Below, piece by piece: positions 1 through 64,000 of a DNA stretch of 64,000 bases. The notes beneath the pieces are model-generated. The model saw only the letters and a list, made by a program, of their open reading frames with translations, had not been told where the DNA came from and searched no databases. Position 1 is the stretch's first letter. Every line of letters starts with the position of its first letter. The position numbers and the translations under genes are program-made. The stretch lies in NCBI GenBank assembly GCA_016780065.1, contig JADHML010000001.1:1-64000 (forward strand), read 5' to 3'. This DNA comes from Flavobacteriaceae bacterium. Lineage in GTDB: Bacteria > Bacteroidota > Bacteroidia > Flavobacteriales > Flavobacteriaceae.

Positions 1-134
1 CTTATATCTTCCAAGATTTCAACTGCCCCTAAATCCACAATCACATAATGGAGCCCCAGCTTCTGAAGCTCTTCTTTAACCATCATTTTGCATCGCAAAC
101 TGACCATGTATTTGATAAATAGTTTTGTACTCAT
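1..134 (-). CDS. AraC-type helix-turn-helix regulator, N-terminal fragment
   Basis: Only the first 44 codons lie in the window; the gene runs off the left edge. The visible N-terminus begins MSTKLFIKYMVSLRCK and continues with KEELQKLGLHYVIVDLG. I recognise this as the start of a family of roughly 190-residue flavobacterial AraC-type regulators, whose C-terminal helix-turn-helix would lie outside the window. The start is the ATG at 134-132. A TAnnTTTG element on the same strand at 201-194 could drive it, giving a leader of about 50 nt. The assignment rests on family memory of the N-terminus alone because the DNA-binding domain is not visible. Confidence 0.65.
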   Translation of the reverse strand, partial: MSTKLFIKYMVSLRCKMMVKEELQKLGLHYVIVDLGAVEILEDI

Positions 135-193
135 TTTAAAATCGATGCTTAAATTTTAATAATTATATCACTTTGTCGATTGCATAGTTTGAA

Positions 194-201
194 CAAAGAT
201 A
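194..201 (-). promoter_or_regulatory. Candidate -7 element for the AraC-type gene
   Basis: On the minus strand the sequence is TATCTTTG, matching the Bacteroidetes -7 consensus TAnnTTTG. It lies about 60 nt upstream of the ATG at 134. I found no convincing TTG at the expected -33 distance, so this is a partial match. Confidence 0.4.
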
Positions 202-312
202 CCCAATGTATTCACTAATAAATAACTACCCCCACAAGCTTTGCATGGCGCAGAATTATGTCCACATCCTGCATAATAAAGTTCGATATTTGTCGGGGTC
301 CTTGTACAGTCG

Positions 313-345
313 AACCCGCAACATAGTTTGCGGGTTTTTTCTTTT
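313..345 (+). terminator. Intrinsic terminator with no visible upstream gene
   Basis: A perfect 9-bp stem, AACCCGCAA (313-321) with TTGCGGGTT (328-336), has a 6-nt loop and is followed by a T-rich tract to 345. The orientation is plus strand. The only gene to its left is transcribed leftward, so it may end an unannotated short RNA. Confidence 0.75.
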
Positions 346-380
346 CAAAAAGTTTCTAAAATTTTGTTTAAAAAAACAGA

Positions 381-414
381 GGTTTTGCTTCGAAAATAAT
401 TCAATTGGGTGTAC
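381..414 (+). repeat. Imperfect direct repeat, left copy
   Basis: The core TTCGAAAATA followed by TCAAT and a G/T-rich end ending in TAC recurs at 1775-1807 with a few substitutions and one indel. The two copies bracket the lipoprotein gene at 486-1721, and each is followed directly by a hairpin and a T-run. Confidence 0.5.
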
Positions 415-436
415 GATTATCCTCAAGAATAATTTA

Positions 437-468
437 TTGTTTTTGGGGATATTTTTTTGGTAGCTTTG
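437..468 (+). promoter_or_regulatory. Promoter for the lipoprotein gene at 486
   Basis: A TTG at 437-439 is followed after 21 nt by TAGCTTTG at 461-468, matching the Bacteroidetes TTG/TAnnTTTG architecture. It would start transcription around 475, giving a leader of about 10 nt before the ATG at 486. Confidence 0.6.
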
Positions 469-485
469 ACTATACCTAACGCTTA

Positions 486-1721
486 ATGAGAAAATTAATT
501 TTTTTATTTATTGCAGGACTTTTCTTAATTGTTTCATGTAACTCTAACATTAACGACAATGCGGACAATTTAAACATAGATTCTTGTGGTTTGGAATTAA
601 ATGAAAATGCACCTAAACCCTCATGGTTCAAAAGATATAATGGTAGCGGTGAGGAGTCTCACGGACATTTTATCATGAGTTGTATTGATGGAGGTTTTTT
701 GCAAGTAGGTGAAACAGGGTATATTCCAAGCTCAAAAATATTAGTCACAAAAACAGATAATGCTGGCGATTTATTATGGTCAAAAGAAATTGGTCAACTG
801 AAAAGTAATTTAGGTAATGCAGTAATTGAGTCTGATGACGCGTACCTTGTAGTTGGTGCATTAGACGAAAATAGCGCTATAATTAAACTTGAAAAATCCT
901 CAGGAGAAATTATCAGTTCAAAAACTTTTGATTTGGGTGGGGCAGATGCATTTGAGCATATTGTTGAATATCAAAATGAGCTTATAGCAGTAGGATACAA
1001 TAATGCCATTGATAGTCAAAACACTTTTTTTACAGAAGGTCAAGCTACAATATCCGTCTTGAGTGAAACAGGCAATTTAATACAAACAAAATCACTAAAT
1101 GAATATTTAGCACAAGCGTATCGAATTGAAGTTTACAACAATTATTTTTTTGTAAGCGGATTGAGTGATGAAGCTAATGATTATGTTCTTTTAAAAATGG
1201 ATACTTCATTAAATGTTATTTGGAGTAAAAGATATGGTGGGACACAAAGTGATCATAATTTCGGAATGGATATTGACCTAGATGGTAATATTTTCCTGAC
1301 AGGGCACACTCTTTCTGATACAGAAAATTGGGATACCTACACTATGAAAATTAATCTTGATGGCGGTAAAATTTGGGAATCTAAAGTGGGAAACCCAAGA
1401 GGATTTGACCCGAAATATATACACGACGAAACTTGGGATGTAAAAGGCACTAATGATGGAGGGTGTATTATTGTTGCTGGATCTGGAGATGAGTATGAAA
1501 ATTATAATGCGTATTGTGATTCAAATGGAACTTCTTCAAATCAATGGGTTGTATACTTAATCAAGTTTAGTGAAAGTGGTAAGGTTGAATGGCAAAATAT
1601 TTATTTCGATACTGAGGGAGGAGATTGGGCTGGTGAAGCAATAACATTAACTAATGAAAATGAAGCAGTTGTAGCAGTTGACAATGGATCATTCGGATTT
1701 TTAAAAATAAATTCATTTTAG
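486..1721 (+). CDS. Secreted lipoprotein with beta-propeller-like repeats
   Basis: The protein has 411 residues and starts with a lipoprotein signal ending in the lipobox LIVSC (Cys18), so it is probably anchored in an outer or inner membrane leaflet. The mature part contains recurring segments of the type GDLLWSKEIG, NVIWSKRYGGTQSDHN and DLDGNIFLTGHT. This pattern is seen in Bacteroidetes PQQ/bulb-lectin-like or delta-60 type propeller proteins. No catalytic motif is visible and the specific function is unknown. Codon choice is noticeably more AT-rich than in the neighbouring helicase gene. The gene is a single transcription unit between its own promoter (437-468) and a terminator (1815-1848), and is bracketed by an imperfect direct repeat. 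These features fit a recently acquired single-gene insert, but that is inference. Confidence 0.8.
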   Translation: MRKLIFLFIAGLFLIVSCNSNINDNADNLNIDSCGLELNENAPKPSWFKRYNGSGEESHGHFIMSCIDGGFLQVGETGYIPSSKILVTKTDNAGDLLWSKEIGQLKSNLGNAVIESDDAYLVVGALDENSAIIKLEKSSGEIISSKTFDLGGADAFEHIVEYQNELIAVGYNNAIDSQNTFFTEGQATISVLSETGNLIQTKSLNEYLAQAYRIEVYNNYFFVSGLSDEANDYVLLKMDTSLNVIWSKRYGGTQSDHNFGMDIDLDGNIFLTGHTLSDTENWDTYTMKINLDGGKIWESKVGNPRGFDPKYIHDETWDVKGTNDGGCIIVAGSGDEYENYNAYCDSNGTSSNQWVVYLIKFSESGKVEWQNIYFDTEGGDWAGEAITLTNENEAVVAVDNGSFGFLKINSF

Positions 1722-1774
1722 AAAGTTTATTTTTTAGTGTTTCTACAACATTTCATGCTTTTCAGTAAAACCAG

Positions 1775-1807
1775 CGATTGTTTCGAAAATAGCTCAATGG
1801 GGTTTAC
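1775..1807 (+). repeat. Imperfect direct repeat, right copy
   Basis: This is the partner of the repeat at 381-414, sharing TTCGAAAATA, CTCAAT/TTCAAT and a terminal TTAC/GTAC. It lies between the lipoprotein stop codon and the terminator at 1815-1848. Confidence 0.5.
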
Positions 1808-1814
1808 TCATTAG

Positions 1815-1848
1815 AACCTTCATTCTTATAAGATTGAAGGTTTTTTTT
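1815..1848 (+). terminator. Intrinsic terminator after the lipoprotein gene
   Basis: The arms AACCTTCA (1815-1822) and TGAAGGTT (1835-1842) enclose a further small palindrome, TCTTATAAGA, and are followed by eight T residues. It ends the transcript of the gene at 486-1721. Confidence 0.75.
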
Positions 1849-1945
1849 GGTCGTATGTTGAACCAAATGGGCAATCAGCTACTCTGTTGGTTTATAAAAC
1901 ATGATTACTTTATCATCAGATCATAGGTCTTCTAACAATTTAGGT

Positions 1946-1953
1946 TACATTTG
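1946..1953 (+). promoter_or_regulatory. -7 element of the DEAD-box helicase gene
   Basis: TACATTTG matches TAnnTTTG exactly and ends 9 nt before the ATG at 1963. The possible upstream TTG start at 1951 lies inside this element, which argues for the ATG at 1963 and a very short leader. No clear -33 TTG was found at the usual spacing. Confidence 0.55.
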
Positions 1954-1962
1954 CCACCTCTT

Positions 1963-3714
1963 ATGACAGACTTTTCTTCTTTGGGTATAAATCCCCATCT
2001 ACTACAGGCCATCAGTGCCTTGGGATTTCAATCTCCTACGGAAGTACAACAAAAAGCCATCCCTGTATTATTACAAAATCAAACGGATATCGTTGTATTG
2101 GCTCAGACGGGAACGGGCAAGACCGCTGCATTCGGCTTGCCGATGCTTCAACAAATAGATATGGGAAGCAAGGCAACCCAAGGCCTGATCATAGCTCCCA
2201 CTCGCGAGTTGTGTATTCAGATTAGTAAAGAGCTTACCAAATACGCCACTTCTATCAAAGGACTAAATATTGTACCTGTCTATGGAGGGGCCAGTATTCA
2301 AGATCAAGCAAAAAAAATCAAAAAAGGGGCGCAAGTATTGGTGGCCACACCGGGACGTATGCAAGACATGATTCGAAGAAAATATGTTAACATTTCATCG
2401 ATTGGTTTCTGTGTCCTAGATGAAGCAGACGAAATGCTGAATATGGGCTTTAAGGAAGATATCACCAACATACTTTCTTATACACCTAACGAAAAGCAAA
2501 CATGGCTATTCTCAGCTACCATGCCCAAAGAAGTTGCTCGAATTGCCAAAGAGTTTATGCACAAACCCATTGAGATAACCATTGGGACTAAAAACGCAGC
2601 TTCTACCAACATCAACCACGAATATTATTTGGTTGCAGGTCGTGAACGTTACAATGCACTCAAGAGACTTTCAGACACACAACCTGATATTTATTCTATT
2701 GTGTTTTGTCGTACCAAACGCGACACACAACGTGTTGCAGAAAAACTTATTGAAGACGGTTACAGCGCAGGTGCATTGCACGGAGATCTGAGCCAAAACC
2801 AACGTGATATGGTGATGAAGGCCTTTCGCGCCAAACAAATTCGAACCCTCGTAGCCACGGATGTAGCCGCTAGAGGAATTGATGTAGATAACATCTCACA
2901 TGTGATTCACTATCAGTTGCCTGACGAAATAGAAACTTATACACATAGAAGTGGTAGAACGGGACGCGCCAGCAGCATGGGGACCTCCATGATTATTCTT
3001 ACTAAAGGAGAGTTGGGAAAAATAAGAACCCTTGAACGCATTATAAATGCCAAAATATCAGCGCAACAAATCCCTGATGTTCAGGCCATACTGTCCAACC
3101 AACTAAGCCATTTTGCTGAAAAAATCAAAGCCACCAAAGTTGATGCGGACATTCAACCCTATTTAGCAGAGGCAAACAATGTTTTTGATGGTTTCTCAAA
3201 GGAAGAACTTGTAACAAAACTGATGTCCCTTGAGTTTAATAGGTTACACGCTTATTATCAAAAGCAATCAAGTAATATTTCGAAAGTAGAATCTGATAAG
3301 AAGCCCTCAAAAAAAAGTGTGGACGCCCGATATACCATCAATATTGGGAGTAGAGATGATTATAACTGGAAACACTTAAAATCATTTTTGGTGGATTTTT
3401 TGTCCCTACAAACAGATGATGTGTACCATGTCGATGTGATGGAAAACCATGCTTATTTTAATACGGCCATTGACAAAAAACAACATGTGTTAGCAGCATT
3501 TGATGGCCTTACACTAGATGATCGCTCTATCCATGTACGATTGACCGAAAAAAGGGGGCAGCACCTGCAAAAGGGTGATGGGTTTTCAAAAAATAAGAAC
3601 CGAAAATCTGACGGTTACAACAAACGTAGAAAAGACGATTCTTTCTTTGGTGGAAAGAAGAAAAGTAAAAAAACCAAAACCAAGTCTAGAAAGAAAAAAG
3701 GCTTTAAGTCTTAA
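1963..3714 (+). CDS. DEAD-box ATP-dependent RNA helicase with DbpA-type RNA-binding domain
   Basis: This cytoplasmic RNA helicase probably acts in cold adaptation, ribosome assembly or mRNA turnover, like DeaD/CsdA. The two RecA-like domains show all standard motifs in order: AQTGTGKTAAF (Walker A), PTRELCIQ, TPGR, DEAD, SAT, IVFCRTK, ARGIDVD and HRSGRTGR. After a linker, a ~75-residue DbpA-like RNA-binding domain spans about residues 450-530 (ARYTINIGSRDDYNWKHLKS onward). The protein ends in a Lys/Arg-rich tail, common in these helicases. I start it at the ATG at 1963 (583 residues) rather than the in-frame TTG at 1951, because that codon overlaps the -7 promoter element. The gene is monocistronic and converges on the TonB-dependent receptor gene. 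Confidence 0.95.
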   Translation: MTDFSSLGINPHLLQAISALGFQSPTEVQQKAIPVLLQNQTDIVVLAQTGTGKTAAFGLPMLQQIDMGSKATQGLIIAPTRELCIQISKELTKYATSIKGLNIVPVYGGASIQDQAKKIKKGAQVLVATPGRMQDMIRRKYVNISSIGFCVLDEADEMLNMGFKEDITNILSYTPNEKQTWLFSATMPKEVARIAKEFMHKPIEITIGTKNAASTNINHEYYLVAGRERYNALKRLSDTQPDIYSIVFCRTKRDTQRVAEKLIEDGYSAGALHGDLSQNQRDMVMKAFRAKQIRTLVATDVAARGIDVDNISHVIHYQLPDEIETYTHRSGRTGRASSMGTSMIILTKGELGKIRTLERIINAKISAQQIPDVQAILSNQLSHFAEKIKATKVDADIQPYLAEANNVFDGFSKEELVTKLMSLEFNRLHAYYQKQSSNISKVESDKKPSKKSVDARYTINIGSRDDYNWKHLKSFLVDFLSLQTDDVYHVDVMENHAYFNTAIDKKQHVLAAFDGLTLDDRSIHVRLTEKRGQHLQKGDGFSKNKNRKSDGYNKRRKDDSFFGGKKKSKKTKTKSRKKKGFKS

Positions 3715-3737
3715 CAAGCTGGTTCAAGCATCGTTTT

Positions 3738-5696
3738 TTAAAAAAAACACTCCAATTTTAAGGCAAAATTCCTCCCCGCTGCGGGTTCATAATATCGATT
3801 GCCAAACGCATTGATGCGAATATTGTCAAAATAGGAGGTATTTGTCAGGTTTTGAATATAAACACCCAGCGTGGCTTTTTGGTTTAGCAAAGAAAAATGC
3901 TGACTTACATTCAGATGCAAAAGCACATAGTCAGACACCTTTGTGTCATTGAGGTTGTCTGCATACAAATCGCCTTGATAGGAAGTCTGCAGCCCCACTT
4001 GCCAGCGTTTGTTGTCAAATTGCCAACTTAATTGTGCAGTGCTTTCTGCCACTCCAGGAATACGTAGTTCACGACCGTCATGATCAAAGCGATATGCCGC
4101 TTGGGTCATACTTCCTCGAATTTTTTGGTTTTTATCAATCGATAATACGCCTTCCAGCTCGAGTCCATAGCGCGTAGAGGCGCCTATGTTTCTGTAAAAA
4201 TTTTGCCCTGGAAATGTTTCCAGTTCATAGCGCACCAATTCATTTTGAGTACTAGAAAAGAACACAACCCCCTCCCACTGAAACCTTTTAGTTTTTTGTC
4301 TGAACCCGACATCGATTCCGATTGAACGGGATGGTTCTATTTCTGGATTAAAACCTGCGCCATAAGGGTTGGCAGAAAGTTCGCTTAAAGCGGGGGTTTC
4401 ATAGCCTGTCCCGAGCTTTGCAAACAAGGTATTGTCTTCGTCTAAGGACCAAGAAGCCCCTAAAGTTGGAGTCCAAACTGTGTAATCTTTTTGGGCTTGC
4501 TGATCACCATCTTCCAAAAACCGATCTTCCAATTCCAGTTTCTGTTGATCAAAACGCAATCCAATTTCTGTGCTCAATTTGCCCCATCTAAACACCAACA
4601 GTCCATAACCGCTACTTGCGCCAAAAGACTCTATTTGATCCATCCCTTGGGTGCCTCGAACCCCTGATAAGTTCTGAAATCGCTGTCGGTGGTCGTGTTG
4701 TTGTTGTAGATCAACACCTATCAACCATTTACCCTTACTTATTGCAGACTGGTATTCTATGTTTGCGCCATAAAATGTTCGGTTTAAGTCAACCATGCCA
4801 TTGTTTTCAAAGGGCAACCACCCTGAATAATCTCTCGGACTCCAGTGCAAATTGGTGTTAACGGTGCCTTTTTGAAATTTATATTTCGTGTTGATTCCTA
4901 CTTGTAATTGTTTAACCGATTCTTTAGCCCTAAAATCAACATTGCGTTGTCGGGCTTGTGCACGGTTTTGTTGCACTTCTTCTAAGGTCAGTGCTCCTGC
5001 ATCGTAAGCATAAGGACTGTCCATGTAGATCATGTTCCAAGTGGTTTCCAATTTGTCAGACCATAAACGTTTGTACTTTAAAAATCCTTGTCGATTATTG
5101 AAGCTGCTGTGGTCTCTAAACCCCTTTTTTGATGCGGTAGAAATCGAAGCAATTAGTTTATTTTTTTGTCTTTCATGCTGTGCGGTTGCAGCTACACTCC
5201 ACCATTGATAGCTACCATAATTTGCTGAAATTTTTCCTGAGCTACCGATATCGTCGCTAGTATGTAGGTGGATCACCCCACCAGATGCATTGCCGTATCG
5301 AGTGCCACTAAGCCCGCGCAATACAGACACACGTTTGAGCAGGTGTGTTGGAATGTGATCAATTTGGCTTTGCCCATCGGGGGTGGTCATCGGAATGCCG
5401 TCTAAATAGATATTAATACCTCGAATCCCAAAAGCTGCTCGTGCACCAAAACCTCGAATGGCAATTCGCTGATCTTGTGCCGCATTGTCTAAGTTGCTGA
5501 CTTGCAGTCCTGGTACACCAACAGACGATAAAGGGTTGTTGTCATTCGAAGACTCGCCAATAATTCTTATGCTCAAAGGCAAGGGTGACCGATCGTTTGA
5601 CAACATCGATGCTTTGACAACCACTTCACTTAATGTGAGCGTGTCTTGAGCCCCTAGTTTTGCTACCAACAGTAAGCATAACAAAAAACCTCGCAT
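3738..5696 (-). CDS. TonB-dependent outer-membrane receptor
   Basis: The protein has 652 residues with a short signal peptide ending near residue 16 (LGAQ). A TonB-box-like segment (DTLTLSEVVVKA) follows, then a plug domain with IAIRGFGARAAFGIRG, and a long beta-barrel ending in a terminal Phe (KLECFF), as outer-membrane barrels usually do. It lacks the N-terminal carboxypeptidase-regulatory-like domain of SusC-type receptors and has no SusD partner, so an iron-complex, siderophore or cofactor substrate is more likely than a glycan. The start is 9 nt downstream of the stop of the trehalose synthase/phosphatase gene, so the two are probably co-transcribed. The substrate cannot be told from sequence alone. 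Confidence 0.9.
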   Translation of the reverse strand: MRGFLLCLLLVAKLGAQDTLTLSEVVVKASMLSNDRSPLPLSIRIIGESSNDNNPLSSVGVPGLQVSNLDNAAQDQRIAIRGFGARAAFGIRGINIYLDGIPMTTPDGQSQIDHIPTHLLKRVSVLRGLSGTRYGNASGGVIHLHTSDDIGSSGKISANYGSYQWWSVAATAQHERQKNKLIASISTASKKGFRDHSSFNNRQGFLKYKRLWSDKLETTWNMIYMDSPYAYDAGALTLEEVQQNRAQARQRNVDFRAKESVKQLQVGINTKYKFQKGTVNTNLHWSPRDYSGWLPFENNGMVDLNRTFYGANIEYQSAISKGKWLIGVDLQQQHDHRQRFQNLSGVRGTQGMDQIESFGASSGYGLLVFRWGKLSTEIGLRFDQQKLELEDRFLEDGDQQAQKDYTVWTPTLGASWSLDEDNTLFAKLGTGYETPALSELSANPYGAGFNPEIEPSRSIGIDVGFRQKTKRFQWEGVVFFSSTQNELVRYELETFPGQNFYRNIGASTRYGLELEGVLSIDKNQKIRGSMTQAAYRFDHDGRELRIPGVAESTAQLSWQFDNKRWQVGLQTSYQGDLYADNLNDTKVSDYVLLHLNVSQHFSLLNQKATLGVYIQNLTNTSYFDNIRINAFGNRYYEPAAGRNFALKLECFF

Positions 5697-5705
5697 AAGA
5701 TAAAA

Positions 5706-7916
5706 TTAAATAGCTTCTGCCAAAGTTTTGAGTAGGGCAGCTACCTCGTCCGTATTTGACATGCAATAAGAAGCTTCGGTTTTTTGAAAACCAACTTTGA
5801 CGGTCCAGCTTTCAGGTGGTAATTCTATAAACATATCTTCGTCTGTCACATCATCACCGATAGCCATCACAAAGTCGGCAGGCCAATCAGCCAAAATTTG
5901 AGTAGCTGCGGCTCCTTTATTGGTTTTGTTGTGAAAGATTTCGATGACCTTGTTTCCGTCTAACATTTTGAGGTTGTCGCTGATGAGACTGTTGAGTAAA
6001 GTTTTCAGTTCTACAACCCTATTTTGTGCCAATTCAGGATCTGTTTTCCGATAGTGCCACGCCAATGCATGCTTTTTTTCTTCAATAAAAGTTCCTGGCG
6101 TGCGGTCTACAAAGGTTTGTAGTACAGGTCTAATGTGCTCCATCCAATCGTTGCGCAACTGATCACTCCCTGACCATTCACCGTCAGAAGTTCGCATAAA
6201 CATACCATGCTCAGCAACCAACACGAATGGGAAGTTTCGAAACCAAGTTCCCAACGTATCACGATCTCTACCGCTGATGATCACCAATTGGGTGTTGGGC
6301 ATACTTTGGATTTTTTCAAGAGCATTGAGCACTTCATCTTTGGGTGTAGCCATTTCGGGGTTGTCATGAAAAGGAGACAACGTGCCATCATAATCTAAAA
6401 ACACCAATCGTTTTTTGGCCTTTTCGAACTGAGAAGTCATTTCTTCCAAGGTTGCTTCACCAATTTTTTTGGCGGTATGGGGTTCTCGTTGATCGTAAGC
6501 CTTTAACAGTGCTTGCATAAAACTCTCTGCCCAACGAGTTACGCTATATCTTCTAATACGTTGTTGTAAACTTTTGTTTCTCGACACTTGTTCTCCAACA
6601 GGCATTTCCAAAGCTGTTTGTAAAGCATCTGCAAGCGCTTCAGTGTCGCTGGGGTTTACCAGCAAGGCTTTGTTGAGTTCTTTGGCTGCTCCGGCCATTT
6701 CGCTCAAAATCAGCACACCACTTTGATCCGTTCTTGTAGCAACATACTCTTTTGCCACCAAATTCATACCATCCCGTACAGGCGTAATCATTGCAACATC
6801 TGAGGAGGTATATAGATCAATGAGATTGTCAAATGGGAGTGAGCGATAAAAATACCAAATAGGGGTCCAACTGACCGTAGCAAACTTCCCATTGATGCGA
6901 CCGACCAGTTCGTCTGTTTCTTTTTTGAGCAGTTTGTACTGAGGAACATTGGATCGTGAAGGAACCGCAAGCATGACGAGTCGCACCTTTTCTTTATACT
7001 GAGGATATTTGTTCAAAAAAAACTCAAAAGCTTTGATCCGACCTGCAATTCCTTTGGTGTAGTCCAAACGATCTATCGCCAAAATAAGCTTGCTGTCTTT
7101 GTTAGACATTAAATGTGAGTCTAATCGTTTCTGAAGTTCTGACTTTTCAGAATCCTTTTGTTGAGCATGTGCCAGCGCTGCTTGATAAAATTTATCATAA
7201 TCTATCCCCATCGGGAAAGAATCTACTCGTGTGATGCGACCTTCATGATATACCTCATTGTATTTTACTTCATGTCGCAATAACCTCTTTACTGAGCTCA
7301 AAAAATGTCTCTCATAGTCATAAGTATGTACACCGACTAAATCAGCTCCTAACATTCCTGAAAGCAATTCTTCACGCCAAGGATAAACCCTGAAAATTTC
7401 AAAAGATGGGAAAGGGATGTGCAGAAAAAACCCAATACAAGCATTGGGAATGGCTTTTCGGAGCAACGCAGGAAGCAGGAGCAATTGATAATCGTGTATC
7501 CAAATCACATCTCCATCTTGGTAATGATTCAAAACTACCTCAGCAAATTTTTCATTGGCTTGTTTGTACACCAGCCAGTCGTCTTTATCGAATTGGCAGA
7601 ATTCCAAAAAATAATGGAACAAAGGCCAAATGGATTTGTTCGAATGGCCCAAATAAAAATTTTCTACCTCATGTTCAGTAAGCGGCACCATAGAGCATCC
7701 AGCTTTTTGGATGGCTTCTTCAATGGCAGGTCGAAGGCTTTCAGAAATAGACTCATCGGTTAAGCCAGACCAACCCACCCAAAGGCTCTCTCCGTCTTGA
7801 TGCACAGACTTCATTCCCGTAGCAAGCCCGCCTACACTTGGGCTTGTTTTTGGGGTGTTGTTGTGTACTTCAATTTGAAGGGGCAAGCGGTTCGAAACAA
7901 TAATATTTTTGCCCAT
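5706..7916 (-). CDS. otsA-otsB: Fused trehalose-6-phosphate synthase / trehalose-6-phosphate phosphatase
   Basis: This 736-residue bifunctional enzyme makes trehalose from UDP- (or ADP-) glucose and glucose-6-phosphate. Residues 1 to about 470 form the GT20 synthase half, with SNRLP, GWSG, IWIHDYQLLLLPALLRK, DRLDYTKGI and DGMNLVAKEYV. Residues about 490-736 form a HAD-family phosphatase, with LVFLDYDGTLSP (nucleophile Asp), VISGRD and GDDVTDEDMF. The product is a compatible solute, so a role in osmotic, desiccation or cold stress is likely. The gene is divergent from the GH15 gene (92 bp apart) and followed by the TonB-dependent receptor at 9 nt. The fused architecture is common in Bacteroidetes. 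Confidence 0.95.
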   Translation of the reverse strand: MGKNIIVSNRLPLQIEVHNNTPKTSPSVGGLATGMKSVHQDGESLWVGWSGLTDESISESLRPAIEEAIQKAGCSMVPLTEHEVENFYLGHSNKSIWPLFHYFLEFCQFDKDDWLVYKQANEKFAEVVLNHYQDGDVIWIHDYQLLLLPALLRKAIPNACIGFFLHIPFPSFEIFRVYPWREELLSGMLGADLVGVHTYDYERHFLSSVKRLLRHEVKYNEVYHEGRITRVDSFPMGIDYDKFYQAALAHAQQKDSEKSELQKRLDSHLMSNKDSKLILAIDRLDYTKGIAGRIKAFEFFLNKYPQYKEKVRLVMLAVPSRSNVPQYKLLKKETDELVGRINGKFATVSWTPIWYFYRSLPFDNLIDLYTSSDVAMITPVRDGMNLVAKEYVATRTDQSGVLILSEMAGAAKELNKALLVNPSDTEALADALQTALEMPVGEQVSRNKSLQQRIRRYSVTRWAESFMQALLKAYDQREPHTAKKIGEATLEEMTSQFEKAKKRLVFLDYDGTLSPFHDNPEMATPKDEVLNALEKIQSMPNTQLVIISGRDRDTLGTWFRNFPFVLVAEHGMFMRTSDGEWSGSDQLRNDWMEHIRPVLQTFVDRTPGTFIEEKKHALAWHYRKTDPELAQNRVVELKTLLNSLISDNLKMLDGNKVIEIFHNKTNKGAAATQILADWPADFVMAIGDDVTDEDMFIELPPESWTVKVGFQKTEASYCMSNTDEVAALLKTLAEAI

Positions 7917-8008
7917 AAAATAATTTTCGAATTTGTAGTAGTATAGTTGAAAATGCTTATCTAACTTTACAAAACGAAAAATTTTGGAAACAAATTTAAA
8001 CTTTTTAA
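7917..8008. promoter_or_regulatory. Divergent promoter region between otsAB and the GH15 gene
   Basis: This 92-bp spacer separates two divergent trehalose-related genes and must hold at least one promoter. A near-consensus TAACTTTA lies on the plus strand at 7962-7969. TAAATTTG on the minus strand at 7991-7998 fits TAnnTTTG for otsAB. Neither has a clear -33 element, so the exact promoters are uncertain. Confidence 0.35.
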
Positions 8009-9784
8009 GTGGATAATTTAGACTTTGGTATTGTTGGAAATTGCCGTTCGGCTGCGCTGATTTCCAAAGAGGGATCTGTAGATTGGTGTTGCTTGCCAGA
8101 ATTCGATTCGCCCTCGGTTTTTGGAAAATTATTGGATGCGCAAATTGGGGGTAGTTTTTCCATTCATTCTTACGGAAATCCTAAAATCACCCAGAAATAT
8201 TTGGAAAGTACCAATATTCTCGTCACGCGGTTCGAACAAGAAGATGGCGTCTTTGAGCTACTCGATTTTATGCCACGATACAAAAAAGAAAATGGAGATT
8301 ATCACGCTCCGCCCGAATTTATGCGTTATGTAAAGCATGTTTCAGGCGCTCCAAAAGTGGTTTTTGACTATGATCCGAAACTTGAATACGCCGCCGGAAA
8401 CACTCAAACCTATGCCAAAAATGACTTTGTTGTAAGCCTGACCGAGTCCTCTAAGTACGATACTTTGTACTTATACACCAATATTTCTCATCAAGATTTA
8501 CTAGACAAAAAGCAATTGGTTTTGGAAGATGATGTTTATTTTGTTGTTAGCTATCATGAAAAAATTGAAGTGCCCAATTTGTATACAGTTAGCCTAGAAC
8601 TTAATCGCACCAAGGTTTATTGGCTGAATTGGTCTGCGAAAACACCTACTTTTCCAATCTATAACGACGAAATTTTACGCAGTGCCCTTACCCTAAAGCT
8701 TTTGTCCTATGACAAATCGGGGGCGGTTCTAGCTGCAGCTACCACATCTTTGCCAGAAACCATTGGCGAGGTGCGCAATTGGGATTATCGTTTTTGCTGG
8801 ATCCGTGATGCTTCAATGGTGATAAGTATTGTATCACGATTGGGTCACCGAAAAATGGTACAGCGATATCTTCAGTTCGTCATTGACTTGATTCCGGATA
8901 AGGACGAAAAACTCCAAATCATGTATGGAATCAACAAAGAAAAAAAACTAACAGAGGCTACGCTAGATCATTTGTCGGGCTACGAAAATTCCAAGCCCGT
9001 GCGTATTGGAAATGCTGCTTATAAACAGCGACAAAACGATATTTATGGAATTTTGATGGATGTGATTCACACCCAAATCGAGGGCTTCCAAAACGAAGTT
9101 GAGAATTTAGAGGAGTTGTGGTCAATCACCAAAGGCATCGTCTGGGTTGTAGCGGCACACTGGCAAGAACCAGATAAAGGAATATGGGAGTTTAGAAGCG
9201 AAGATCGCCATTTTACTTTTTCGAAAATGTTGTGCTGGGTGGCTATTGATCGGGCCATTAAAATTGCTAAAAAGCTCAATAAACCTCACAATGTGACCAA
9301 ATGGACGCCATTGGCCAAAGCGATTGAGGAAGATATATTAAACAACGCATGGAATGATGAAGTTCAAGCGTTTACACAGTCCTATGGGTCTAAAGATTTA
9401 GATGCTTCTGTGCTGTTGATGGAAAATTATGGGTTTGTAGATGCTAAAGATCCTCGTTTTGTCAAAACGGTTCATGCAATCGAACGTGAGCTTTGTCATG
9501 AAGGTTTAATGTATCGTTACAAAAATGAAGACGATTTTGGTCTGCCAAGCTCCTCATTTACTATTTGCACATTTTGGTTTATAAATAGTTTGAATAAAAT
9601 TGGTGAGCGCGACAAAGCCATGGCAATGTTTGACACCCTGCTTTCGTATAGCAATCATTTGGGCTTATTTAGTGAAGATATTGACTTTTCTTCCAAAAGG
9701 CTATTAGGAAATTTCCCGCAAGCGTATTCTCATTTGGCCCTTATTGAAACCGCTCTCAACTTTTCGGACACAGCACCTGACTAA
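8009..9784 (+). CDS. GH15 family glycosidase (glucoamylase/trehalase-like)
   Basis: The protein has 591 residues, with an N-terminal beta-sandwich domain (about 1-215) and an (alpha/alpha)6 catalytic domain typical of GH15. Recognisable blocks are GNCRSAALISKEGSVDWCCL at the N-terminus, NWDYRFCWIRDASMV (about residue 257), GIWEFR with a likely acid Glu (about 390), and LFSEDID followed by LGNFPQAYSH (about 553-570) with a likely base Glu. It has no signal peptide and should be cytoplasmic. Substrates in the family include maltodextrins and, in actinobacteria, trehalose; the divergent otsAB neighbour makes trehalose or a storage glucan plausible. The start is GTG at 8009. Its last four bases overlap the end of convergent rimM. 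Confidence 0.9.
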   Translation: MDNLDFGIVGNCRSAALISKEGSVDWCCLPEFDSPSVFGKLLDAQIGGSFSIHSYGNPKITQKYLESTNILVTRFEQEDGVFELLDFMPRYKKENGDYHAPPEFMRYVKHVSGAPKVVFDYDPKLEYAAGNTQTYAKNDFVVSLTESSKYDTLYLYTNISHQDLLDKKQLVLEDDVYFVVSYHEKIEVPNLYTVSLELNRTKVYWLNWSAKTPTFPIYNDEILRSALTLKLLSYDKSGAVLAAATTSLPETIGEVRNWDYRFCWIRDASMVISIVSRLGHRKMVQRYLQFVIDLIPDKDEKLQIMYGINKEKKLTEATLDHLSGYENSKPVRIGNAAYKQRQNDIYGILMDVIHTQIEGFQNEVENLEELWSITKGIVWVVAAHWQEPDKGIWEFRSEDRHFTFSKMLCWVAIDRAIKIAKKLNKPHNVTKWTPLAKAIEEDILNNAWNDEVQAFTQSYGSKDLDASVLLMENYGFVDAKDPRFVKTVHAIERELCHEGLMYRYKNEDDFGLPSSSFTICTFWFINSLNKIGERDKAMAMFDTLLSYSNHLGLFSEDIDFSSKRLLGNFPQAYSHLALIETALNFSDTAPD

Positions 9785-10305
9785 ATGTAAATATCTAGAA
9801 GTCCCTCTGGAATTTGAACATGAAGTTGTTTTTCGGCTCTATCCACCCTTTTGATGATTTCGTCAACAACGGGTAGTAATACTTGGGTTGATTTGTAATC
9901 GATCTCTAAAAGTGCTTGGGAGGCATTATCATTTACTCCTATGACCTCTCCAATATTTCCATGATGTTTATCGATTACATCATAGCCTATGACTTCATGA
10001 AAGTAAAAACGATTACCCGTGAGTTTGGGTAACATGTCCAAAGGTAAAAACACCTTCTTTTTTAGCAAACCATCGGCATCGTTTTCATCTTTGACGTCTT
10101 CAAAAGCTACTCGAAGCAAACTAGATTTGTGCAGCCTAGAATTTTTAATAAAATAAGGAGCCAGACCCGTTTGGGTTTCAATAAAAAAGGATGAAATGTT
10201 TTCGTAAAGTTCGGGTTGATCAGTATCAAGTTTGATCAATACTTCTCCCTTGTAGCTGTATTTACCGACTACCGTTCCTAAAAAAAAGCAGTCCTCTTTA
10301 AGCAT
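9781..10305 (-). CDS. rimM: 16S rRNA processing / 30S maturation factor RimM
   Basis: This 174-residue cytoplasmic factor helps mature the 30S subunit head and binds ribosomal protein S19. The N-terminal RimM barrel shows FFLGTVVGKYSYKGEVLIK, and the C-terminal PRC-barrel shows FYFHEVIGYDVID and QALLEI. Length and order are normal for the family. It follows rpsP by 8 nt on the same strand, the usual rpsP-rimM operon. Its stop overlaps the convergent GH15 gene by 4 bp. Confidence 0.95.
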   Translation of the reverse strand: MLKEDCFFLGTVVGKYSYKGEVLIKLDTDQPELYENISSFFIETQTGLAPYFIKNSRLHKSSLLRVAFEDVKDENDADGLLKKKVFLPLDMLPKLTGNRFYFHEVIGYDVIDKHHGNIGEVIGVNDNASQALLEIDYKSTQVLLPVVDEIIKRVDRAEKQLHVQIPEGLLDIYI

Positions 10306-10313
10306 GTTGGAAA

Positions 10314-11027
10314 TTAAGATTCTTCTCCCTCTGCCTCTTCGGTTGCCTCCTCAGCAGCGGGTGCTTCTTCAGCAGCAGCTTCTTCAGTGGTTTCTTCAGC
10401 AGCGGCTGCTTCTTCAGCAGCAGCTTTAACAGCAGCCTCTTCAGTGGTTTCTTCAGCAGCGGCTGTTTCTTCAGCAGCAGCTTCAGCAGGAGCCTCTTCA
10501 GCAGTTTCTTCAGCAGCGGGTGCTTCTTCAGCAGCAGCTTCAACAGCAGGAGCCTCTTCAGCAGTTTCTTCAGCAAGGGCTTCCTCAGCGGCAGCTTTGC
10601 GTTTTGCACTTACTTCTTGTTCGGCAGCCAATACAGCTGCTTTCTCTTTGTTTTGTTGTTGTTTAAGGTTGTTGAGTAAGGCTTCTTTTTTACCTTCTTT
10701 TTCCTTCACCCAAGCCTCAAATTTTTCGGTGACTTGCTCTTCTGTAAGCGCGCCTTTTCGAACACCGCTTACCAAGTGATTCTTAAGCATTACACCTTCA
10801 TCTGAAAGTAAATTACGAGCTGTGTCCGAAGGTTGAGCACCATTTTGTAACCATTGAACAGACTTATCAATGTCAAGTGTTACGGTTACTGGGTGGGTGT
10901 TCGGATTGTAAGTACCTAGTTTTTCTAAGTAACGACCGTCTCTTTTAACGCGGGAGTCAGCAGCGACGATCCAATAAAAGGGTTTTCCTTTTTTTCCGTG
11001 TCTTTGTAAACGAATTCTAACAGGCAT
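10314..11027 (-). CDS. rpsP: 30S ribosomal protein S16 with long repetitive acidic tail
   Basis: Residues 1-90 are a normal S16, beginning MPVRIRLQRHGKKGKPFYWI. After a charged linker (about 90-145), residues about 150-237 are an Ala/Glu/Pro/Thr-rich low-complexity tail with units such as EEAPAAEETAEEAPA and EETTEEAA. The total of 237 residues is well above the ~80 residues of Escherichia coli S16. Bacteroidetes S16 proteins often carry extensions, but this one is long and strongly repetitive at DNA level. The gene has a canonical promoter and leads rimM. The tail is probably solvent-exposed and its role is unknown. Confidence 0.95.
   Translation of the reverse strand: MPVRIRLQRHGKKGKPFYWIVAADSRVKRDGRYLEKLGTYNPNTHPVTVTLDIDKSVQWLQNGAQPSDTARNLLSDEGVMLKNHLVSGVRKGALTEEQVTEKFEAWVKEKEGKKEALLNNLKQQQNKEKAAVLAAEQEVSAKRKAAAEEALAEETAEEAPAVEAAAEEAPAAEETAEEAPAEAAAEETAAAEETTEEAAVKAAAEEAAAAEETTEEAAAEEAPAAEEATEEAEGEES
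10336..10590 (-). repeat. 57-bp degenerate tandem repeats encoding the S16 tail
   Basis: On the plus strand, units starting TCTTCAG recur near 10381, 10438, 10495 and 10555, giving a period of 57 nt (19 codons) with one 60-nt step. The units encode the Ala/Glu-rich S16 tail. The near-identity suggests expansion by slippage or unequal recombination. Confidence 0.75.
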
Positions 11028-11073
11028 ATCAAATTAAATTTTTAGGTTCGAAACCTTGGTTATTAATGAGCGG

Positions 11074-11103
11074 CAAATGTACATTTTTTTTATAAATACA
11101 CAA
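11074..11103 (-). promoter_or_regulatory. Canonical promoter of rpsP-rimM
   Basis: On the minus strand, TTG (11103-11101) is followed after exactly 19 nt by TACATTTG (11081-11074). This is a full match to the Bacteroidetes TTG-19-TAnnTTTG pattern. It leaves a leader of about 40 nt before the rpsP ATG at 11027. Confidence 0.8.
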
Positions 11104-11182
11104 GCGTTAATAACTTCTTCCATAAAGGGAGGGTTATTGGCTCGACTTATTATATTTTTAATCCAAAGTTTGTTTCCCAATT

Positions 11183-14100
11183 ATGTATTTAATTTTTGAT
11201 ACAGAAACCACTGGTTTACCAAGAAACTGGAATGCACCTTTGTCAGATAGTGATAATTGGCCAAGGTGTATTCAAATTGCATGGCAACTCCATGGAGTCA
11301 ATGGAGAACTGCTTTCGCATGAAGATTATTTGGTTCAACCCGATGGATTCGATATCCCGTATGAATCTGAAAAGATACATGGCATATCTACAACATTAGC
11401 CAAAGCCGAAGGTAAGCCCTTGCCAGAGGTAGCTGATTGTTTCCTTGAAGCCATTGGTCAGGCTACTTTTTTAGTAGGTCACAATTTGAAGTTTGACCTA
11501 AATATTATGGGTGCCGAACTTTTGCGATTGGGCAAAGAAAATATTCTAGACGAGCACAAGGTTTTGGACACATGTTCAGAAGAAACAGCCCTTTTATGTG
11601 AAATACCTGGGGGAAGGGGTGGTAAATTTAAGTTACCAACCCTAACAGAGCTATATACCCATCTTTTTAAAGAGAATTTCGACGAAGCTCACAACGCGAC
11701 TGCAGATGTGGAAGCTACTGCGCGTATTTTTTTAGAACTCCTTCGAACCAATCAAATAAAAGATGCCTCACTGACCGAATCAATAACACAAATCCAATCC
11801 TTTTATTCAGGTTCTGTTCCTTTGGCTGGGCTTAAACACCGCAGTCTCAAAAAAGCTGCAGCGTATCTTGAACAATCTCCTGTCCAACAAGAGGTAACAG
11901 TCTCAGACCAACACAACATTCCCTTTTGTCATTTACACACCCATACCCAATTCTCGGTGCTCCAATCGACCATTTCAATACAAAAATTAGTTGACCAAGC
12001 GGGTGCTATGCAGATGCCAGCGGTCGCTATGACCGATATTGGCAATCTTATGGGAGCTTTTCATTTTGTAAAAGCTGTTAAAACCTTTAATGCCCAAAAA
12101 AAGGAGGGACAAACACCTCTCAAACCCATCATAGGAATTACTTTGAATGTATGTGATGATCACAAAGACCGATCTCGTAGAAACAATGGTTATCAAATGG
12201 TTTTCCTTGCCAAAAACAAAGTCGGTTATCACAATTTGGCCAAGCTTTCGTCTTTGGCTTATACCGAGGGCTTTTATTATGTGCCCCGTGTAGATCGCGC
12301 ACAAATTTTGGAATACAAACAAGATTTAATTGTGCTCACTGGAAACCTTTATGGAGAAGTCCCGCACAAATTACTCAACACGGGAGCGCAACAAGGTGAA
12401 GAGGCTCTTTTGTGGTGGAAAGAACATTTTGGGCAAGACTTGTATATCGAACTGATGCGCCATAAACAAGAAGATGAAACGAGGGTAAATACGGCTATGG
12501 TGACTTTGGCCCAAAAGCATGATGTAAAGTTGGTAGCAACCAACAGTTGTTATTACCTAACCAAAGAAGAGGCCAATGCTCACGATATTTTATTGTGTGT
12601 TAAAGACGGCGAAAAACAATCTACGCCCATTGGTAGGGGTAGGGGATTCCGATATGGCTTACCCAATCAGGAATATTACTTTAAATCTAGTGCAGAGATG
12701 AATACACTCTTTGCCGACTTACCTCAAGCCTTACAAACTACCACTGAAATAGCAAACAAAATTGAGGCTTTCGAATTGGCCCGCGATGTTTTGTTGCCCA
12801 AGTTTGATATTCCACCATCTTATGTTGACCCAACTGACTCGGAGGATGGAGGCAAACGAGGTGAAAACGCCTATTTGCGACACCTCACTTTGGAAGGTGC
12901 TAAAGAACGTTATGGCGATCCAGACAAAGACATTTTGGAGCGCATCGATTTTGAGCTTTCAGTAATTGAAAATACAGGTTATCCAGGTTATTTTCTAATC
13001 GTTCAAGACCTAATAGCTGCAGCACGCTCTATGGATGTTTCGGTAGGTCCTGGAAGAGGATCCGCAGCAGGTTCGGTGGTCGCATATTGTCTGAAAATCA
13101 CCAATATTGACCCCATCAAATACGACTTGCTTTTTGAGCGTTTTCTAAATCCTGATCGGGTGAGTTTACCTGATATCGACATAGACTTCGATGACGAGGG
13201 GCGCTCCAAAGTGATGAATTATGTGATTGAAAAATATGGGTCAGATCAAGTAGCTCAAATTGTAACCTATGGCACCATGGCAGCAAAATCTTCTGTCAGA
13301 GACACAGCAAGAGTATTGGATTTGCCATTGGCAGACGCAGACCGGCTGGCTAAATTGATACCCAACACCAAACTAAATTCCATATTTGGGCAAGATGAAT
13401 CCAAACTTAAAGAGGATTTGCGTTCTGATGAGTTTGCGCGCGCACAACAATTGAAAAGCATTGCTTCGGGAGATGACCTAGAGGCTCAAACGTTAACCCA
13501 AGCACAAGTCTTAGAGGGCTCTTTGAGAAACACAGGCATTCACGCTTGCGGGGTTATCATTACTCCTGAAGACATCAGTAATTTGGTGCCCATTGCTACG
13601 GCCAAAGACTCGGATTTATATGTAACCCAGTTTGACAATGCCGTGGTCGAGAGCGCAGGTTTGCTTAAAATGGATTTTTTAGGCTTAAAAACTTTAACCC
13701 TTATAAAAGATACGGTCAAATTGGTTAAATACCGACACAACATTGACTTGAATCCCGATGAATTCCCCTTAGATGATGCCTCAACTTTTGCTTTGTTTCA
13801 AAAAGGTGAGACCGTAGGTATTTTTCAATATGAAAGTGCCGGTATGCAAAAGTATTTACGTGAGCTAAAACCCACTCATTTTGAAGATTTGATTGCCATG
13901 AATGCCCTTTACCGTCCAGGTCCACTGGAATATATACCAAGTTTTGTACGACGCAAGAACGGCGAGGAAGAGATCAGCTATGATCTTCCAGAAATGGAGC
14001 AGTACCTCAAGCAGACCTATGGTATTACGGTCTATCAAGAGCAGGTGATGTTGTTGTCTCAGTCTTTAGCAGGTTTTACGAAAGGTGAGGCCGATGTATT

Positions 14101-15487
14101 GCGTAAGGCTATGGGAAAAAAGATTTTTGCGTTGTTACAGGAGTTAAAGCCCAAGTTTATTTCTGGTGGTCAAGAACGTGGTCATGATCCTGAAATTTTG
14201 GAGAAAATTTGGAAAGACTGGGAAGCCTTTGCATCCTACGCTTTTAATAAATCACACTCTACTTGTTATGCATGGATTGCCTATCAAACCGCCTATTTGA
14301 AGGCCAATTTTCCGTCAGAATACATGGCTGCTGTGTTGTCCAATAACATGAACGACATCAAGCAAGTAAGCTTTTTTATGGAAGAGTGTCGCCGAATGGG
14401 TATATCTGTTTTGGGGCCTGATGTAAATGAATCCTTCTATAAATTCACCGTAAATGACCAGAACGCCATTCGATTTGGCATGGGTGCTGTAAAGGGAGTA
14501 GGGCGCGGTGCCGTAGACAGCATTGTGGATTCCAGAAAAGACAAGCCCTATGACTCTGTTTTTGACCTTACCAAACGCGTAGACTTACGTGCAGCCAATA
14601 AAAAGACTTTTGAGAGCTTGGTCTTGGCTGGCGGTTTAGACAACTTAGGTTCGGCCCACAGAGCTCAGTACTTTCATGACAATGGTGACGGAGTTGCTTT
14701 TTTAGAAAAAGCCATAAGATATGGAGCAACCTATCAAGATCATGAAAATGCAGCGCAAGTAAGTCTATTCGGTGGAAGCAGCGATGCCGGACTGGCCGAG
14801 CCTGAACTTCCCGATTGTCCACCGTGGGCCAGTTTGCATGAACTCAAACGAGAAAAAGAGGTTGTAGGAATCTACTTATCAGGTCACCCTTTGGATGACT
14901 TTAAGTTTACCATGCGTTACTTCTGCAATGCCAAGGTTGGCTCTTTTTCAGATTTAAGTTCCTTAATCAATAAAGAATTGTCTTTTGGAGGTATTGTAGG
15001 TGAGGTAGATCACAGGGTATCTAGAAATGGCAAAGGATGGGCTATTTTCACACTTGAAGACTACGAAGATGGTTTCGAGTTCAAAATCTTTGGGGAAGAA
15101 TATCTTAAGTTTCGCCATCATTTGGTGACCAATAATTTTGTGCACATCAAGGCCTTTGTGCGTCCTGGGTGGATCAATAAAGAAACTGGCAAACAAGGGG
15201 AGCCTAGACTTCAGTTCAATGTCTTTAGTCAACTACAAGACACTCTGGAGTCTTATGCCAAAAAACTCACCCTCAAGCTCGATGTAAAATCAATGGATGC
15301 CCATCAACTTTCGTGGTTGAAGAAAACCATACAAACGCATAAAGGAAAACACAACTTGGATATGGCTTTTTACGAATCCGAGACTCAAATCAAACTGTTG
15401 ATGCACAGTCGGAAAAAGAAAATAAATATCTCTCCAGAATTACTTGTTGAACTTGAGGACAACAACATTCACTTTAAGTTGAATTAA
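11183..15487 (+). CDS. dnaE: DNA polymerase III alpha subunit with N-terminal proofreading exonuclease
   Basis: This is the replicative polymerase catalytic subunit, 1434 residues. Residues 1 to about 190 form a DnaQ-like DEDDh exonuclease (FDTETTGLP, GHNLKFDL, HNATADVEAT). The PHP domain starts near 250 (CHLHTHTQFSVLQST). The polymerase core has PGRGSAAGSVVAYCL, the catalytic acidic cluster PDIDIDFDD, and YRPGPLEYIPSFVRRK. A C-terminal OB-fold is visible (LSFGGIVGEVDHRVSRNGKG). Fusion of the exonuclease to DnaE is usual in Bacteroidetes and means proofreading is carried in cis. The ATG at 11183 fits because the exonuclease motif begins at residue 5. It is divergent from rpsP. Confidence 0.97.
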   Translation: MYLIFDTETTGLPRNWNAPLSDSDNWPRCIQIAWQLHGVNGELLSHEDYLVQPDGFDIPYESEKIHGISTTLAKAEGKPLPEVADCFLEAIGQATFLVGHNLKFDLNIMGAELLRLGKENILDEHKVLDTCSEETALLCEIPGGRGGKFKLPTLTELYTHLFKENFDEAHNATADVEATARIFLELLRTNQIKDASLTESITQIQSFYSGSVPLAGLKHRSLKKAAAYLEQSPVQQEVTVSDQHNIPFCHLHTHTQFSVLQSTISIQKLVDQAGAMQMPAVAMTDIGNLMGAFHFVKAVKTFNAQKKEGQTPLKPIIGITLNVCDDHKDRSRRNNGYQMVFLAKNKVGYHNLAKLSSLAYTEGFYYVPRVDRAQILEYKQDLIVLTGNLYGEVPHKLLNTGAQQGEEALLWWKEHFGQDLYIELMRHKQEDETRVNTAMVTLAQKHDVKLVATNSCYYLTKEEANAHDILLCVKDGEKQSTPIGRGRGFRYGLPNQEYYFKSSAEMNTLFADLPQALQTTTEIANKIEAFELARDVLLPKFDIPPSYVDPTDSEDGGKRGENAYLRHLTLEGAKERYGDPDKDILERIDFELSVIENTGYPGYFLIVQDLIAAARSMDVSVGPGRGSAAGSVVAYCLKITNIDPIKYDLLFERFLNPDRVSLPDIDIDFDDEGRSKVMNYVIEKYGSDQVAQIVTYGTMAAKSSVRDTARVLDLPLADADRLAKLIPNTKLNSIFGQDESKLKEDLRSDEFARAQQLKSIASGDDLEAQTLTQAQVLEGSLRNTGIHACGVIITPEDISNLVPIATAKDSDLYVTQFDNAVVESAGLLKMDFLGLKTLTLIKDTVKLVKYRHNIDLNPDEFPLDDASTFALFQKGETVGIFQYESAGMQKYLRELKPTHFEDLIAMNALYRPGPLEYIPSFVRRKNGEEEISYDLPEMEQYLKQTYGITVYQEQVMLLSQSLAGFTKGEADVLRKAMGKKIFALLQELKPKFISGGQERGHDPEILEKIWKDWEAFASYAFNKSHSTCYAWIAYQTAYLKANFPSEYMAAVLSNNMNDIKQVSFFMEECRRMGISVLGPDVNESFYKFTVNDQNAIRFGMGAVKGVGRGAVDSIVDSRKDKPYDSVFDLTKRVDLRAANKKTFESLVLAGGLDNLGSAHRAQYFHDNGDGVAFLEKAIRYGATYQDHENAAQVSLFGGSSDAGLAEPELPDCPPWASLHELKREKEVVGIYLSGHPLDDFKFTMRYFCNAKVGSFSDLSSLINKELSFGGIVGEVDHRVSRNGKGWAIFTLEDYEDGFEFKIFGEEYLKFRHHLVTNNFVHIKAFVRPGWINKETGKQGEPRLQFNVFSQLQDTLESYAKKLTLKLDVKSMDAHQLSWLKKTIQTHKGKHNLDMAFYESETQIKLLMHSRKKKINISPELLVELEDNNIHFKLN

Positions 15488-15540
15488 ACCAATTAGAGTT
15501 GCCTATTCGACTATAAATTTTGGCAATATTTTTAAGTATC

Positions 15541-15566
15541 TTGACCAAATAAAAAACCTATTTTTG
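15541..15566 (+). promoter_or_regulatory. Promoter of trxA
   Basis: TATTTTTG at 15559-15566 matches TAnnTTTG, with a TTG at 15541-15543 (15-nt spacer, slightly short). Transcription would begin about 15 nt before the ATG at 15589. Confidence 0.55.
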
Positions 15567-15588
15567 TAACCTACTAAAAATATTAGTT

Positions 15589-15906
15589 ATGGCTTTAGAA
15601 ATTACAGACGCTAGTTTTGAACAAGTAGTATTAAAATCTGACAAACCTGTTTTAGTTGATTTTTGGGCAGCTTGGTGTGGACCTTGTCGAATGGTTGGCC
15701 CCATTATCGATGAACTAAGCAATGAATACGACGGCAAGGCCGTGGTTGGAAAAGTTGATGTTGATGCTCATCAAGAGTTTGCAGCCAAATACGGTGTTCG
15801 TAACATTCCTACTGTATTGGTGTTTAAAGATGGTGAATTGGTTGATCGCAAAGTAGGTGTATCTCCCAAACAAGTCTATGCAGAAGCAATAGATACTTTA
15901 TTATAA
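15589..15906 (+). CDS. trxA: Thioredoxin
   Basis: This is a classic 105-residue cytoplasmic thioredoxin with the redox motif WCGPC (Cys30, Cys33) and the cis-Pro segment IPTVLVF. It has no signal peptide. It reduces protein disulfides with electrons from thioredoxin reductase, for example for ribonucleotide reductase. It appears monocistronic, with its own promoter, and lies between dnaE and tRNA-Asp. Confidence 0.97.
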   Translation: MALEITDASFEQVVLKSDKPVLVDFWAAWCGPCRMVGPIIDELSNEYDGKAVVGKVDVDAHQEFAAKYGVRNIPTVLVFKDGELVDRKVGVSPKQVYAEAIDTLL

Positions 15907-15925
15907 GTATCCCTTGATAAGTTGT

Positions 15926-15955
15926 TTGTGTAATAAAAAATGCGGTGTATATTTG
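15926..15955 (+). promoter_or_regulatory. Canonical promoter of tRNA-Asp
   Basis: TTG (15926-15928), a 19-nt spacer and TATATTTG (15948-15955) give a full match to the Bacteroidetes promoter pattern. The tRNA begins 15 nt further on. Confidence 0.8.
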
Positions 15956-15969
15956 CAGCCGCACGACCC

Positions 15970-16043
15970 GGTCTGGTAGTTCAGTTGGTTAGAATACATG
16001 CCTGTCACGCATGGGGTCGCGGGTTCGAGTCCCGTCCAGACCG
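15970..16043 (+). tRNA. tRNA-Asp (anticodon GTC)
   Basis: This is a 74-nt cloverleaf. The acceptor stem GGTCTGG pairs with CCAGACC, and the discriminator is G. The D-arm is TAGTTCAGTTGGTTAGAATA, and the anticodon stem-loop CATGC-CTGTCAC-GCATG carries GTC. The T-arm is CGGGTTCGAGTCCCG. The CCA end is not encoded, as is common in Bacteroidetes. Confidence 0.97.
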
Positions 16044-16044
16044 C

Positions 16045-16117
16045 AAAACACTTTTGTGTTTTCAATATTAAAATGTTGTGTTGCTTGCCCTTGGGGCAAG
16101 AGGTTCGTAGACGAACC
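16045..16117 (+). other. Three consecutive small hairpins after tRNA-Asp
   Basis: AAAACAC/GTGTTTT (16045-16062), CTTGCCC/GGGCAAG (16084-16100, 3-nt loop) and GGTTCG/CGAACC (16102-16117, 4-nt loop) follow each other between the tRNA and the terminator at 16122-16153. They could be 3' processing structures of the tRNA precursor or part of a small RNA. No open reading frame explains them. Confidence 0.5.
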
Positions 16118-16121
16118 AATG

Positions 16122-16153
16122 AAAGGCTTTCCTTAATACGGAGGGCTTTTTTT
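16122..16153 (+). terminator. Intrinsic terminator after tRNA-Asp
   Basis: GCTTTCC (16126-16132) pairs with GGAGGGC (16140-16146), including two G-T pairs. A-rich bases on the left pair with the following T-run (16147-16153). It separates the tRNA unit from the surface-protein locus. Confidence 0.65.
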
Positions 16154-16193
16154 GTTTAAGTAAGTTTTTATTAATTTTAAAAAAAAACATTTT

Positions 16194-18242
16194 ATGAAAG
16201 TTAAAGCTACGCTGTTAGCTTTTTTAATAGTTTCTTGTCAAACAGATTCATTTGATTTCGACAAGCTCAGCAGCCAAACTGGACTAGCTCCAGAAGTTCA
16301 ACTTCCTTTGGGAACAATCGAATTCCAAGCCCAAACCTTTTTAGATGACCTTGATTTTATTGTAGAGTATGACCGGGATGTCTATGGCACCATCTATCTT
16401 AAAGACACCATCTCTAATGTGGTCAGTGTTGGGGTAGATGACATATATGACGTTAATACGCTTTCGTCTGACTTTAATACAACATATACTATCGAGCCTG
16501 TTGAAATAGCCGATTTTCAAACAGGACTAGACCCTATATATGTCAGTCAAAAAGCACAACTCCCCGATGGTCAATTGATATTTATCCCTCCTTTTCCTGT
16601 GCCTATTCAGTATCAAGACACTTCCCTTTTATTCGAAGAATCCTTTAGCAATGTCGTTTTCGCTTCGGGAAGCTTAGATGTGACAATCACAAATTTCACC
16701 CCGATTTATCTAGAGCTCAACTTCGCGCTCAAAAATGCCGATGGAAATCAAATCTTTCAATTTGGTCCTTTGGGTTTAAATAGTGGAAATAACTATGTTC
16801 ACATGATCGATCTAGAGGGTATCAATGTAAGCCAAACCATTACAATGGATATAACGTTGGATTCCCCAGGCAGTGGGTCTTCTATGGTGCCTATCGATCA
16901 TAGCAATGATATGGTTGCCTTGGATCTTTCTCTAAAAGACGCCTCTGTTTCAGAAGCAACGCTGAGCGCAGATCGAACCTTTGAATACAGCTTTTCTAAG
17001 AATGTTTCTTTTAGCTCTGATGATGATGTGTCATTAAGACAATTAAACCTTCAAGAAGCACGCTTTCTTCTAGAGGTCGAAAATCAATTAGGCTTTGGCG
17101 CCAACCTATCCCTTAAAAGCATGGAGAGTTTTGTCGATAACAACAACCTAGAAAACAGCTTTTATCTTTCACCTTCTCCTAATTTACAGAACTTCCATTG
17201 GGAGATGAATAATGTGGAGCTAAACTTTACGGACAACCCTTCTTCTGGAGCCAGTGAAATATTACTTGATTTCGATGTCGATATTACATTAAATTCGGGT
17301 CAAACCATTAGAACCAATCAAGGATTTTTATTAAGTGGTCTGTTCGAAAATTTGGTTTTAGATACTGCCTTCGGAGATTTCGGAGTTTTGGAAGAAATTT
17401 CAGAGGAGTTCATCTCAGTTCAATCTGATTTGGATGACTTAACTGGTGAAGTTAGATTTGTTGAGCCCAAAATCGATTTATTTGTTCACAACTCATTTGG
17501 ATTACCCGCCAAGCTTCGTACCGAAATATCTGCCCAACGAAAAGATTTAAGCTCTCTTGATTTTATTGTTGAACCTTCTTTAGAAACACGATTTATTGAG
17601 GCCCCAACTGCGGTCTTTGACACGGCAACCACTCGTTTGACCTATGACGCAAACAACAGCAATATTGATGATTTGTTGGCTTTTATGCCAGATGACCAAA
17701 TTCATGCGAAGGTTTATTTTACAACCAACCCCCCTGAGTTGGCCTATGGGGAGAATTTCATCACAAGCAAATCCGAGTTTAGGTTAGATGCGGAGATTGA
17801 GACGCCTGCCCACTTCAACATTGATAATTTTGCCATCCAAGACACATTGTCCTTCTCAAAACCCATTCTTTCAGGGGAAAATATAGAAAAAATAACGGAG
17901 GCTAAAATGTATGTCAACTACACTTCCTCTTTACCACTAGAGCTAAACCTAGAAATGGAAATTATAGATTCTCAAACCCAAATGCTGTACACTACTTTGC
18001 CATCTGTTCTGATAAACCCCGCGCCCACTAATGATAACGGTGAGGTTGTCGGTAGCAATCAAAACGTAATTACATTGACGTTTGATAGTGAACAAATTAC
18101 AGCTCTTAAAAATGGCGATGCGATTGCGCTCAATATCACAACAAGCTCCACAGAAAAAGAAACAAAGAATGTTAAAATTTCAGCCAATGCATCTTTATCT
18201 TTTGATGTTTCTGTTGCTGTTAAAATTGATTTGGATGAATAG
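16194..18242 (+). CDS. Large lipoprotein of unknown function, first gene of the surface locus
   Basis: The protein has 682 residues. It starts with a very short lipoprotein signal, MKVKATLLAFLIVSC (lipid-modified Cys15), so it is membrane-anchored after export. The rest is rich in beta-strand-like alternation of hydrophobic and polar residues with many Asp/Asn/Ser, suggesting stacked beta-sandwich domains. No catalytic motif is visible. The stop overlaps the start of the next gene by 8 nt, so the two are translationally coupled and probably form a complex. I recognise this only as a lipoprotein that accompanies DUF5723-type genes in flavobacteria; the family function is not known to me. Confidence 0.75.
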   Translation: MKVKATLLAFLIVSCQTDSFDFDKLSSQTGLAPEVQLPLGTIEFQAQTFLDDLDFIVEYDRDVYGTIYLKDTISNVVSVGVDDIYDVNTLSSDFNTTYTIEPVEIADFQTGLDPIYVSQKAQLPDGQLIFIPPFPVPIQYQDTSLLFEESFSNVVFASGSLDVTITNFTPIYLELNFALKNADGNQIFQFGPLGLNSGNNYVHMIDLEGINVSQTITMDITLDSPGSGSSMVPIDHSNDMVALDLSLKDASVSEATLSADRTFEYSFSKNVSFSSDDDVSLRQLNLQEARFLLEVENQLGFGANLSLKSMESFVDNNNLENSFYLSPSPNLQNFHWEMNNVELNFTDNPSSGASEILLDFDVDITLNSGQTIRTNQGFLLSGLFENLVLDTAFGDFGVLEEISEEFISVQSDLDDLTGEVRFVEPKIDLFVHNSFGLPAKLRTEISAQRKDLSSLDFIVEPSLETRFIEAPTAVFDTATTRLTYDANNSNIDDLLAFMPDDQIHAKVYFTTNPPELAYGENFITSKSEFRLDAEIETPAHFNIDNFAIQDTLSFSKPILSGENIEKITEAKMYVNYTSSLPLELNLEMEIIDSQTQMLYTTLPSVLINPAPTNDNGEVVGSNQNVITLTFDSEQITALKNGDAIALNITTSSTEKETKNVKISANASLSFDVSVAVKIDLDE

Positions 18243-19656
18243 AACTACTTTTTCTAGAGGTTTTATTGGTTTGGTTTTTATTTTTGGAACCTACTCATCG
18301 GTTGGTCAAGACAATCTTACCTCATACCACCAAAAAAATAATATTGAAAAACTAACATTCAACCCCGCTCTGTATAAAGACGAGAAAGCTCATGCTCAGT
18401 TAGGGGTTATGAGTCTAGGAGTTGGTTCAAGCAGTAATTTTTTATACAGTGACCTTATACATAAAGGCACTGGAGCACTCTCAGACTCTCTGGTTATTGA
18501 CATTCCAAAGTTTAAGCTGGCTTTAGACAAAGACAATTACTTGAGTGTATCAGCCAGTTCGTCAATTTTCCACCTGATGGTACGAGGTGGAAAAAGAAAT
18601 TTTAGAAATCGAATCCCTAAATACCCTCATTATACAAGCTTTAGGATACGTAACCGAGTAACGGGTGGGTTCTTTTTCGACAAAAATTATATAGAGCTTT
18701 TTACTCAAGGAAACGCGCCTTTTTACAATGATTTTTTTCAAACAGGCCAGGCAAATATTGACATATCGGCCTTTACAGAAACAAGTGTTTCACATGGTCG
18801 TCAGCTTTCAAAACGTCTGTGGGTTGGCGTCAGGGCTAAGTTTTTGCATGGGCTTTATGACATCAAAACACAAGAGTTTTCACTAGGATTGCAAGGATTT
18901 GAATTTGAGAATTATGTAGACGTACAAGCGCAGGGGTCTATTTCGGTTTCGGGCCCTATTGAGTTGAGTCTTGATCAAAATGGATTTTTAACCGAGGTTG
19001 ACTTTCAGCCTTTTTCCAGCATCAATCCTTTTTCAATGAAAAACCCTGGCTATGCATTTGATTTAGGTTTGGTATATGAACTTTCCAATAATTTATTTTT
19101 GAGTTTGAGTGTAACAGATTTGGGTAAAATCACTTGGAGAGAGGATGTTCAACAAATTGCTTTGAACACTCAATACCGATATGAGCCTTTGAACTTTGAC
19201 AATTCTTACGATGATGATTCGACAGACTATGTAAATCCCAGTGACTTATTTGATGAGTTATCTGAAGATATAAAACAGGCCTTTGTTTGGACCGATCGAA
19301 CGGGAAGCTACTCTCAAACCTTGAACTCCAAGTTTTATGCAGGGCTCCAGTACAGCGTAAATACCAACTTTGATATTGGCTTGACTTATTTGAGGTCAAA
19401 AATTAAAAACTTCGAAAATCAAATATTAGCTCTTTCAGCCAATATGAAATTTTTGAATGTGCTTTCTTTTTCACCGACTTATATACATAGTAATGGTGTC
19501 AACCTTTTCGGTGGTGCCATTGGACTACAATTTGGATCGAGTCAAATTTATGCATCCGTTACTGATATTTCATCTTTGATTGACCCCGCGAACTCGTACA
19601 GACCAGAACTACAGCTGGGCTTTACGTTGTGTTTGGAAAAGGAACGAAACAGATAA
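18235..19656 (+). CDS. DUF5723-like outer-membrane beta-barrel protein
   Basis: The start is taken as the ATG at 18235 (MNRTTFSRGFIGLVFIFG), giving 473 residues. An open frame extends upstream, but it lies inside the preceding gene and lacks a signal peptide, whereas this start gives one directly (cleavage near SSVGQ). The mature protein has the NPAL motif after the N-terminus (LTFNPALYKDE), many amphipathic strands and alternating aromatics. This fits an outer-membrane barrel of the DUF5723 type, distantly like PorV/FadL-style proteins. It overlaps the lipoprotein gene by 8 nt and precedes the giant surface protein by about 100 nt. Function is unknown; a role in export or anchoring of surface material is inference. 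Confidence 0.7.
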   Translation: MNRTTFSRGFIGLVFIFGTYSSVGQDNLTSYHQKNNIEKLTFNPALYKDEKAHAQLGVMSLGVGSSSNFLYSDLIHKGTGALSDSLVIDIPKFKLALDKDNYLSVSASSSIFHLMVRGGKRNFRNRIPKYPHYTSFRIRNRVTGGFFFDKNYIELFTQGNAPFYNDFFQTGQANIDISAFTETSVSHGRQLSKRLWVGVRAKFLHGLYDIKTQEFSLGLQGFEFENYVDVQAQGSISVSGPIELSLDQNGFLTEVDFQPFSSINPFSMKNPGYAFDLGLVYELSNNLFLSLSVTDLGKITWREDVQQIALNTQYRYEPLNFDNSYDDDSTDYVNPSDLFDELSEDIKQAFVWTDRTGSYSQTLNSKFYAGLQYSVNTNFDIGLTYLRSKIKNFENQILALSANMKFLNVLSFSPTYIHSNGVNLFGGAIGLQFGSSQIYASVTDISSLIDPANSYRPELQLGFTLCLEKERNR

Positions 19657-19712
19657 ATAGAGAATATTAAAGAACGTACAATTTTTTTTAAATTATCGAG
19701 TTATTTAATAAC

Positions 19713-19720
19713 TATATTTG
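19713..19720 (+). promoter_or_regulatory. Candidate -7 element of the giant surface-protein gene
   Basis: TATATTTG matches TAnnTTTG in the AT-rich gap between the DUF5723-like gene and the ATG at 19756. No -33 TTG is apparent, so strength and regulation are unclear. Confidence 0.45.
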
Positions 19721-19755
19721 AAACAAGCTTTTGAATTAAACTATATTTTCCTCTT

Positions 19756-22700
19756 ATGTTCGGAGTTATGAGGTATTACCTTCTGTGTGTAACCACAATG
19801 GTGGTTGCCATGGCATCAATTGATTCAAGTTATGCTTTTACTTCACACGAGAATAATGTCCATAATCTTAACATTCTTCAAGCTCCTACCATTACACTTT
19901 TGGGAGATAATGAAATCATTCTTTCACAAGGTCAATTTTTTGATGAACCTGGATACGAAGCTTTTGATGTTGATGGAAATGATATTACAAGTGATGTGGT
20001 TGTTTCATATGATTTTGATGAAACGGCACCGCTCAATACTCCGGGCAACTATGTTGTTTCCTACAACGTAACCGATGCTGCAAACAATCCTGCTGCAGAG
20101 GTAACACGTACGGTAATCGTTCTTGACACCGAGCCCCCCGTGATTACGTTGAATGACCCGAACCCACTCACTCTCGATCAGGGAGAGGCTTTCACTGACC
20201 CAGGCTATTCCGCTATCGATAATGTTGATGGTGACATTACCAGCAATGTGGTTGTGGACCCACCCAATTTCAACACATCTGAGGCGGGAACCTTTACCAT
20301 TACATATAACGTAACTGATGCTGCTAACAACCCTGCCGAGGAACAAGTACGCACAGTAATCGTTCTTGACACCGAGGCCCCTGTGATTACTTTAAATGAA
20401 CCAAATCCATTTACGGTGAATCAGGGCCAAATTTTTACCGATCCCGGCTATTCCGCTATCGATAATGTTGATGGTGTCATTACAAGCAATGTGGTTGTAA
20501 ATCCAACAAATTTCGACACTTCTGAGGCAGGAACCTTTACCATAACTTATAACGTATCCGATGCCGCGGACAACCCTGCTGCAGAGGCTGTACGTACGGT
20601 GATTGTTCTTGATAAGGAGGCTCCTGTTATTATTTTGAATGACCCGAATCCACTCACACTCGATCAGGGCGAAGCTTTTACTGACCCAGGCTATTCCGCT
20701 ATCGACAATTTTGATGGTATCATTACCAGCAATGTAGTTGTCACCCCACCCGATTTCAATGCATCTGAGGCTGGAACCTTTATTCTTAGATACAACGTTT
20801 CCGATGCTGCGAACAATCCTGCTGCAGAGGTAACACGTACGGTAATCGTTCTTGACACCGAGTCCCCCGTGATTACGTTGAATGGCCCGAACCCATTCAC
20901 AGTAAATCAGGGTCAAGTTTTTACTGACCCCGGCTATGTGGCTACCGACAACTTTGATGGAAACATCACCTCAAATGTGGATGTGATCCCAACAGACTTC
21001 AGCACTTTAGAGGCCGGAACCTTTACCATTACATACAACGTGTCAGATGCTGCGAACAATCCTGCTGAGGAAAAAGTACGTACAGTAATTGTTCTGGACA
21101 CAGAAGCTCCTGTGATTACTTTGGATGGGGATAACCCCTACATTATACAAGTAGGGCTTCCGTATGTAGAGCCAGGAGTTTCTGCCATTGATAATGTTGA
21201 TGGAATCATCAACGAGTCTGAAATTTCAGTTGATTCAAACCTTAACGTCAATGAGGTCGGGGTTTACAGCATTGAATACACGGCAATTGATACTTCAGGG
21301 AATACAGCAAGCGAGACAAGAATTGTGCAAGTTGTTGACAATGAAGCTCCAATAATTAGCCTATTTGGCAGCCCTAATATTACTTTAAACCAAGGGGATG
21401 TTTATACCGATCCCGGCTATTCTGCTTCCGATAATGTTGATGGTGACATTACCAACAATGTAGTTGTAAATCCAACAGCTTTTGATACTTCAGAGGCAGG
21501 AACCGTTTTTATAAGTTATAACGTATCCGATTCTTCAGGCAATGCTGCTGAGGAAAAAATACGCACGGTGGTAGTTTTGGATACCGAAGCTCCTATCATA
21601 ACTTTGAGCCCCCCCAGTCCCTATACCGTAAACCAAGGACAGGTGTTTACCGATCCAGGGTATTCGGCAATCGATAATCTAGATGGCAACATTACATCTA
21701 ATGTAGTTGTCACACCATCTAATTTTAGTACCTCTGAGGCAGGTACATTCACCCTCAGATATAATGTTTCAGACGCTGCTAGCAATGATGCTGTTGAACA
21801 AACACGTACGGTCATTGTACTAGACACAGAGCCTCCCGTTATTGATATATTGGGTGCAAACCCGATGTCGATAAACCAAGGAGAATCTTATGTTGAACTT
21901 GGTGCTAGAGCAACTGACAACGTGGACGGAACCGTGACCCCAATCGATATAAACGGTAGTGTAGATAGTTCAACTCCTGGTATTTACAATATTGTATATT
22001 CAGCAACTGACTCCTCTGGAAATATCGGCACGGCCACCAGAGTTGTGAATGTGATTGATCAGATACCCCCTGTTATCACCGTTCTTGGGGACACTTCCCT
22101 TACAGTGAATCAGGATCAAGTATTTACCGATCCAGGATATACTGCCACCGACAATGTTGATGGTGATATTACGAACAATGTGGTTGTAACCCCACCAAAC
22201 TTTAATACCTCGCAGGCCGGTGTATTTGTAATTAGCTACAACGTTTCTGATGCCGCGGGTAATGCAGCAGCCACCAAAACCAGAACCATAGAAGTTCTTG
22301 ATACAGAAGACCCAGTGATTGTCTTTCTTGGAGGGAACCCAGACACAACCCCCTACGGAGAACCTTATGTGGAACCTGGAGTCTATGCCACGGATAATGT
22401 TGATGGCAACATCAATCAGACCGCTTTTAACATCAATTATACTACCCTAAACACCAATGCCCTTGGCACTTATAATGTGTCATATACGGTTTCAGATTCC
22501 TCAGGAAATACCGCCACAGCAAACAGAATTGTGAATGTGGTTGATGAGACGCCTCCTGTCATCAACATTCTTGGACAGATTTCAACTTCCATTGACCAAG
22601 GCGAACCCTATACAGATGCAGGAGCGACTGCTTTTGATCAAATTGATGGTGATTTGACCCCACGAATTGTTACCACTCCGGCAAGCTTAAACACTTCGTC

Positions 22701-25700
22701 AGCGGGTACTTTTTCTATTGAATACTCTGTGGTTGACAATGCTGGAAATGAAGCCACAGCAACTAGGACGGTGATTGTCAATGATACAGAACCCCCTGTA
22801 ATCACCCTATTGGGAGACAACCCTTTGGATATGGGTCAAGGGAGCGGCTATACTGAGCCAGGCTTTGAGGTGACCGACAATGTGGACAACAACCTTGCGG
22901 AGTTGCTTTCCCCAGACATATCAAATTTAGATGTCAATTCTCCGGGTGAATATGAAGTGTATTATGACATATCGGACAGTGCAGGCAACGATGCCGTACA
23001 ACAAGTAAGAACGGTTATTGTTCATCCATTACCTGGAACGCCCACGCAAATTTTTGACCCTGCTCAAACAATATATCAAGGGGATACGGGATTATCTTTT
23101 TCGGTTTCTTCGGTGACCAATGCAGATTCCTATGTGTGGAATTTCCCGTCTGGAGCGACCATAGTGAGTGGTAACGGTACAAACTCAGTTGTGGTTGATT
23201 TTTCAACAGATGCGGTAAGTGGTCAGGTAACGGTTTATGCAACAAACACTTATGGTGCTGGTCAAACAAGTCCTGTTTATAATTTGGTTGTTGAGCCCAA
23301 GCCCAAAGCCCTAACGGGCGACAATAGAGAGATTTGTTTGGGAGAAGAAACCATTCTCGGAGCAGCCTCAGTTCCAGGAAGTACGTATTCTTGGTCATCT
23401 GTTCCTGTAGATTCGAGTATCAATTTCCCTACAAGCTCCAACCCTACGGTTCAGCCTCAGGTAACGACCATTTATACGCTGACAGAAACGTTTTCAAATG
23501 GAGTTTCCACGACCAATTCCGTGCAAGTACTTGTGAATCCAGTACCACAGGCAGAGGTGATCTCAGACACCACTCTTTGCGAAAACCAATCCATTTCTAT
23601 TGGTGGGGATGGTGGAAACGGAAACACATTTAGTTGGACATCATTGCCTGCTGGTTTTAGTTCTTCTTTGGCCAATCCAACCTTGTCGCCAAGTGACCTC
23701 ACGCAGACCAGAACCTATTACCTGACCGAAACCAACCCATCTACGGGTTGTAGCACCACCAATTCTGTTACAATTACAGTAGAAGAATTACCTGTGATTT
23801 CTGCAGGTCCATCAAGTGATACTATCTGTGAAACTGAAAACCAATATCTCCTTGACCAAGCAACAAGCTCTCAAACTTCAGGGGTCGATTATCAGTGGAC
23901 CGTTGTTGGTGGTAATTCGAGTCAGTTTAGCGACTCAAATTCGTTAAATCCTGTCTTTACACCAAGTGCTCAGGATAAGGCCAATGGCAGTGTGTTGTTA
24001 CAACTTACAGCCACACCCAATGCCTTCTGTGCTGCTACGCCAGTGGTAAGTCAGCTTACTCTAAATTTTGAACCTGCTCCAATAGCAGACGCAGGACCTT
24101 CTGGTACCATATGCGGAGATGGAAGTTTCCAAATTGCTGCCACAGCAGCAAACGGAACCATTCGTTGGGAAGCTGTCGGTGCTACAAGAGGTTTCCTGAA
24201 CAATTACAACATCTCAAACCCCATTTACACACCTTCTGCTGAAGATGTGGCGGCGGGTCAGGCTTCCTTTAGACTTGTAGTATCACCCAACAACCCTTGT
24301 GACGAGGATGTAGATGGAGGTACTGTTACGATCAACATTACAGAGCCCCACTCGGTCTCATTGCCATCATCCTATGTGATGTGTGAAGATGATGCAAACA
24401 TTCAACTCTCGGCAACGATTCAAAACGAATCTTCCATTGTTTGGGAAACTTCTGGGGATGGTGTTTTTGTCCCAGCAAACGGAGCAAATACCTCTAATCC
24501 CATTTATCAACCAGGTCCTTCAGACATTGCAAATGGCGGTGCCACTCTCACGGTCAGGGTAGAAGGAAACGGTGTCTGTAGCGCAGAAAAACAGGCAGAG
24601 ACCCTTATTACAATCAATAAAAATCCGGTTGTCGACGCAGGTCCTCCTGGTACGTTTTGTGAAGATGGCATCGAACTAAGCAGTGCCTCAGCGACAAATT
24701 ATGATACCGTCACTTGGACGGTTATTGGGGGCAACGGACAGTTTTTACCCAACAATTTGGTTCCAAACCCGACCTATGTTCCAGGTCCTCTCGATTTTAC
24801 AAACGGAACAGTGACCCTAAAGATTGAGGCAACTCCGTTAGACTCATGCAGCGATACGGATTCAGACGTTGCGATTTTTGAGGTATATAACAATCCATTG
24901 GTCAATGCAGGTCCAGACGCTACCATTTGTGAAGGGGATTCATTTACACTCTCGCAAGCGACAGCAACTTATCAAACTTCTATTGAGTGGGTTACGAGTG
25001 GAACGGGTTCATTTAATGATCTTTCTGTTCGCAACCCCATTTATAGGCCCAGCCTTGCAGACATAGACAACCAGTCTGTTACCCTAACCATGAATGTGAC
25101 AGCTCAGGGCAGTTGCTCAGATGACCAGAATTCTATGGTCCTAAGTATTGTCAAAAAGCCTGTTATAGATGCCGGTTCAGACCTTACCCTCTGTCAAGGA
25201 GAGGAAGTTCAAATCAGTGCCAGTGCTCAATACTACGCTAGTATTCAGTGGACGAAGCAGGGTGGTTCGGGTGTGTTGCTCAATAACGATTCTCTAAGCC
25301 CGATTTATCAATCATCGCCCGATGATGTTGGAAGGATCACACTGACCATGACTGCACAGCCTTTGGACGCCAATGGCAATGCATGTGGAGTTCCTGTTTC
25401 TGATGAACTCATACTATTGGTAGGAGAAACCCCCACAGTAGAAGTGGGAGGCAATGCAACCATTTGTGAGGGAGAAAGTTTTTCATTTGAAAACGGTCGT
25501 GTTTCTGCGACCGAATACAGCAATTTGACTTGGACAGCGGTTGGTCAAGGAGATGGTACTTTTAGCGGAGGCAATTCCACCACACCCACCTATACGCCAG
25601 ACGCTTTTGACATTGGCAACGGAAGTGTGGTGTTGAGACTCACTGCTACACCAAACGAGCCCTGTTCAACGCCCGCAGTCGATGAAATGACCCTTTTCAT

Positions 25701-28700
25701 TACTCAAACACCAGAAGTGTATGCTGGTGAGGATGTCAGTTTGTGTGAAGACCAAAATGTACTAGTTGTTCAAGACGCGACTGCCACAAACTATGAAACC
25801 TTATTGTGGTCTTCTTCTGGGTCTTCAGGAACCCTTTCAAATCCAGATCAGCTCGAGGTTACCTATGTCCCATCAGCTCAAGACCTTGCTTTGGGTCAGA
25901 TTACCCTTACGCTAACAGCTACAGGTCCGTTGAGCTGTGGAGAAGTTGTTGTAGACACCAAAGCCATTTCATTTGTAAAAAATCCTGTTGCAAGTGCTGG
26001 CGCAGATGCACTAATTTGCGATACGGGAGGGTATGAATTGAGTGATGCAGAGGCAAGTGAGGCATCCTCAGTTATATGGGTATCCTCTGGAGATGGTATT
26101 TTTATACCCAGTCGTCAAGACTTAAACCCTACCTACATTCCTGGAAAAGAAGATATTGCCAATGGAGGAGACATTACACTTACACTCACGGCTTTATCCA
26201 ATAGCCCCTGTACCGAAAGTGTTTCAGATCCCATGCTGCTTACCTTGGATCCAAGTCCAAGAGTAGAGTTGGGTCCAGATAGATCCATATGTGAAGGCAG
26301 TGACTTGACGTTCGAGCTCATTGAAGGAGCAGATGTGGCACATGCGTCTTCTTATTGGTGGTCCACGTCTGGTGATGGACGTTTTACAAGCAGAACCGTT
26401 CTAAACCCTACCTACACCCCAGGCTCTTTGGACAAAAGCAATGGCGAAGCGATCACCCTGACATTGACCTTGGGAGGCAGCAGCACATGTACGAATACTG
26501 TTTCGGATTCTTTTGAATTGACCATTGTCGATCAACTTGTTGTGAATGCAGGGCCAGATGTTTCTATATGTGAGGATGGATACACCGTTTCTGGTGCGGG
26601 TCAAACCCAAAACTTTAGCAGTGTGTTGTGGACGATTTCTGAAGGATCTGGAACATTGCAAAACCCCAACTCACTTACTCCAACCTTTATTCCGAGTTCA
26701 GATGGCGTTATTGCGGGGCAAGCCAAACTCCTGCTCACTGCCGAACCCATAGCGCCGTGTGAAGGAACACTAACAGACGAGATTGTGTTGTCTATTGACG
26801 CAAACCCTGTAGTCGAAGCAGGACTTCCTATCACCATTTGTGAAGGAGAAACAATCAATGTAAATGGAGCAAGTGTAACAGTACCTAACGGGGGTTATCT
26901 TTGGTCATCTTCAGGAAATGGGATTCTTAAGGGAGCCGATACGCTAACCCCGACCTATATTCCAAGCCCTGAAGAAATTCAAGCTCAGCAAGCGGTCCTT
27001 GCCTTAACGGCCCAAGCGACCGGTGCTTGCTCTGGAGAAATTTCGGACCAGCTAATCATACAAATCAATCCCAAACCAGAGGTGTATGCAGGTGAAAACA
27101 TCACCATTTGTGAGGGTGAATCATTTACGACCTCTCAGGCGTTTGTAAACGATGGTGCAAACCCTGTTTGGAGCACCTCGTCAACTAATGAATTGTTTCC
27201 GTTTTCAGATCCAAATTCAGTAATCACTACCTACACACCTACAGAGGCAGATATAACCAATGGCTTCGTTGATCTTACACTTACCGCCGACCCGTTGGCT
27301 CCTTGTTCAGGAACCGAATCTTCTACGATTCGACTGAGTATCAGCCGTGCGCCTGTAATCAACGCAACAACCACCCTAGCCACCATTTGTGACAACGAAA
27401 CTTATACGGTCAGTGGGCTTACCGCAGATTTTGTAACTACCTACTCATGGGACACCGATGGAGATGGTAGATTCTCAAACCGAACCATTGCTGAGCCTGA
27501 ATACATCCCTGGACCGAATGACAAAACCTCTGGCGGGGCAACTCTGACCCTAACCGCTACTGGGCTCACGGGTTGTGTTCCCATTCCCCAAGATATTGAG
27601 CTGACCATAGACCCCTCTCCAGAAATTATATTGCAAACCAATTCGATTTCTACATGTTCATCTACAGACCCTGTTGTGCTCAGTGGGAATATTATCAATT
27701 ATGAATCTGCAATTAGCTGGACGTCAAGCGGGGTGGGAGGCAGCTTTGTTAATTCAGATGACCCCAATCCAGAATACACACCTTCCGCACAAGATCTTGC
27801 CAACGGTGAGGTTACCCTAACGGTAGAGGCTACACCGACCAACTCATGCACAGTGTCTGCCTTCAAGGATGTGACGATTTATTTTGTGGATCGAGTGGTT
27901 GTAGATGCAGGAAGCCATCAAACCATTTGTGAGGGTTCTTCATACCTAGTTCAAGGAGCTGATTTGGATAATCACAGCAGTTTTACTTGGATCACATCTG
28001 GAGACGGTCAGTTTTTAAATTCCAACACACTCACTCCTGAGTATATCCCCGGAAATGGCGATATCAACTTGGGCAGCGCGACACTGACCCTTCGAGCCGA
28101 CGGATTGGCTGGGTGTTCAGATTCAGATGAGGATTCAATCATACTGACCATTGCCCGCAAAGCTACGGCAGATGCCGGTCCAGAAACCGACACCAGCTGT
28201 CAAAACGCTCCTTATGCACTTGCGGGGATTGCAACCAATGAATTAAGCGTAGAATGGTTGACTAGTGGCGATGGTGGATTTACTGATATTTACGACCGCA
28301 ATCCAAATTATAACCCTGGTCCAAATGACATCCTCAATGGTAGGGTGACGCTCACTTTTAGAGCCTATAGTCAAAGCCCGTGTACTGATTTTACTGAAGA
28401 CACCCTTATTTTAGATCTCCAATCGCCGCCCACGGTCGATGCAGGACCTGATGATGAGGTTTGTATCGGGGAGTCCTATGCAATCTCCAATGCTACCATA
28501 TTAAACACACCCAATGGCACGCCAGGGGTGCTCAATCAAGATTATCAATCGATCAAATGGATAACCGATGGATCGGGTACGTTTAGTGATGATAGTGTCA
28601 TCAACCCAACCTATATACCCACTTCCACGGATTATGCCAATGGATCTGTAAGGTTAACCCTTCAAGTCACCCCTTCAGCAGCATGTGATTCGGGGAATAC

Positions 28701-31700
28701 CATTGATGCCTATTTTGATTTGTCTTTCAAAGATCCTGTGTCTGGAACGGGAGTGATCAATGGAGTCAATGACTTTTGTGAAGGAACAGGCCCTTATGAT
28801 TATGAAATCACTGGACTGACAGGAACAACAGGCTACAATTGGAGTGTGAATCGCCTTTCAGCTCAAATTCTAGCTGATACAGACCCTAATGATGAGTTTG
28901 TCCGAATCGATTTTACAGAGCCGGGCAATTATGTCCTTACTGCCACGCCATTCAACAGCTGTGGCAATGCCGACCCTGTAAGTTATAATGTGACGGTAAA
29001 CCCCGATGGGGAACTTACGCATGACCCGGTAAGGGGTGCTTTAGATCAGGAGTTGTGTGAGGGAGTTTCGATCGATCCGATTGCCTTTGTAATAGGGGGC
29101 AGTACGGTCAATGCGACCATCGCTTGGGTAGATGAGCAAGGTGATCCAATCACAATTGATCCGTTTTCGTTTAGTCAAAACGGCAATGTATTTACGATAT
29201 CAGGGCTAAGCGGAGATATTTCTAGTACTCAGATCTATTCTTATACTGTCACTCCCGACAACGGTGGCTGTGTAGAGCCTCTTCCGATTACGGGTACGAT
29301 TACGATAAACCCCGATGGTGAGATTACGCATCTTACTGAAGACCCAACAGATCCTACGATTTCATTAGGTGCTTTGGATCAGACGCTTTGTGAGGGCGAG
29401 GCGATTGATGACATTGTATTTAGTGTAAGTGGAGGTGCTACGGATGTTGTAGTAGATGGTTTGCCTTTGGGTGTTGAGTATGTGTTTTCAAGCAATGTTC
29501 TCACGCTTTACGGAACTCCTTCGGATGACATCGACGGACAGGTTCGCATTCCTTACAGTGTTACCACTACAGGCAGTGGATGTGAGGAGCCTACACCGAT
29601 TACAGGATTGTTTATCATCAACCCTGATGGTGATCTTGCGCATGACCCCAACAGCGGCACTTTGAATCAGGAGTTGTGTGAGGGAGTTGCGATCGATCCG
29701 ATTGATTTTGTAATAGGGGGCAGTACGGTCAATGCGACCATCTCTTGGTTAGATGAAGACGGATCAACGGTTTCTCCGGCTGGATTTACATTTACACGAA
29801 GTGGCAATGTATTTACGATATCAGGGCTAAGCGGAGATGTTCCTAGTACTCAGATCTATTCTTATACTGTCACTCCCGACAGCGGTGGCTGTGTAGATCC
29901 CAATCCAATTACGGGTACGATTGTCGTAAACCCAGATGGTGATATTGCTCACGATCCTTCCAATGGTTCTATGGTTGATCAGATTCTTTGTGAAGGCGAG
30001 GCGATTGATCCAATTGAGTTTACCATTAGTGGTGGCGCAACAGGCGCGACGGTTACAGGACTACCAGCTGGAGTGACAGGTTCACTATTTGGTAGTGTAT
30101 TCACCATTTCAGGGGTTCCTACAGACGATATTTCTTCACCACAGTTGTACACTTATACCATCGACACAACTGGCAGTGCTGGTTGTGACGAAGGTCAGCT
30201 AACGGGTACGATTGCTGTAAACCCAGATGGTGAGATTGCTCACGATCCTTCCAATGGTTCTATGGTTGATCAGATCCTTTGTGAGGGTGACTCGATTGAT
30301 TCAATTGAGTTTACCATTAGTGGTGGCGCAACAGGCGCGACGGTTACAGGTTTACCAGCTGGAGTAATAGGTTCACTAAGTGGTAGTGTATTCACCATTT
30401 CAGGGGTTCTTACAGACAATATTTCTTCACCACAGTTATACACTTATACCATCGACACGACTGGCAGTGCTGGTTGTGACGAAGGTCAGCTAACGGGTAC
30501 GATTGCTGTAAACCCAGATGGTGAGATTGCACACGATCCTTCCAATGGTTCTATGGTTGATCAGATCCTTTGTGAGGGTGACTCGATTGATCCAATTGAG
30601 TTTACCATTAGTGGTGGCGCAACAGGTGCGACGGTTACAGGTTTACCAGCTGGAGTGACAGGTTCACTAAGTGGTAGTGTATTCACCATTTCAGGGGTTC
30701 CTACAGACGATATTTCTTCACCACAGTTGTACACTTATACTATCGACACGACTGGCAGTGCTGGTTGTGACGAAGGTCAGCTAACGGGTACGATTGCTGT
30801 AAACCCAGATGGTGATATCGCTCATGACCCTAACAGCGGCGCTTTGGATCAGACGCTTTGTGAGGGTGAGCCGATAGAGGATATTATCATTACTATAGGA
30901 GGTGGAGCCACAGCCGTAACGGTTACAGGTCTGCCCACAGGGGTGTCTGATACCTATGATAGCGCGACCAAAACGTTGACCATTTCAGGTGTACCTGCCA
31001 ATACCCAGCCCATTTTCAACTATATCATCACAACAACGGGGAGTGGATTGTGTGATGAACAAAGTTTAACAGGTAGCATTGCCATCAATCCGGACGGTAA
31101 TATTACTCACGATACGACACAAGGCTCGACCGATCAAGAAGTATGTGAGGGCAGCCCCATAGTCGATATCGTTTTTGCTGTTGGCGGTGGTGCTACGGAT
31201 GTGTTGGTTACAGGCTTGCCTTTTGGGGTTACCCATTTGCTTTCAAGTGGAGTTCTGACAATTTCCGGAACTCCATTGGATGATATCAGTGCCCAACAAG
31301 TCTACAATTACACCATCACAAGTGTTTCTGGCTTTTGTCCGGATGTTTTGACTGGGACGATTGTTGTAAACCCTGATGGTGATATTGCTCATGATCCTAA
31401 TAGCGGTTCTTTGGATCAGACCGTTTGTGAAGGCGCATTCATAGAGGATATCGAGTTTACCATTGGAGGAGGAGCCAGTGCTGTAAATGTTACTGGATTG
31501 CCCACGGGTGTTTCATACGCAGTAAATGGTAATACTGTGGTTATCTCAGGAATTCCTTCTAGCAGTCCTCCGCAAACCTTCAATTACACCATCACAACTA
31601 CTGGTAGTAATACTTGTAATGAGTCTTCAATTTTAGGAGTTATCGATACCAAACCCTCATTCTCAATAAGTCCTAGTTTTGAAGTACAGCCATTGGTTTG

Positions 31701-33195
31701 CTATGGAAATGAGGATGCATTCATTGAAGTGGACTTAACAGGTATTTTAACGCCTAATGAATCTTACACAGCTCGTTGGACAGGCGTGGGTGGTTTGAGT
31801 CTAGGCTATGAGAAAACTCAGCTTAACATCAATGACTCTGACACCAGTGTTATCGCCGAAAACTTACAAGCGGGTTCCTATGTGTTTGAGCTATGGGATA
31901 ATGAAGCTCAACAATGTGGTTATGTATCTGACCCAATCCTTATAGACGAAGTAAAACCCATATTTGTTCTCGCTGAACCCATTGACCCTGATAGTATTTC
32001 AGGCAATACAGTCACACTCACGGATGAGAATGGCGATGCCTTTACATACACTTCAACTTCTTCGAATGGTGGATATGTTCAAAAACCGTCATGTGAATCA
32101 ACCTCTGATGATGGGATCATAAAAATTCAAATTTTTGGAAACGACTATTTGAATACCGAAATCGAATGGGAATTTAAGGCTTTGACCTCTAATATATGGG
32201 TAAGCCTTACTACTTTGGACAACCAAGATCTTATAACAGGGCGTGCTGAAGGAATCTACAGAGTAACAGTAACAGAGAAGGATCCGCAAAATTCTGCTCG
32301 CTTGTGTTCTGTTCAAAGAGAAATACCACTCATCCGAGATGTAGTAGAGGTTCAAAACCTATGTATGGGCGAACCAGGGTATTTGTCTATTGAGTTGGTT
32401 GATTTTATTGGCACTCCCACATTTACTTACAACGAAGAGGTTATTGTACCCCTTCAAGGGCCAGATGTAATAGACCTTATCAGTACTTATGTCTTGCCCA
32501 TCACACTCATTGAAGACGCAGATCTTGTGATCTCCAACGAAGACAATTGCAGCCGAACCATTCCTACCATGGATGTTAACAATTTTGGTATCCTCAATCT
32601 TGAGGATAGTGTCCTGCCCGATCCTGATTTTATTTACACCAGCGTTTCCTCGAGAAGAAGCCAAGGATTAAAAGTTGGGGAAGATGTCACTTTTGAAGTA
32701 GATGATCCGAATGACCGATACTACAGTCTTGAGTGGGATTTTGGAGATGGTTCTCCAACAGTCTTGACCACTGACAAACAAGTCACCCATATTTTCGATA
32801 GAGAACAGGTTTATGATGTTACACTTACCGTTTATGGAAAAGAGGATGGGTGTTTAAAACAAATCACAAAACCAGTTCAGATTGGCGGTGGGTATGTCTT
32901 GCTTTTGCCCAATGTGTTTACTCCCAATGGCGATGGTATCAACGATGAGTTTTTACCGGAGTTCACTGGCTTTAAAAATATTTCGATGAGCATCTTCGAT
33001 GCTTCCGGAAGCTTGTTATTTGAGTCGATAAACGAACGAGGAAGTGATTTCTTTAGTACAGATGTGCCCATCATCAAACCATGGGACGGGGCCAATGCAG
33101 ACTTGACAAATAAGTTGTTTGTTTGTCACATTGTTGGAACTCTGTTTAATGACGAGATTGTCACCAAAACAACTACAATTCAAATATTAAAGTAA
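19756..33195 (+). CDS. Giant repeat surface protein with T9SS type B sorting domain (SprB-like adhesin)
   Basis: This 4479-residue protein has a signal peptide ending near residue 28 (SSYAF). Thirteen DUF5011-type Ig-like repeats follow (about residues 43-1090), each with DNVDGDIT-like and YNVSDAAGN-like motifs. A PKD-like segment and two SprB-type repeats come next. Then come about 18 repeats of ~91 residues with TICEG and a second Cys (1352-2995), a PKD-like stretch, and nine NPDG repeats (3082-3964). A degenerate tail leads to a PKD domain (YSLEWDFGDGSP) and the type B C-terminal domain (NVFTPNGDGINDEF to the end). That domain directs secretion by the type IX (Por) system. No enzyme motif is visible. 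The best reading is a long filamentous adhesin like SprB of gliding flavobacteria. It is followed after 1 nt by a SprF/PorP gene. Confidence 0.92.
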   Translation: MFGVMRYYLLCVTTMVVAMASIDSSYAFTSHENNVHNLNILQAPTITLLGDNEIILSQGQFFDEPGYEAFDVDGNDITSDVVVSYDFDETAPLNTPGNYVVSYNVTDAANNPAAEVTRTVIVLDTEPPVITLNDPNPLTLDQGEAFTDPGYSAIDNVDGDITSNVVVDPPNFNTSEAGTFTITYNVTDAANNPAEEQVRTVIVLDTEAPVITLNEPNPFTVNQGQIFTDPGYSAIDNVDGVITSNVVVNPTNFDTSEAGTFTITYNVSDAADNPAAEAVRTVIVLDKEAPVIILNDPNPLTLDQGEAFTDPGYSAIDNFDGIITSNVVVTPPDFNASEAGTFILRYNVSDAANNPAAEVTRTVIVLDTESPVITLNGPNPFTVNQGQVFTDPGYVATDNFDGNITSNVDVIPTDFSTLEAGTFTITYNVSDAANNPAEEKVRTVIVLDTEAPVITLDGDNPYIIQVGLPYVEPGVSAIDNVDGIINESEISVDSNLNVNEVGVYSIEYTAIDTSGNTASETRIVQVVDNEAPIISLFGSPNITLNQGDVYTDPGYSASDNVDGDITNNVVVNPTAFDTSEAGTVFISYNVSDSSGNAAEEKIRTVVVLDTEAPIITLSPPSPYTVNQGQVFTDPGYSAIDNLDGNITSNVVVTPSNFSTSEAGTFTLRYNVSDAASNDAVEQTRTVIVLDTEPPVIDILGANPMSINQGESYVELGARATDNVDGTVTPIDINGSVDSSTPGIYNIVYSATDSSGNIGTATRVVNVIDQIPPVITVLGDTSLTVNQDQVFTDPGYTATDNVDGDITNNVVVTPPNFNTSQAGVFVISYNVSDAAGNAAATKTRTIEVLDTEDPVIVFLGGNPDTTPYGEPYVEPGVYATDNVDGNINQTAFNINYTTLNTNALGTYNVSYTVSDSSGNTATANRIVNVVDETPPVINILGQISTSIDQGEPYTDAGATAFDQIDGDLTPRIVTTPASLNTSSAGTFSIEYSVVDNAGNEATATRTVIVNDTEPPVITLLGDNPLDMGQGSGYTEPGFEVTDNVDNNLAELLSPDISNLDVNSPGEYEVYYDISDSAGNDAVQQVRTVIVHPLPGTPTQIFDPAQTIYQGDTGLSFSVSSVTNADSYVWNFPSGATIVSGNGTNSVVVDFSTDAVSGQVTVYATNTYGAGQTSPVYNLVVEPKPKALTGDNREICLGEETILGAASVPGSTYSWSSVPVDSSINFPTSSNPTVQPQVTTIYTLTETFSNGVSTTNSVQVLVNPVPQAEVISDTTLCENQSISIGGDGGNGNTFSWTSLPAGFSSSLANPTLSPSDLTQTRTYYLTETNPSTGCSTTNSVTITVEELPVISAGPSSDTICETENQYLLDQATSSQTSGVDYQWTVVGGNSSQFSDSNSLNPVFTPSAQDKANGSVLLQLTATPNAFCAATPVVSQLTLNFEPAPIADAGPSGTICGDGSFQIAATAANGTIRWEAVGATRGFLNNYNISNPIYTPSAEDVAAGQASFRLVVSPNNPCDEDVDGGTVTINITEPHSVSLPSSYVMCEDDANIQLSATIQNESSIVWETSGDGVFVPANGANTSNPIYQPGPSDIANGGATLTVRVEGNGVCSAEKQAETLITINKNPVVDAGPPGTFCEDGIELSSASATNYDTVTWTVIGGNGQFLPNNLVPNPTYVPGPLDFTNGTVTLKIEATPLDSCSDTDSDVAIFEVYNNPLVNAGPDATICEGDSFTLSQATATYQTSIEWVTSGTGSFNDLSVRNPIYRPSLADIDNQSVTLTMNVTAQGSCSDDQNSMVLSIVKKPVIDAGSDLTLCQGEEVQISASAQYYASIQWTKQGGSGVLLNNDSLSPIYQSSPDDVGRITLTMTAQPLDANGNACGVPVSDELILLVGETPTVEVGGNATICEGESFSFENGRVSATEYSNLTWTAVGQGDGTFSGGNSTTPTYTPDAFDIGNGSVVLRLTATPNEPCSTPAVDEMTLFITQTPEVYAGEDVSLCEDQNVLVVQDATATNYETLLWSSSGSSGTLSNPDQLEVTYVPSAQDLALGQITLTLTATGPLSCGEVVVDTKAISFVKNPVASAGADALICDTGGYELSDAEASEASSVIWVSSGDGIFIPSRQDLNPTYIPGKEDIANGGDITLTLTALSNSPCTESVSDPMLLTLDPSPRVELGPDRSICEGSDLTFELIEGADVAHASSYWWSTSGDGRFTSRTVLNPTYTPGSLDKSNGEAITLTLTLGGSSTCTNTVSDSFELTIVDQLVVNAGPDVSICEDGYTVSGAGQTQNFSSVLWTISEGSGTLQNPNSLTPTFIPSSDGVIAGQAKLLLTAEPIAPCEGTLTDEIVLSIDANPVVEAGLPITICEGETINVNGASVTVPNGGYLWSSSGNGILKGADTLTPTYIPSPEEIQAQQAVLALTAQATGACSGEISDQLIIQINPKPEVYAGENITICEGESFTTSQAFVNDGANPVWSTSSTNELFPFSDPNSVITTYTPTEADITNGFVDLTLTADPLAPCSGTESSTIRLSISRAPVINATTTLATICDNETYTVSGLTADFVTTYSWDTDGDGRFSNRTIAEPEYIPGPNDKTSGGATLTLTATGLTGCVPIPQDIELTIDPSPEIILQTNSISTCSSTDPVVLSGNIINYESAISWTSSGVGGSFVNSDDPNPEYTPSAQDLANGEVTLTVEATPTNSCTVSAFKDVTIYFVDRVVVDAGSHQTICEGSSYLVQGADLDNHSSFTWITSGDGQFLNSNTLTPEYIPGNGDINLGSATLTLRADGLAGCSDSDEDSIILTIARKATADAGPETDTSCQNAPYALAGIATNELSVEWLTSGDGGFTDIYDRNPNYNPGPNDILNGRVTLTFRAYSQSPCTDFTEDTLILDLQSPPTVDAGPDDEVCIGESYAISNATILNTPNGTPGVLNQDYQSIKWITDGSGTFSDDSVINPTYIPTSTDYANGSVRLTLQVTPSAACDSGNTIDAYFDLSFKDPVSGTGVINGVNDFCEGTGPYDYEITGLTGTTGYNWSVNRLSAQILADTDPNDEFVRIDFTEPGNYVLTATPFNSCGNADPVSYNVTVNPDGELTHDPVRGALDQELCEGVSIDPIAFVIGGSTVNATIAWVDEQGDPITIDPFSFSQNGNVFTISGLSGDISSTQIYSYTVTPDNGGCVEPLPITGTITINPDGEITHLTEDPTDPTISLGALDQTLCEGEAIDDIVFSVSGGATDVVVDGLPLGVEYVFSSNVLTLYGTPSDDIDGQVRIPYSVTTTGSGCEEPTPITGLFIINPDGDLAHDPNSGTLNQELCEGVAIDPIDFVIGGSTVNATISWLDEDGSTVSPAGFTFTRSGNVFTISGLSGDVPSTQIYSYTVTPDSGGCVDPNPITGTIVVNPDGDIAHDPSNGSMVDQILCEGEAIDPIEFTISGGATGATVTGLPAGVTGSLFGSVFTISGVPTDDISSPQLYTYTIDTTGSAGCDEGQLTGTIAVNPDGEIAHDPSNGSMVDQILCEGDSIDSIEFTISGGATGATVTGLPAGVIGSLSGSVFTISGVLTDNISSPQLYTYTIDTTGSAGCDEGQLTGTIAVNPDGEIAHDPSNGSMVDQILCEGDSIDPIEFTISGGATGATVTGLPAGVTGSLSGSVFTISGVPTDDISSPQLYTYTIDTTGSAGCDEGQLTGTIAVNPDGDIAHDPNSGALDQTLCEGEPIEDIIITIGGGATAVTVTGLPTGVSDTYDSATKTLTISGVPANTQPIFNYIITTTGSGLCDEQSLTGSIAINPDGNITHDTTQGSTDQEVCEGSPIVDIVFAVGGGATDVLVTGLPFGVTHLLSSGVLTISGTPLDDISAQQVYNYTITSVSGFCPDVLTGTIVVNPDGDIAHDPNSGSLDQTVCEGAFIEDIEFTIGGGASAVNVTGLPTGVSYAVNGNTVVISGIPSSSPPQTFNYTITTTGSNTCNESSILGVIDTKPSFSISPSFEVQPLVCYGNEDAFIEVDLTGILTPNESYTARWTGVGGLSLGYEKTQLNINDSDTSVIAENLQAGSYVFELWDNEAQQCGYVSDPILIDEVKPIFVLAEPIDPDSISGNTVTLTDENGDAFTYTSTSSNGGYVQKPSCESTSDDGIIKIQIFGNDYLNTEIEWEFKALTSNIWVSLTTLDNQDLITGRAEGIYRVTVTEKDPQNSARLCSVQREIPLIRDVVEVQNLCMGEPGYLSIELVDFIGTPTFTYNEEVIVPLQGPDVIDLISTYVLPITLIEDADLVISNEDNCSRTIPTMDVNNFGILNLEDSVLPDPDFIYTSVSSRRSQGLKVGEDVTFEVDDPNDRYYSLEWDFGDGSPTVLTTDKQVTHIFDREQVYDVTLTVYGKEDGCLKQITKPVQIGGGYVLLLPNVFTPNGDGINDEFLPEFTGFKNISMSIFDASGSLLFESINERGSDFFSTDVPIIKPWDGANADLTNKLFVCHIVGTLFNDEIVTKTTTIQILK
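19882..23025 (+). repeat. 13 tandem DUF5011-like Ig repeats (about 240 bp each)
   Basis: Each unit runs from P(P/A)VITL to VIVLDTE, about 78-82 residues. The DNA shows a higher-order pattern: units 2+3 resemble units 4+5 at a 486-nt offset, and a block ending unit 1 is repeated almost exactly 729 nt later at the end of unit 4. Later units are more diverged. Confidence 0.85.
23809..28740 (+). repeat. About 18 tandem ~91-residue repeats with two cysteines
   Basis: Units begin DAGPxxTICEG and contain W.SSGDG.F, NPTYIPG..DI.NG and TLTLTA, with a second Cys about 60-65 residues after the first. They end before the next NAG/DAG. Regular Cys spacing suggests one disulfide per domain in the extracellular protein. 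They resemble PKD/Ig-like folds but I cannot name a database family. Confidence 0.8.
28999..31647 (+). repeat. Nine NPDG repeats (about 93-105 residues each)
   Basis: Each unit starts NPDG(E/D)(I/L)(A/T)H, contains a CEG motif and an FTISG or similar strand, and ends TGTI.V or close variants. Units 1 and 3 share near-identical DNA segments, and units 4-6 are nearly identical to each other. Confidence 0.85.
29931..30803 (+). repeat. Three nearly identical 291-bp tandem copies
   Basis: The boundary CCCAGATGGT recurs at a spacing of exactly 291 nt (ending at 29940, 30231, 30522 and 30813). The three copies differ at only a small number of positions, far fewer than other units in the gene. This points to recent duplication or ongoing gene conversion. 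Copy number changes here would keep the reading frame, as 291 is divisible by 3. Confidence 0.9.
32899..33192 (+). other. T9SS type B C-terminal sorting domain
   Basis: The last ~100 residues begin at LPNVFTPNGDGINDEF and end TKTTTIQILK, the pattern of gliding-motility-associated C-terminal (type B) domains. A PKD domain precedes it (EWDFGDGSP, about 32730-32760). It marks the protein as a type IX secretion substrate. Confidence 0.92.
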
Positions 33196-33196
33196 T

Positions 33197-34201
33197 ATGA
33201 AAAAGCTTGTGATATATATTTGTTTTGTGATTGTCTGGAGCGCAACACACGCCCAAGACACTTATTTTAATCAAATCCGCCATACCCAGTTCACAAACCC
33301 CAGTTTTTATGGACTCAATACCCAATCATTTGCTGGGGTGGGCTACAACTCTATTTCATACACTACTAATGCATCTATAGACACCAAAATATTCTATGGA
33401 GTAAAGAGTTTTGATGATTTAAACTTTAGCATTTCTGCCGATTTCTCCAACTTTATGATTAGTCAATATGGACTGTCACAAAACATCCTAAACCTTTCCT
33501 ACATCTATAAATTACAGATTGCTAATGGCGCTTATCTGCTCCCTAGCATCAGTGCGGGATTGGGTTTTAATCAATTAAGAAAACCAGATTTAATTTTTGG
33601 AGATCAATTAGATCTCCCTAATGCGACTTATTCGAATGTTTCTAACGATCCTCTTTCTTATGCTGGATTGAGTAGCAATTATCTAGATTTAGGAGCGGCC
33701 ATCATGCTTTATAATGAAAATTTCATGGTAGGGGCTTCAATAAAACATTTGAATAAGCCAGACATTTCAATGAACAAGGAGTACAATCTCAAAAAACCGA
33801 TGAGTATTTCTTTTCAAGCGGCATATGAAAGAGATATCAATTATTTTAATAGAGGGTTTTTGCCGCCAGATTCCTTTTTGTATTTATATACTTCAGCCAC
33901 TTCAGCTGGAGACTTGATGAGGGTATATGCGGGTCAAGAGCTTATCCTTGGTGGCTTAACCTTAGGGGTTCATGAAATATTTACTTCCAACAAATCATCT
34001 AATGCAACCTTGTTAGGGGTGAACTTCGGCTTGAATGTGGAGGTGTATGAGTTTAATTTTTCTTACAACTTCCCTTTATCAAGAAATCAAAGTGTATATC
34101 CTCCTAACATATTTGAGCTCTCCATGACCATCAAGTTTGATCGGTTTCTTAGAAATAACCTAGGTTATTTCAAGCGATTAAAAACAGACGGCTTTTATTA
34201 G
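33197..34201 (+). CDS. PorP/SprF family type IX secretion membrane protein
   Basis: The protein has 334 residues with a signal peptide ending THAQ. The family hallmark DTYFNQIRHTQFTNPSFYG follows, then a predicted outer-membrane beta-barrel. SprF of Flavobacterium johnsoniae is needed to localise SprB to the cell surface, and PorP/SprF paralogues usually sit directly after type B substrates. Here the gene starts 1 nt after the stop of the giant protein gene, so it is co-transcribed and likely its dedicated export partner. It contains no SprB-like adhesin region itself. Confidence 0.92.
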   Translation: MKKLVIYICFVIVWSATHAQDTYFNQIRHTQFTNPSFYGLNTQSFAGVGYNSISYTTNASIDTKIFYGVKSFDDLNFSISADFSNFMISQYGLSQNILNLSYIYKLQIANGAYLLPSISAGLGFNQLRKPDLIFGDQLDLPNATYSNVSNDPLSYAGLSSNYLDLGAAIMLYNENFMVGASIKHLNKPDISMNKEYNLKKPMSISFQAAYERDINYFNRGFLPPDSFLYLYTSATSAGDLMRVYAGQELILGGLTLGVHEIFTSNKSSNATLLGVNFGLNVEVYEFNFSYNFPLSRNQSVYPPNIFELSMTIKFDRFLRNNLGYFKRLKTDGFY

Positions 34202-34211
34202 CCACACACAA

Positions 34212-35447
34212 TTAGTTGTCTTTTATAAATCCTTGGCTTACTTCAAAACAGCGTAAGTCAAAATAGGATACAGCAGCCAATAGATGGTCAAAAATATCAG
34301 CGGTGATATGCTCATAGTTTTTCCATACTTTATCACTGCTAAATGCGTAAATTTCAAGAGGTGTGCTTCCATAAGAAGTAGTGGGTAACTGCCTGCACAT
34401 AATGGTGAGTTCGTTGCTGATTTTTGGATGGTGTTCTAAGTAATTCTCGATATACTTTCGGTATAATCCCAAATTAGTCAAGTTTCTTCCATTGATTGCC
34501 AAACTTTTATCTACATCTTGATTGGCTTTTTCAATCTCTTCTTTGCGTTCTTTTAGATAACTGGCAACACGTTCAATGCGTTGTAAATCGGTCAACTCTT
34601 CGTCTTTAAGAAACCGAATGCTTTGAGTTTGTATCAGCATAGACCTTTTGATACGGCGCCCGCCCGACTCAGCCATTCCACGCCAATTTTTAAACGAGTC
34701 GGATATCAAGTTGTAAGTGGGAATGGTCGTGATGGTCTTGTCAAAATTTTGAACCTTAACCGTGGACAGATTTATTTCAATAACATCTCCGTCAGCCCCA
34801 TATTTTTCCATGGTTACCCAATCTCCGATACGGACCAAATCATTGGCTGCAATTTGAATACTCGCTACAAATCCTAATATGGTATCTTTAAAAATCAACA
34901 ACAATACGGCTGATAAGGCACCCATAGCGGTCAAAAAGTAACCAATTTCCCTACCCGTAATTATTGAGAACAAAACGACTATACCAACAACCCATATCAC
35001 AATCATAAAGACCTGTATGTAGCTATCTATGGGTTTGTCTTTAAAAGATTCGAGGGTTCTTAAGTAACTGCGGATTGCATGAAGCAAACTGCGTAATATC
35101 CAAACGGTTATAAGTACTCCGTAAGCATTAAGAATGGTGTTGAGTACATCGCTCACTCCTATACGATCTATGACCCAAATGGGAAGTACCGCATTCAAAA
35201 AGAAATAAGGAAATAATTGGGCAACATAGGTTGGGAATCTTGCCTCCAATAGATAGTCGTCAAGATGCGTTTTGGTGCGTCTGGCCAAACGTTTAAAAAG
35301 ACCTTTGACCAAACCTTTGGCCATTAGGTCCAGGCCAACGGCTACTATAATTAAGACAATGCTTACTGCCAAAAAATCGACCCACCATATCAAATCGACA
35401 TTCCATCCTTTATCAAGAAGAAACTCTAAAAGTATTTTACGATCCAT
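34212..35447 (-). CDS. ybdG: MscS-family mechanosensitive channel, YbdG type
   Basis: The protein has 411 residues with several N-terminal membrane segments. The MscS core contains DWVTMEKYGADGDVIEINLS, KVQNFDKTITTIPTYN and SFKNWRGMAESGGRRIKRS. This combination matches Escherichia coli YbdG, a small-conductance member of the MscS superfamily that responds to mild osmotic downshock. It resides in the inner membrane. The start at 35447 fits a TATTTTTG element at 35468-35461 on the same strand. It converges on the SprF gene (10 nt apart). Confidence 0.93.
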   Translation of the reverse strand: MDRKILLEFLLDKGWNVDLIWWVDFLAVSIVLIIVAVGLDLMAKGLVKGLFKRLARRTKTHLDDYLLEARFPTYVAQLFPYFFLNAVLPIWVIDRIGVSDVLNTILNAYGVLITVWILRSLLHAIRSYLRTLESFKDKPIDSYIQVFMIVIWVVGIVVLFSIITGREIGYFLTAMGALSAVLLLIFKDTILGFVASIQIAANDLVRIGDWVTMEKYGADGDVIEINLSTVKVQNFDKTITTIPTYNLISDSFKNWRGMAESGGRRIKRSMLIQTQSIRFLKDEELTDLQRIERVASYLKERKEEIEKANQDVDKSLAINGRNLTNLGLYRKYIENYLEHHPKISNELTIMCRQLPTTSYGSTPLEIYAFSSDKVWKNYEHITADIFDHLLAAVSYFDLRCFEVSQGFIKDN

Positions 35448-35460
35448 AGAACAAATTTCT

Positions 35461-35468
35461 CAAAAATA
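35461..35468 (-). promoter_or_regulatory. Candidate -7 element of ybdG
   Basis: TATTTTTG on the minus strand matches TAnnTTTG and ends 13 nt before the ATG at 35447, giving a short leader. The -33 element is not clear. Confidence 0.5.
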
Positions 35469-35511
35469 CTATCTTTATGACAATTGAAATACTTATTCCC
35501 GTTAGGCAAGC

Positions 35512-35550
35512 AAAAAAAACGCCTGCACAAATGGGGTGTAGTGCAGGCGT
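35512..35550 (-). terminator. Strong hairpin with T-run in the divergent ybdG/histidine kinase spacer
   Basis: ACGCCTGCAC (35519-35528) and GTGCAGGCGT (35541-35550) form a perfect 10-bp stem with a 12-nt loop. Eight A residues lie to its left, which read as a T-run on the minus strand, so it looks like an intrinsic terminator for leftward transcription. It sits upstream of the ybdG promoter, so it may insulate ybdG or stop antisense transcripts; no minus-strand gene obviously needs it. Confidence 0.7.
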
Positions 35551-35595
35551 CAAAACAATAACTAACAAAAAATATTTAAGTTTTAATACTTTAAC

Positions 35596-36810
35596 ATGAA
35601 TCGTGCCAAACTTTCTTTTGATTTAAAAAATTATGCAATATGCATAAAAGCACTTCCTTTACTATTGTGTTTTCACATTACATGGGGGCAAGATTCAGAG
35701 ATGATACCCGAACGCATTGAGTACATAGATCCCAACTCAAATCAGTTAATAACTATCGAGGAAAACACCTTAGATTTTAACTCAGTCAAACTATCAAGAG
35801 ACAACAATTACTTGGCGGTTTATTTTTTTGAAGATGAACATGCTCACAATGAGGATTATAAGTATTATTACAAACTGACTCAGAACAACGAGTCCTATGA
35901 CTGGTTCAGCTTTGATCACGAAGTTCGCTTGGTAGGGCTAACTCCAGGAAAACACAGATTATGTATTGCTGCGAGTAACGATGACAACCTTGATTCTTCA
36001 GAAATTTACAGCATCGACATTGAAGTTCCCCCACCAATTTGGTTGTCTCCCTGGTTTATTGGTTTGGTTGTCTTAGTTATGATTGCGGTTTTTATGGTAT
36101 GGAGGTTCTATGAGTACCGCATCTTTAAGATTAGAAAAGACAGAGATTTGCAAATATCAAATCTTGAAGCTCGAGCTTATCGCGCCCAAATGAACCCACA
36201 TTTTATTTTCAATGCCTTGAACGGAATGCAAACTGCAATGATTTTGCGTGGAGAACAAGAATTCAACAAATATGTGACATCTTTTTCTAAACTGATTCGC
36301 AATACCATCGAAATGAGCAGTGTTGAAAAATTAAGCCTCAGTGAGGAGATTGACTACATCAAAAACTACATCGACTTACAAGCTCTTAGATTAGAAAAAG
36401 AAATCATACTTGACATCGTTGTCGACGAATCCATAGATATAAACCTAACTTATTTACCTTGTATGATGCTACAGCCCATAGTCGAGAACTCCATTGTTCA
36501 TGGATTGATTCCGATGGATGGAGTCAACAAAATCAAAATAGATTTTTTCAAAAATGATAATTTTCTTCAATGTCGAGTAGAGGACAATGGCATCGGACGA
36601 AATGCTGCGGAGGCTATGCGCGAGGGTTATCAAAAAACCCACAAGTCATTTGCCACACAAATCATGAAGGAACGCATCAATATCTTTAATTATTACAACA
36701 AAGATCATTTGAATTTTGAAATAGAGGACAAGTATGACGATCAAGGAAAGGCAAGCGGAACGGTTGTTACCCTGACCATTCCTCTAGATTTTAGGACCCG
36801 CGAGAAATAA
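35596..36810 (+). CDS. LytS-type sensor histidine kinase
   Basis: The protein has 404 residues, with an N-terminal hydrophobic signal (about 15-30) and a short extracytoplasmic sensory domain (about 35-145) resembling the Y_Y_Y domain at its end. A single membrane span (about 152-169) follows, then a cytoplasmic kinase core. The His_kinase block AQMNPHFIFNALNGMQ contains the phospho-acceptor His202, and the ATPase part has MLQPIVENSIVHGL and VEDNGIGR. Such kinases usually pair with a LytTR response regulator encoded next door. None is present here, as the next gene is a convergent GHMP kinase that overlaps the 3' end by 20 bp. The kinase is therefore an orphan in this window. Confidence 0.92.
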   Translation: MNRAKLSFDLKNYAICIKALPLLLCFHITWGQDSEMIPERIEYIDPNSNQLITIEENTLDFNSVKLSRDNNYLAVYFFEDEHAHNEDYKYYYKLTQNNESYDWFSFDHEVRLVGLTPGKHRLCIAASNDDNLDSSEIYSIDIEVPPPIWLSPWFIGLVVLVMIAVFMVWRFYEYRIFKIRKDRDLQISNLEARAYRAQMNPHFIFNALNGMQTAMILRGEQEFNKYVTSFSKLIRNTIEMSSVEKLSLSEEIDYIKNYIDLQALRLEKEIILDIVVDESIDINLTYLPCMMLQPIVENSIVHGLIPMDGVNKIKIDFFKNDNFLQCRVEDNGIGRNAAEAMREGYQKTHKSFATQIMKERINIFNYYNKDHLNFEIEDKYDDQGKASGTVVTLTIPLDFRTREK

Positions 36811-37705
36811 TTTTCCCGAAAGGTAAAATTGTTGTAAATCCTTTTTCCATAAAGTAATCTGCGCTGTTTGTAGGCCCACAAGCCAACACAAAATCGCCTC
36901 CCCAAGCGCCTAAACTTTTTATGGATCCTTGGTAATCCGAAAACAGTTTTTGATGGACAGGAGTATGACCAATAAGGTTACCAATGCAGTTTTCGTGATT
37001 GTCCATCGTATTTTGAAAATCACCCATCGTTTTGGCATCTAAAAAAGCTTCTGTCAATTCGTTGATCGTTTCTATTTGGAAGGGCGACGATCCCTTGTAG
37101 TGTTGGCTGATCGCCAAACGGCTGTTTTGTTTTTGGTTTAGGTGGACAAAAAACAAGTTTTTATGAAAACCTGGCCAAAAATCAACTTCCTCAACCAAAG
37201 GCCGGTCTTTTGTTTTTTGAAATACAATAGGGGATTGTTTTTGCGCACATGCAATATCATATCCACTTCCACCAAAGACTTTTTCTTGTAATAGATAAGC
37301 ATCAACATTGGCCCATTGAGCAACATTGTTGACCAGCGTTGAAGAACTGCCCAATCCCCAATCCCTATCAAACCCCAACTTGGTTTTGACATGAACTCCA
37401 TGGCTTTGCATTAAAAAATCAGATTGATGGTTTCGTGCTTCTCTAAGAAGTTGACTCAGGCGTTGGCTCGTCAGGTCTTTTGGGTTTACAGGTGTAAAAT
37501 TTTTGATTGAAAAAACCTCATGATACCATTGTTTTCCATGGGCATCAAGAGCTGTCCATTCAATATTGTTTTTTGATGTAGCACACACCTCCAACTTTTG
37601 TCCCAATGTGGTGGGTAGGGCGAGTGCCTTAGCGCCATCAAGGACTGCATATTCGCCACTGATCAGCAATTTCCCCGAACTGTAAAATGTTAGGCTTTTC
37701 TCCAC
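36791..37705 (-). CDS. GYDIA-type GHMP kinase (mevalonate-pathway kinase-like)
   Basis: The protein has 304 residues. It starts with YSSGKLLISGEYAVLDGAKA, typical of GHMP kinases, and has the ATP-binding loop WGLGSSSTLVNN (about residues 116-127). GSGYDIACA follows, the motif that names this Bacteroidetes subgroup. It lies directly after HMG-CoA reductase and overlaps it by 16 nt, so a role in the mevalonate route to isoprenoids (mevalonate, phosphomevalonate or diphosphomevalonate step) is likely. The exact substrate cannot be read from sequence. The 3' end overlaps the convergent kinase gene by 20 bp. Confidence 0.88.
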   Translation of the reverse strand: MEKSLTFYSSGKLLISGEYAVLDGAKALALPTTLGQKLEVCATSKNNIEWTALDAHGKQWYHEVFSIKNFTPVNPKDLTSQRLSQLLREARNHQSDFLMQSHGVHVKTKLGFDRDWGLGSSSTLVNNVAQWANVDAYLLQEKVFGGSGYDIACAQKQSPIVFQKTKDRPLVEEVDFWPGFHKNLFFVHLNQKQNSRLAISQHYKGSSPFQIETINELTEAFLDAKTMGDFQNTMDNHENCIGNLIGHTPVHQKLFSDYQGSIKSLGAWGGDFVLACGPTNSADYFMEKGFTTILPFGKIISRGS

Positions 37706-39006
37706 GATTGTAAAGCTTGCTCGACCGCAGCATAACTGACGGTTTGGGTTTTGAATTGCTCAGTTAGAGCTATTTTTTCTTCCATGTTGGCACCCAGTTG
37801 ATTTAAGATGTTTTGCAGGTGCATTTTCATATGCCCTTGTTGAATTCCTGTGGTTACTAGTGAGCGAACCGCAGCAAAGTTTTGAGCCAATCCAGCTACG
37901 GCCATGATTTGCATCAAAGTGCGCACATCAGGGTTTCCTAATAGTTCGTGTGACCAGCGCACAAGGGGGTGCAGTTGAGTGAGTCCGCCGACAGTCCCCA
38001 CAGCCAAAGGCAATTCTAGGGCAAAACCAAAACAGTCGTCTTTTATCCAAGCCTCACTTAAACTGGAGTAAGCGCCCGACTTGGCCGCATAGGCATGGGC
38101 ACCAGCCTCAATGGCTCTAAAGTCATTCCCAGTAGCGATGGCTACCGCATCGATGCCATTCATGATTCCCTTGTTGTGTGTAACCGCTCTGTGGGGTGCT
38201 ACTTGAGCAATCCGGACGGCATCTACAAAACGTCGGGCCAAAGCATCGCCTGCAGACCCAAGCGACTCGATAGCGCAAGAAACCGAAGCTCGAACCCTAC
38301 AGTTGGGCACATGGTTGGAGAGTATGCTCATCACTACGTCAATCTTTTTTTCACTTTTATCAAAAGCTTCGAAAGTTTGCGCCTCTCTTTTGAAGGTTTC
38401 TGCCATCTGCTCTAAGCACGAGTTGATAAAATTGGCGCCCATGGCATCTGCCGTTTCAAAACATACATGCAACTGGTGGTAGTTTGGCAAATCAGCCGTC
38501 TTATCGACCAATGAAATATCAGTGATTCCGCCCCCACGCTTTTTCATTTTTTCGGTAATACGGTCTGTATCAGCTAGTAATAAGGGGTGAATTTTGTTAA
38601 AAAAGTGCTCTAATTTTTTAGCGGACCCTTTGTACATAAAGTGTACCTGGCCCACTTTTTGAGTTCCGATCACTTCCGCATGAAATCCACCTCTTTGTGC
38701 CCAAAACTTGGCCGCATGTGAGGCAGCGGCTACTACAGAGCTTTCTTCGGTAACCATGGGCAATACATAGTTTTTGCCATTGATCACAAAATTAGGAGCC
38801 AAGCCTAAGGGCAGGTAAAAGTTCGTCACCGCGTTTTCGATAAACTCATCGTGGAGTTGTTGGAGCTTGGCATCGGAGTGCCAGTACGAAGTCAAGAGAG
38901 CTTTGGCTTCTGTAGGTGAGGAAAAGCACTGATGGGCGAGCCAGTCTATTTTTTCTTCTTTGGACCATTTGGAAAACCCATCGACTTGTTGCGGGTGCTT
39001 TTTCAT
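37690..39006 (-). CDS. mvaA: Hydroxymethylglutaryl-CoA reductase, class II
   Basis: This 438-residue enzyme interconverts HMG-CoA and mevalonate. Class II features include ENAVTNFYLPLGLAPNF, PMVTEESSVVAAASHAAKFW (catalytic Glu), DAMGANFINSCLE, NKGIMNGIDAVAIATGNDFR, and a C-terminal His in QQGHMKMHLQ. I use the ATG at 39006. The longer frame starts at GTG 39027, but a TATCTTTG promoter element lies between the two. In flavobacteria this class II enzyme probably works biosynthetically, since it sits with a GHMP kinase. It is divergent from the peptide transporter. Confidence 0.95.
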   Translation of the reverse strand: MKKHPQQVDGFSKWSKEEKIDWLAHQCFSSPTEAKALLTSYWHSDAKLQQLHDEFIENAVTNFYLPLGLAPNFVINGKNYVLPMVTEESSVVAAASHAAKFWAQRGGFHAEVIGTQKVGQVHFMYKGSAKKLEHFFNKIHPLLLADTDRITEKMKKRGGGITDISLVDKTADLPNYHQLHVCFETADAMGANFINSCLEQMAETFKREAQTFEAFDKSEKKIDVVMSILSNHVPNCRVRASVSCAIESLGSAGDALARRFVDAVRIAQVAPHRAVTHNKGIMNGIDAVAIATGNDFRAIEAGAHAYAAKSGAYSSLSEAWIKDDCFGFALELPLAVGTVGGLTQLHPLVRWSHELLGNPDVRTLMQIMAVAGLAQNFAAVRSLVTTGIQQGHMKMHLQNILNQLGANMEEKIALTEQFKTQTVSYAAVEQALQSWRKA

Positions 39007-39010
39007 GGTA

Positions 39011-39018
39011 CAAAGATA
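39011..39018 (-). promoter_or_regulatory. -7 element of mvaA
   Basis: TATCTTTG on the minus strand matches TAnnTTTG and ends 4 nt before the ATG at 39006. Transcription would begin at or next to the start codon, suggesting a leaderless or nearly leaderless message. Confidence 0.5.
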
Positions 39019-39098
39019 GGGGATCACAGGGTTTTTTTAGAAATGAGGAATAACCTAAAAGTTATATATTAGCCACAACCAACCCAAAAATCAACATT

Positions 39099-40661
39099 AT
39101 GTCACAAATATTTGGCGGATCTGCCTTAAACCAAAAAACCATTGCTGGGCATCCGCTCGGCCTTTTTGTTTTGTTCTTTACTGAAATGTGGGAGCGTTTT
39201 AGCTACTACGGGATGCGTGCGATTTTAGTCCTTTTTCTTACTTCTTCCATTATGGATGAAGGCTGGGCATGGACTCGCGAAGATGCGCTTTATCTTTACG
39301 GTTGGTATACGGGACTTGTTTATCTAACACCCATCATTGGAGGGTATTTGGCCGACAAATATTTTGGTTACAGAAACGCCACTGCCCTAGGAGCTTTGAT
39401 TATGACGTTGGGGCACGCTTCCATGGCTTTGGAAGTATTTGCAGACTCGTTCTTCTTTTTGGGATTGTCTTTGATGGTTATTGGAAATGGATTTTTCAAA
39501 CCCAACATCTCATCTATCGTCGGGCAACTCTACAAAGAAGGGGATAAAAGAAAAGACGGAGGCTACACCATATTCTACATGGGCATCAACGCAGGCGCCT
39601 TTTTGGGAATCTTGCTTTGTGGGTATATAGGTGAAAAAGTAGGCTGGCACTTAGGTTTTGGATTGGCTGGAATCTTTATGTTTTTGGGCATGTTACAGTT
39701 TTGGTATGCCCAAAAGATTTTTGGGAATATCGGACTATCTCCCAAAAAACAAATGGAAAATACCTCATCCCAAGACACATCGACCCCAGATGCTAAAACT
39801 GGATTTACCAAAGTAGAAAAAGATCGACTAAAGGTGATCGTTGTGTTTTCATTGTTTACCATTTTCTTTTGGTGGGCTTTTGAACAAGCAGGCGGTTCCA
39901 TGACCATTTTTGCGGAAAGTTATATAGAAAGAAACCTATCGGGAACAGCTTCCGATACCTTTAAAACCATCAACACACTTATCACCCTTGTTCCTATGCT
40001 CATCCTCACATACGTACTTTACAGTCTTTTTCGACAAATGGCTGGACATTTTGTGAGTTCAAATGTGTTTTTGGGAACGAGTTTTCTTATTATTTGGGGA
40101 ATTGTTATATGGATGATTCAAAGAGAGTTTTCCCAACAAGCTACTGAGATTCCTGCCTCATGGTTTTCAATTCTCAATTCTTTATTTATCATATTGTTTG
40201 CCCCTTTGTTTTCCAAAATATGGGCATCAAAACTCAACCCTTCAGGACCTGTAAAATTTGCCATTGGTCTGATTTTATTAGGGCTGGGATTCGCTTTTCT
40301 GGCTTATGGTGCATCGGCCATACCCATGGGTGCTACTGAAGCAAGCGTCAGCATCATTTGGCTCGTGATGGCCTACCTTTTTCATACACTCGGCGAACTT
40401 TGTGTCTCTCCAGTTGGTCTTTCATACGTGAGTAAATTAGCCCCTGTGAAATTGGTTGGACTTATGTTTGGTTTCTGGTTTGTGTGTAGTGCGGTCGCTA
40501 ACTTTTTGGGAGGTTTTACAGGGAGTTATATCGATAAAATATCGGAGAGCTATGGTCTTTCCGTGTTTTTCCTCATCTTCACCATGATTCCTATAGTGGC
40601 AGGCTTTTTGATGATTTTGCTTAAACCTGTATTAATCAAAAAAATGCATGGTATTGAATAA
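39099..40661 (+). CDS. POT-family proton-coupled peptide transporter
   Basis: The protein has 520 residues and about 12-14 membrane spans. It carries the POT signature MWERFSYYGMRAILVLFL (ExxER-F-YYG) in the first helix, plus NGFFKPNISSIVGQLY and FWWAFEQAGGS. It imports di- and tripeptides with protons across the inner membrane. A hydrophilic loop rich in Ser/Thr/Asp lies near residues 215-240. The next gene overlaps its stop by 14 nt, indicating coupled expression with a secreted thioredoxin-fold protein. Confidence 0.93.
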   Translation: MSQIFGGSALNQKTIAGHPLGLFVLFFTEMWERFSYYGMRAILVLFLTSSIMDEGWAWTREDALYLYGWYTGLVYLTPIIGGYLADKYFGYRNATALGALIMTLGHASMALEVFADSFFFLGLSLMVIGNGFFKPNISSIVGQLYKEGDKRKDGGYTIFYMGINAGAFLGILLCGYIGEKVGWHLGFGLAGIFMFLGMLQFWYAQKIFGNIGLSPKKQMENTSSQDTSTPDAKTGFTKVEKDRLKVIVVFSLFTIFFWWAFEQAGGSMTIFAESYIERNLSGTASDTFKTINTLITLVPMLILTYVLYSLFRQMAGHFVSSNVFLGTSFLIIWGIVIWMIQREFSQQATEIPASWFSILNSLFIILFAPLFSKIWASKLNPSGPVKFAIGLILLGLGFAFLAYGASAIPMGATEASVSIIWLVMAYLFHTLGELCVSPVGLSYVSKLAPVKLVGLMFGFWFVCSAVANFLGGFTGSYIDKISESYGLSVFFLIFTMIPIVAGFLMILLKPVLIKKMHGIE

Positions 40662-41190
40662 ACTAATTTTACCAGCACTGCTCTTTATAAGTCTTACGGC
40701 TCGTGCTCAGGTGCAATGGATGACTCTTGATAAGGCTATGGAGGCCCAAAAGGTGGTGCCCAAAAAAATATTGATAGATGTATACACCGTTTGGTGTGGA
40801 CCTTGTAAGTTGTTAGACAAGAATACTTTCGGTAACCCTGATGTGAGTGCCTATATCAATGAGAACTATTATGCGGTCAAATTCAATGCCGAAGGAGATG
40901 AAACCATCAATTATCAAAACAACACCTTTACCAATCCGAATTATGATCCTAAACGGTCGGGTCGAAATGCCCGTCATCAATTTACAGCTTATTTAGGGGT
41001 TACGGGCTATCCAACGGTTGTATTTTTGGATGAGAATGGTCAATTTATCACTCCTGTGGTCGGGTATCATGACGTTCAGCAAATGGAATTTTACCTCAAA
41101 CTATTTCATTCCGATGATTATAAGACCCTTAAATCTCAGACAGATTTTACAACCTATTTCAAAAATTTTAAACCTTTGTTTAAAAGCTAA
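40648..41190 (+). CDS. Exported thioredoxin-fold protein
   Basis: The protein has 180 residues with a signal peptide (about 1-20, ending TARA). A thioredoxin domain carries WCGPC (Cys50, Cys53) and a GYPTVVFLD cis-Pro loop. It is likely periplasmic and acts in disulfide reduction or isomerisation. It contains an insertion (about 80-110, YQNNTFTNPNYDPKRSGRNA) between the CxxC helix and the cis-Pro strand, as in DUF255/thioredoxin_7-like Bacteroidetes proteins. The start overlaps the POT transporter and the 3' end overlaps convergent comEC by 11 bp. Confidence 0.88.
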   Translation: MVLNKLILPALLFISLTARAQVQWMTLDKAMEAQKVVPKKILIDVYTVWCGPCKLLDKNTFGNPDVSAYINENYYAVKFNAEGDETINYQNNTFTNPNYDPKRSGRNARHQFTAYLGVTGYPTVVFLDENGQFITPVVGYHDVQQMEFYLKLFHSDDYKTLKSQTDFTTYFKNFKPLFKS

Positions 41191-43156
41191 AAATCCAAGC
41201 GCCCTCAGTGGCGGTGTTGTGAAAATCAACCCCCATCTCATTGGCTGTTTTTTCCCATCGACGTACAAAACTTGGAAAATTGCTGCCATCTGCGATAATG
41301 GTCTCAGGGTCTAAAATCTCTATCAAATCTACCAAATGTATTTTAGGGCTATTACGTAACAGAACGATGCCTTCTTTGCATGTAGGTAAGTTATAGATGC
41401 CTGTCTGATCAACAATCAACAATGGAATATCTCTCATCACGTAGCCCACACCTAATGCTTGATGTCTGTGTTTTTTTATATGTCTGTCTAGAACATATTC
41501 TTCAATAATACGTGGATTAACCAATAAGTTTTTAGGGCTACAAAATATAGCATCACGACCTGATTTATGACCTATCAAAGTTTGTTGATAGTCATGAAAC
41601 ACTAGCCACTCTTCTTTGGGGTGTGGGTTTTCTTTTAGGGAGTAATGCAAAAGGACGCTAAGCATCAAAACAGCTGTTACTTTACTTAGGTTGATGCGTT
41701 TCAAACAAAGGAATAGCAGCAATACCAAAGTTCCTGACAACACTGCATCCCAACCATCAAACGGAATTTTGGTAAACAGAAATTCTTTTTGGCCAGCGGT
41801 CCATTCGATGACTGTATTCATACCACCCAAAATCCATTCTAACACCCGACCCCAAAGGGTAGATACAACTGATATGTGAGCGACACATAGACCGACAATA
41901 CCAGCCCCCAAGATCCACCCGAGTAAGGGCACCACAGCAAGGTTGCTTATCCAGAACAACCCAGGAAACTGATGAAAATAATACAAACTCAAAGGCAAAA
42001 CGGACAGTTGAGCAACCACGCCCAACAACCACAACCGCCAAACCTTACTGAACCATAAATTCTTTGGTTGATAGCATTCAAGCAGTTTGGGCATGGCCCA
42101 TAAGATACCTCCGACTGCTGCATAGCTCAGTTGAAATCCTACCTCGTAGATCAATTGGGGACGGACACCTACTAAAACCAAGAGCGACAACCACAAAGAT
42201 TGCAGGGGCATTCCGGGTCTTTCAATACATTGACTGAGGGTCACAAAGCTAAACATAGTCACTGCTCTTATCACAGAGGGGGACAGACCCGTAATCAGCG
42301 CATATACCCACAGACATAACACAACCATCGCTGAGCGAACCCACCGATTCCAAGGGTAGGGCAGATACATGCTTCCGCCAAACAACCATTGCAACATCAG
42401 CATAAGTACTCCGACATGTAACCCTGAAATGGCCAACAAATGCACTGCGCCAGCATGCGCATAAGTGGTCCGCAATTCGGGGTCAATTCCTGAGCGATCA
42501 CCGAGCACCAAGGCTTTGAGTAGGGCCTCAGAGTTGGAAGACAGCCTCAGATTGGGAATCTGACGCATCAACTTGATTCGGAATTGGTTTGCCCATGCTC
42601 TTACTGTGGTTCTTTTGTTTAAATAGAATAAGGACTTAGAATGGCTATTGAGTGTTAAATACACCCCTTTTCGATGCATATATTTGGCAAAATCAAACCC
42701 TCCTGGGTTGGGCGGAGGTTTTATGGGCTTTAAAAAAGTTGTTAGCGCATATCTTTCACCGATTTGGAGCGATGCTGTGGGTTCCAATTGCAACAATACC
42801 CGACCTCTTACGGACTGATTGTCTATTTGCATAACCTTTACAACATATCCGCGCCCAAAAGGAGTGGGGTTGCGAACATCATGAACCTCAATCATCAAGG
42901 CTACAGGTTTTTCCCTTTCACTATGGAGAATATGTTTTTTGTCTAAGTGGGGGTCATATAGACTGGCTTGAAAATAACCACCCCATAGACTGATGAATGA
43001 CACACAAACTACAAAACCCCAGCGAAACCCTTTTTTATGAAAACCATAAGCCAACGCTAGAAGCCCACAGCACCAACCAAAGGGTGGTAGGTCAACGTAT
43101 GGGTAAAGAAACAATCCAGTTACCCAAAAGAGGGTGCAGTAGGCAAGTGGGGACAT
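41180..43156 (-). CDS. comEC: ComEC/Rec2-family DNA-uptake channel protein
   Basis: The protein has 658 residues and many membrane spans. The N-terminal DUF4131-like domain includes PPNPGGFDFAKYMHRKGVY. The Competence domain has GAVHLLAISGLHVGVLMLML, the diagnostic block. The C-terminal part lacks an obvious metallo-beta-lactamase HxHxDH motif, as in many Bacteroidetes ComEC proteins, so it is shorter than Bacillus ComEC. It would carry single-stranded DNA across the inner membrane in natural transformation. It is last in the surE-to-comEC group (21-nt gap to the NlpC/P60 gene). Confidence 0.9.
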   Translation of the reverse strand: MSPLAYCTLFWVTGLFLYPYVDLPPFGWCCGLLALAYGFHKKGFRWGFVVCVSFISLWGGYFQASLYDPHLDKKHILHSEREKPVALMIEVHDVRNPTPFGRGYVVKVMQIDNQSVRGRVLLQLEPTASLQIGERYALTTFLKPIKPPPNPGGFDFAKYMHRKGVYLTLNSHSKSLFYLNKRTTVRAWANQFRIKLMRQIPNLRLSSNSEALLKALVLGDRSGIDPELRTTYAHAGAVHLLAISGLHVGVLMLMLQWLFGGSMYLPYPWNRWVRSAMVVLCLWVYALITGLSPSVIRAVTMFSFVTLSQCIERPGMPLQSLWLSLLVLVGVRPQLIYEVGFQLSYAAVGGILWAMPKLLECYQPKNLWFSKVWRLWLLGVVAQLSVLPLSLYYFHQFPGLFWISNLAVVPLLGWILGAGIVGLCVAHISVVSTLWGRVLEWILGGMNTVIEWTAGQKEFLFTKIPFDGWDAVLSGTLVLLLFLCLKRINLSKVTAVLMLSVLLHYSLKENPHPKEEWLVFHDYQQTLIGHKSGRDAIFCSPKNLLVNPRIIEEYVLDRHIKKHRHQALGVGYVMRDIPLLIVDQTGIYNLPTCKEGIVLLRNSPKIHLVDLIEILDPETIIADGSNFPSFVRRWEKTANEMGVDFHNTATEGAWIFSF

Positions 43157-43176
43157 GTGTTAAAGGTATAAAAACC

Positions 43177-43641
43177 TTATTTTAACAACCTTCTGGTTTG
43201 GGCATAGGCTTTGTTCCAATACCCTTCGCGCAGGGAAGAAATCATCACTCCTCTGGAGGAGGAGGCATGAATAAAAAGGGGCTCATCTCTTTTGAACCCT
43301 ACTACAATTCCAGCATGGGTAAGTTTTCTTTTTTTTGAAGTTCTAAAGAACAGTATATCTCCGGGTTTGGCACGGTCTTTAGAGATGCGTTTGCCTTCTT
43401 TTCGGAGTTCATCTACCGTACGTGGTATGCGGATGCCTTGCTTTTGAAAAGCTTTATGAATCAACCCTGAACAGTCAATCCCCGCTGTGGTATTTCCGCC
43501 CAAACGATAGGGGGTGCCCATATACTCTTTCGCATAGTAAACAACACCGTCACGAGGTTTCATTTTCTTGCCTTTCTTTCGTGCGCCACAACCCACTAAG
43601 AAAAGCGACAACAGCCCAATAAGTAGAATTCTAGTTTTCAT
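43177..43641 (-). CDS. NlpC/P60 (C40) peptidase lipoprotein
   Basis: The protein has 154 residues from the ATG at 43641, which gives a lipoprotein signal MKTRILLIGLLSLFLVGC with lipidated Cys18. The catalytic domain has the NlpC/P60 triad: Cys57 in GIDCSGLI, His109 in LTHAGIVV and His125 in FIHASS. It probably cleaves peptidoglycan peptides at the outer-membrane/periplasm face. A longer open frame exists upstream, but it lies inside lpxB and would bury the signal peptide. The start overlaps the lpxB stop by 11 nt. Confidence 0.92.
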   Translation of the reverse strand: MKTRILLIGLLSLFLVGCGARKKGKKMKPRDGVVYYAKEYMGTPYRLGGNTTAGIDCSGLIHKAFQKQGIRIPRTVDELRKEGKRISKDRAKPGDILFFRTSKKRKLTHAGIVVGFKRDEPLFIHASSSRGVMISSLREGYWNKAYAQTRRLLK

Positions 43642-44749
43642 GGGTACGGTTATAAATGAGTTCTGCAGTGGTTTGACTCGCTCCACCACCTCCAAGTTTT
43701 TGATGCAATGTTTTATAATCAACAAGCATTTGCAAGCGCCCTTCGTCAGACAAGATGTGGGCTAAGGCGGTTTCCAGATGCTCTGGGGTACATTCGTTTT
43801 GGATTTGCTCAGCCACCACCTTTTGATCCATGATCAGGTTGACCAATGAGATATAAGCCAATTTGACTACGCGCTTTGCAATGGCAAAACTCAATCCGCT
43901 GGTTTTATAACAAACGACTTGAGGGATTTTAAACAGCGCCGTTTCTAAGGTTGCTGTTCCGCTGGTTACCAATGCCGCTTGGGCAGCCGATAAGAGTGCA
44001 TAAGTTTGCCCAACTACAATGGGCAAATTGGGAGCTAATTTTTTATAAAAATCGATGGGGTGATGCGGAGTTGCGGCCACGACCAAAACATGTGATGGGA
44101 ATCGGCTTTGAAGGGACTGCATGACTGGCAATAGTTTTTTGATTTCTTGCTTCCGACTTCCAGGCAATAAGGCGATAATGGGTTTGTCGTTAGCAATTCC
44201 GATTTGCTTTCGTATGTTGATAGAATCGGGGTCTTGTTTTGATTGTAAGGCATCTAGCAGGGGATGTCCTACAAAATCGACATTTAGATTGTGTTTTTTT
44301 CCAAAAAAATCAAGTTCAAATGGCAAAATAGCATAGCGAAAATCGGTGTCTCTAGCCAGATCTTTGACACGACTCTCCTTCCATGCCCAAACTTGTGGCA
44401 TAATGTAATAGTGCACAGGAATGCCTCTTTGCTTGGCCCAACGAGCAATACGCATATTAAATCCAGGGTAGTCAATAAGAATCAGTGCGTCAGGCTGAAA
44501 ATTTAGGATGTCTTTTTTACAAAAACGCAGATTTCTTAAAATGATACGTAAGTTGAGCGCAACTTCTAAAAAGCCCATAAAAGCCAAGTCTTTATAGTGC
44601 TTAACTACCTCAGCACCTACAGCCTGCATTTTGTCGCCGCCCCATGCACGGATATGTAGATCTGGCGTTAATTTTTTTAATGCTTTGATTAGGTTGGATC
44701 CGTGTAAATCCCCCGATGCTTCTCCTGCAATTACATAATACTTCATCAA
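43631..44749 (-). CDS. lpxB: Lipid-A-disaccharide synthase
   Basis: This 372-residue GT19 glycosyltransferase joins UDP-2,3-diacylglucosamine and lipid X to make the lipid A disaccharide. Family blocks seen are YYVIAGEASGDLHGSNLIKA at the start, FMGFLEVA, PDALILIDYPGFNMRIA, IMPQVWAWKESRVKDL, FVGHPLLD, LLPGSRKQEI and TSGTATLE. It is a peripheral inner-membrane enzyme. It is translationally coupled to the small membrane protein upstream (4-nt overlap) and to the NlpC/P60 gene downstream. Confidence 0.96.
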   Translation of the reverse strand: MMKYYVIAGEASGDLHGSNLIKALKKLTPDLHIRAWGGDKMQAVGAEVVKHYKDLAFMGFLEVALNLRIILRNLRFCKKDILNFQPDALILIDYPGFNMRIARWAKQRGIPVHYYIMPQVWAWKESRVKDLARDTDFRYAILPFELDFFGKKHNLNVDFVGHPLLDALQSKQDPDSINIRKQIGIANDKPIIALLPGSRKQEIKKLLPVMQSLQSRFPSHVLVVAATPHHPIDFYKKLAPNLPIVVGQTYALLSAAQAALVTSGTATLETALFKIPQVVCYKTSGLSFAIAKRVVKLAYISLVNLIMDQKVVAEQIQNECTPEHLETALAHILSDEGRLQMLVDYKTLHQKLGGGGASQTTAELIYNRTHEN

Positions 44750-45039
44750 TTAAAAGTATAAAATAGTGTGACTATGGCCCAAAAAAAAGTGGCGCCGAGC
44801 ACCCCTTGGGCGGCTTTGTCCTTTTTTTTTCGAATCCAAAAAGCGAACATAAGTAAGTTGGGAATGGCACTCAGGCTGATCCAAGCACCCATACGGTCTT
44901 GGGCATCTAAGGTGCTTATTTTATATGCCCATGATCCTTCTATGAAAAAATGAATCATCAACAAAAGGGTTCCCAAAGGAACGATAAGGCCCAACAGCCA
45001 ACCGATAAGACCTGAACTTAGTCGTCGGAAAAAGACCAT
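44746..45039 (-). CDS. Small membrane protein between surE and lpxB
   Basis: The protein has 97 residues with three predicted membrane spans: about 10-32 (GLIGWLLGLIVPLGTLLLMI), 52-68 and 78-96. A basic RKKKDK loop follows the second. I recognise no named family. It overlaps surE by 22 nt at its 5' end and lpxB by 4 nt at its 3' end, so it is embedded in the surE-lpxB transcript. The position suggests a role linked to lipid A or envelope synthesis, but that is inference. Confidence 0.75.
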   Translation of the reverse strand: MVFFRRLSSGLIGWLLGLIVPLGTLLLMIHFFIEGSWAYKISTLDAQDRMGAWISLSAIPNLLMFAFWIRKKKDKAAQGVLGATFFWAIVTLFYTFN

Positions 45040-45797
45040 GTGTTGAGTTTTTGGATATGATGGTGTGCAGTGAGGTCAAACTGTGTTGGCACGACAGACA
45101 CATAACCGTTGTCCAAAGCCCACTGGTCGGTGTCTTCGCCCTTGTCATCGTTAATAAATTCACCTGTTAGCCAGTAGTACTCTTTCCCTTGAGGGTCTTT
45201 CCGCTTGTCAAATTCTTCAATCCAGTAAGCTTTAGCTTGACGACATATTTTTACACCCTTGATGTCGCTTTTGGGTTTTTTTGGGAAGTTGACATTTAAA
45301 ACCACACCTTCGGGGATTCCGTGGCTCAGTGCGTTTCGCACAATCTCTTCCACATAGGAGGTGATTTGATCAAAATCTGCATCCCATCGATAGTCAAGTA
45401 GGGAAAACCCGATCGCAGGGATGCCTTCTATGCCAGCCTCTATGGCGCCGCTCATAGTACCTGAGTAGATGACATTGATGGCTGCATTGGATCCGTGATT
45501 GATACCTGAAACACAAAGGTCTGGCTTTCTGTCAAGAAGCTCGTGAACCCCAAGTTTTACACAGTCCGCTGGAGTTCCAGAACAAGCGTATTCTTTTTGA
45601 GGACCTCCGTCTAAATCTACTTTGGTACATCGTAGAGTGCTATTGATGGTAATTGCATGTCCCATACCGGACTGAGGACTGTCGGGAGCGACAACCACAA
45701 CTTCACCTATAGTGTTCATTACTTTGATCAGCGTTCGAAGCCCTGGTGCGCTGATGCCATCATCATTGGTCACCAATATCAAAGGTTTGTTTTTCAT
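45018..45797 (-). CDS. surE: 5'/3'-nucleotidase SurE
   Basis: This 259-residue metal-dependent nucleotidase acts on nucleoside monophosphates and is linked to stationary-phase survival. The metal site is in LVTNDDGISAPGL (Asp-Asp) and SGINHGSNAAINVIYSGT, with SPQSGMGHAIT between. I use the ATG at 45797. The longer frame begins at 45830, upstream of a good promoter (TACTTTTG at 45820-45813). It is the first gene of a minus-strand operon running to comEC and is divergent from prc. Confidence 0.95.
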   Translation of the reverse strand: MKNKPLILVTNDDGISAPGLRTLIKVMNTIGEVVVVAPDSPQSGMGHAITINSTLRCTKVDLDGGPQKEYACSGTPADCVKLGVHELLDRKPDLCVSGINHGSNAAINVIYSGTMSGAIEAGIEGIPAIGFSLLDYRWDADFDQITSYVEEIVRNALSHGIPEGVVLNVNFPKKPKSDIKGVKICRQAKAYWIEEFDKRKDPQGKEYYWLTGEFINDDKGEDTDQWALDNGYVSVVPTQFDLTAHHHIQKLNTWSFSDD

Positions 45798-45812
45798 GGC
45801 CTGATATTTGTA

Positions 45813-45840
45813 CAAAAGTAAAGAATTCAAAATGCATCAA
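45813..45840 (-). promoter_or_regulatory. Promoter of the surE-lpxB-comEC operon
   Basis: TACTTTTG (45820-45813, minus strand) matches TAnnTTTG. A TTG lies 17 nt upstream on the same strand (near 45840-45838), within the accepted spacer range. The start would fall about 10 nt before the surE ATG. Confidence 0.65.
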
Positions 45841-45905
45841 TACCTTCTAGACTGTTAGTAATTAATACTTATATTTATGCACCTACAATTTAGTTTATAA
45901 AAAAA

Positions 45906-48041
45906 ATGAAAAAGAACGCCTCTATCACAATTGTTGTGGCTGCTGTTGGCCTGTTTATGTGGTCTGCTTTAGCTACCCCTTTTTCCAAAACTTTTAACAA
46001 TCCAGATAAAGATCGACTGCTGATTGAGTTGATTTCTTATGTCTTAAATAGAGGTCACTTTGATGCTAAAACCCTGAATGACGAACTTTCAGAGCAAGTT
46101 TTTCACGAATACTTAGATGCTATTGATGGTCAGAAACGCTTCTTTTTACAGAGTGATTTCAAAGAGTTTGAAAGATACAAGTACCGCCTTGATGATCAGT
46201 TAAAAAACATAGAAATTGATTTTTTCAAACGCACTTTTGAACGCCTTACCCAGCGTATGCAAGAAGTAGAAGAGATGTTCCCAAGTCTTTTAGAGCGACC
46301 GTTTGTTTTTGATAAAGACGAAGTTGTAGATCTGAATTACCAGGAGCAATCCTTTCCATCTACTCTTACCCAACGCCGAGAAAAATGGCGTCAACAGCTC
46401 AAGTTGTCTACTTTGAGTATTTTGTATGATAAAATTAAAGAGGACGAAAAAAAGGCTGATCAAGATGCTTCGTACATTCCCAAAACTTTTGAAGACCTTG
46501 AAGAAGAATCACGAGCAGTGACCCGCAATAACATGGAAAACTTCTTTGATATTATGGACGATCTGGAGCGAAAAGACTGGTTTGCTTCTTATCTCAATGC
46601 ATTTGTTTTGCAGTTTGACCCTCATACCAATTATTACGCTCCTGAGGACAAAGACCGATTTGACATGAGCATGTCAGGTAAGTTTGAAGGGATAGGTGCT
46701 CGGTTGTCAAAGCGAGATCAATCTATCAAGATTGTCGATATCATCACAGGAGGCCCCGTTTGGCGTGACCAACTCTTAGAAGTTGGTGACGAGATACAAC
46801 TGGTACGTCAAGAAGAAGGAACGGCTGTAGACATTCGAGGCATGCGCCTTGATGATGCCATCAAGCTAATCAAAGGTCCCAAAGGATCGACGGTTTACTT
46901 GACCATCAAAAAAGTAGAAGGTACCGTCGAGGTAATCCCTGTGGTGCGTGATGTAGTGGTGTTAGAGGAGACCTATGTAAGATCCTCTGTGATAAACAAA
47001 TCAGGAAAGAAATATGGTCTGATTCATTTGCCAAAGTTTTATATAGACTTCAAAGATTACAAGGAGCGCAATGCTGCACAAGACGTTAGCAAAGAGATCG
47101 CTAAACTAAAATCAGCAGGGGTACAAGGAATTGTCATGGACTTGCGTTTTAATGGCGGGGGCTCTTTGCAAACGGTTGTTGATATGGCAGGTTTGTTTAT
47201 TGATAAAGGCCCAATCGTACAGGTTAAATCTACAGGAAACAGGAAAGAAGTGCTTTCTGACCGAGACGAACAAATATTGTGGGAGGGTCCATTAGTGGTT
47301 TTGGTCAATGAATTATCTGCTTCCGCTTCAGAGATTCTTGCAGCAGCTCTTCAAGATTACAAGCGCGCTGTTGTATTGGGGAGTAAACAAACTTTTGGCA
47401 AAGGAACTGTTCAAAATGTTGTGGATCTCAATCGATTTATTTCAAACAGCACTTATGGGAATTTAGGCGCTTTAAAATTAACTACCGATAAATTCTATCG
47501 CATTAATGGAGGTTCAACCCAATTGGAAGGAGTCAAGAGTGATGTAATTGCTCCCGATCGTTATTCATATGTTGAAGTTGGAGAGAAAGATGAAGACAAC
47601 CCTCTGTCATGGGATCAAATCGCTCCGGCTAATTTTAGCGCATGGAAAGGCTATTTGAATTATGAAGAAGTTATTGAAGAAAGTCAAAAAAGGGTTGATG
47701 AAAATCCTATTTTTCAATTGATAGACCAGGACGCTCAGTGGGTAAGAGAAAGACAAGAAGATTATTTGGTTTCTTTAAACTACGATATGTATGCTTCAGA
47801 AATTGCAACTGACAAATCTTATGCCGAGCGTTTTGATCCGATTAAAGACTATAAAAATCAGTTGAGTTTTACAGTATTGCCCGATGAGCTTTCAAAAATG
47901 TCAAACGATGAAGTGTTTAGTGAGAAAAGAGAACGCTGGTTTGAAAGCCTTTCTGCGGACATGTATGTTGAGGAGGCAGTGTTGATTCTTGAAGACTTAA
48001 AACCTGGTTTTATCTCCAAAAAACCACTTGCTAAAAAATAA
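45906..48041 (+). CDS. prc: Carboxy-terminal processing protease (Tsp/Prc, S41)
   Basis: This 711-residue periplasmic protease has an N-terminal signal or anchor (about 8-24). A tail-specific-protease N-terminal domain follows, then a PDZ domain (about 250-330, GIGARLSKRDQSIKIVDI), and the S41 catalytic core. The catalytic Ser is in LVNELSASASEILA (about residue 470) and the catalytic Lys in GSKQTFGKGTVQ (about 490-497). The C-terminal DUF3340-like region continues to the end. It degrades or trims envelope proteins from their C-termini. The start lies 108 nt from divergent surE. The ABC permease gene follows after 11 nt. Confidence 0.95.
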   Translation: MKKNASITIVVAAVGLFMWSALATPFSKTFNNPDKDRLLIELISYVLNRGHFDAKTLNDELSEQVFHEYLDAIDGQKRFFLQSDFKEFERYKYRLDDQLKNIEIDFFKRTFERLTQRMQEVEEMFPSLLERPFVFDKDEVVDLNYQEQSFPSTLTQRREKWRQQLKLSTLSILYDKIKEDEKKADQDASYIPKTFEDLEEESRAVTRNNMENFFDIMDDLERKDWFASYLNAFVLQFDPHTNYYAPEDKDRFDMSMSGKFEGIGARLSKRDQSIKIVDIITGGPVWRDQLLEVGDEIQLVRQEEGTAVDIRGMRLDDAIKLIKGPKGSTVYLTIKKVEGTVEVIPVVRDVVVLEETYVRSSVINKSGKKYGLIHLPKFYIDFKDYKERNAAQDVSKEIAKLKSAGVQGIVMDLRFNGGGSLQTVVDMAGLFIDKGPIVQVKSTGNRKEVLSDRDEQILWEGPLVVLVNELSASASEILAAALQDYKRAVVLGSKQTFGKGTVQNVVDLNRFISNSTYGNLGALKLTTDKFYRINGGSTQLEGVKSDVIAPDRYSYVEVGEKDEDNPLSWDQIAPANFSAWKGYLNYEEVIEESQKRVDENPIFQLIDQDAQWVRERQEDYLVSLNYDMYASEIATDKSYAERFDPIKDYKNQLSFTVLPDELSKMSNDEVFSEKRERWFESLSADMYVEEAVLILEDLKPGFISKKPLAKK

Positions 48042-48052
48042 AACTCTCTAGA

Positions 48053-49141
48053 TTGGATCGAACAACCCACCCAAAACGATTGATGCGGAATATTGGAGGG
48101 GTCTTTGCTTTGGGTTATATAGGTTTGTGTTTTTTTGTAGCCCTTTTTGCTTATATGTTGGCCAGTGATGGCTCGAAAAACGCCAATCAAATGCACTTGT
48201 CGTTGCATTCTCAATCCCCTGGTTTTCAGGTTCAAATGTTGCATATACCGAGTGAGCTTCCGAGTGTTTCTTTTTTTGAAAAACTTTTTTTTGGGGATCC
48301 AAATCTCGGTACATATTACCCGATTTCGAACTATCGTTTAGAAGCTGAAGGTGTTTATATCGAACACTTTAACTTTGATGCGCCTGGTAAGAAAGAATTG
48401 ATACCATATGAAAGGTTTGTTGAAGTGGATCGGCCACAAACCATAGAGACCACGTATGTCGTCACAAAAAAATTTTTATTAGGTACGGATCTATTTGGTC
48501 GTGATATTTTGAGTCGGCTACTGGTCGGCACACGGATTTCTTTATCAATCGGCTTAATTGCGGTTTTTATTTCTCTGTTAGTGGGGGTTTTGTTGGGTAG
48601 CTTGGGAGGTTACTTTGGTGGTAATGTAGATCGTTTGATAATGTGGTTGATCAATGTGACCTGGTCGATACCCACTCTGTTATTGGTTATTGCCATTTCG
48701 GTTGCTCTAGGCAAAGGGTTTTGGCAAGTATTTATTGCTGTAGGTTTAACGATGTGGGTGGAGGTGGCTCGTATTGTACGTGGACAAGTAATCAGCCTAA
48801 AAAACAGAGAATTTGTTAAAGCAGCTCAAACATTGGGCTTTTCCTCTTTTCGAATCATTAGTAAACACATCCTGCCCAACGCTTTCGGCCCACTGGTTGT
48901 GATTACTGCCGCTAATTTTGCCGCAGCCATTCTAATAGAAAGCGGTTTGAGTTTTTTAGGAATTGGTGCGCAACCACCTGTTCCAACTTGGGGAACGATG
49001 ATTAAAGATCATTATCCGTTTTTACTTACCGGTAAACCCTTTATGGCCCTTGCGCCAGGATTGGCCATTATGCTTTTGGTAAGTTCTTTTATGGTGTTGG
49101 GTAACGCTTTACGTGACATCTATGATCCGCAATTGAGTTAA
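48053..49141 (+). CDS. ABC transporter permease, DppC/OppC type
   Basis: The protein has 362 residues. After the first span (about 14-38) there is a long extracytoplasmic insert (about 40-145), then five membrane segments. The EAA loop (EFVKAAQTLGFSSFRIISKH, then ILPNAFGPL) contacts the ATPase. It belongs to dipeptide/oligopeptide importers. No partner permease, ATPase or binding protein is nearby, so these must be encoded elsewhere. The start is TTG at 48053; an ATG at 48083 (MRNIGGVF) is a credible alternative. It is probably co-transcribed with prc and converges with rodA (2-nt gap). Confidence 0.88.
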   Translation: MDRTTHPKRLMRNIGGVFALGYIGLCFFVALFAYMLASDGSKNANQMHLSLHSQSPGFQVQMLHIPSELPSVSFFEKLFFGDPNLGTYYPISNYRLEAEGVYIEHFNFDAPGKKELIPYERFVEVDRPQTIETTYVVTKKFLLGTDLFGRDILSRLLVGTRISLSIGLIAVFISLLVGVLLGSLGGYFGGNVDRLIMWLINVTWSIPTLLLVIAISVALGKGFWQVFIAVGLTMWVEVARIVRGQVISLKNREFVKAAQTLGFSSFRIISKHILPNAFGPLVVITAANFAAAILIESGLSFLGIGAQPPVPTWGTMIKDHYPFLLTGKPFMALAPGLAIMLLVSSFMVLGNALRDIYDPQLS

Positions 49142-49143
49142 GA

Positions 49144-50403
49144 TTACCACTCATTTATACGGTTTGCGTCTAACCGCAAATAAATACCTATCAACAAACT
49201 AAATGCCAGTAAATGAGACCCTCCATAGCTCACATATGGCAATGGGATACCGATAGTAGGCACCAATCCCAAAACCATACCTAGATTTACTGCAAAGTGT
49301 GTTAGGATTAATACAACGACGGCATAACAATATATTCTACTAAAATCATTTTTCTGACGGCCAGCATGATGCAATACTCTGTGCAAAAGACTCACAAAAA
49401 GTACAATCACAATAAAACTTCCCAAAAACCCCCATTCTTCTCCAATGGTAGTAAATATATAGTCTGTTTGTTGTTCGGGTACAAAGTCACCCTTTGTTTG
49501 GGTTCCTTCTAGAAATCCCTTCCCAGTAAATCTTCCAGAACCGATAGCAATTTGGGATTGGTTTATGTTGTAGCCAATTCCTTGGGTGTCGACTTCTTTG
49601 CCTAAGACAATGTTAAAACGGTCACGGTGTCTTTGCTCAAAAACATTTTCAAAAATGTAGTTTACCGATTGAGCAAAACCGATGCCTATAAAAATAACAG
49701 CAAGCGCAGGCATTAACACTTTTCTTCTTCTTTTATTCAGAAATACCACCATAAAAATAAGAGCCACAGCCATCAAGCCGTAGGTGATTACTTTGACCCC
49801 TAACAAGAGTGTGAGCACAAATAAAAAAACAAGCCCAAAAAATGACCATAGATAAAATGAGGGCATTCCCTCAGCGTGAAGTACCAAGAAAAAGCTTAAA
49901 AACACCAATGCACTTCCTGGGTCTGGCTGGGGTAAAATAAGAACTACAGGCAGTAATATTAAAATCAGTGCCGTACGGCGATGTTTAAGTTTTTTTAAAT
50001 CAGTATTTATCTCGCTTATGTGTTTGGTAATTGCAAGTGCGGTAACCACTTTAGCAAATTCAGCAGGTTGAAAACTAAACCCACCCAAACTGTACCATGA
50101 GCGCGCACCAGAAACCTCTGTTCCAAACAAAAACAAACCGAGTAATAAGCCAACAATTCCAAGATAAGCAACACTCGAAAAGCGTTCGAATATTTTAACG
50201 GAACTAAATTGTAAGAATAGAATTAACATCAAGCTTATTCCAGCAAAAAACAACTGTTTTCCAAAAGCATGTCGAAGTGAAAACATATTGATCTCTGGGT
50301 TGTGTCTGGTAGAGTAAATGTTTATCAGTCCTATTGTCACCAATCCCATGTAGAGCAATAGTGTCACCCAATCGAACTTTAAAAGGTATTTATTACTATT
50401 CAT
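49144..50403 (-). CDS. rodA: Rod-shape SEDS peptidoglycan polymerase RodA
   Basis: The protein has 419 residues from the ATG at 50403 (MNSNKYLLKFDW), with about ten membrane spans. SEDS features are GARSWYSLGGFSFQPAEFAK, LPQPDPGSALV, GSGRFTGKGFLEGTQTKGDF, FTTIGEEWGFLG and GIPLPYVSYGGSHLL. It polymerises glycan strands together with the class B PBP encoded directly upstream. The start overlaps the mrdA stop by 8 nt; a longer in-frame start lies inside mrdA and is less likely. It is the last gene of the mre operon. Confidence 0.96.
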   Translation of the reverse strand: MNSNKYLLKFDWVTLLLYMGLVTIGLINIYSTRHNPEINMFSLRHAFGKQLFFAGISLMLILFLQFSSVKIFERFSSVAYLGIVGLLLGLFLFGTEVSGARSWYSLGGFSFQPAEFAKVVTALAITKHISEINTDLKKLKHRRTALILILLPVVLILPQPDPGSALVFLSFFLVLHAEGMPSFYLWSFFGLVFLFVLTLLLGVKVITYGLMAVALIFMVVFLNKRRRKVLMPALAVIFIGIGFAQSVNYIFENVFEQRHRDRFNIVLGKEVDTQGIGYNINQSQIAIGSGRFTGKGFLEGTQTKGDFVPEQQTDYIFTTIGEEWGFLGSFIVIVLFVSLLHRVLHHAGRQKNDFSRIYCYAVVVLILTHFAVNLGMVLGLVPTIGIPLPYVSYGGSHLLAFSLLIGIYLRLDANRINEW

Positions 50404-52258
50404 TGATCTCAAAAGGTTCTCCCGAAATGGGTTTTGCATATTCTTCTAATAGACTGCCTTCAAGCATTCTTTTCTCAAGATAGGTCCGCCTTACGGTTCC
50501 TGTTAAATGTTTTTCAATAACAAGGCTGGCGATGGGTGCAGCCCATCGGCTTCCCCAATATCCATTTTCCACAAACACCATCACTGCAATTTTTGGTTTT
50601 TCTCTAGGAGCAAAGGCCACAAACATGGAGTGATCTGTAAGCTGTGTTCGCACTCCATCAATTTTTGTAAAGTTCTCTACCGTACCTGTTTTGCCACAGA
50701 CTTCGATGCCTGGTATGCGTGCGTTACGTGCTGTGCCCCATTTAACCACATTAGACATCCCTTCAATTACGGGTTCAAAGTGTATCAAATCTATACTTGT
50801 GTGTTTCCGTTCTCTAAATGTAACGTCAATGGTGTCTTTTGAAATTTCTTTGATGAAGTGGGGAGTAATGTAGGAACCTCGATTGGCAATCGCAGCAGTC
50901 ATGTTTGCTAATTGGATGGGTGTGGTCAGTACCTCACCTTGTCCGATGGCGTTTGAAACTGAGGTGGCACCCCGCCAACGCTGGTTTGGATACCAATAGT
51001 TGTAGTATGCCGCATCGGGAATGAAGCCCTTTTGACCTGTCGGATGATCATACCCCAAATAATTTCCCAGTCCAAAGCTTTTTATATGCTCACTCCACGC
51101 ATCCATTCCTTGTTGTGAGGTTTCATAACTATCGATTGTTTTTCTGTATATGTTTGAAAAATAAGTGTTACAAGAATTATAGATGCCACTGTTAAGCCTG
51201 TTAAACGAACCCAGTTCACAATGACATTTCATAAACTGACTTCTTCCATAAAAATGACCGGCATTGCAGGTATAGCCAGTGCGGGGGCTGACGGCTTTTT
51301 CTTGAAGAGCTACCAAAGCATTGAGCAGCTTGAATGGAGACCCTGGAGGGTATTGCCCTTGAAGACCTCTGTCAAAAAGGGGTCGATTGATTGTATCGTT
51401 TTTAAGCATTCGGAAGTGTTCCGAACGTTCTCTGCCGACCAAAAAATCAGGATCGTAGTTGGGAACACTGACATTGACCAAAATTTCACCTGTCTCTGGT
51501 TCAATGGCGACAATCCCCCCTCTTTTATTTTTTAATAAAGACTCCCCGTATTCTTGAAGAGCTATGTCGATCGTTAGGTGGATGTCCTTGGCAGGATCGG
51601 GAAGGGTGTCCAGACTGCCATCTTTGTAGGGCCCCATAATTCTGTTAAACTTATCTCTTTGTAAATAACGAACCCCTTTTTGTCCACGAAGTTTTTTTTC
51701 GTAGGTTTTTTCTATCCCTTGGCGTCCAATGAGTTCCCCCGATTGGTAATATGAATCTTGACGAATGTCAGCGTTGTTAACCTCACTGATGTACCCTAAA
51801 ACATTAGCGGCAGATTGGGTGTTGTATTTTCGGATGGATCTTTTTTGGATATAGAATCCCGGAAATTTCCACATCTTTTCCTGTAGTTTGGCATAATCTT
51901 GTTTGGAAACTTGAGCAACGAAAACAGATGGAATCCGAGTAGAGTAGTTACGGGCTTTATTGAGTTGAGACAAGTAGTGGTCTTTGTCAATTTTTAACAA
52001 CTCACAAAACCCCAAGGTGTCATGGGTTCGAACACGTCGTGGAATCACCATAACATCATATGCAGCTTGATTGCCAACAAGCAAACGTCCCTCACGATCA
52101 TAAATCAGGCCACGTTCGGGGTAAATATATTCTTTCAGAACTGAGTTTTGCAGTGATAAGTCTTCGTAGTTGGTGCTAACTACTTGCAAATAAAACAACC
52201 TTAAGGTAAAGACAATTGCTATCGAATAGAGTAGTAAATAAAACAGGCTTTTCCTCAT
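50396..52258 (-). CDS. mrdA: Penicillin-binding protein 2 (class B transpeptidase)
   Basis: The protein has 620 residues with one N-terminal membrane anchor (about 5-24), a PBP dimerisation domain and a transpeptidase domain. Active-site motifs are SPFK in YPPGSPFKLL (nucleophile Ser near residue 308), SCN in IYNSCNTYFSN, and KTG in VCGKTGTVEN. It cross-links lateral-wall peptidoglycan with RodA. The start overlaps the mreD stop by 4 nt. Confidence 0.96.
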   Translation of the reverse strand: MRKSLFYLLLYSIAIVFTLRLFYLQVVSTNYEDLSLQNSVLKEYIYPERGLIYDREGRLLVGNQAAYDVMVIPRRVRTHDTLGFCELLKIDKDHYLSQLNKARNYSTRIPSVFVAQVSKQDYAKLQEKMWKFPGFYIQKRSIRKYNTQSAANVLGYISEVNNADIRQDSYYQSGELIGRQGIEKTYEKKLRGQKGVRYLQRDKFNRIMGPYKDGSLDTLPDPAKDIHLTIDIALQEYGESLLKNKRGGIVAIEPETGEILVNVSVPNYDPDFLVGRERSEHFRMLKNDTINRPLFDRGLQGQYPPGSPFKLLNALVALQEKAVSPRTGYTCNAGHFYGRSQFMKCHCELGSFNRLNSGIYNSCNTYFSNIYRKTIDSYETSQQGMDAWSEHIKSFGLGNYLGYDHPTGQKGFIPDAAYYNYWYPNQRWRGATSVSNAIGQGEVLTTPIQLANMTAAIANRGSYITPHFIKEISKDTIDVTFRERKHTSIDLIHFEPVIEGMSNVVKWGTARNARIPGIEVCGKTGTVENFTKIDGVRTQLTDHSMFVAFAPREKPKIAVMVFVENGYWGSRWAAPIASLVIEKHLTGTVRRTYLEKRMLEGSLLEEYAKPISGEPFEINE

Positions 52259-52758
52259 TTTTTTGATACAAAAAAAAACATGAATATAGATACTACAGCG
52301 GCGGTCAATAGTCCGTTAAAAATCGTTTTTTGTAGAATCCAAACCCATCGATTCAGGCTAAAATCACTAAGCCCAAAGAGAACCAAATGATGTGTCATGA
52401 CTACCAATAAACAATAGATAAACCACTGCGCAAAAGGAATTTTCGAAAACTTGACCGCACTATAATCAGAGCTTATTCCAAAAACAGAGCGCAACACAAC
52501 GGGACGCAAAAATGCCGCACTTAAACATGCGCCCGCATGCATGCCTCCTGAAACACTTAACAAATCGATGGATAGACCATAAAGAAAAGCAACAACCAAA
52601 AACATTGTTTGACGTAAGTCGGTAGGATAAAGGACAATAAAAAGTAAAGAGACGTATGGGACGTAGTGTTGAGCTACTAACAGACGATCAAACAGCAAAC
52701 TTTGAGCTAATACCAACCCAACAAAAAGAGCGAACAAAGAAAAAACTCTATTATTCAT
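52255..52758 (-). CDS. mreD: Rod-shape-determining protein MreD
   Basis: This 167-residue integral membrane protein has about five spans and sits in the elongasome with MreC. Sequence conservation is low in this family, but PYVSLLFIVLYP, FLYGLSIDLLS and GMHAGACLSAAFLRP fit, and the position between mreC and mrdA is decisive. It overlaps mreC by 8 nt and mrdA by 4 nt. Confidence 0.92.
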   Translation of the reverse strand: MNNRVFSLFALFVGLVLAQSLLFDRLLVAQHYVPYVSLLFIVLYPTDLRQTMFLVVAFLYGLSIDLLSVSGGMHAGACLSAAFLRPVVLRSVFGISSDYSAVKFSKIPFAQWFIYCLLVVMTHHLVLFGLSDFSLNRWVWILQKTIFNGLLTAAVVSIFMFFFVSKK

Positions 52759-53551
52759 TGGAGAGATTTTGAAAGGAATTTATTTCTAAGCGATCTGGAT
52801 TTTCTATTACATAAATCACCCCTAAATTGGTCATGTCTTGAAACAAATCCACTTCGATTTCATAGAAATTTGTCAATGGTTTTCGGCTATAATTTTGTAT
52901 CGTCCCAATAGGTATTCCAGCAGGAAATATGGTAGACATTCCTCCGGTGGTAACAGTATCACCTATCTGAATCGGCGCAGTATTCGGAACATCGACGAGG
53001 TTGACTTGTGTTGCACTTCCTCCGGTCCACTTTAAACTGCCAAAGTGATTGCTTTTAAGAAGTTTGGCATTGACCTGCAGATCTTTATTGAGCACAGACA
53101 TCACCTGTGCATATCGAGGGGTGGTGTGCCTGACCACTCCTACAATTCCTTTGGCACTTACCACACCCATTTCAGGGCGTATTCCATGATTTTCTCCAAT
53201 GTTAATGGTTAAGTAGTTGTAGTCTAACATAAAACTATTTCGGAGCACTCTTGCGACACCCACCTTGTAGGGGATGAGTTGGTTGTCATCGGTTTGTTTT
53301 TTTTGTAATAATTCTGTCAGTAAAAGCTCGTTTTCTTCTGAAAGTCGTTGGTTGTCTTTGGCAAGATTGATGTAATGTCCAAAGGCGCTTGAGCTTTGGT
53401 GCATCCAACTGCCGATCCCTGTACTCCACTTAGAAAAGACTTCTCTATGGTATGCGCTTGATTTTGAAGTTAATAGCAACGAAAACAAAAACAATACTGA
53501 AAAGACCAATACATTTCGAAATTTTATGATGGCGTTAATCAGCTGCTGCAT
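52751..53551 (-). CDS. mreC: Rod-shape-determining protein MreC
   Basis: The protein has 266 residues with one N-terminal span (about 12-27) and a coiled-coil (about 58-90, INLAKDNQRLSEENELLLTE). The periplasmic MreC beta-domains contain INIGENHGIRPEMGVVSAKG and GDTVTTGGMSTIFPAGIPIG. It bridges cytoplasmic MreB with periplasmic wall enzymes. It lies 10 nt after mreB. Confidence 0.95.
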   Translation of the reverse strand: MQQLINAIIKFRNVLVFSVLFLFSLLLTSKSSAYHREVFSKWSTGIGSWMHQSSSAFGHYINLAKDNQRLSEENELLLTELLQKKQTDDNQLIPYKVGVARVLRNSFMLDYNYLTINIGENHGIRPEMGVVSAKGIVGVVRHTTPRYAQVMSVLNKDLQVNAKLLKSNHFGSLKWTGGSATQVNLVDVPNTAPIQIGDTVTTGGMSTIFPAGIPIGTIQNYSRKPLTNFYEIEVDLFQDMTNLGVIYVIENPDRLEINSFQNLSNE

Positions 53552-53561
53552 GGTTAATCAG

Positions 53562-54590
53562 CTATTTGACCAGTACACTTTTGTATTGCTCTATATTTTT
53601 TAGGGCGATACCTGTTCCACGAACAACTGCGCGAAGCGGATCTTCAGCAATAAATATAGGAAGGTCGGTTTTTTGAGAAAGACGTTTGTCTAGACCACGC
53701 AACATAGAGCCCCCACCCGCCAAATAAACACCTGTGTTATAAATATCTGCTGCAAGTTCAGGGGGAGTTTGAGATAAGGTTTCCATTACAGAATCTTCGA
53801 TTCTAATAATTGATTTGTCAAGAGCTTTGGCAATTTCACGATAAGAGATTACCGTTTCTTTAGGCTTTCCAGTAAGCAAATCTCTTCCTTGGACTGTCAT
53901 GTCTTCTGGAGGATTTTCGAGCTCTTCAAGGGCAGAACCAATCAAGATTTTAACTCGTTCAGCCGTACGCTCACCCACATATAAGTTGTGTTGGGTGCGC
54001 ATGTAGTAGATGATGTCGTTGGTAAATACATCTCCAGCAACTTTAACCGATTTGTCACAAACAATTCCAGACAAGGCAATGACTGCAATTTCGGTGGTTC
54101 CTCCCCCGATATCAATAATCATATTTCCTTTGGGTTGCATAATGTTAACCCCGATTCCAATAGCTGCTGCCATGGGTTCGTGAATCAAATACACCTCTTT
54201 GCCATTGACTCTCTCGGCAGACTCTCTTACGGCACGCATTTCAACTTCTGTAATTCCTGAGGGAATACAAATCACCATACGAAGGGCTGGTGAAAAAAGA
54301 CGTTTTTTAAGAGTTGGAATATTTTTGATAAACATGCTGATCATTTGCTCAGATGCGTTAAAATCAGCAATTACACCATCTTTCAGAGGACGAATCGTTT
54401 TAATGTTTTCGTGGGTTTTCCCTTGCATCAAAGCAGCTTCTTGACCTACTGCAATGATTTTATTACTCCTGCGATCACGTGCCACAATAGAGGGGCTGTC
54501 GACCACTACTTTGTCATTATGAATGATTAAAGTGTTTGCCGTGCCTAAGTCGATGGCGATATCTTCCGTCAAAAAATCAAAAAACCCCAT
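53562..54590 (-). CDS. mreB: Actin-like rod-shape protein MreB
   Basis: This 342-residue cytoplasmic actin homologue organises wall synthesis along the cell body. Phosphate-1 motif IAIDLGTANTLI, phosphate-2 MIIDIGGGTTEIAVIAL and adenosine motif GVYLAGGGSMLRGLD are present, with the membrane-binding N-terminus MGFFDFLTED. It heads the mreBCD-mrdA-rodA group, 36 nt after purH. A 16-bp palindrome (CGTAT/ATACG, 54608-54623) lies in that gap. Confidence 0.97.
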   Translation of the reverse strand: MGFFDFLTEDIAIDLGTANTLIIHNDKVVVDSPSIVARDRRSNKIIAVGQEAALMQGKTHENIKTIRPLKDGVIADFNASEQMISMFIKNIPTLKKRLFSPALRMVICIPSGITEVEMRAVRESAERVNGKEVYLIHEPMAAAIGIGVNIMQPKGNMIIDIGGGTTEIAVIALSGIVCDKSVKVAGDVFTNDIIYYMRTQHNLYVGERTAERVKILIGSALEELENPPEDMTVQGRDLLTGKPKETVISYREIAKALDKSIIRIEDSVMETLSQTPPELAADIYNTGVYLAGGGSMLRGLDKRLSQKTDLPIFIAEDPLRAVVRGTGIALKNIEQYKSVLVK

Positions 54591-54626
54591 ATCTAAATCC
54601 CTATTAGCGTATGTAATTATACGAAA

Positions 54627-56153
54627 TTAATGTTTAAAATGTCTTACTCCTGTCATGACCATGGCCACACCATGGGTGTTACAGTAATCGATACTTAATT
54701 GATCTTTAATAGATCCCCCTGGTTGAATGACAGCTGTTATCCCAGCTTTGTGCGCAATTTCAACACAGTCAGGAAATGGGAAAAAAGCATCGCTCGCCAT
54801 GACTGCGCCTTGGAGATCAAACCCGAAAGTCTGAGCCTTTTTAATAGCTTGTTGCAGGGCATCGACTCGCGAAGTTTGACCTGTTCCTGATGATAAAAGT
54901 TGTTTCCCTTTTGCTAAAACAATGGTGTTTGATTTGGTTTGCTTACAGATTTTGGAAGCAAATAACAAGTCTTCTATTTCAGATTTAGAAGGTTTGTTGT
55001 TGGTCGCATACTCTAACATGTCTATGTGGTCTACAATTTCATCTCTATCTTGTACAAGATACCCATTGAGGCAACTGCGCACCATCTTAAGGGTATGTGT
55101 ATTCGTTTTTTGTCGAAGTATGATGCGATTTTTCTTGCCCTTTAATAATGCAAGTGCATCTGCATCAAAATTAGGTGCAATAACGACCTCGCAAAACAAT
55201 TCATGGATCAACTCAGCAGTAGTCAAATCAATTTTTTGATTGGCAATCAAAATACCACCAAAAGCAGATATGGGATCCACAGCCAATGCTGCTTTATATG
55301 CTTCGCTCAGATTGTCTCGAGTAGCCAACCCACAGGTGTTGTTGTGTTTAAGAATTGCAAAGGTAGGATCGAGCCCCTCAAAAGCTTCCATTACTTGCAA
55401 AGCAGCATCAACGTCTAAAAGATTGTTGTAAGACAACGCCTTTCCATGGTGTTTTTCGAATAACTGATCTAAATTACCGTAAAAAGAACCTTTTTGGTGT
55501 GGATTTTCTCCGTATCGCAATTGTTTGCCAAATGGCACACTCAGCTTTAGGGCACCATTACCTTCACTGAAATAGTTAAATATGGCACTGTCGTAATGGG
55601 AGGAGACATGAAACGCATGTGTCGCAAAATTTGTGCGTTGCTCTAATGAGAAAACGCCTTTTTGGTCTTTTAAAATTGCATCCAAAGCTTCGTATTCTGT
55701 TCGTGCTGCGACACAAACAACATCTGCATGATTTTTAGCAGCTGCTCGAATCAGTGCGATACCTCCAATATCAATTTTCTCTATAATTTCTTGTTGTGTC
55801 CCTCCTGATGCTAAGGTTTCTTCAAAAGGATATAAATCTACGATGACTAAATCGATGGGAGGAATCTGATACTCAGAAATTTCTTTTTGATCATTTTCCT
55901 CGGACCTACGATTGAGAATCCCTCCAAACACTTTTGGATGGAGCGTTTTTACCCGGCCACCCAAGATTGAGGGATAATCTGTGATAGACTCTACTCGAGT
56001 CACTTGAGCCCCTAATTTCTCAATGTAGTCGGCAGTTCCACCTGTAGAAAAAATATTTACTCCAAGGGATTGAAGTTTTTCAACAATAGGGTCTAGTCCA
56101 TTTTTTTCATAAACGGAAATAAGTGCTGACTGTATTTGAACGGAATCTTGCAT
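54627..56153 (-). CDS. purH: Bifunctional AICAR transformylase / IMP cyclohydrolase
   Basis: This 508-residue enzyme catalyses the last two steps of purine biosynthesis. The N-terminal IMP cyclohydrolase (MGS-like) domain has SALISVYEKNGLDPIVEKL and STGGTADYIEKLG. The C-terminal transformylase has RYGENPHQKGSFYG, ILKHNNTCGLA and SDAFFPFPDCVEIAHKAGI. I use the ATG at 56153, because the longer frame from 56186 starts upstream of a TACTTTTG promoter element. Its place directly before mreB is common in Bacteroidetes. Confidence 0.96.
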   Translation of the reverse strand: MQDSVQIQSALISVYEKNGLDPIVEKLQSLGVNIFSTGGTADYIEKLGAQVTRVESITDYPSILGGRVKTLHPKVFGGILNRRSEENDQKEISEYQIPPIDLVIVDLYPFEETLASGGTQQEIIEKIDIGGIALIRAAAKNHADVVCVAARTEYEALDAILKDQKGVFSLEQRTNFATHAFHVSSHYDSAIFNYFSEGNGALKLSVPFGKQLRYGENPHQKGSFYGNLDQLFEKHHGKALSYNNLLDVDAALQVMEAFEGLDPTFAILKHNNTCGLATRDNLSEAYKAALAVDPISAFGGILIANQKIDLTTAELIHELFCEVVIAPNFDADALALLKGKKNRIILRQKTNTHTLKMVRSCLNGYLVQDRDEIVDHIDMLEYATNNKPSKSEIEDLLFASKICKQTKSNTIVLAKGKQLLSSGTGQTSRVDALQQAIKKAQTFGFDLQGAVMASDAFFPFPDCVEIAHKAGITAVIQPGGSIKDQLSIDYCNTHGVAMVMTGVRHFKH

Positions 56154-56174
56154 AAGTGCGTGAAAATAGAAGTG

Positions 56175-56182
56175 CAAAAGTA
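56175..56182 (-). promoter_or_regulatory. -7 element of purH (and possibly the mre group)
   Basis: TACTTTTG on the minus strand matches TAnnTTTG and lies 21 nt before the ATG at 56153. The -33 element is unclear. Confidence 0.5.
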
Positions 56183-56222
56183 GCAATTTTCAACCGCATT
56201 TACGCTTGAGAATTTGGGGATT

Positions 56223-56675
56223 TTAAAACAAATGCAAAGCGACTAATCTATTGACCTTTTCTAGGAAAGATGCATCATTTTTATTGAAAGCAGCAATTGC
56301 ATGTCCATCAATGTCAATTTGCCCTATATTTTCTCCGTTTACTATTAAGGGAACCACAATTTCTGATTTAACATCTAGACTACATGCAATATAGTTTTCT
56401 TGAGCATTTACGTCGTCTACAATAAAATTTTGATTACTTAAAGCGACTTGGCCGCAAATGCCTTTACCAAAAGGGATATGAGTGTGTTCCGTAGGAGCCC
56501 CTTGGAAAGTGGCTAAAACCAATTCAGGTTTTTCTTTACTGTGCAGGTAATATCCAACCCAGCTGTATTTTTCTACTTTTCTATGTAGGAGTTCACAAAT
56601 AAAAGACAACCCTTCTGTTCTGTTAGGTTTCTGGGCTAAAAATCGTTCAATGTCTTCTAAAAGTTGATCGTACAT
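56223..56675 (-). CDS. GAF-domain protein, free-methionine-sulfoxide-reductase-like
   Basis: This 150-residue single GAF domain contains WVGYYLH, IPFGKGICGQVA, VDDVNAQENYIACS, SEIVVPLIV and GQIDIDG. That pattern matches free methionine-(R)-sulfoxide reductases. Cys74 (in KGICG) and Cys98 (in YIACS, the expected catalytic position) are present. The third Cys that Escherichia coli YebR has in its FQGK-AC segment is missing here; the segment reads FQGAPTEHTHI. It may therefore work with a different recycling route or be a non-catalytic relative. Its promoter seems to sit inside the groL terminator hairpin. Confidence 0.8.
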   Translation of the reverse strand: MYDQLLEDIERFLAQKPNRTEGLSFICELLHRKVEKYSWVGYYLHSKEKPELVLATFQGAPTEHTHIPFGKGICGQVALSNQNFIVDDVNAQENYIACSLDVKSEIVVPLIVNGENIGQIDIDGHAIAAFNKNDASFLEKVNRLVALHLF

Positions 56676-56678
56676 GAT

Positions 56679-56709
56679 AAAAAAAACTGCCCAAATGTAT
56701 GGGCAGTTT
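56679..56709 (-). terminator. Intrinsic terminator of groESL
   Basis: AAACTGCCC and GGGCAGTTT (9 bp, 8-nt loop) are followed on the minus strand by a T-run. It lies 13 nt after the groL stop codon and ends just before the ATG of the GAF gene at 56675. Confidence 0.8.
56692..56699 (-). promoter_or_regulatory. -7 element embedded in the groL terminator loop
   Basis: TACATTTG on the minus strand matches TAnnTTTG and lies in the loop and upper stem of the terminator hairpin at 56679-56709. It is placed 17 nt before the GAF-gene ATG. No -33 TTG was identified at the usual distance. Confidence 0.45.
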
Positions 56710-56722
56710 GTTTAGTTGTGAT

Positions 56723-58650
<1,928 letters not shown>

Positions 58651-58674
58651 TTTATTTTGTTTTTTCGTTTTAAA

Positions 58675-58736
58675 GCATGAATCATGCCATCCACCAAATA
58701 GCTTTTGGTTGCTGCCAAGAATATGACATTATGGCA
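58675..58736 (-). promoter_or_regulatory. groES upstream region with TGNCA repeats and a palindrome
   Basis: On the minus strand three TGNCA-like pentamers occur in phase: TGCCA, TGTCA and TGGCA (58736-58713). A TATTTG follows at 58700-58695, then a perfect inverted repeat GCATGA-A-TCATGC (58675-58687). The TGNCA array could be an operator or activator site for heat-shock control; this is inference from position. Confidence 0.4.
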
Positions 58737-58755
58737 TTTCTGAGATTGTAAAGGC

Positions 58756-59100
58756 TTATTCTTCTTCCTTTTGAACAGGAATTTCAGGCAAAGTTTCCGG
58801 TATTTCTTCAGGAATTACAGCTTCAGTAGCTTCTTCATTGATGAGGCTGGACTCCGAAAGTTCGTTGTTTCGTGTTACTGTCGAATTGGCCAAGAGGATT
58901 AGAACCAATAACAAAGATGCCAATACCCATGTGCTGCGATCTAGAAAATCGGTGGTTTTTTGAACGCCGCCAAGCTGTTGACCACCCCCTCCAAAAGCTG
59001 AGGAAAGACCTCCGCCCTTGGGGTTTTGAACCATCACAACAAGAATTAACAGAAAAGACACTACAATAATAAGTGCTAGAAAAATTGAAAAGGTGCTCAT
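58756..59100 (-). CDS. secG: Preprotein translocase subunit SecG
   Basis: This 114-residue component of SecYEG has two membrane spans (about 3-22 and 55-72) linked by the conserved cytoplasmic stretch MVQNPKGGGLSSAFGGGGQQ. The C-terminal tail is acidic (EEATEAVIPEEIPETL). It starts 5 nt after the TPR-like gene and precedes groES by about 105 nt. Confidence 0.94.
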   Translation of the reverse strand: MSTFSIFLALIIVVSFLLILVVMVQNPKGGGLSSAFGGGGQQLGGVQKTTDFLDRSTWVLASLLLVLILLANSTVTRNNELSESSLINEEATEAVIPEEIPETLPEIPVQKEEE

Positions 59101-59105
59101 AAGTA

Positions 59106-59732
59106 TTATTTTGATGCCATTTCAGCTTCGAGGAGCTTTATCTGGTCAGCAAAGAAACCACTTTTTTCCGGATATTTCAAAGCCAATACTCGGAATGCGT
59201 TTTTCGCTTCTTCATACTTTTTTTGCTTCCAGTACAGATTTGCCAATGTCTCGGTCATGATTTCGTTTGTAGCCAACGATTGACTTTGGGTTAAGTCTTT
59301 ATTCTCTGCGGATTTTGAGGTTGATATTTTTGGATTGTGTTCTAAAAAATCATCAATCCAGTCGAATTTTGTGTTTGTTTTTTCTTCTTCTGTTATCTCT
59401 CGTGTTTGATTGTTTATCCAATCTAGCCATGTCAAAAATGAATTTTCTTCTGACGGGTGACTGGGGTATTTTGGGATGTTTTTTGTTGAGATATTCTGGT
59501 TTTCAAGATGTTCATATAAAACATCTCTGTAAGAAGTTTGTAGCGCGCAAAGACGCAAAGCTTTTTTGTATCTCTTATGGTTGCATTCTTTTAGAATATC
59601 GAGTTCTAACACGCGCGCCGCCTGAAAATAAGGGAAGGTTTCAATTAGACCATTGAGTTCTGACAGAGCTTTTTCAGGAGACTCTTGGGCCATTACTCGA
59701 AGTTGTAAAAGGGATGCTTTGTTGTTTACCAT
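59106..59732 (-). CDS. TPR-like protein of unknown function
   Basis: The protein has 208 residues and no signal peptide. The C-terminal part has a TPR-like helical pair (ETLANLYWKQKKYEEAKNAF then RVLALKYPEKSGFFADQI). The N-terminal part (ESPEKALSELNGLIETFPYF) looks like another helical repeat, and the middle is charged and probably disordered. It lies between lptE-like and secG genes, overlapping the former by 7 nt. This position is conserved in flavobacteria, but I know no function. Confidence 0.7.
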   Translation of the reverse strand: MVNNKASLLQLRVMAQESPEKALSELNGLIETFPYFQAARVLELDILKECNHKRYKKALRLCALQTSYRDVLYEHLENQNISTKNIPKYPSHPSEENSFLTWLDWINNQTREITEEEKTNTKFDWIDDFLEHNPKISTSKSAENKDLTQSQSLATNEIMTETLANLYWKQKKYEEAKNAFRVLALKYPEKSGFFADQIKLLEAEMASK

Positions 59733-60256
59733 TTAGCCAATGATTCGTTAAAAACATCTTGAGTAATACGCTCAAAGATAATCTCATGAGCTTCTGATTT
59801 TACATTTTGCAGCAGTTGTGTATCAGGAAAATCATAAAAATAAGAAAAGCGTTTTTCAAAGTCGTCTTCTTCGTTATTGGTATTAAAATAACGAACGTTG
59901 ATAGAAATTGTCAAACGATTTTGAGCAGCGGTTTGTTGAGCTGTAGCGGTCGTTGGGGTGACTCTGTATTCCACGATTTCCCCTTCGTAAATAAGATCTC
60001 CATTAACACCAGTAAGTTGAAGGTTGGTTTGATTGATTAGCACCTCCTGCAGGGCATTGGTGAAATCACGGTCTAATCCTGCCTCAAAAGTGGAGCCAAT
60101 GGAATTGGCCGAGTTGTTCACGAACATGTTGACCATCACTGTTTCTGCTCCATCTGGAATGGAAGCTCCTGTAAATGAGTAAAATTTACAGCCCATCAAC
60201 ATGCTGATCAGAAAGATCGAAGTGATAAAAGATTTTATTTTAGCTTTCGATATCAA
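59726..60256 (-). CDS. LptE-like LPS-assembly lipoprotein
   Basis: The protein has 176 residues if started at TTG 60256. That start gives a clean lipoprotein signal, MISKAKIKSFITSIF then LISMLMGC, with the lipidated Cys in MLMGC. The mature part has YSFTGASIPDGAETVMVNMF and FEAGLDRDFTNALQEVLINQ, typical of the Bacteroidetes LptE family. LptE plugs LptD in the outer membrane for LPS export. The frame stays open to an ATG at 60328 inside the sigma-54 activator gene, but that start would bury the signal. The start overlaps the upstream stop by 17 nt. Confidence 0.85.
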   Translation of the reverse strand: MISKAKIKSFITSIFLISMLMGCKFYSFTGASIPDGAETVMVNMFVNNSANSIGSTFEAGLDRDFTNALQEVLINQTNLQLTGVNGDLIYEGEIVEYRVTPTTATAQQTAAQNRLTISINVRYFNTNNEEDDFEKRFSYFYDFPDTQLLQNVKSEAHEIIFERITQDVFNESLAKW

Positions 60257-61484
60257 ATTGTTTGATTTTACGATAAAGTGTCCTTTCAGAAATGCCAAGC
60301 TCTGCAGCTGCGGCTTTTCTTTTTCCATTGTTTCGATCTAGTGCTTTGATAATAAGCTCTAGCTCTTTGTCTTGTAAGCTGAGGGTCTCCTCTTCTTGAA
60401 TTTCTTCAGCAAAATCATACCTGTCATCAGTTTGTTGGGGTGGTATTTCTTTTCGTGGCTGCTCCAATGCTAGCAATCCTTCGTTATGAGTTGGAGTCTC
60501 ACCATATATTTTTTCAATAAGACCTTCGTTATCTCTGCGTACCTGATCCGAATTGGCTTCATTCATCAATTCCAGAGTGAGCTTTTTGAGATCATTTAGA
60601 TCCGATTTCATATCAAACAACACCTTGTATAATATTTCACGTTCAGATCCGAAGTCAGAATCTTTTTTTTCTGACCCAATGACTGCGGGAAGGTGCGTTT
60701 CTTGAGAGGGCAGATAGGTTCTTAACACCTCTTCACCTATAGCGCGTTCTTGTTCAAGCACAGATAGTTGTTCGGCGACATTTCTCAGTTGACGTATGTT
60801 TCCACTCCATCGTTGCCGCTCCAAAAGACGTTGAGCTGATTCGTCTAATCTTATGGTCGGCATTCGGTACTTCTGGGCAAAATCAGACGCAAATTTTCGA
60901 AACAGTAAGTGAATGTCTTCTTTTCGATCTCTCAATGGAGGCAATACAATCTCAACGGTGCTCAAGCGATAATATAAATCCTCTCTAAATTTCCCTTTTT
61001 GAATGGCTTCAATCATGTTTAGATTGGTAGCAGCAACGATGCGAACATCTGTTTTTTGAACTTTTGAAGATCCAACCTTAATAAATTCCCCATTTTCCAG
61101 CACGCGTAACAATCGGACTTGGGTTGTCAGGGGTAATTCACCAACTTCATCTAAAAACATGGTACCCCCGTCTGCTTCTTCAAAGTAACCACTTCTTGTA
61201 GAGGTAGCGCCTGTAAAAGCACCTTTTTCGTGCCCAAACAGTTCAGAGTCGATCGTCCCTTCTGGGATGGCGCCACAATTGACAGCTATCAACTTACCAT
61301 GCTTTCGAAGTGATAACTGATGAATGATGCGAGGCAGACTTTCTTTACCTACACCACTTTCTCCTGTGACCAATACAGAAATATCTGTGGGCGCTACTCG
61401 AATGGCTTTTCCGATGGCACGGTTGAGCTGAGCATCATTACCTATGATGCCAAAACGTTGTTTGATGTTTTGAATATTGCTCAT
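60240..61484 (-). CDS. Sigma-54-dependent transcriptional activator without receiver domain
   Basis: The protein has 414 residues and opens directly with the AAA+ domain. Walker A is GESGVGKE (41-48), the sigma-54-contacting loop is GAFTGA (88-93), Walker B is GTMFLDEVG, and the arginine-finger region is REDLYYRLSTVEIVLPPLRDR. A charged linker (about 265-365) leads to a Fis-type HTH at the C-terminus (RKAAAAELGISERTLYRKIK). It lacks a response-regulator or other sensory N-terminal domain. It lies between miaB and lptE-like genes, 4-nt overlapped with miaB. Its targets are unknown. Confidence 0.93.
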   Translation of the reverse strand: MSNIQNIKQRFGIIGNDAQLNRAIGKAIRVAPTDISVLVTGESGVGKESLPRIIHQLSLRKHGKLIAVNCGAIPEGTIDSELFGHEKGAFTGATSTRSGYFEEADGGTMFLDEVGELPLTTQVRLLRVLENGEFIKVGSSKVQKTDVRIVAATNLNMIEAIQKGKFREDLYYRLSTVEIVLPPLRDRKEDIHLLFRKFASDFAQKYRMPTIRLDESAQRLLERQRWSGNIRQLRNVAEQLSVLEQERAIGEEVLRTYLPSQETHLPAVIGSEKKDSDFGSEREILYKVLFDMKSDLNDLKKLTLELMNEANSDQVRRDNEGLIEKIYGETPTHNEGLLALEQPRKEIPPQQTDDRYDFAEEIQEEETLSLQDKELELIIKALDRNNGKRKAAAAELGISERTLYRKIKQFDIES

Positions 61485-62932
61485 GATGATACTGCTTTAC
61501 CTATCAAAGTTGCTGAGGTACAGTCTGTGATTAGAACTTCAACAAAATCTCCGACTTGATAATGTTCTTTTGGAAACACCACTACTGTGTTTTGCTGATT
61601 ACGCCCACTCCAATGTACATCCGATTTTTTGGAAACTTTTTCGATAAGTACCTCAACGGTTTTACCAACAAACTGACGAGTGCGCCAAAGTCCGTGCTGT
61701 TGTTGTAAGGCTACAATCTCTTGTAGTCGATGTTTTTTGATGGGTTCTGGAACATTGTCTTGAAGTTTTTTGGCTGCAGGAGTGCCTGGGCGCTCTGAAT
61801 ACATAAACATAAACCCAAAATCATATTTAACATAATCCATCAAACTCAAAGTGTCTTGATGGTCTTGTTCCGTTTCTCCTGGAAAACCGGCGATCATGTC
61901 TTGAGAGATGCCACAGTCGGGGACAATACGCCGAATGTCATCGATGAGCTGTTTATACTCTGCTCTAGTATGTTGACGATTCATGGCTTTTAAAATGTTG
62001 TCGCTCCCTGACTGTACGGGCAGATGTATATAATTGCAAATATTGGAGTGCTTTGCCATAGTATGCAATACATCTCTGGTCATGTCTTGGGGATTGGACG
62101 TAGAAAAGCGGAAACGCATTTTGGGTTGCGCAACGGCCACCATGTCTAAGAGTTGATGAAAATGAATGGCCGTTTTTTGTTGAAGTTCAGATGCTTTAAT
62201 GAATTCTTTTTTGGGTCCACCGCCATACCATAGATAACTGTCTACATTTTGACCTAATAATGTGACTTCTTTGAAGCCTCTCTTTGCAAGGTCGTCAATT
62301 TCAGATAAAATACTCTTTGGGTCTCGGCTGCGTTCACGTCCTCGAGTAAAAGGAACCACACAAAAAGTGCACATATTGTCACAGCCTCTTGTAATGGAGA
62401 CAAATGCAGTGACCCCGTTGGTTTGTAAACGCACAGGGCTTATATCTCCGTAGGTCTCTTCCTTGGATAGGATTACGTTTACGGCATCTCGACCGGTTTC
62501 TACTTCTTTAAGTAGATTTGGTAAGTCCTTGTAGGCATCGGGACCTACAACTAAGTCTACGATTTTTTCTTCCTCTAGAAATTTGCTTTTGAGTCTTTCG
62601 GCCATGCATCCTAGGACCCCAACTTTCATATTAGGGTTGGCTTTCTTAACGCCATTAAAATGTTCCAAACGATTGCGAACGGTTTGTTCGGCTTTTTCTC
62701 TGATAGAACAAGTGTTGACGAGCACCAAGTCGGCTTCATCAATTTTTTGGGTGGTGGCATAGCCTGCATCAGACAGAATAGAAGCGACAATCTCACTGTC
62801 AGAAAAATTCATTTGACAGCCATAACTCTCGATGTATAATTTCTTTTCACCCGATGTGGAGTTGTTTTCTGCCAATACATCGCCATTGTATTGGTTGGGG
62901 TTTTTCACAACATCAGTATAGACCTGGCTCAT
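61481..62932 (-). CDS. miaB: tRNA-2-methylthio-N6-dimethylallyladenosine synthase MiaB
   Basis: This 483-residue radical-SAM methylthiotransferase modifies A37 of tRNAs reading UNN codons. The UPF0004 domain has Cys39, Cys75 and Cys109 for the auxiliary cluster. The radical-SAM motif TRGCDNMCTFCVVP supplies Cys184, Cys188 and Cys191, and a TRAM domain forms the C-terminus. It overlaps the sigma-54 activator gene by 4 nt and probably begins the operon running through lptE-like, the TPR-like gene and secG. Confidence 0.96.
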   Translation of the reverse strand: MSQVYTDVVKNPNQYNGDVLAENNSTSGEKKLYIESYGCQMNFSDSEIVASILSDAGYATTQKIDEADLVLVNTCSIREKAEQTVRNRLEHFNGVKKANPNMKVGVLGCMAERLKSKFLEEEKIVDLVVGPDAYKDLPNLLKEVETGRDAVNVILSKEETYGDISPVRLQTNGVTAFVSITRGCDNMCTFCVVPFTRGRERSRDPKSILSEIDDLAKRGFKEVTLLGQNVDSYLWYGGGPKKEFIKASELQQKTAIHFHQLLDMVAVAQPKMRFRFSTSNPQDMTRDVLHTMAKHSNICNYIHLPVQSGSDNILKAMNRQHTRAEYKQLIDDIRRIVPDCGISQDMIAGFPGETEQDHQDTLSLMDYVKYDFGFMFMYSERPGTPAAKKLQDNVPEPIKKHRLQEIVALQQQHGLWRTRQFVGKTVEVLIEKVSKKSDVHWSGRNQQNTVVVFPKEHYQVGDFVEVLITDCTSATLIGKAVSS

Positions 62933-63017
62933 TCGGATTTTCTTTTGAAAAAGCGAAGTTACAAAAAAACGACATTTTGTCAGGTTATTGTTCCGGTAAA
63001 GTTAGCGACAACCAGTT

Positions 63018-63431
63018 TTAGTGAGGAAGTTTGTCTTTGATGCGTCCATAAACAAAAGTGCCAAGGGTCGCCGATACAAGTACAACCAAAATGGGTGCAT
63101 ATCCAGCACCGATTAGTGTAAATATAGGTCCAGGGCATGCTCCAGCCAGTGCCCATCCCAATCCAAACACAATACCTCCATATAGATATCGTTTGATGCC
63201 TTTTTCTTTGTCAGCGATTTCGATAGTATCTCCATGAAAGGATTTGATTTTAAATTTTTTGATGGCTTGTGTGATCAAAACACCAAAAACAAGGGCAGAG
63301 CCTATAATCCCATACATGTGAAATGATTTGAACTGAAACATTTCATATATGCGAAACCACGAGGCTGCCTCAGATTTAAACATGGTAATCCCAAAAACAA
63401 TTCCGATAATAAAATATAACAAGGTTCTCAT
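63018..63431 (-). CDS. YeeE/YedE-like (DUF6691) membrane protein
   Basis: The protein has 137 residues from the ATG at 63431 (MRTLLYFIIGIVFGITMF), with four predicted spans. The motif ALAGACPGPIFTLIG carries the conserved Cys of YeeE/YedE (thiosulfate/sulfur transport-like) proteins. It pairs with the preceding larger half, overlapping it by 4 nt (ATGA), and the two probably form one split transporter. The long frame upstream from 63629 lies inside that partner and has no membrane signal. Confidence 0.85.
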   Translation of the reverse strand: MRTLLYFIIGIVFGITMFKSEAASWFRIYEMFQFKSFHMYGIIGSALVFGVLITQAIKKFKIKSFHGDTIEIADKEKGIKRYLYGGIVFGLGWALAGACPGPIFTLIGAGYAPILVVLVSATLGTFVYGRIKDKLPH

Positions 63432-63985
63432 AGCAAATAAGGCAATATAAAATGGTTCATCAATAAGCCGCCAATAAAAAATCCGATAACAGCAATTAAG
63501 GAAGGTAATTGAAGGTTGCTCAACCCGGAAATAGCATGACCTGAGGTGCACCCTCCTGCGTATCTTGCACCAAATCCGACCATAAATCCACCTACAACAA
63601 GCAGCGATAAGGATTTCCAATCGGTCCAAACAATATTCTCAAAAAAACGTTCTGGCATATATGACTTCCCGGCATCATGAATTCCCAACCCCTGAAGTTG
63701 ATTTACCACATCGGAATTTAGAACTACAGCAGTATCCGTACTCAAATAATGAGCCCCAAAAAATCCACCCACGAGCGCTCCAAACACCACCACTAGATTC
63801 CAACGTTGAGACTTCCAGTCGAAGTCAAAAAAAGTTGTTGATTTTCCTGCACCGCAAAGCGTGCAAATTGTTCTTAGGTTGGAAGACATTCCAAATTTTC
63901 CTCCATTGAGCATCAAGAGCAGCATCACCAAAGCGATCATTGGGCCGCCAATAAACCATGGCCAAGGGTCATAAATCCAATCCAT
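63428..63985 (-). CDS. YeeE/YedE family membrane protein
   Basis: The protein has 185 residues and about five spans. It begins MDWIYDPWPWFIGGPMIAL, typical of the N-terminus of this family, and has the second conserved motif GARYAGGCTSGHAISGL with a Cys. Escherichia coli YeeE (TsuA) imports thiosulfate through a path lined by conserved Cys residues. Here the same motifs are split between two genes, this one and the DUF6691 partner. A role in uptake of sulfur species is inferred from the family. A further Cys pair occurs in ICTLCGAGKST. Confidence 0.87.
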   Translation of the reverse strand: MDWIYDPWPWFIGGPMIALVMLLLMLNGGKFGMSSNLRTICTLCGAGKSTTFFDFDWKSQRWNLVVVFGALVGGFFGAHYLSTDTAVVLNSDVVNQLQGLGIHDAGKSYMPERFFENIVWTDWKSLSLLVVGGFMVGFGARYAGGCTSGHAISGLSNLQLPSLIAVIGFFIGGLLMNHFILPYLL

Positions 63986-64000
63986 TTTAAATAAAATTTG

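Follow-up and report, generated by a model that had tools for sequence, protein, structure and literature searches.

The window analysed here is a 64,000-nucleotide stretch of contig JADHML010000001.1 from a Flavobacteriaceae bacterium. Between a tRNA-Asp gene and a gene of the mechanosensitive-channel family it carries four genes on one strand, which encode a lipoprotein, a predicted outer-membrane barrel of the DUF5723 family, a giant type B T9SS substrate and a PorP/SprF-type carrier. The features of the locus are as follows.

15970-16044, plus strand: tRNA-Asp (ARAGORN), the left border of the site in the genus
16121-16151, plus strand: terminator-like hairpin after tRNA-Asp (simple consensus scan)
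16194-18242, plus strand: lipoprotein, 682 aa; lipobox LIVSC with Cys15 at 16236-16238
18235-19656, plus strand: DUF5723 predicted outer-membrane barrel, 473 aa (PF18990 match)
19713-19747, plus strand: promoter-like matches before the giant gene, TATATTTG and TTGAAA-18-TATATT
19756-33195, plus strand: giant type B T9SS substrate, 4479 aa (CHU_C domain match)
19879-23022, plus strand: 13 Ig-like repeats of about 81 aa (residues 42-1089 of the giant)
23284-28644, plus strand: 20 repeats of about 90 aa (residues 1177-2963)
29011-31656, plus strand: 9 repeats of about 97 aa (residues 3086-3967)
32905-33192, plus strand: C-terminal sorting domain, CHU_C from residue 4384 (Pfam match)
33197-34201, plus strand: PorP/SprF-type carrier, 334 aa (PF11751 match)
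34212-35447, minus strand: mechanosensitive-channel family (MscS-type) gene, the right border of the site in the genus

The four plus-strand genes of the initial annotation were borne out as open reading frames, as were the 8-nucleotide overlap of genes 1 and 2 and the 1-nucleotide gap between genes 3 and 4. A simple consensus scan of the plus strand found no terminator-like site in the gaps of the four genes. The start of gene 2 was placed at the ATG at 18235; the mechanical open reading frame begins at a TTG at 18082. The GC content is 0.384 for the lipoprotein/DUF5723 pair, 0.452 for the giant gene and 0.363 for the carrier gene.

The 99-nucleotide gap preceding the giant gene contains a promoter-like octamer at 19713-19720 and, at 19718-19747, a second match agreeing with 10 of 12 consensus positions. 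The TAnnTTTG motif shows no enrichment over the window (62 found against 66.75 expected) and a sigma-70 scan of the window scores no higher than shuffles (46 against 43.1), so that neither a single transcript nor two transcripts are demonstrated by these matches. The likeness of the gap to the region upstream of the giant gene in congeners is borderline, 56-85 of 1000 shuffles scoring equally high. A sequence similar to the hairpin at 16121-16151 is found upstream of the giant gene in congeners.

The C-terminus of the giant protein is a marginal match to CHU_C (29.5 bits, Pfam cut-off 27) and falls below the cut-off of the NCBIfam type B signal TIGR04131 (19.9 against 35 bits). The carrier, likewise a marginal case, matches PorP_SprF (PF11751) with 50 bits (cut-off 22.3) and lies below the cut-off of NCBIfam TIGR03519 (81.9 against 90.55). 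The two Pfam matches support the earlier assignment of genes 3 and 4 as a type B substrate and its carrier, and together they are an ordinary type B unit. Within the giant gene a 291-nucleotide DNA unit is present in 3.2 copies with 94% identity at 29911-30831, a recent repeat expansion. A second giant of about 2180-2196 aa, seen at L184:12328-19953, L185:7194-14774 and L186:11665-19248, diverges from a PorP/SprF-type gene instead of being followed by it, the usual order for such pairs having the carrier downstream; here the 5' ends of the giant and carrier frames overlap by a few bases or more.

SprF bears a Cys-X-Cys tail as its tie to the gliding track, according to the excerpted part of PMC12635249. 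This tail was not found in the window carrier (P0004), whose sole cysteine is residue 9, in the signal peptide. The 13 genomes of the genus gave 25 PF11751 matches, 24 of which were read (L179, containing runs of N, was left out). None of the 24 has a cysteine pair in its tail; two of them, L180 and L181, lie near GldJ, a position that suggests PorV. Carriers encoded after giants in other f1 genomes do have the Cys-X-Cys tail. A tree of 30 carriers places those of the window's site in a single clade (100/100), apart from the carriers having the tail; the branch of this clade is long and was flagged by the program. Other carriers of the genus, 333-353 aa long and including L164, L169 and L173, are nested among the Cys-X-Cys carriers yet are tailless, looking as if the lineage dropped its coupling to the track while retaining GldJ.

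The T9SS machinery is present in the organism. GldJ scores over its cut-off in all 13 genomes of the genus, the window's own included, and gldKLMN-like genes, named by reading, lie on the window's contig. SprA was found in 11 of the 13 genomes; the window's own, which is 58% complete, is not among these. The GldK-like protein on the contig has Cys17 and Cys377, the second of which we infer to be the docking cysteine. Since the carrier lacks the Cys-X-Cys tail while GldJ is kept, a static adhesin is predicted: judged from these sequences, the window's adhesin is probably not driven along the track. The proposal that it is moved along the cell surface, made by analogy with SprB, thus conflicts with a carrier whose only cysteine is Cys9. 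Because the track genes are present, movement by another coupling would be possible.

Gene 2 is a full-length match to DUF5723 (182.6 bits, cut-off 26.8), in agreement with the DUF5723-like barrel originally proposed. No paper naming DUF5723 was found in the open PMC library searched. The lipoprotein belongs to no Pfam or NCBIfam family; the cysteine of its lipobox, Cys15, is kept in all 14 aligned relatives. Searches of PDB sequences with genes 1, 2 and 4 gave no convincing match, and two structure predictions had mean pLDDT values of 42.1 and 44.1, too poor for a fold search. A first scan of genome contigs with the single DUF5723 protein gave 85 pattern stretches, and a scan of viral contigs gave 109, with no relative among either. 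A first lipoprotein profile had been contaminated by a fused frame from genome G005, and a cleaned profile was made without it.

The arrangement of the site was surveyed in 13 genomes of the window's genus and one further record (L189), all of them incomplete drafts. The genus comprises uncultured marine-type Flavobacteriaceae drafts (six loci). The borders of the site are tRNA-Asp and the MscS-type gene; the tRNA-Asp border also occurs in the stretches from G008, G002, G007, G009 and G001. The order giant-carrier-lipoprotein-DUF5723 is seen between both borders in G010 and G008 and in the right-hand parts available from G012, G005 and L189. G009 and G004, whose contigs end inside the lipoprotein gene, have the right-hand order of G010 and G008. 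The window has the order lipoprotein-DUF5723-giant-carrier, and in G012 the site holds two DUF5723 genes. The arrangement is not readable in the drafts of G001, G003 and G011.

Some giants of the genus have no pair beside them. G002 and G007, in which both borders are seen, and G006, known from its right-hand part, have the giant and the carrier only. No DUF5723 match was found elsewhere in these three drafts, and a search of their gaps for remnants of the pair gave nothing better than an E value of 0.028. In G005 what is left of the pair is fused and has a stop close to the signal peptide (L058:8553-9602); an intact giant end and carrier lie beside it.

DUF5723 was matched in 63 of 99 related genomes, and the pair recurs across Flavobacteriales. 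There were 79 DUF5723 match rows, 7 in the genus and 72 outside it, and 27 of the outside loci were examined with flanks of 5-8 kb to the left and 3-31 kb to the right (the right flank being under 5 kb in G096, G077 and G065). Upstream of DUF5723 these 27 loci have a long lipoprotein in 13 cases, a short one in 11 and none in 3. The cleaned lipoprotein profile keeps the 13 long lipoproteins; among the short ones (176-215 aa) it matches only those of G070, G038 and G044. When run against 349 genomes of the family, the lipoprotein profile matched five: G000, G004, two genomes of another genus, g190 (G216 and G392), and, weakly, G287.

None of the 27 DUF5723 loci outside the window's genus and g190 has an adjacent giant (type B CTD) or carrier on the same strand, which indicates that the module also occurs independently of giants. 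Within 5 kb, 1 of the 27 has a type B CTD or carrier, and within 10 kb 3 of them do, always on the opposite strand. The g190 genomes differ from these. G216 has a giant end and carrier, followed by gldN- and gldK-like genes on the opposite strand and then by the pair, and in G392 the giant start diverges from the pair. Over the 20 kb available from G287 the pair has no giant nearby. In G216 the genes resembling gldN and gldK (L195:3192-5601, minus strand) adjoin with no gldL or gldM between them, which is either a rearrangement or a fault of the draft assembly. In all, the pair and a giant gene occur together or within 3 kb of each other in four arrangements over two genera, the window's and g190, although related species are not independent evidence of linkage. 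The pair is therefore usually far from giants at the loci examined outside the two genera and close to them inside, and the tie between pair and giant gene that had been proposed is supported within that range.

The pair of the window is related to that of G216, with 59% identity in the lipoprotein and 61% in DUF5723, as against 31-33% and 38-40%, respectively, for congeners and 30% for the second copy of G012. Window and G216 were joined at 100/100 in both the lipoprotein and the DUF5723 trees; these were second trees, the lipoprotein one omitting the G078, G082, G062_2 and G072_2 rows and the DUF5723 one drawing on a subset. Core genes lean towards the congeners instead. Over dnaE residues 1-266 the window is 66.5% identical to G008, 64.9% to G002, 59.3% to G216 and 58.1% to G392, and its GldK is 54.9% identical to that of G004 and 51.1% to that of G216. 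The window's carrier likewise sides with congeners (38-40% against 32.5%). The module has a conflicting ancestry, which could be explained either by horizontal transfer of the pair or by differential loss of two old copies. A simple reordering within the genus was rejected: first trees free of g190 grouped the window's DUF5723 and lipoprotein with those of its congeners, but adding G216 and G392 paired the window with G216. By sequence comparison, the pair and the giant unit have separate histories, yet end up together.

The sprCDBF locus was reportedly first described by Rhodes et al. in 2011. In the excerpt of PMC5879114 the Flavobacterium operon sprC-sprD-sprB-sprF has four genes, and that of PMC9723704 gives the layout as remFG-sprCDBF. 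The initial annotation suggested that the window's locus might be an adhesin system larger than the known SprB/SprF pair, a contrast that cannot be kept given that, in these excerpts (PMC5879114, PMC9723704), the published locus already has four genes. As in F. johnsoniae and F. psychrophilum, two genes precede a giant type B adhesin and a PorP/SprF carrier on one strand. For comparison, sets of SprC, SprD, SprB and SprF were collected from five f1 genomes of the same family (G033, G013, G023, G029 and G036), the names being assigned from gene order and tail. These sets contain a secreted protein, a barrel, a giant and a carrier with the Cys-X-Cys tail, in that order. A CHU_C sorting domain (53.3 bits) is present in SprC (G033, L126:439-2619, minus strand) and a PorP/SprF barrel (185 bits) in SprD (G013, L132:1574-3682, plus strand), which gives sprC-sprD the look of another substrate/carrier pair next to sprB-sprF.

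Type B pairs include some that move and some that are static, the latter being thought to be held by PorE-like proteins, according to the excerpt of PMC12618676. The static kind represented there by Fjoh_3952/Fjoh_3951 resembles the window in having the substrate gene directly followed by that of its shuttle. The static operons described in the same excerpt contain a PorE-like gene, in place of which the window has the lipoprotein/DUF5723 pair; no OmpA or PorE-type family was matched by any of the four window proteins.

The likeness in gene order made it natural to expect the window's locus to be sprCDBF, and a diverged gliding operon with an adhesin driven along the track would also accord with the presence of GldJ and of a GldK having the non-lipobox Cys377. 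However, in profile comparison with the five-genome sets the lipoprotein family matched SprC with a probability of 0.6%, and the DUF5723 family matched SprD with 11.7% (E 0.0025, one comparison). SprD of G013 is a PorP/SprF barrel whereas gene 2 matches only DUF5723, and a search with that SprD found nothing in the window's genome and only short barrel-like matches in some congeners. Together with a carrier that lacks the twin cysteines of SprF and falls in its own, albeit long-branched, clade, these results led us to reject the locus as sprCDBF and make a diverged, driven version of it the least credible of the explanations. That the pair is a required part of the export of the adhesin is scarcely more probable: the tight spacing of pair, giant and carrier in the window and congeners would suit such a role, but G002, G007 and G006 have giant and carrier without the pair. 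Of the earlier suggestion of extra anchoring or export parts, the linkage to the giant stands and the necessary export part does not.

A more serious alternative, to which we give a sizeable minority share of the probability, is that the genes are passive neighbours. The site after tRNA-Asp would then collect surface genes, and the pair would have an unrelated outer-membrane job. The distance of the pair from giants at most of the 27 outside loci fits this explanation, as do its absence or breakdown in four congeners (G002, G007 and G006; G005), the possible promoter of the giant gene and the differences in GC content among pair, giant and carrier. It accounts less well for the pair and giant lying together or within 3 kb in four arrangements of two genera despite the changed order, and for a proximity that holds although the window's pair has another ancestry.

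We consider it an even chance that the pair accompanies a static giant adhesin as a dispensable partner with an inheritance of its own. The comparisons suggest a helper that would be tied to the adhesin without being required by it, a partner role that we infer from linkage. T9SS would export the giant repeat protein as an adhesin, which the PorP/SprF-type barrel of the next gene downstream would receive from the translocon and hold on the surface. A carrier without the Cys-X-Cys tail would form no bond with GldK of the gliding track, leaving the adhesin in place. The lipoprotein and DUF5723 barrel would be a separate two-gene outer-membrane module, an optional partner beside or near the giant, most likely bracing, spacing or modifying the adhesin complex at the outer membrane. 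In a fuller version the pair would be inherited as a unit, pass from species to species and time and again come to lie next to giant type B adhesins, which it would provide with a static outer-membrane anchor instead of PorE or the track; the marine lineage concerned would have retained GldJ while its carriers lost the twin-cysteine coupling. This version is unlikely to hold in all its parts.

The carrier tail, with or without Cys-X-Cys, offers a testable sequence rule for telling driven from static giant T9SS adhesins. For DUF5723, a family with no assigned function, the locus also supplies a first genomic setting. If the companion role is true, the gliding track and PorE would be joined by the pair as a third means of attaching giant adhesins to the outer membrane.
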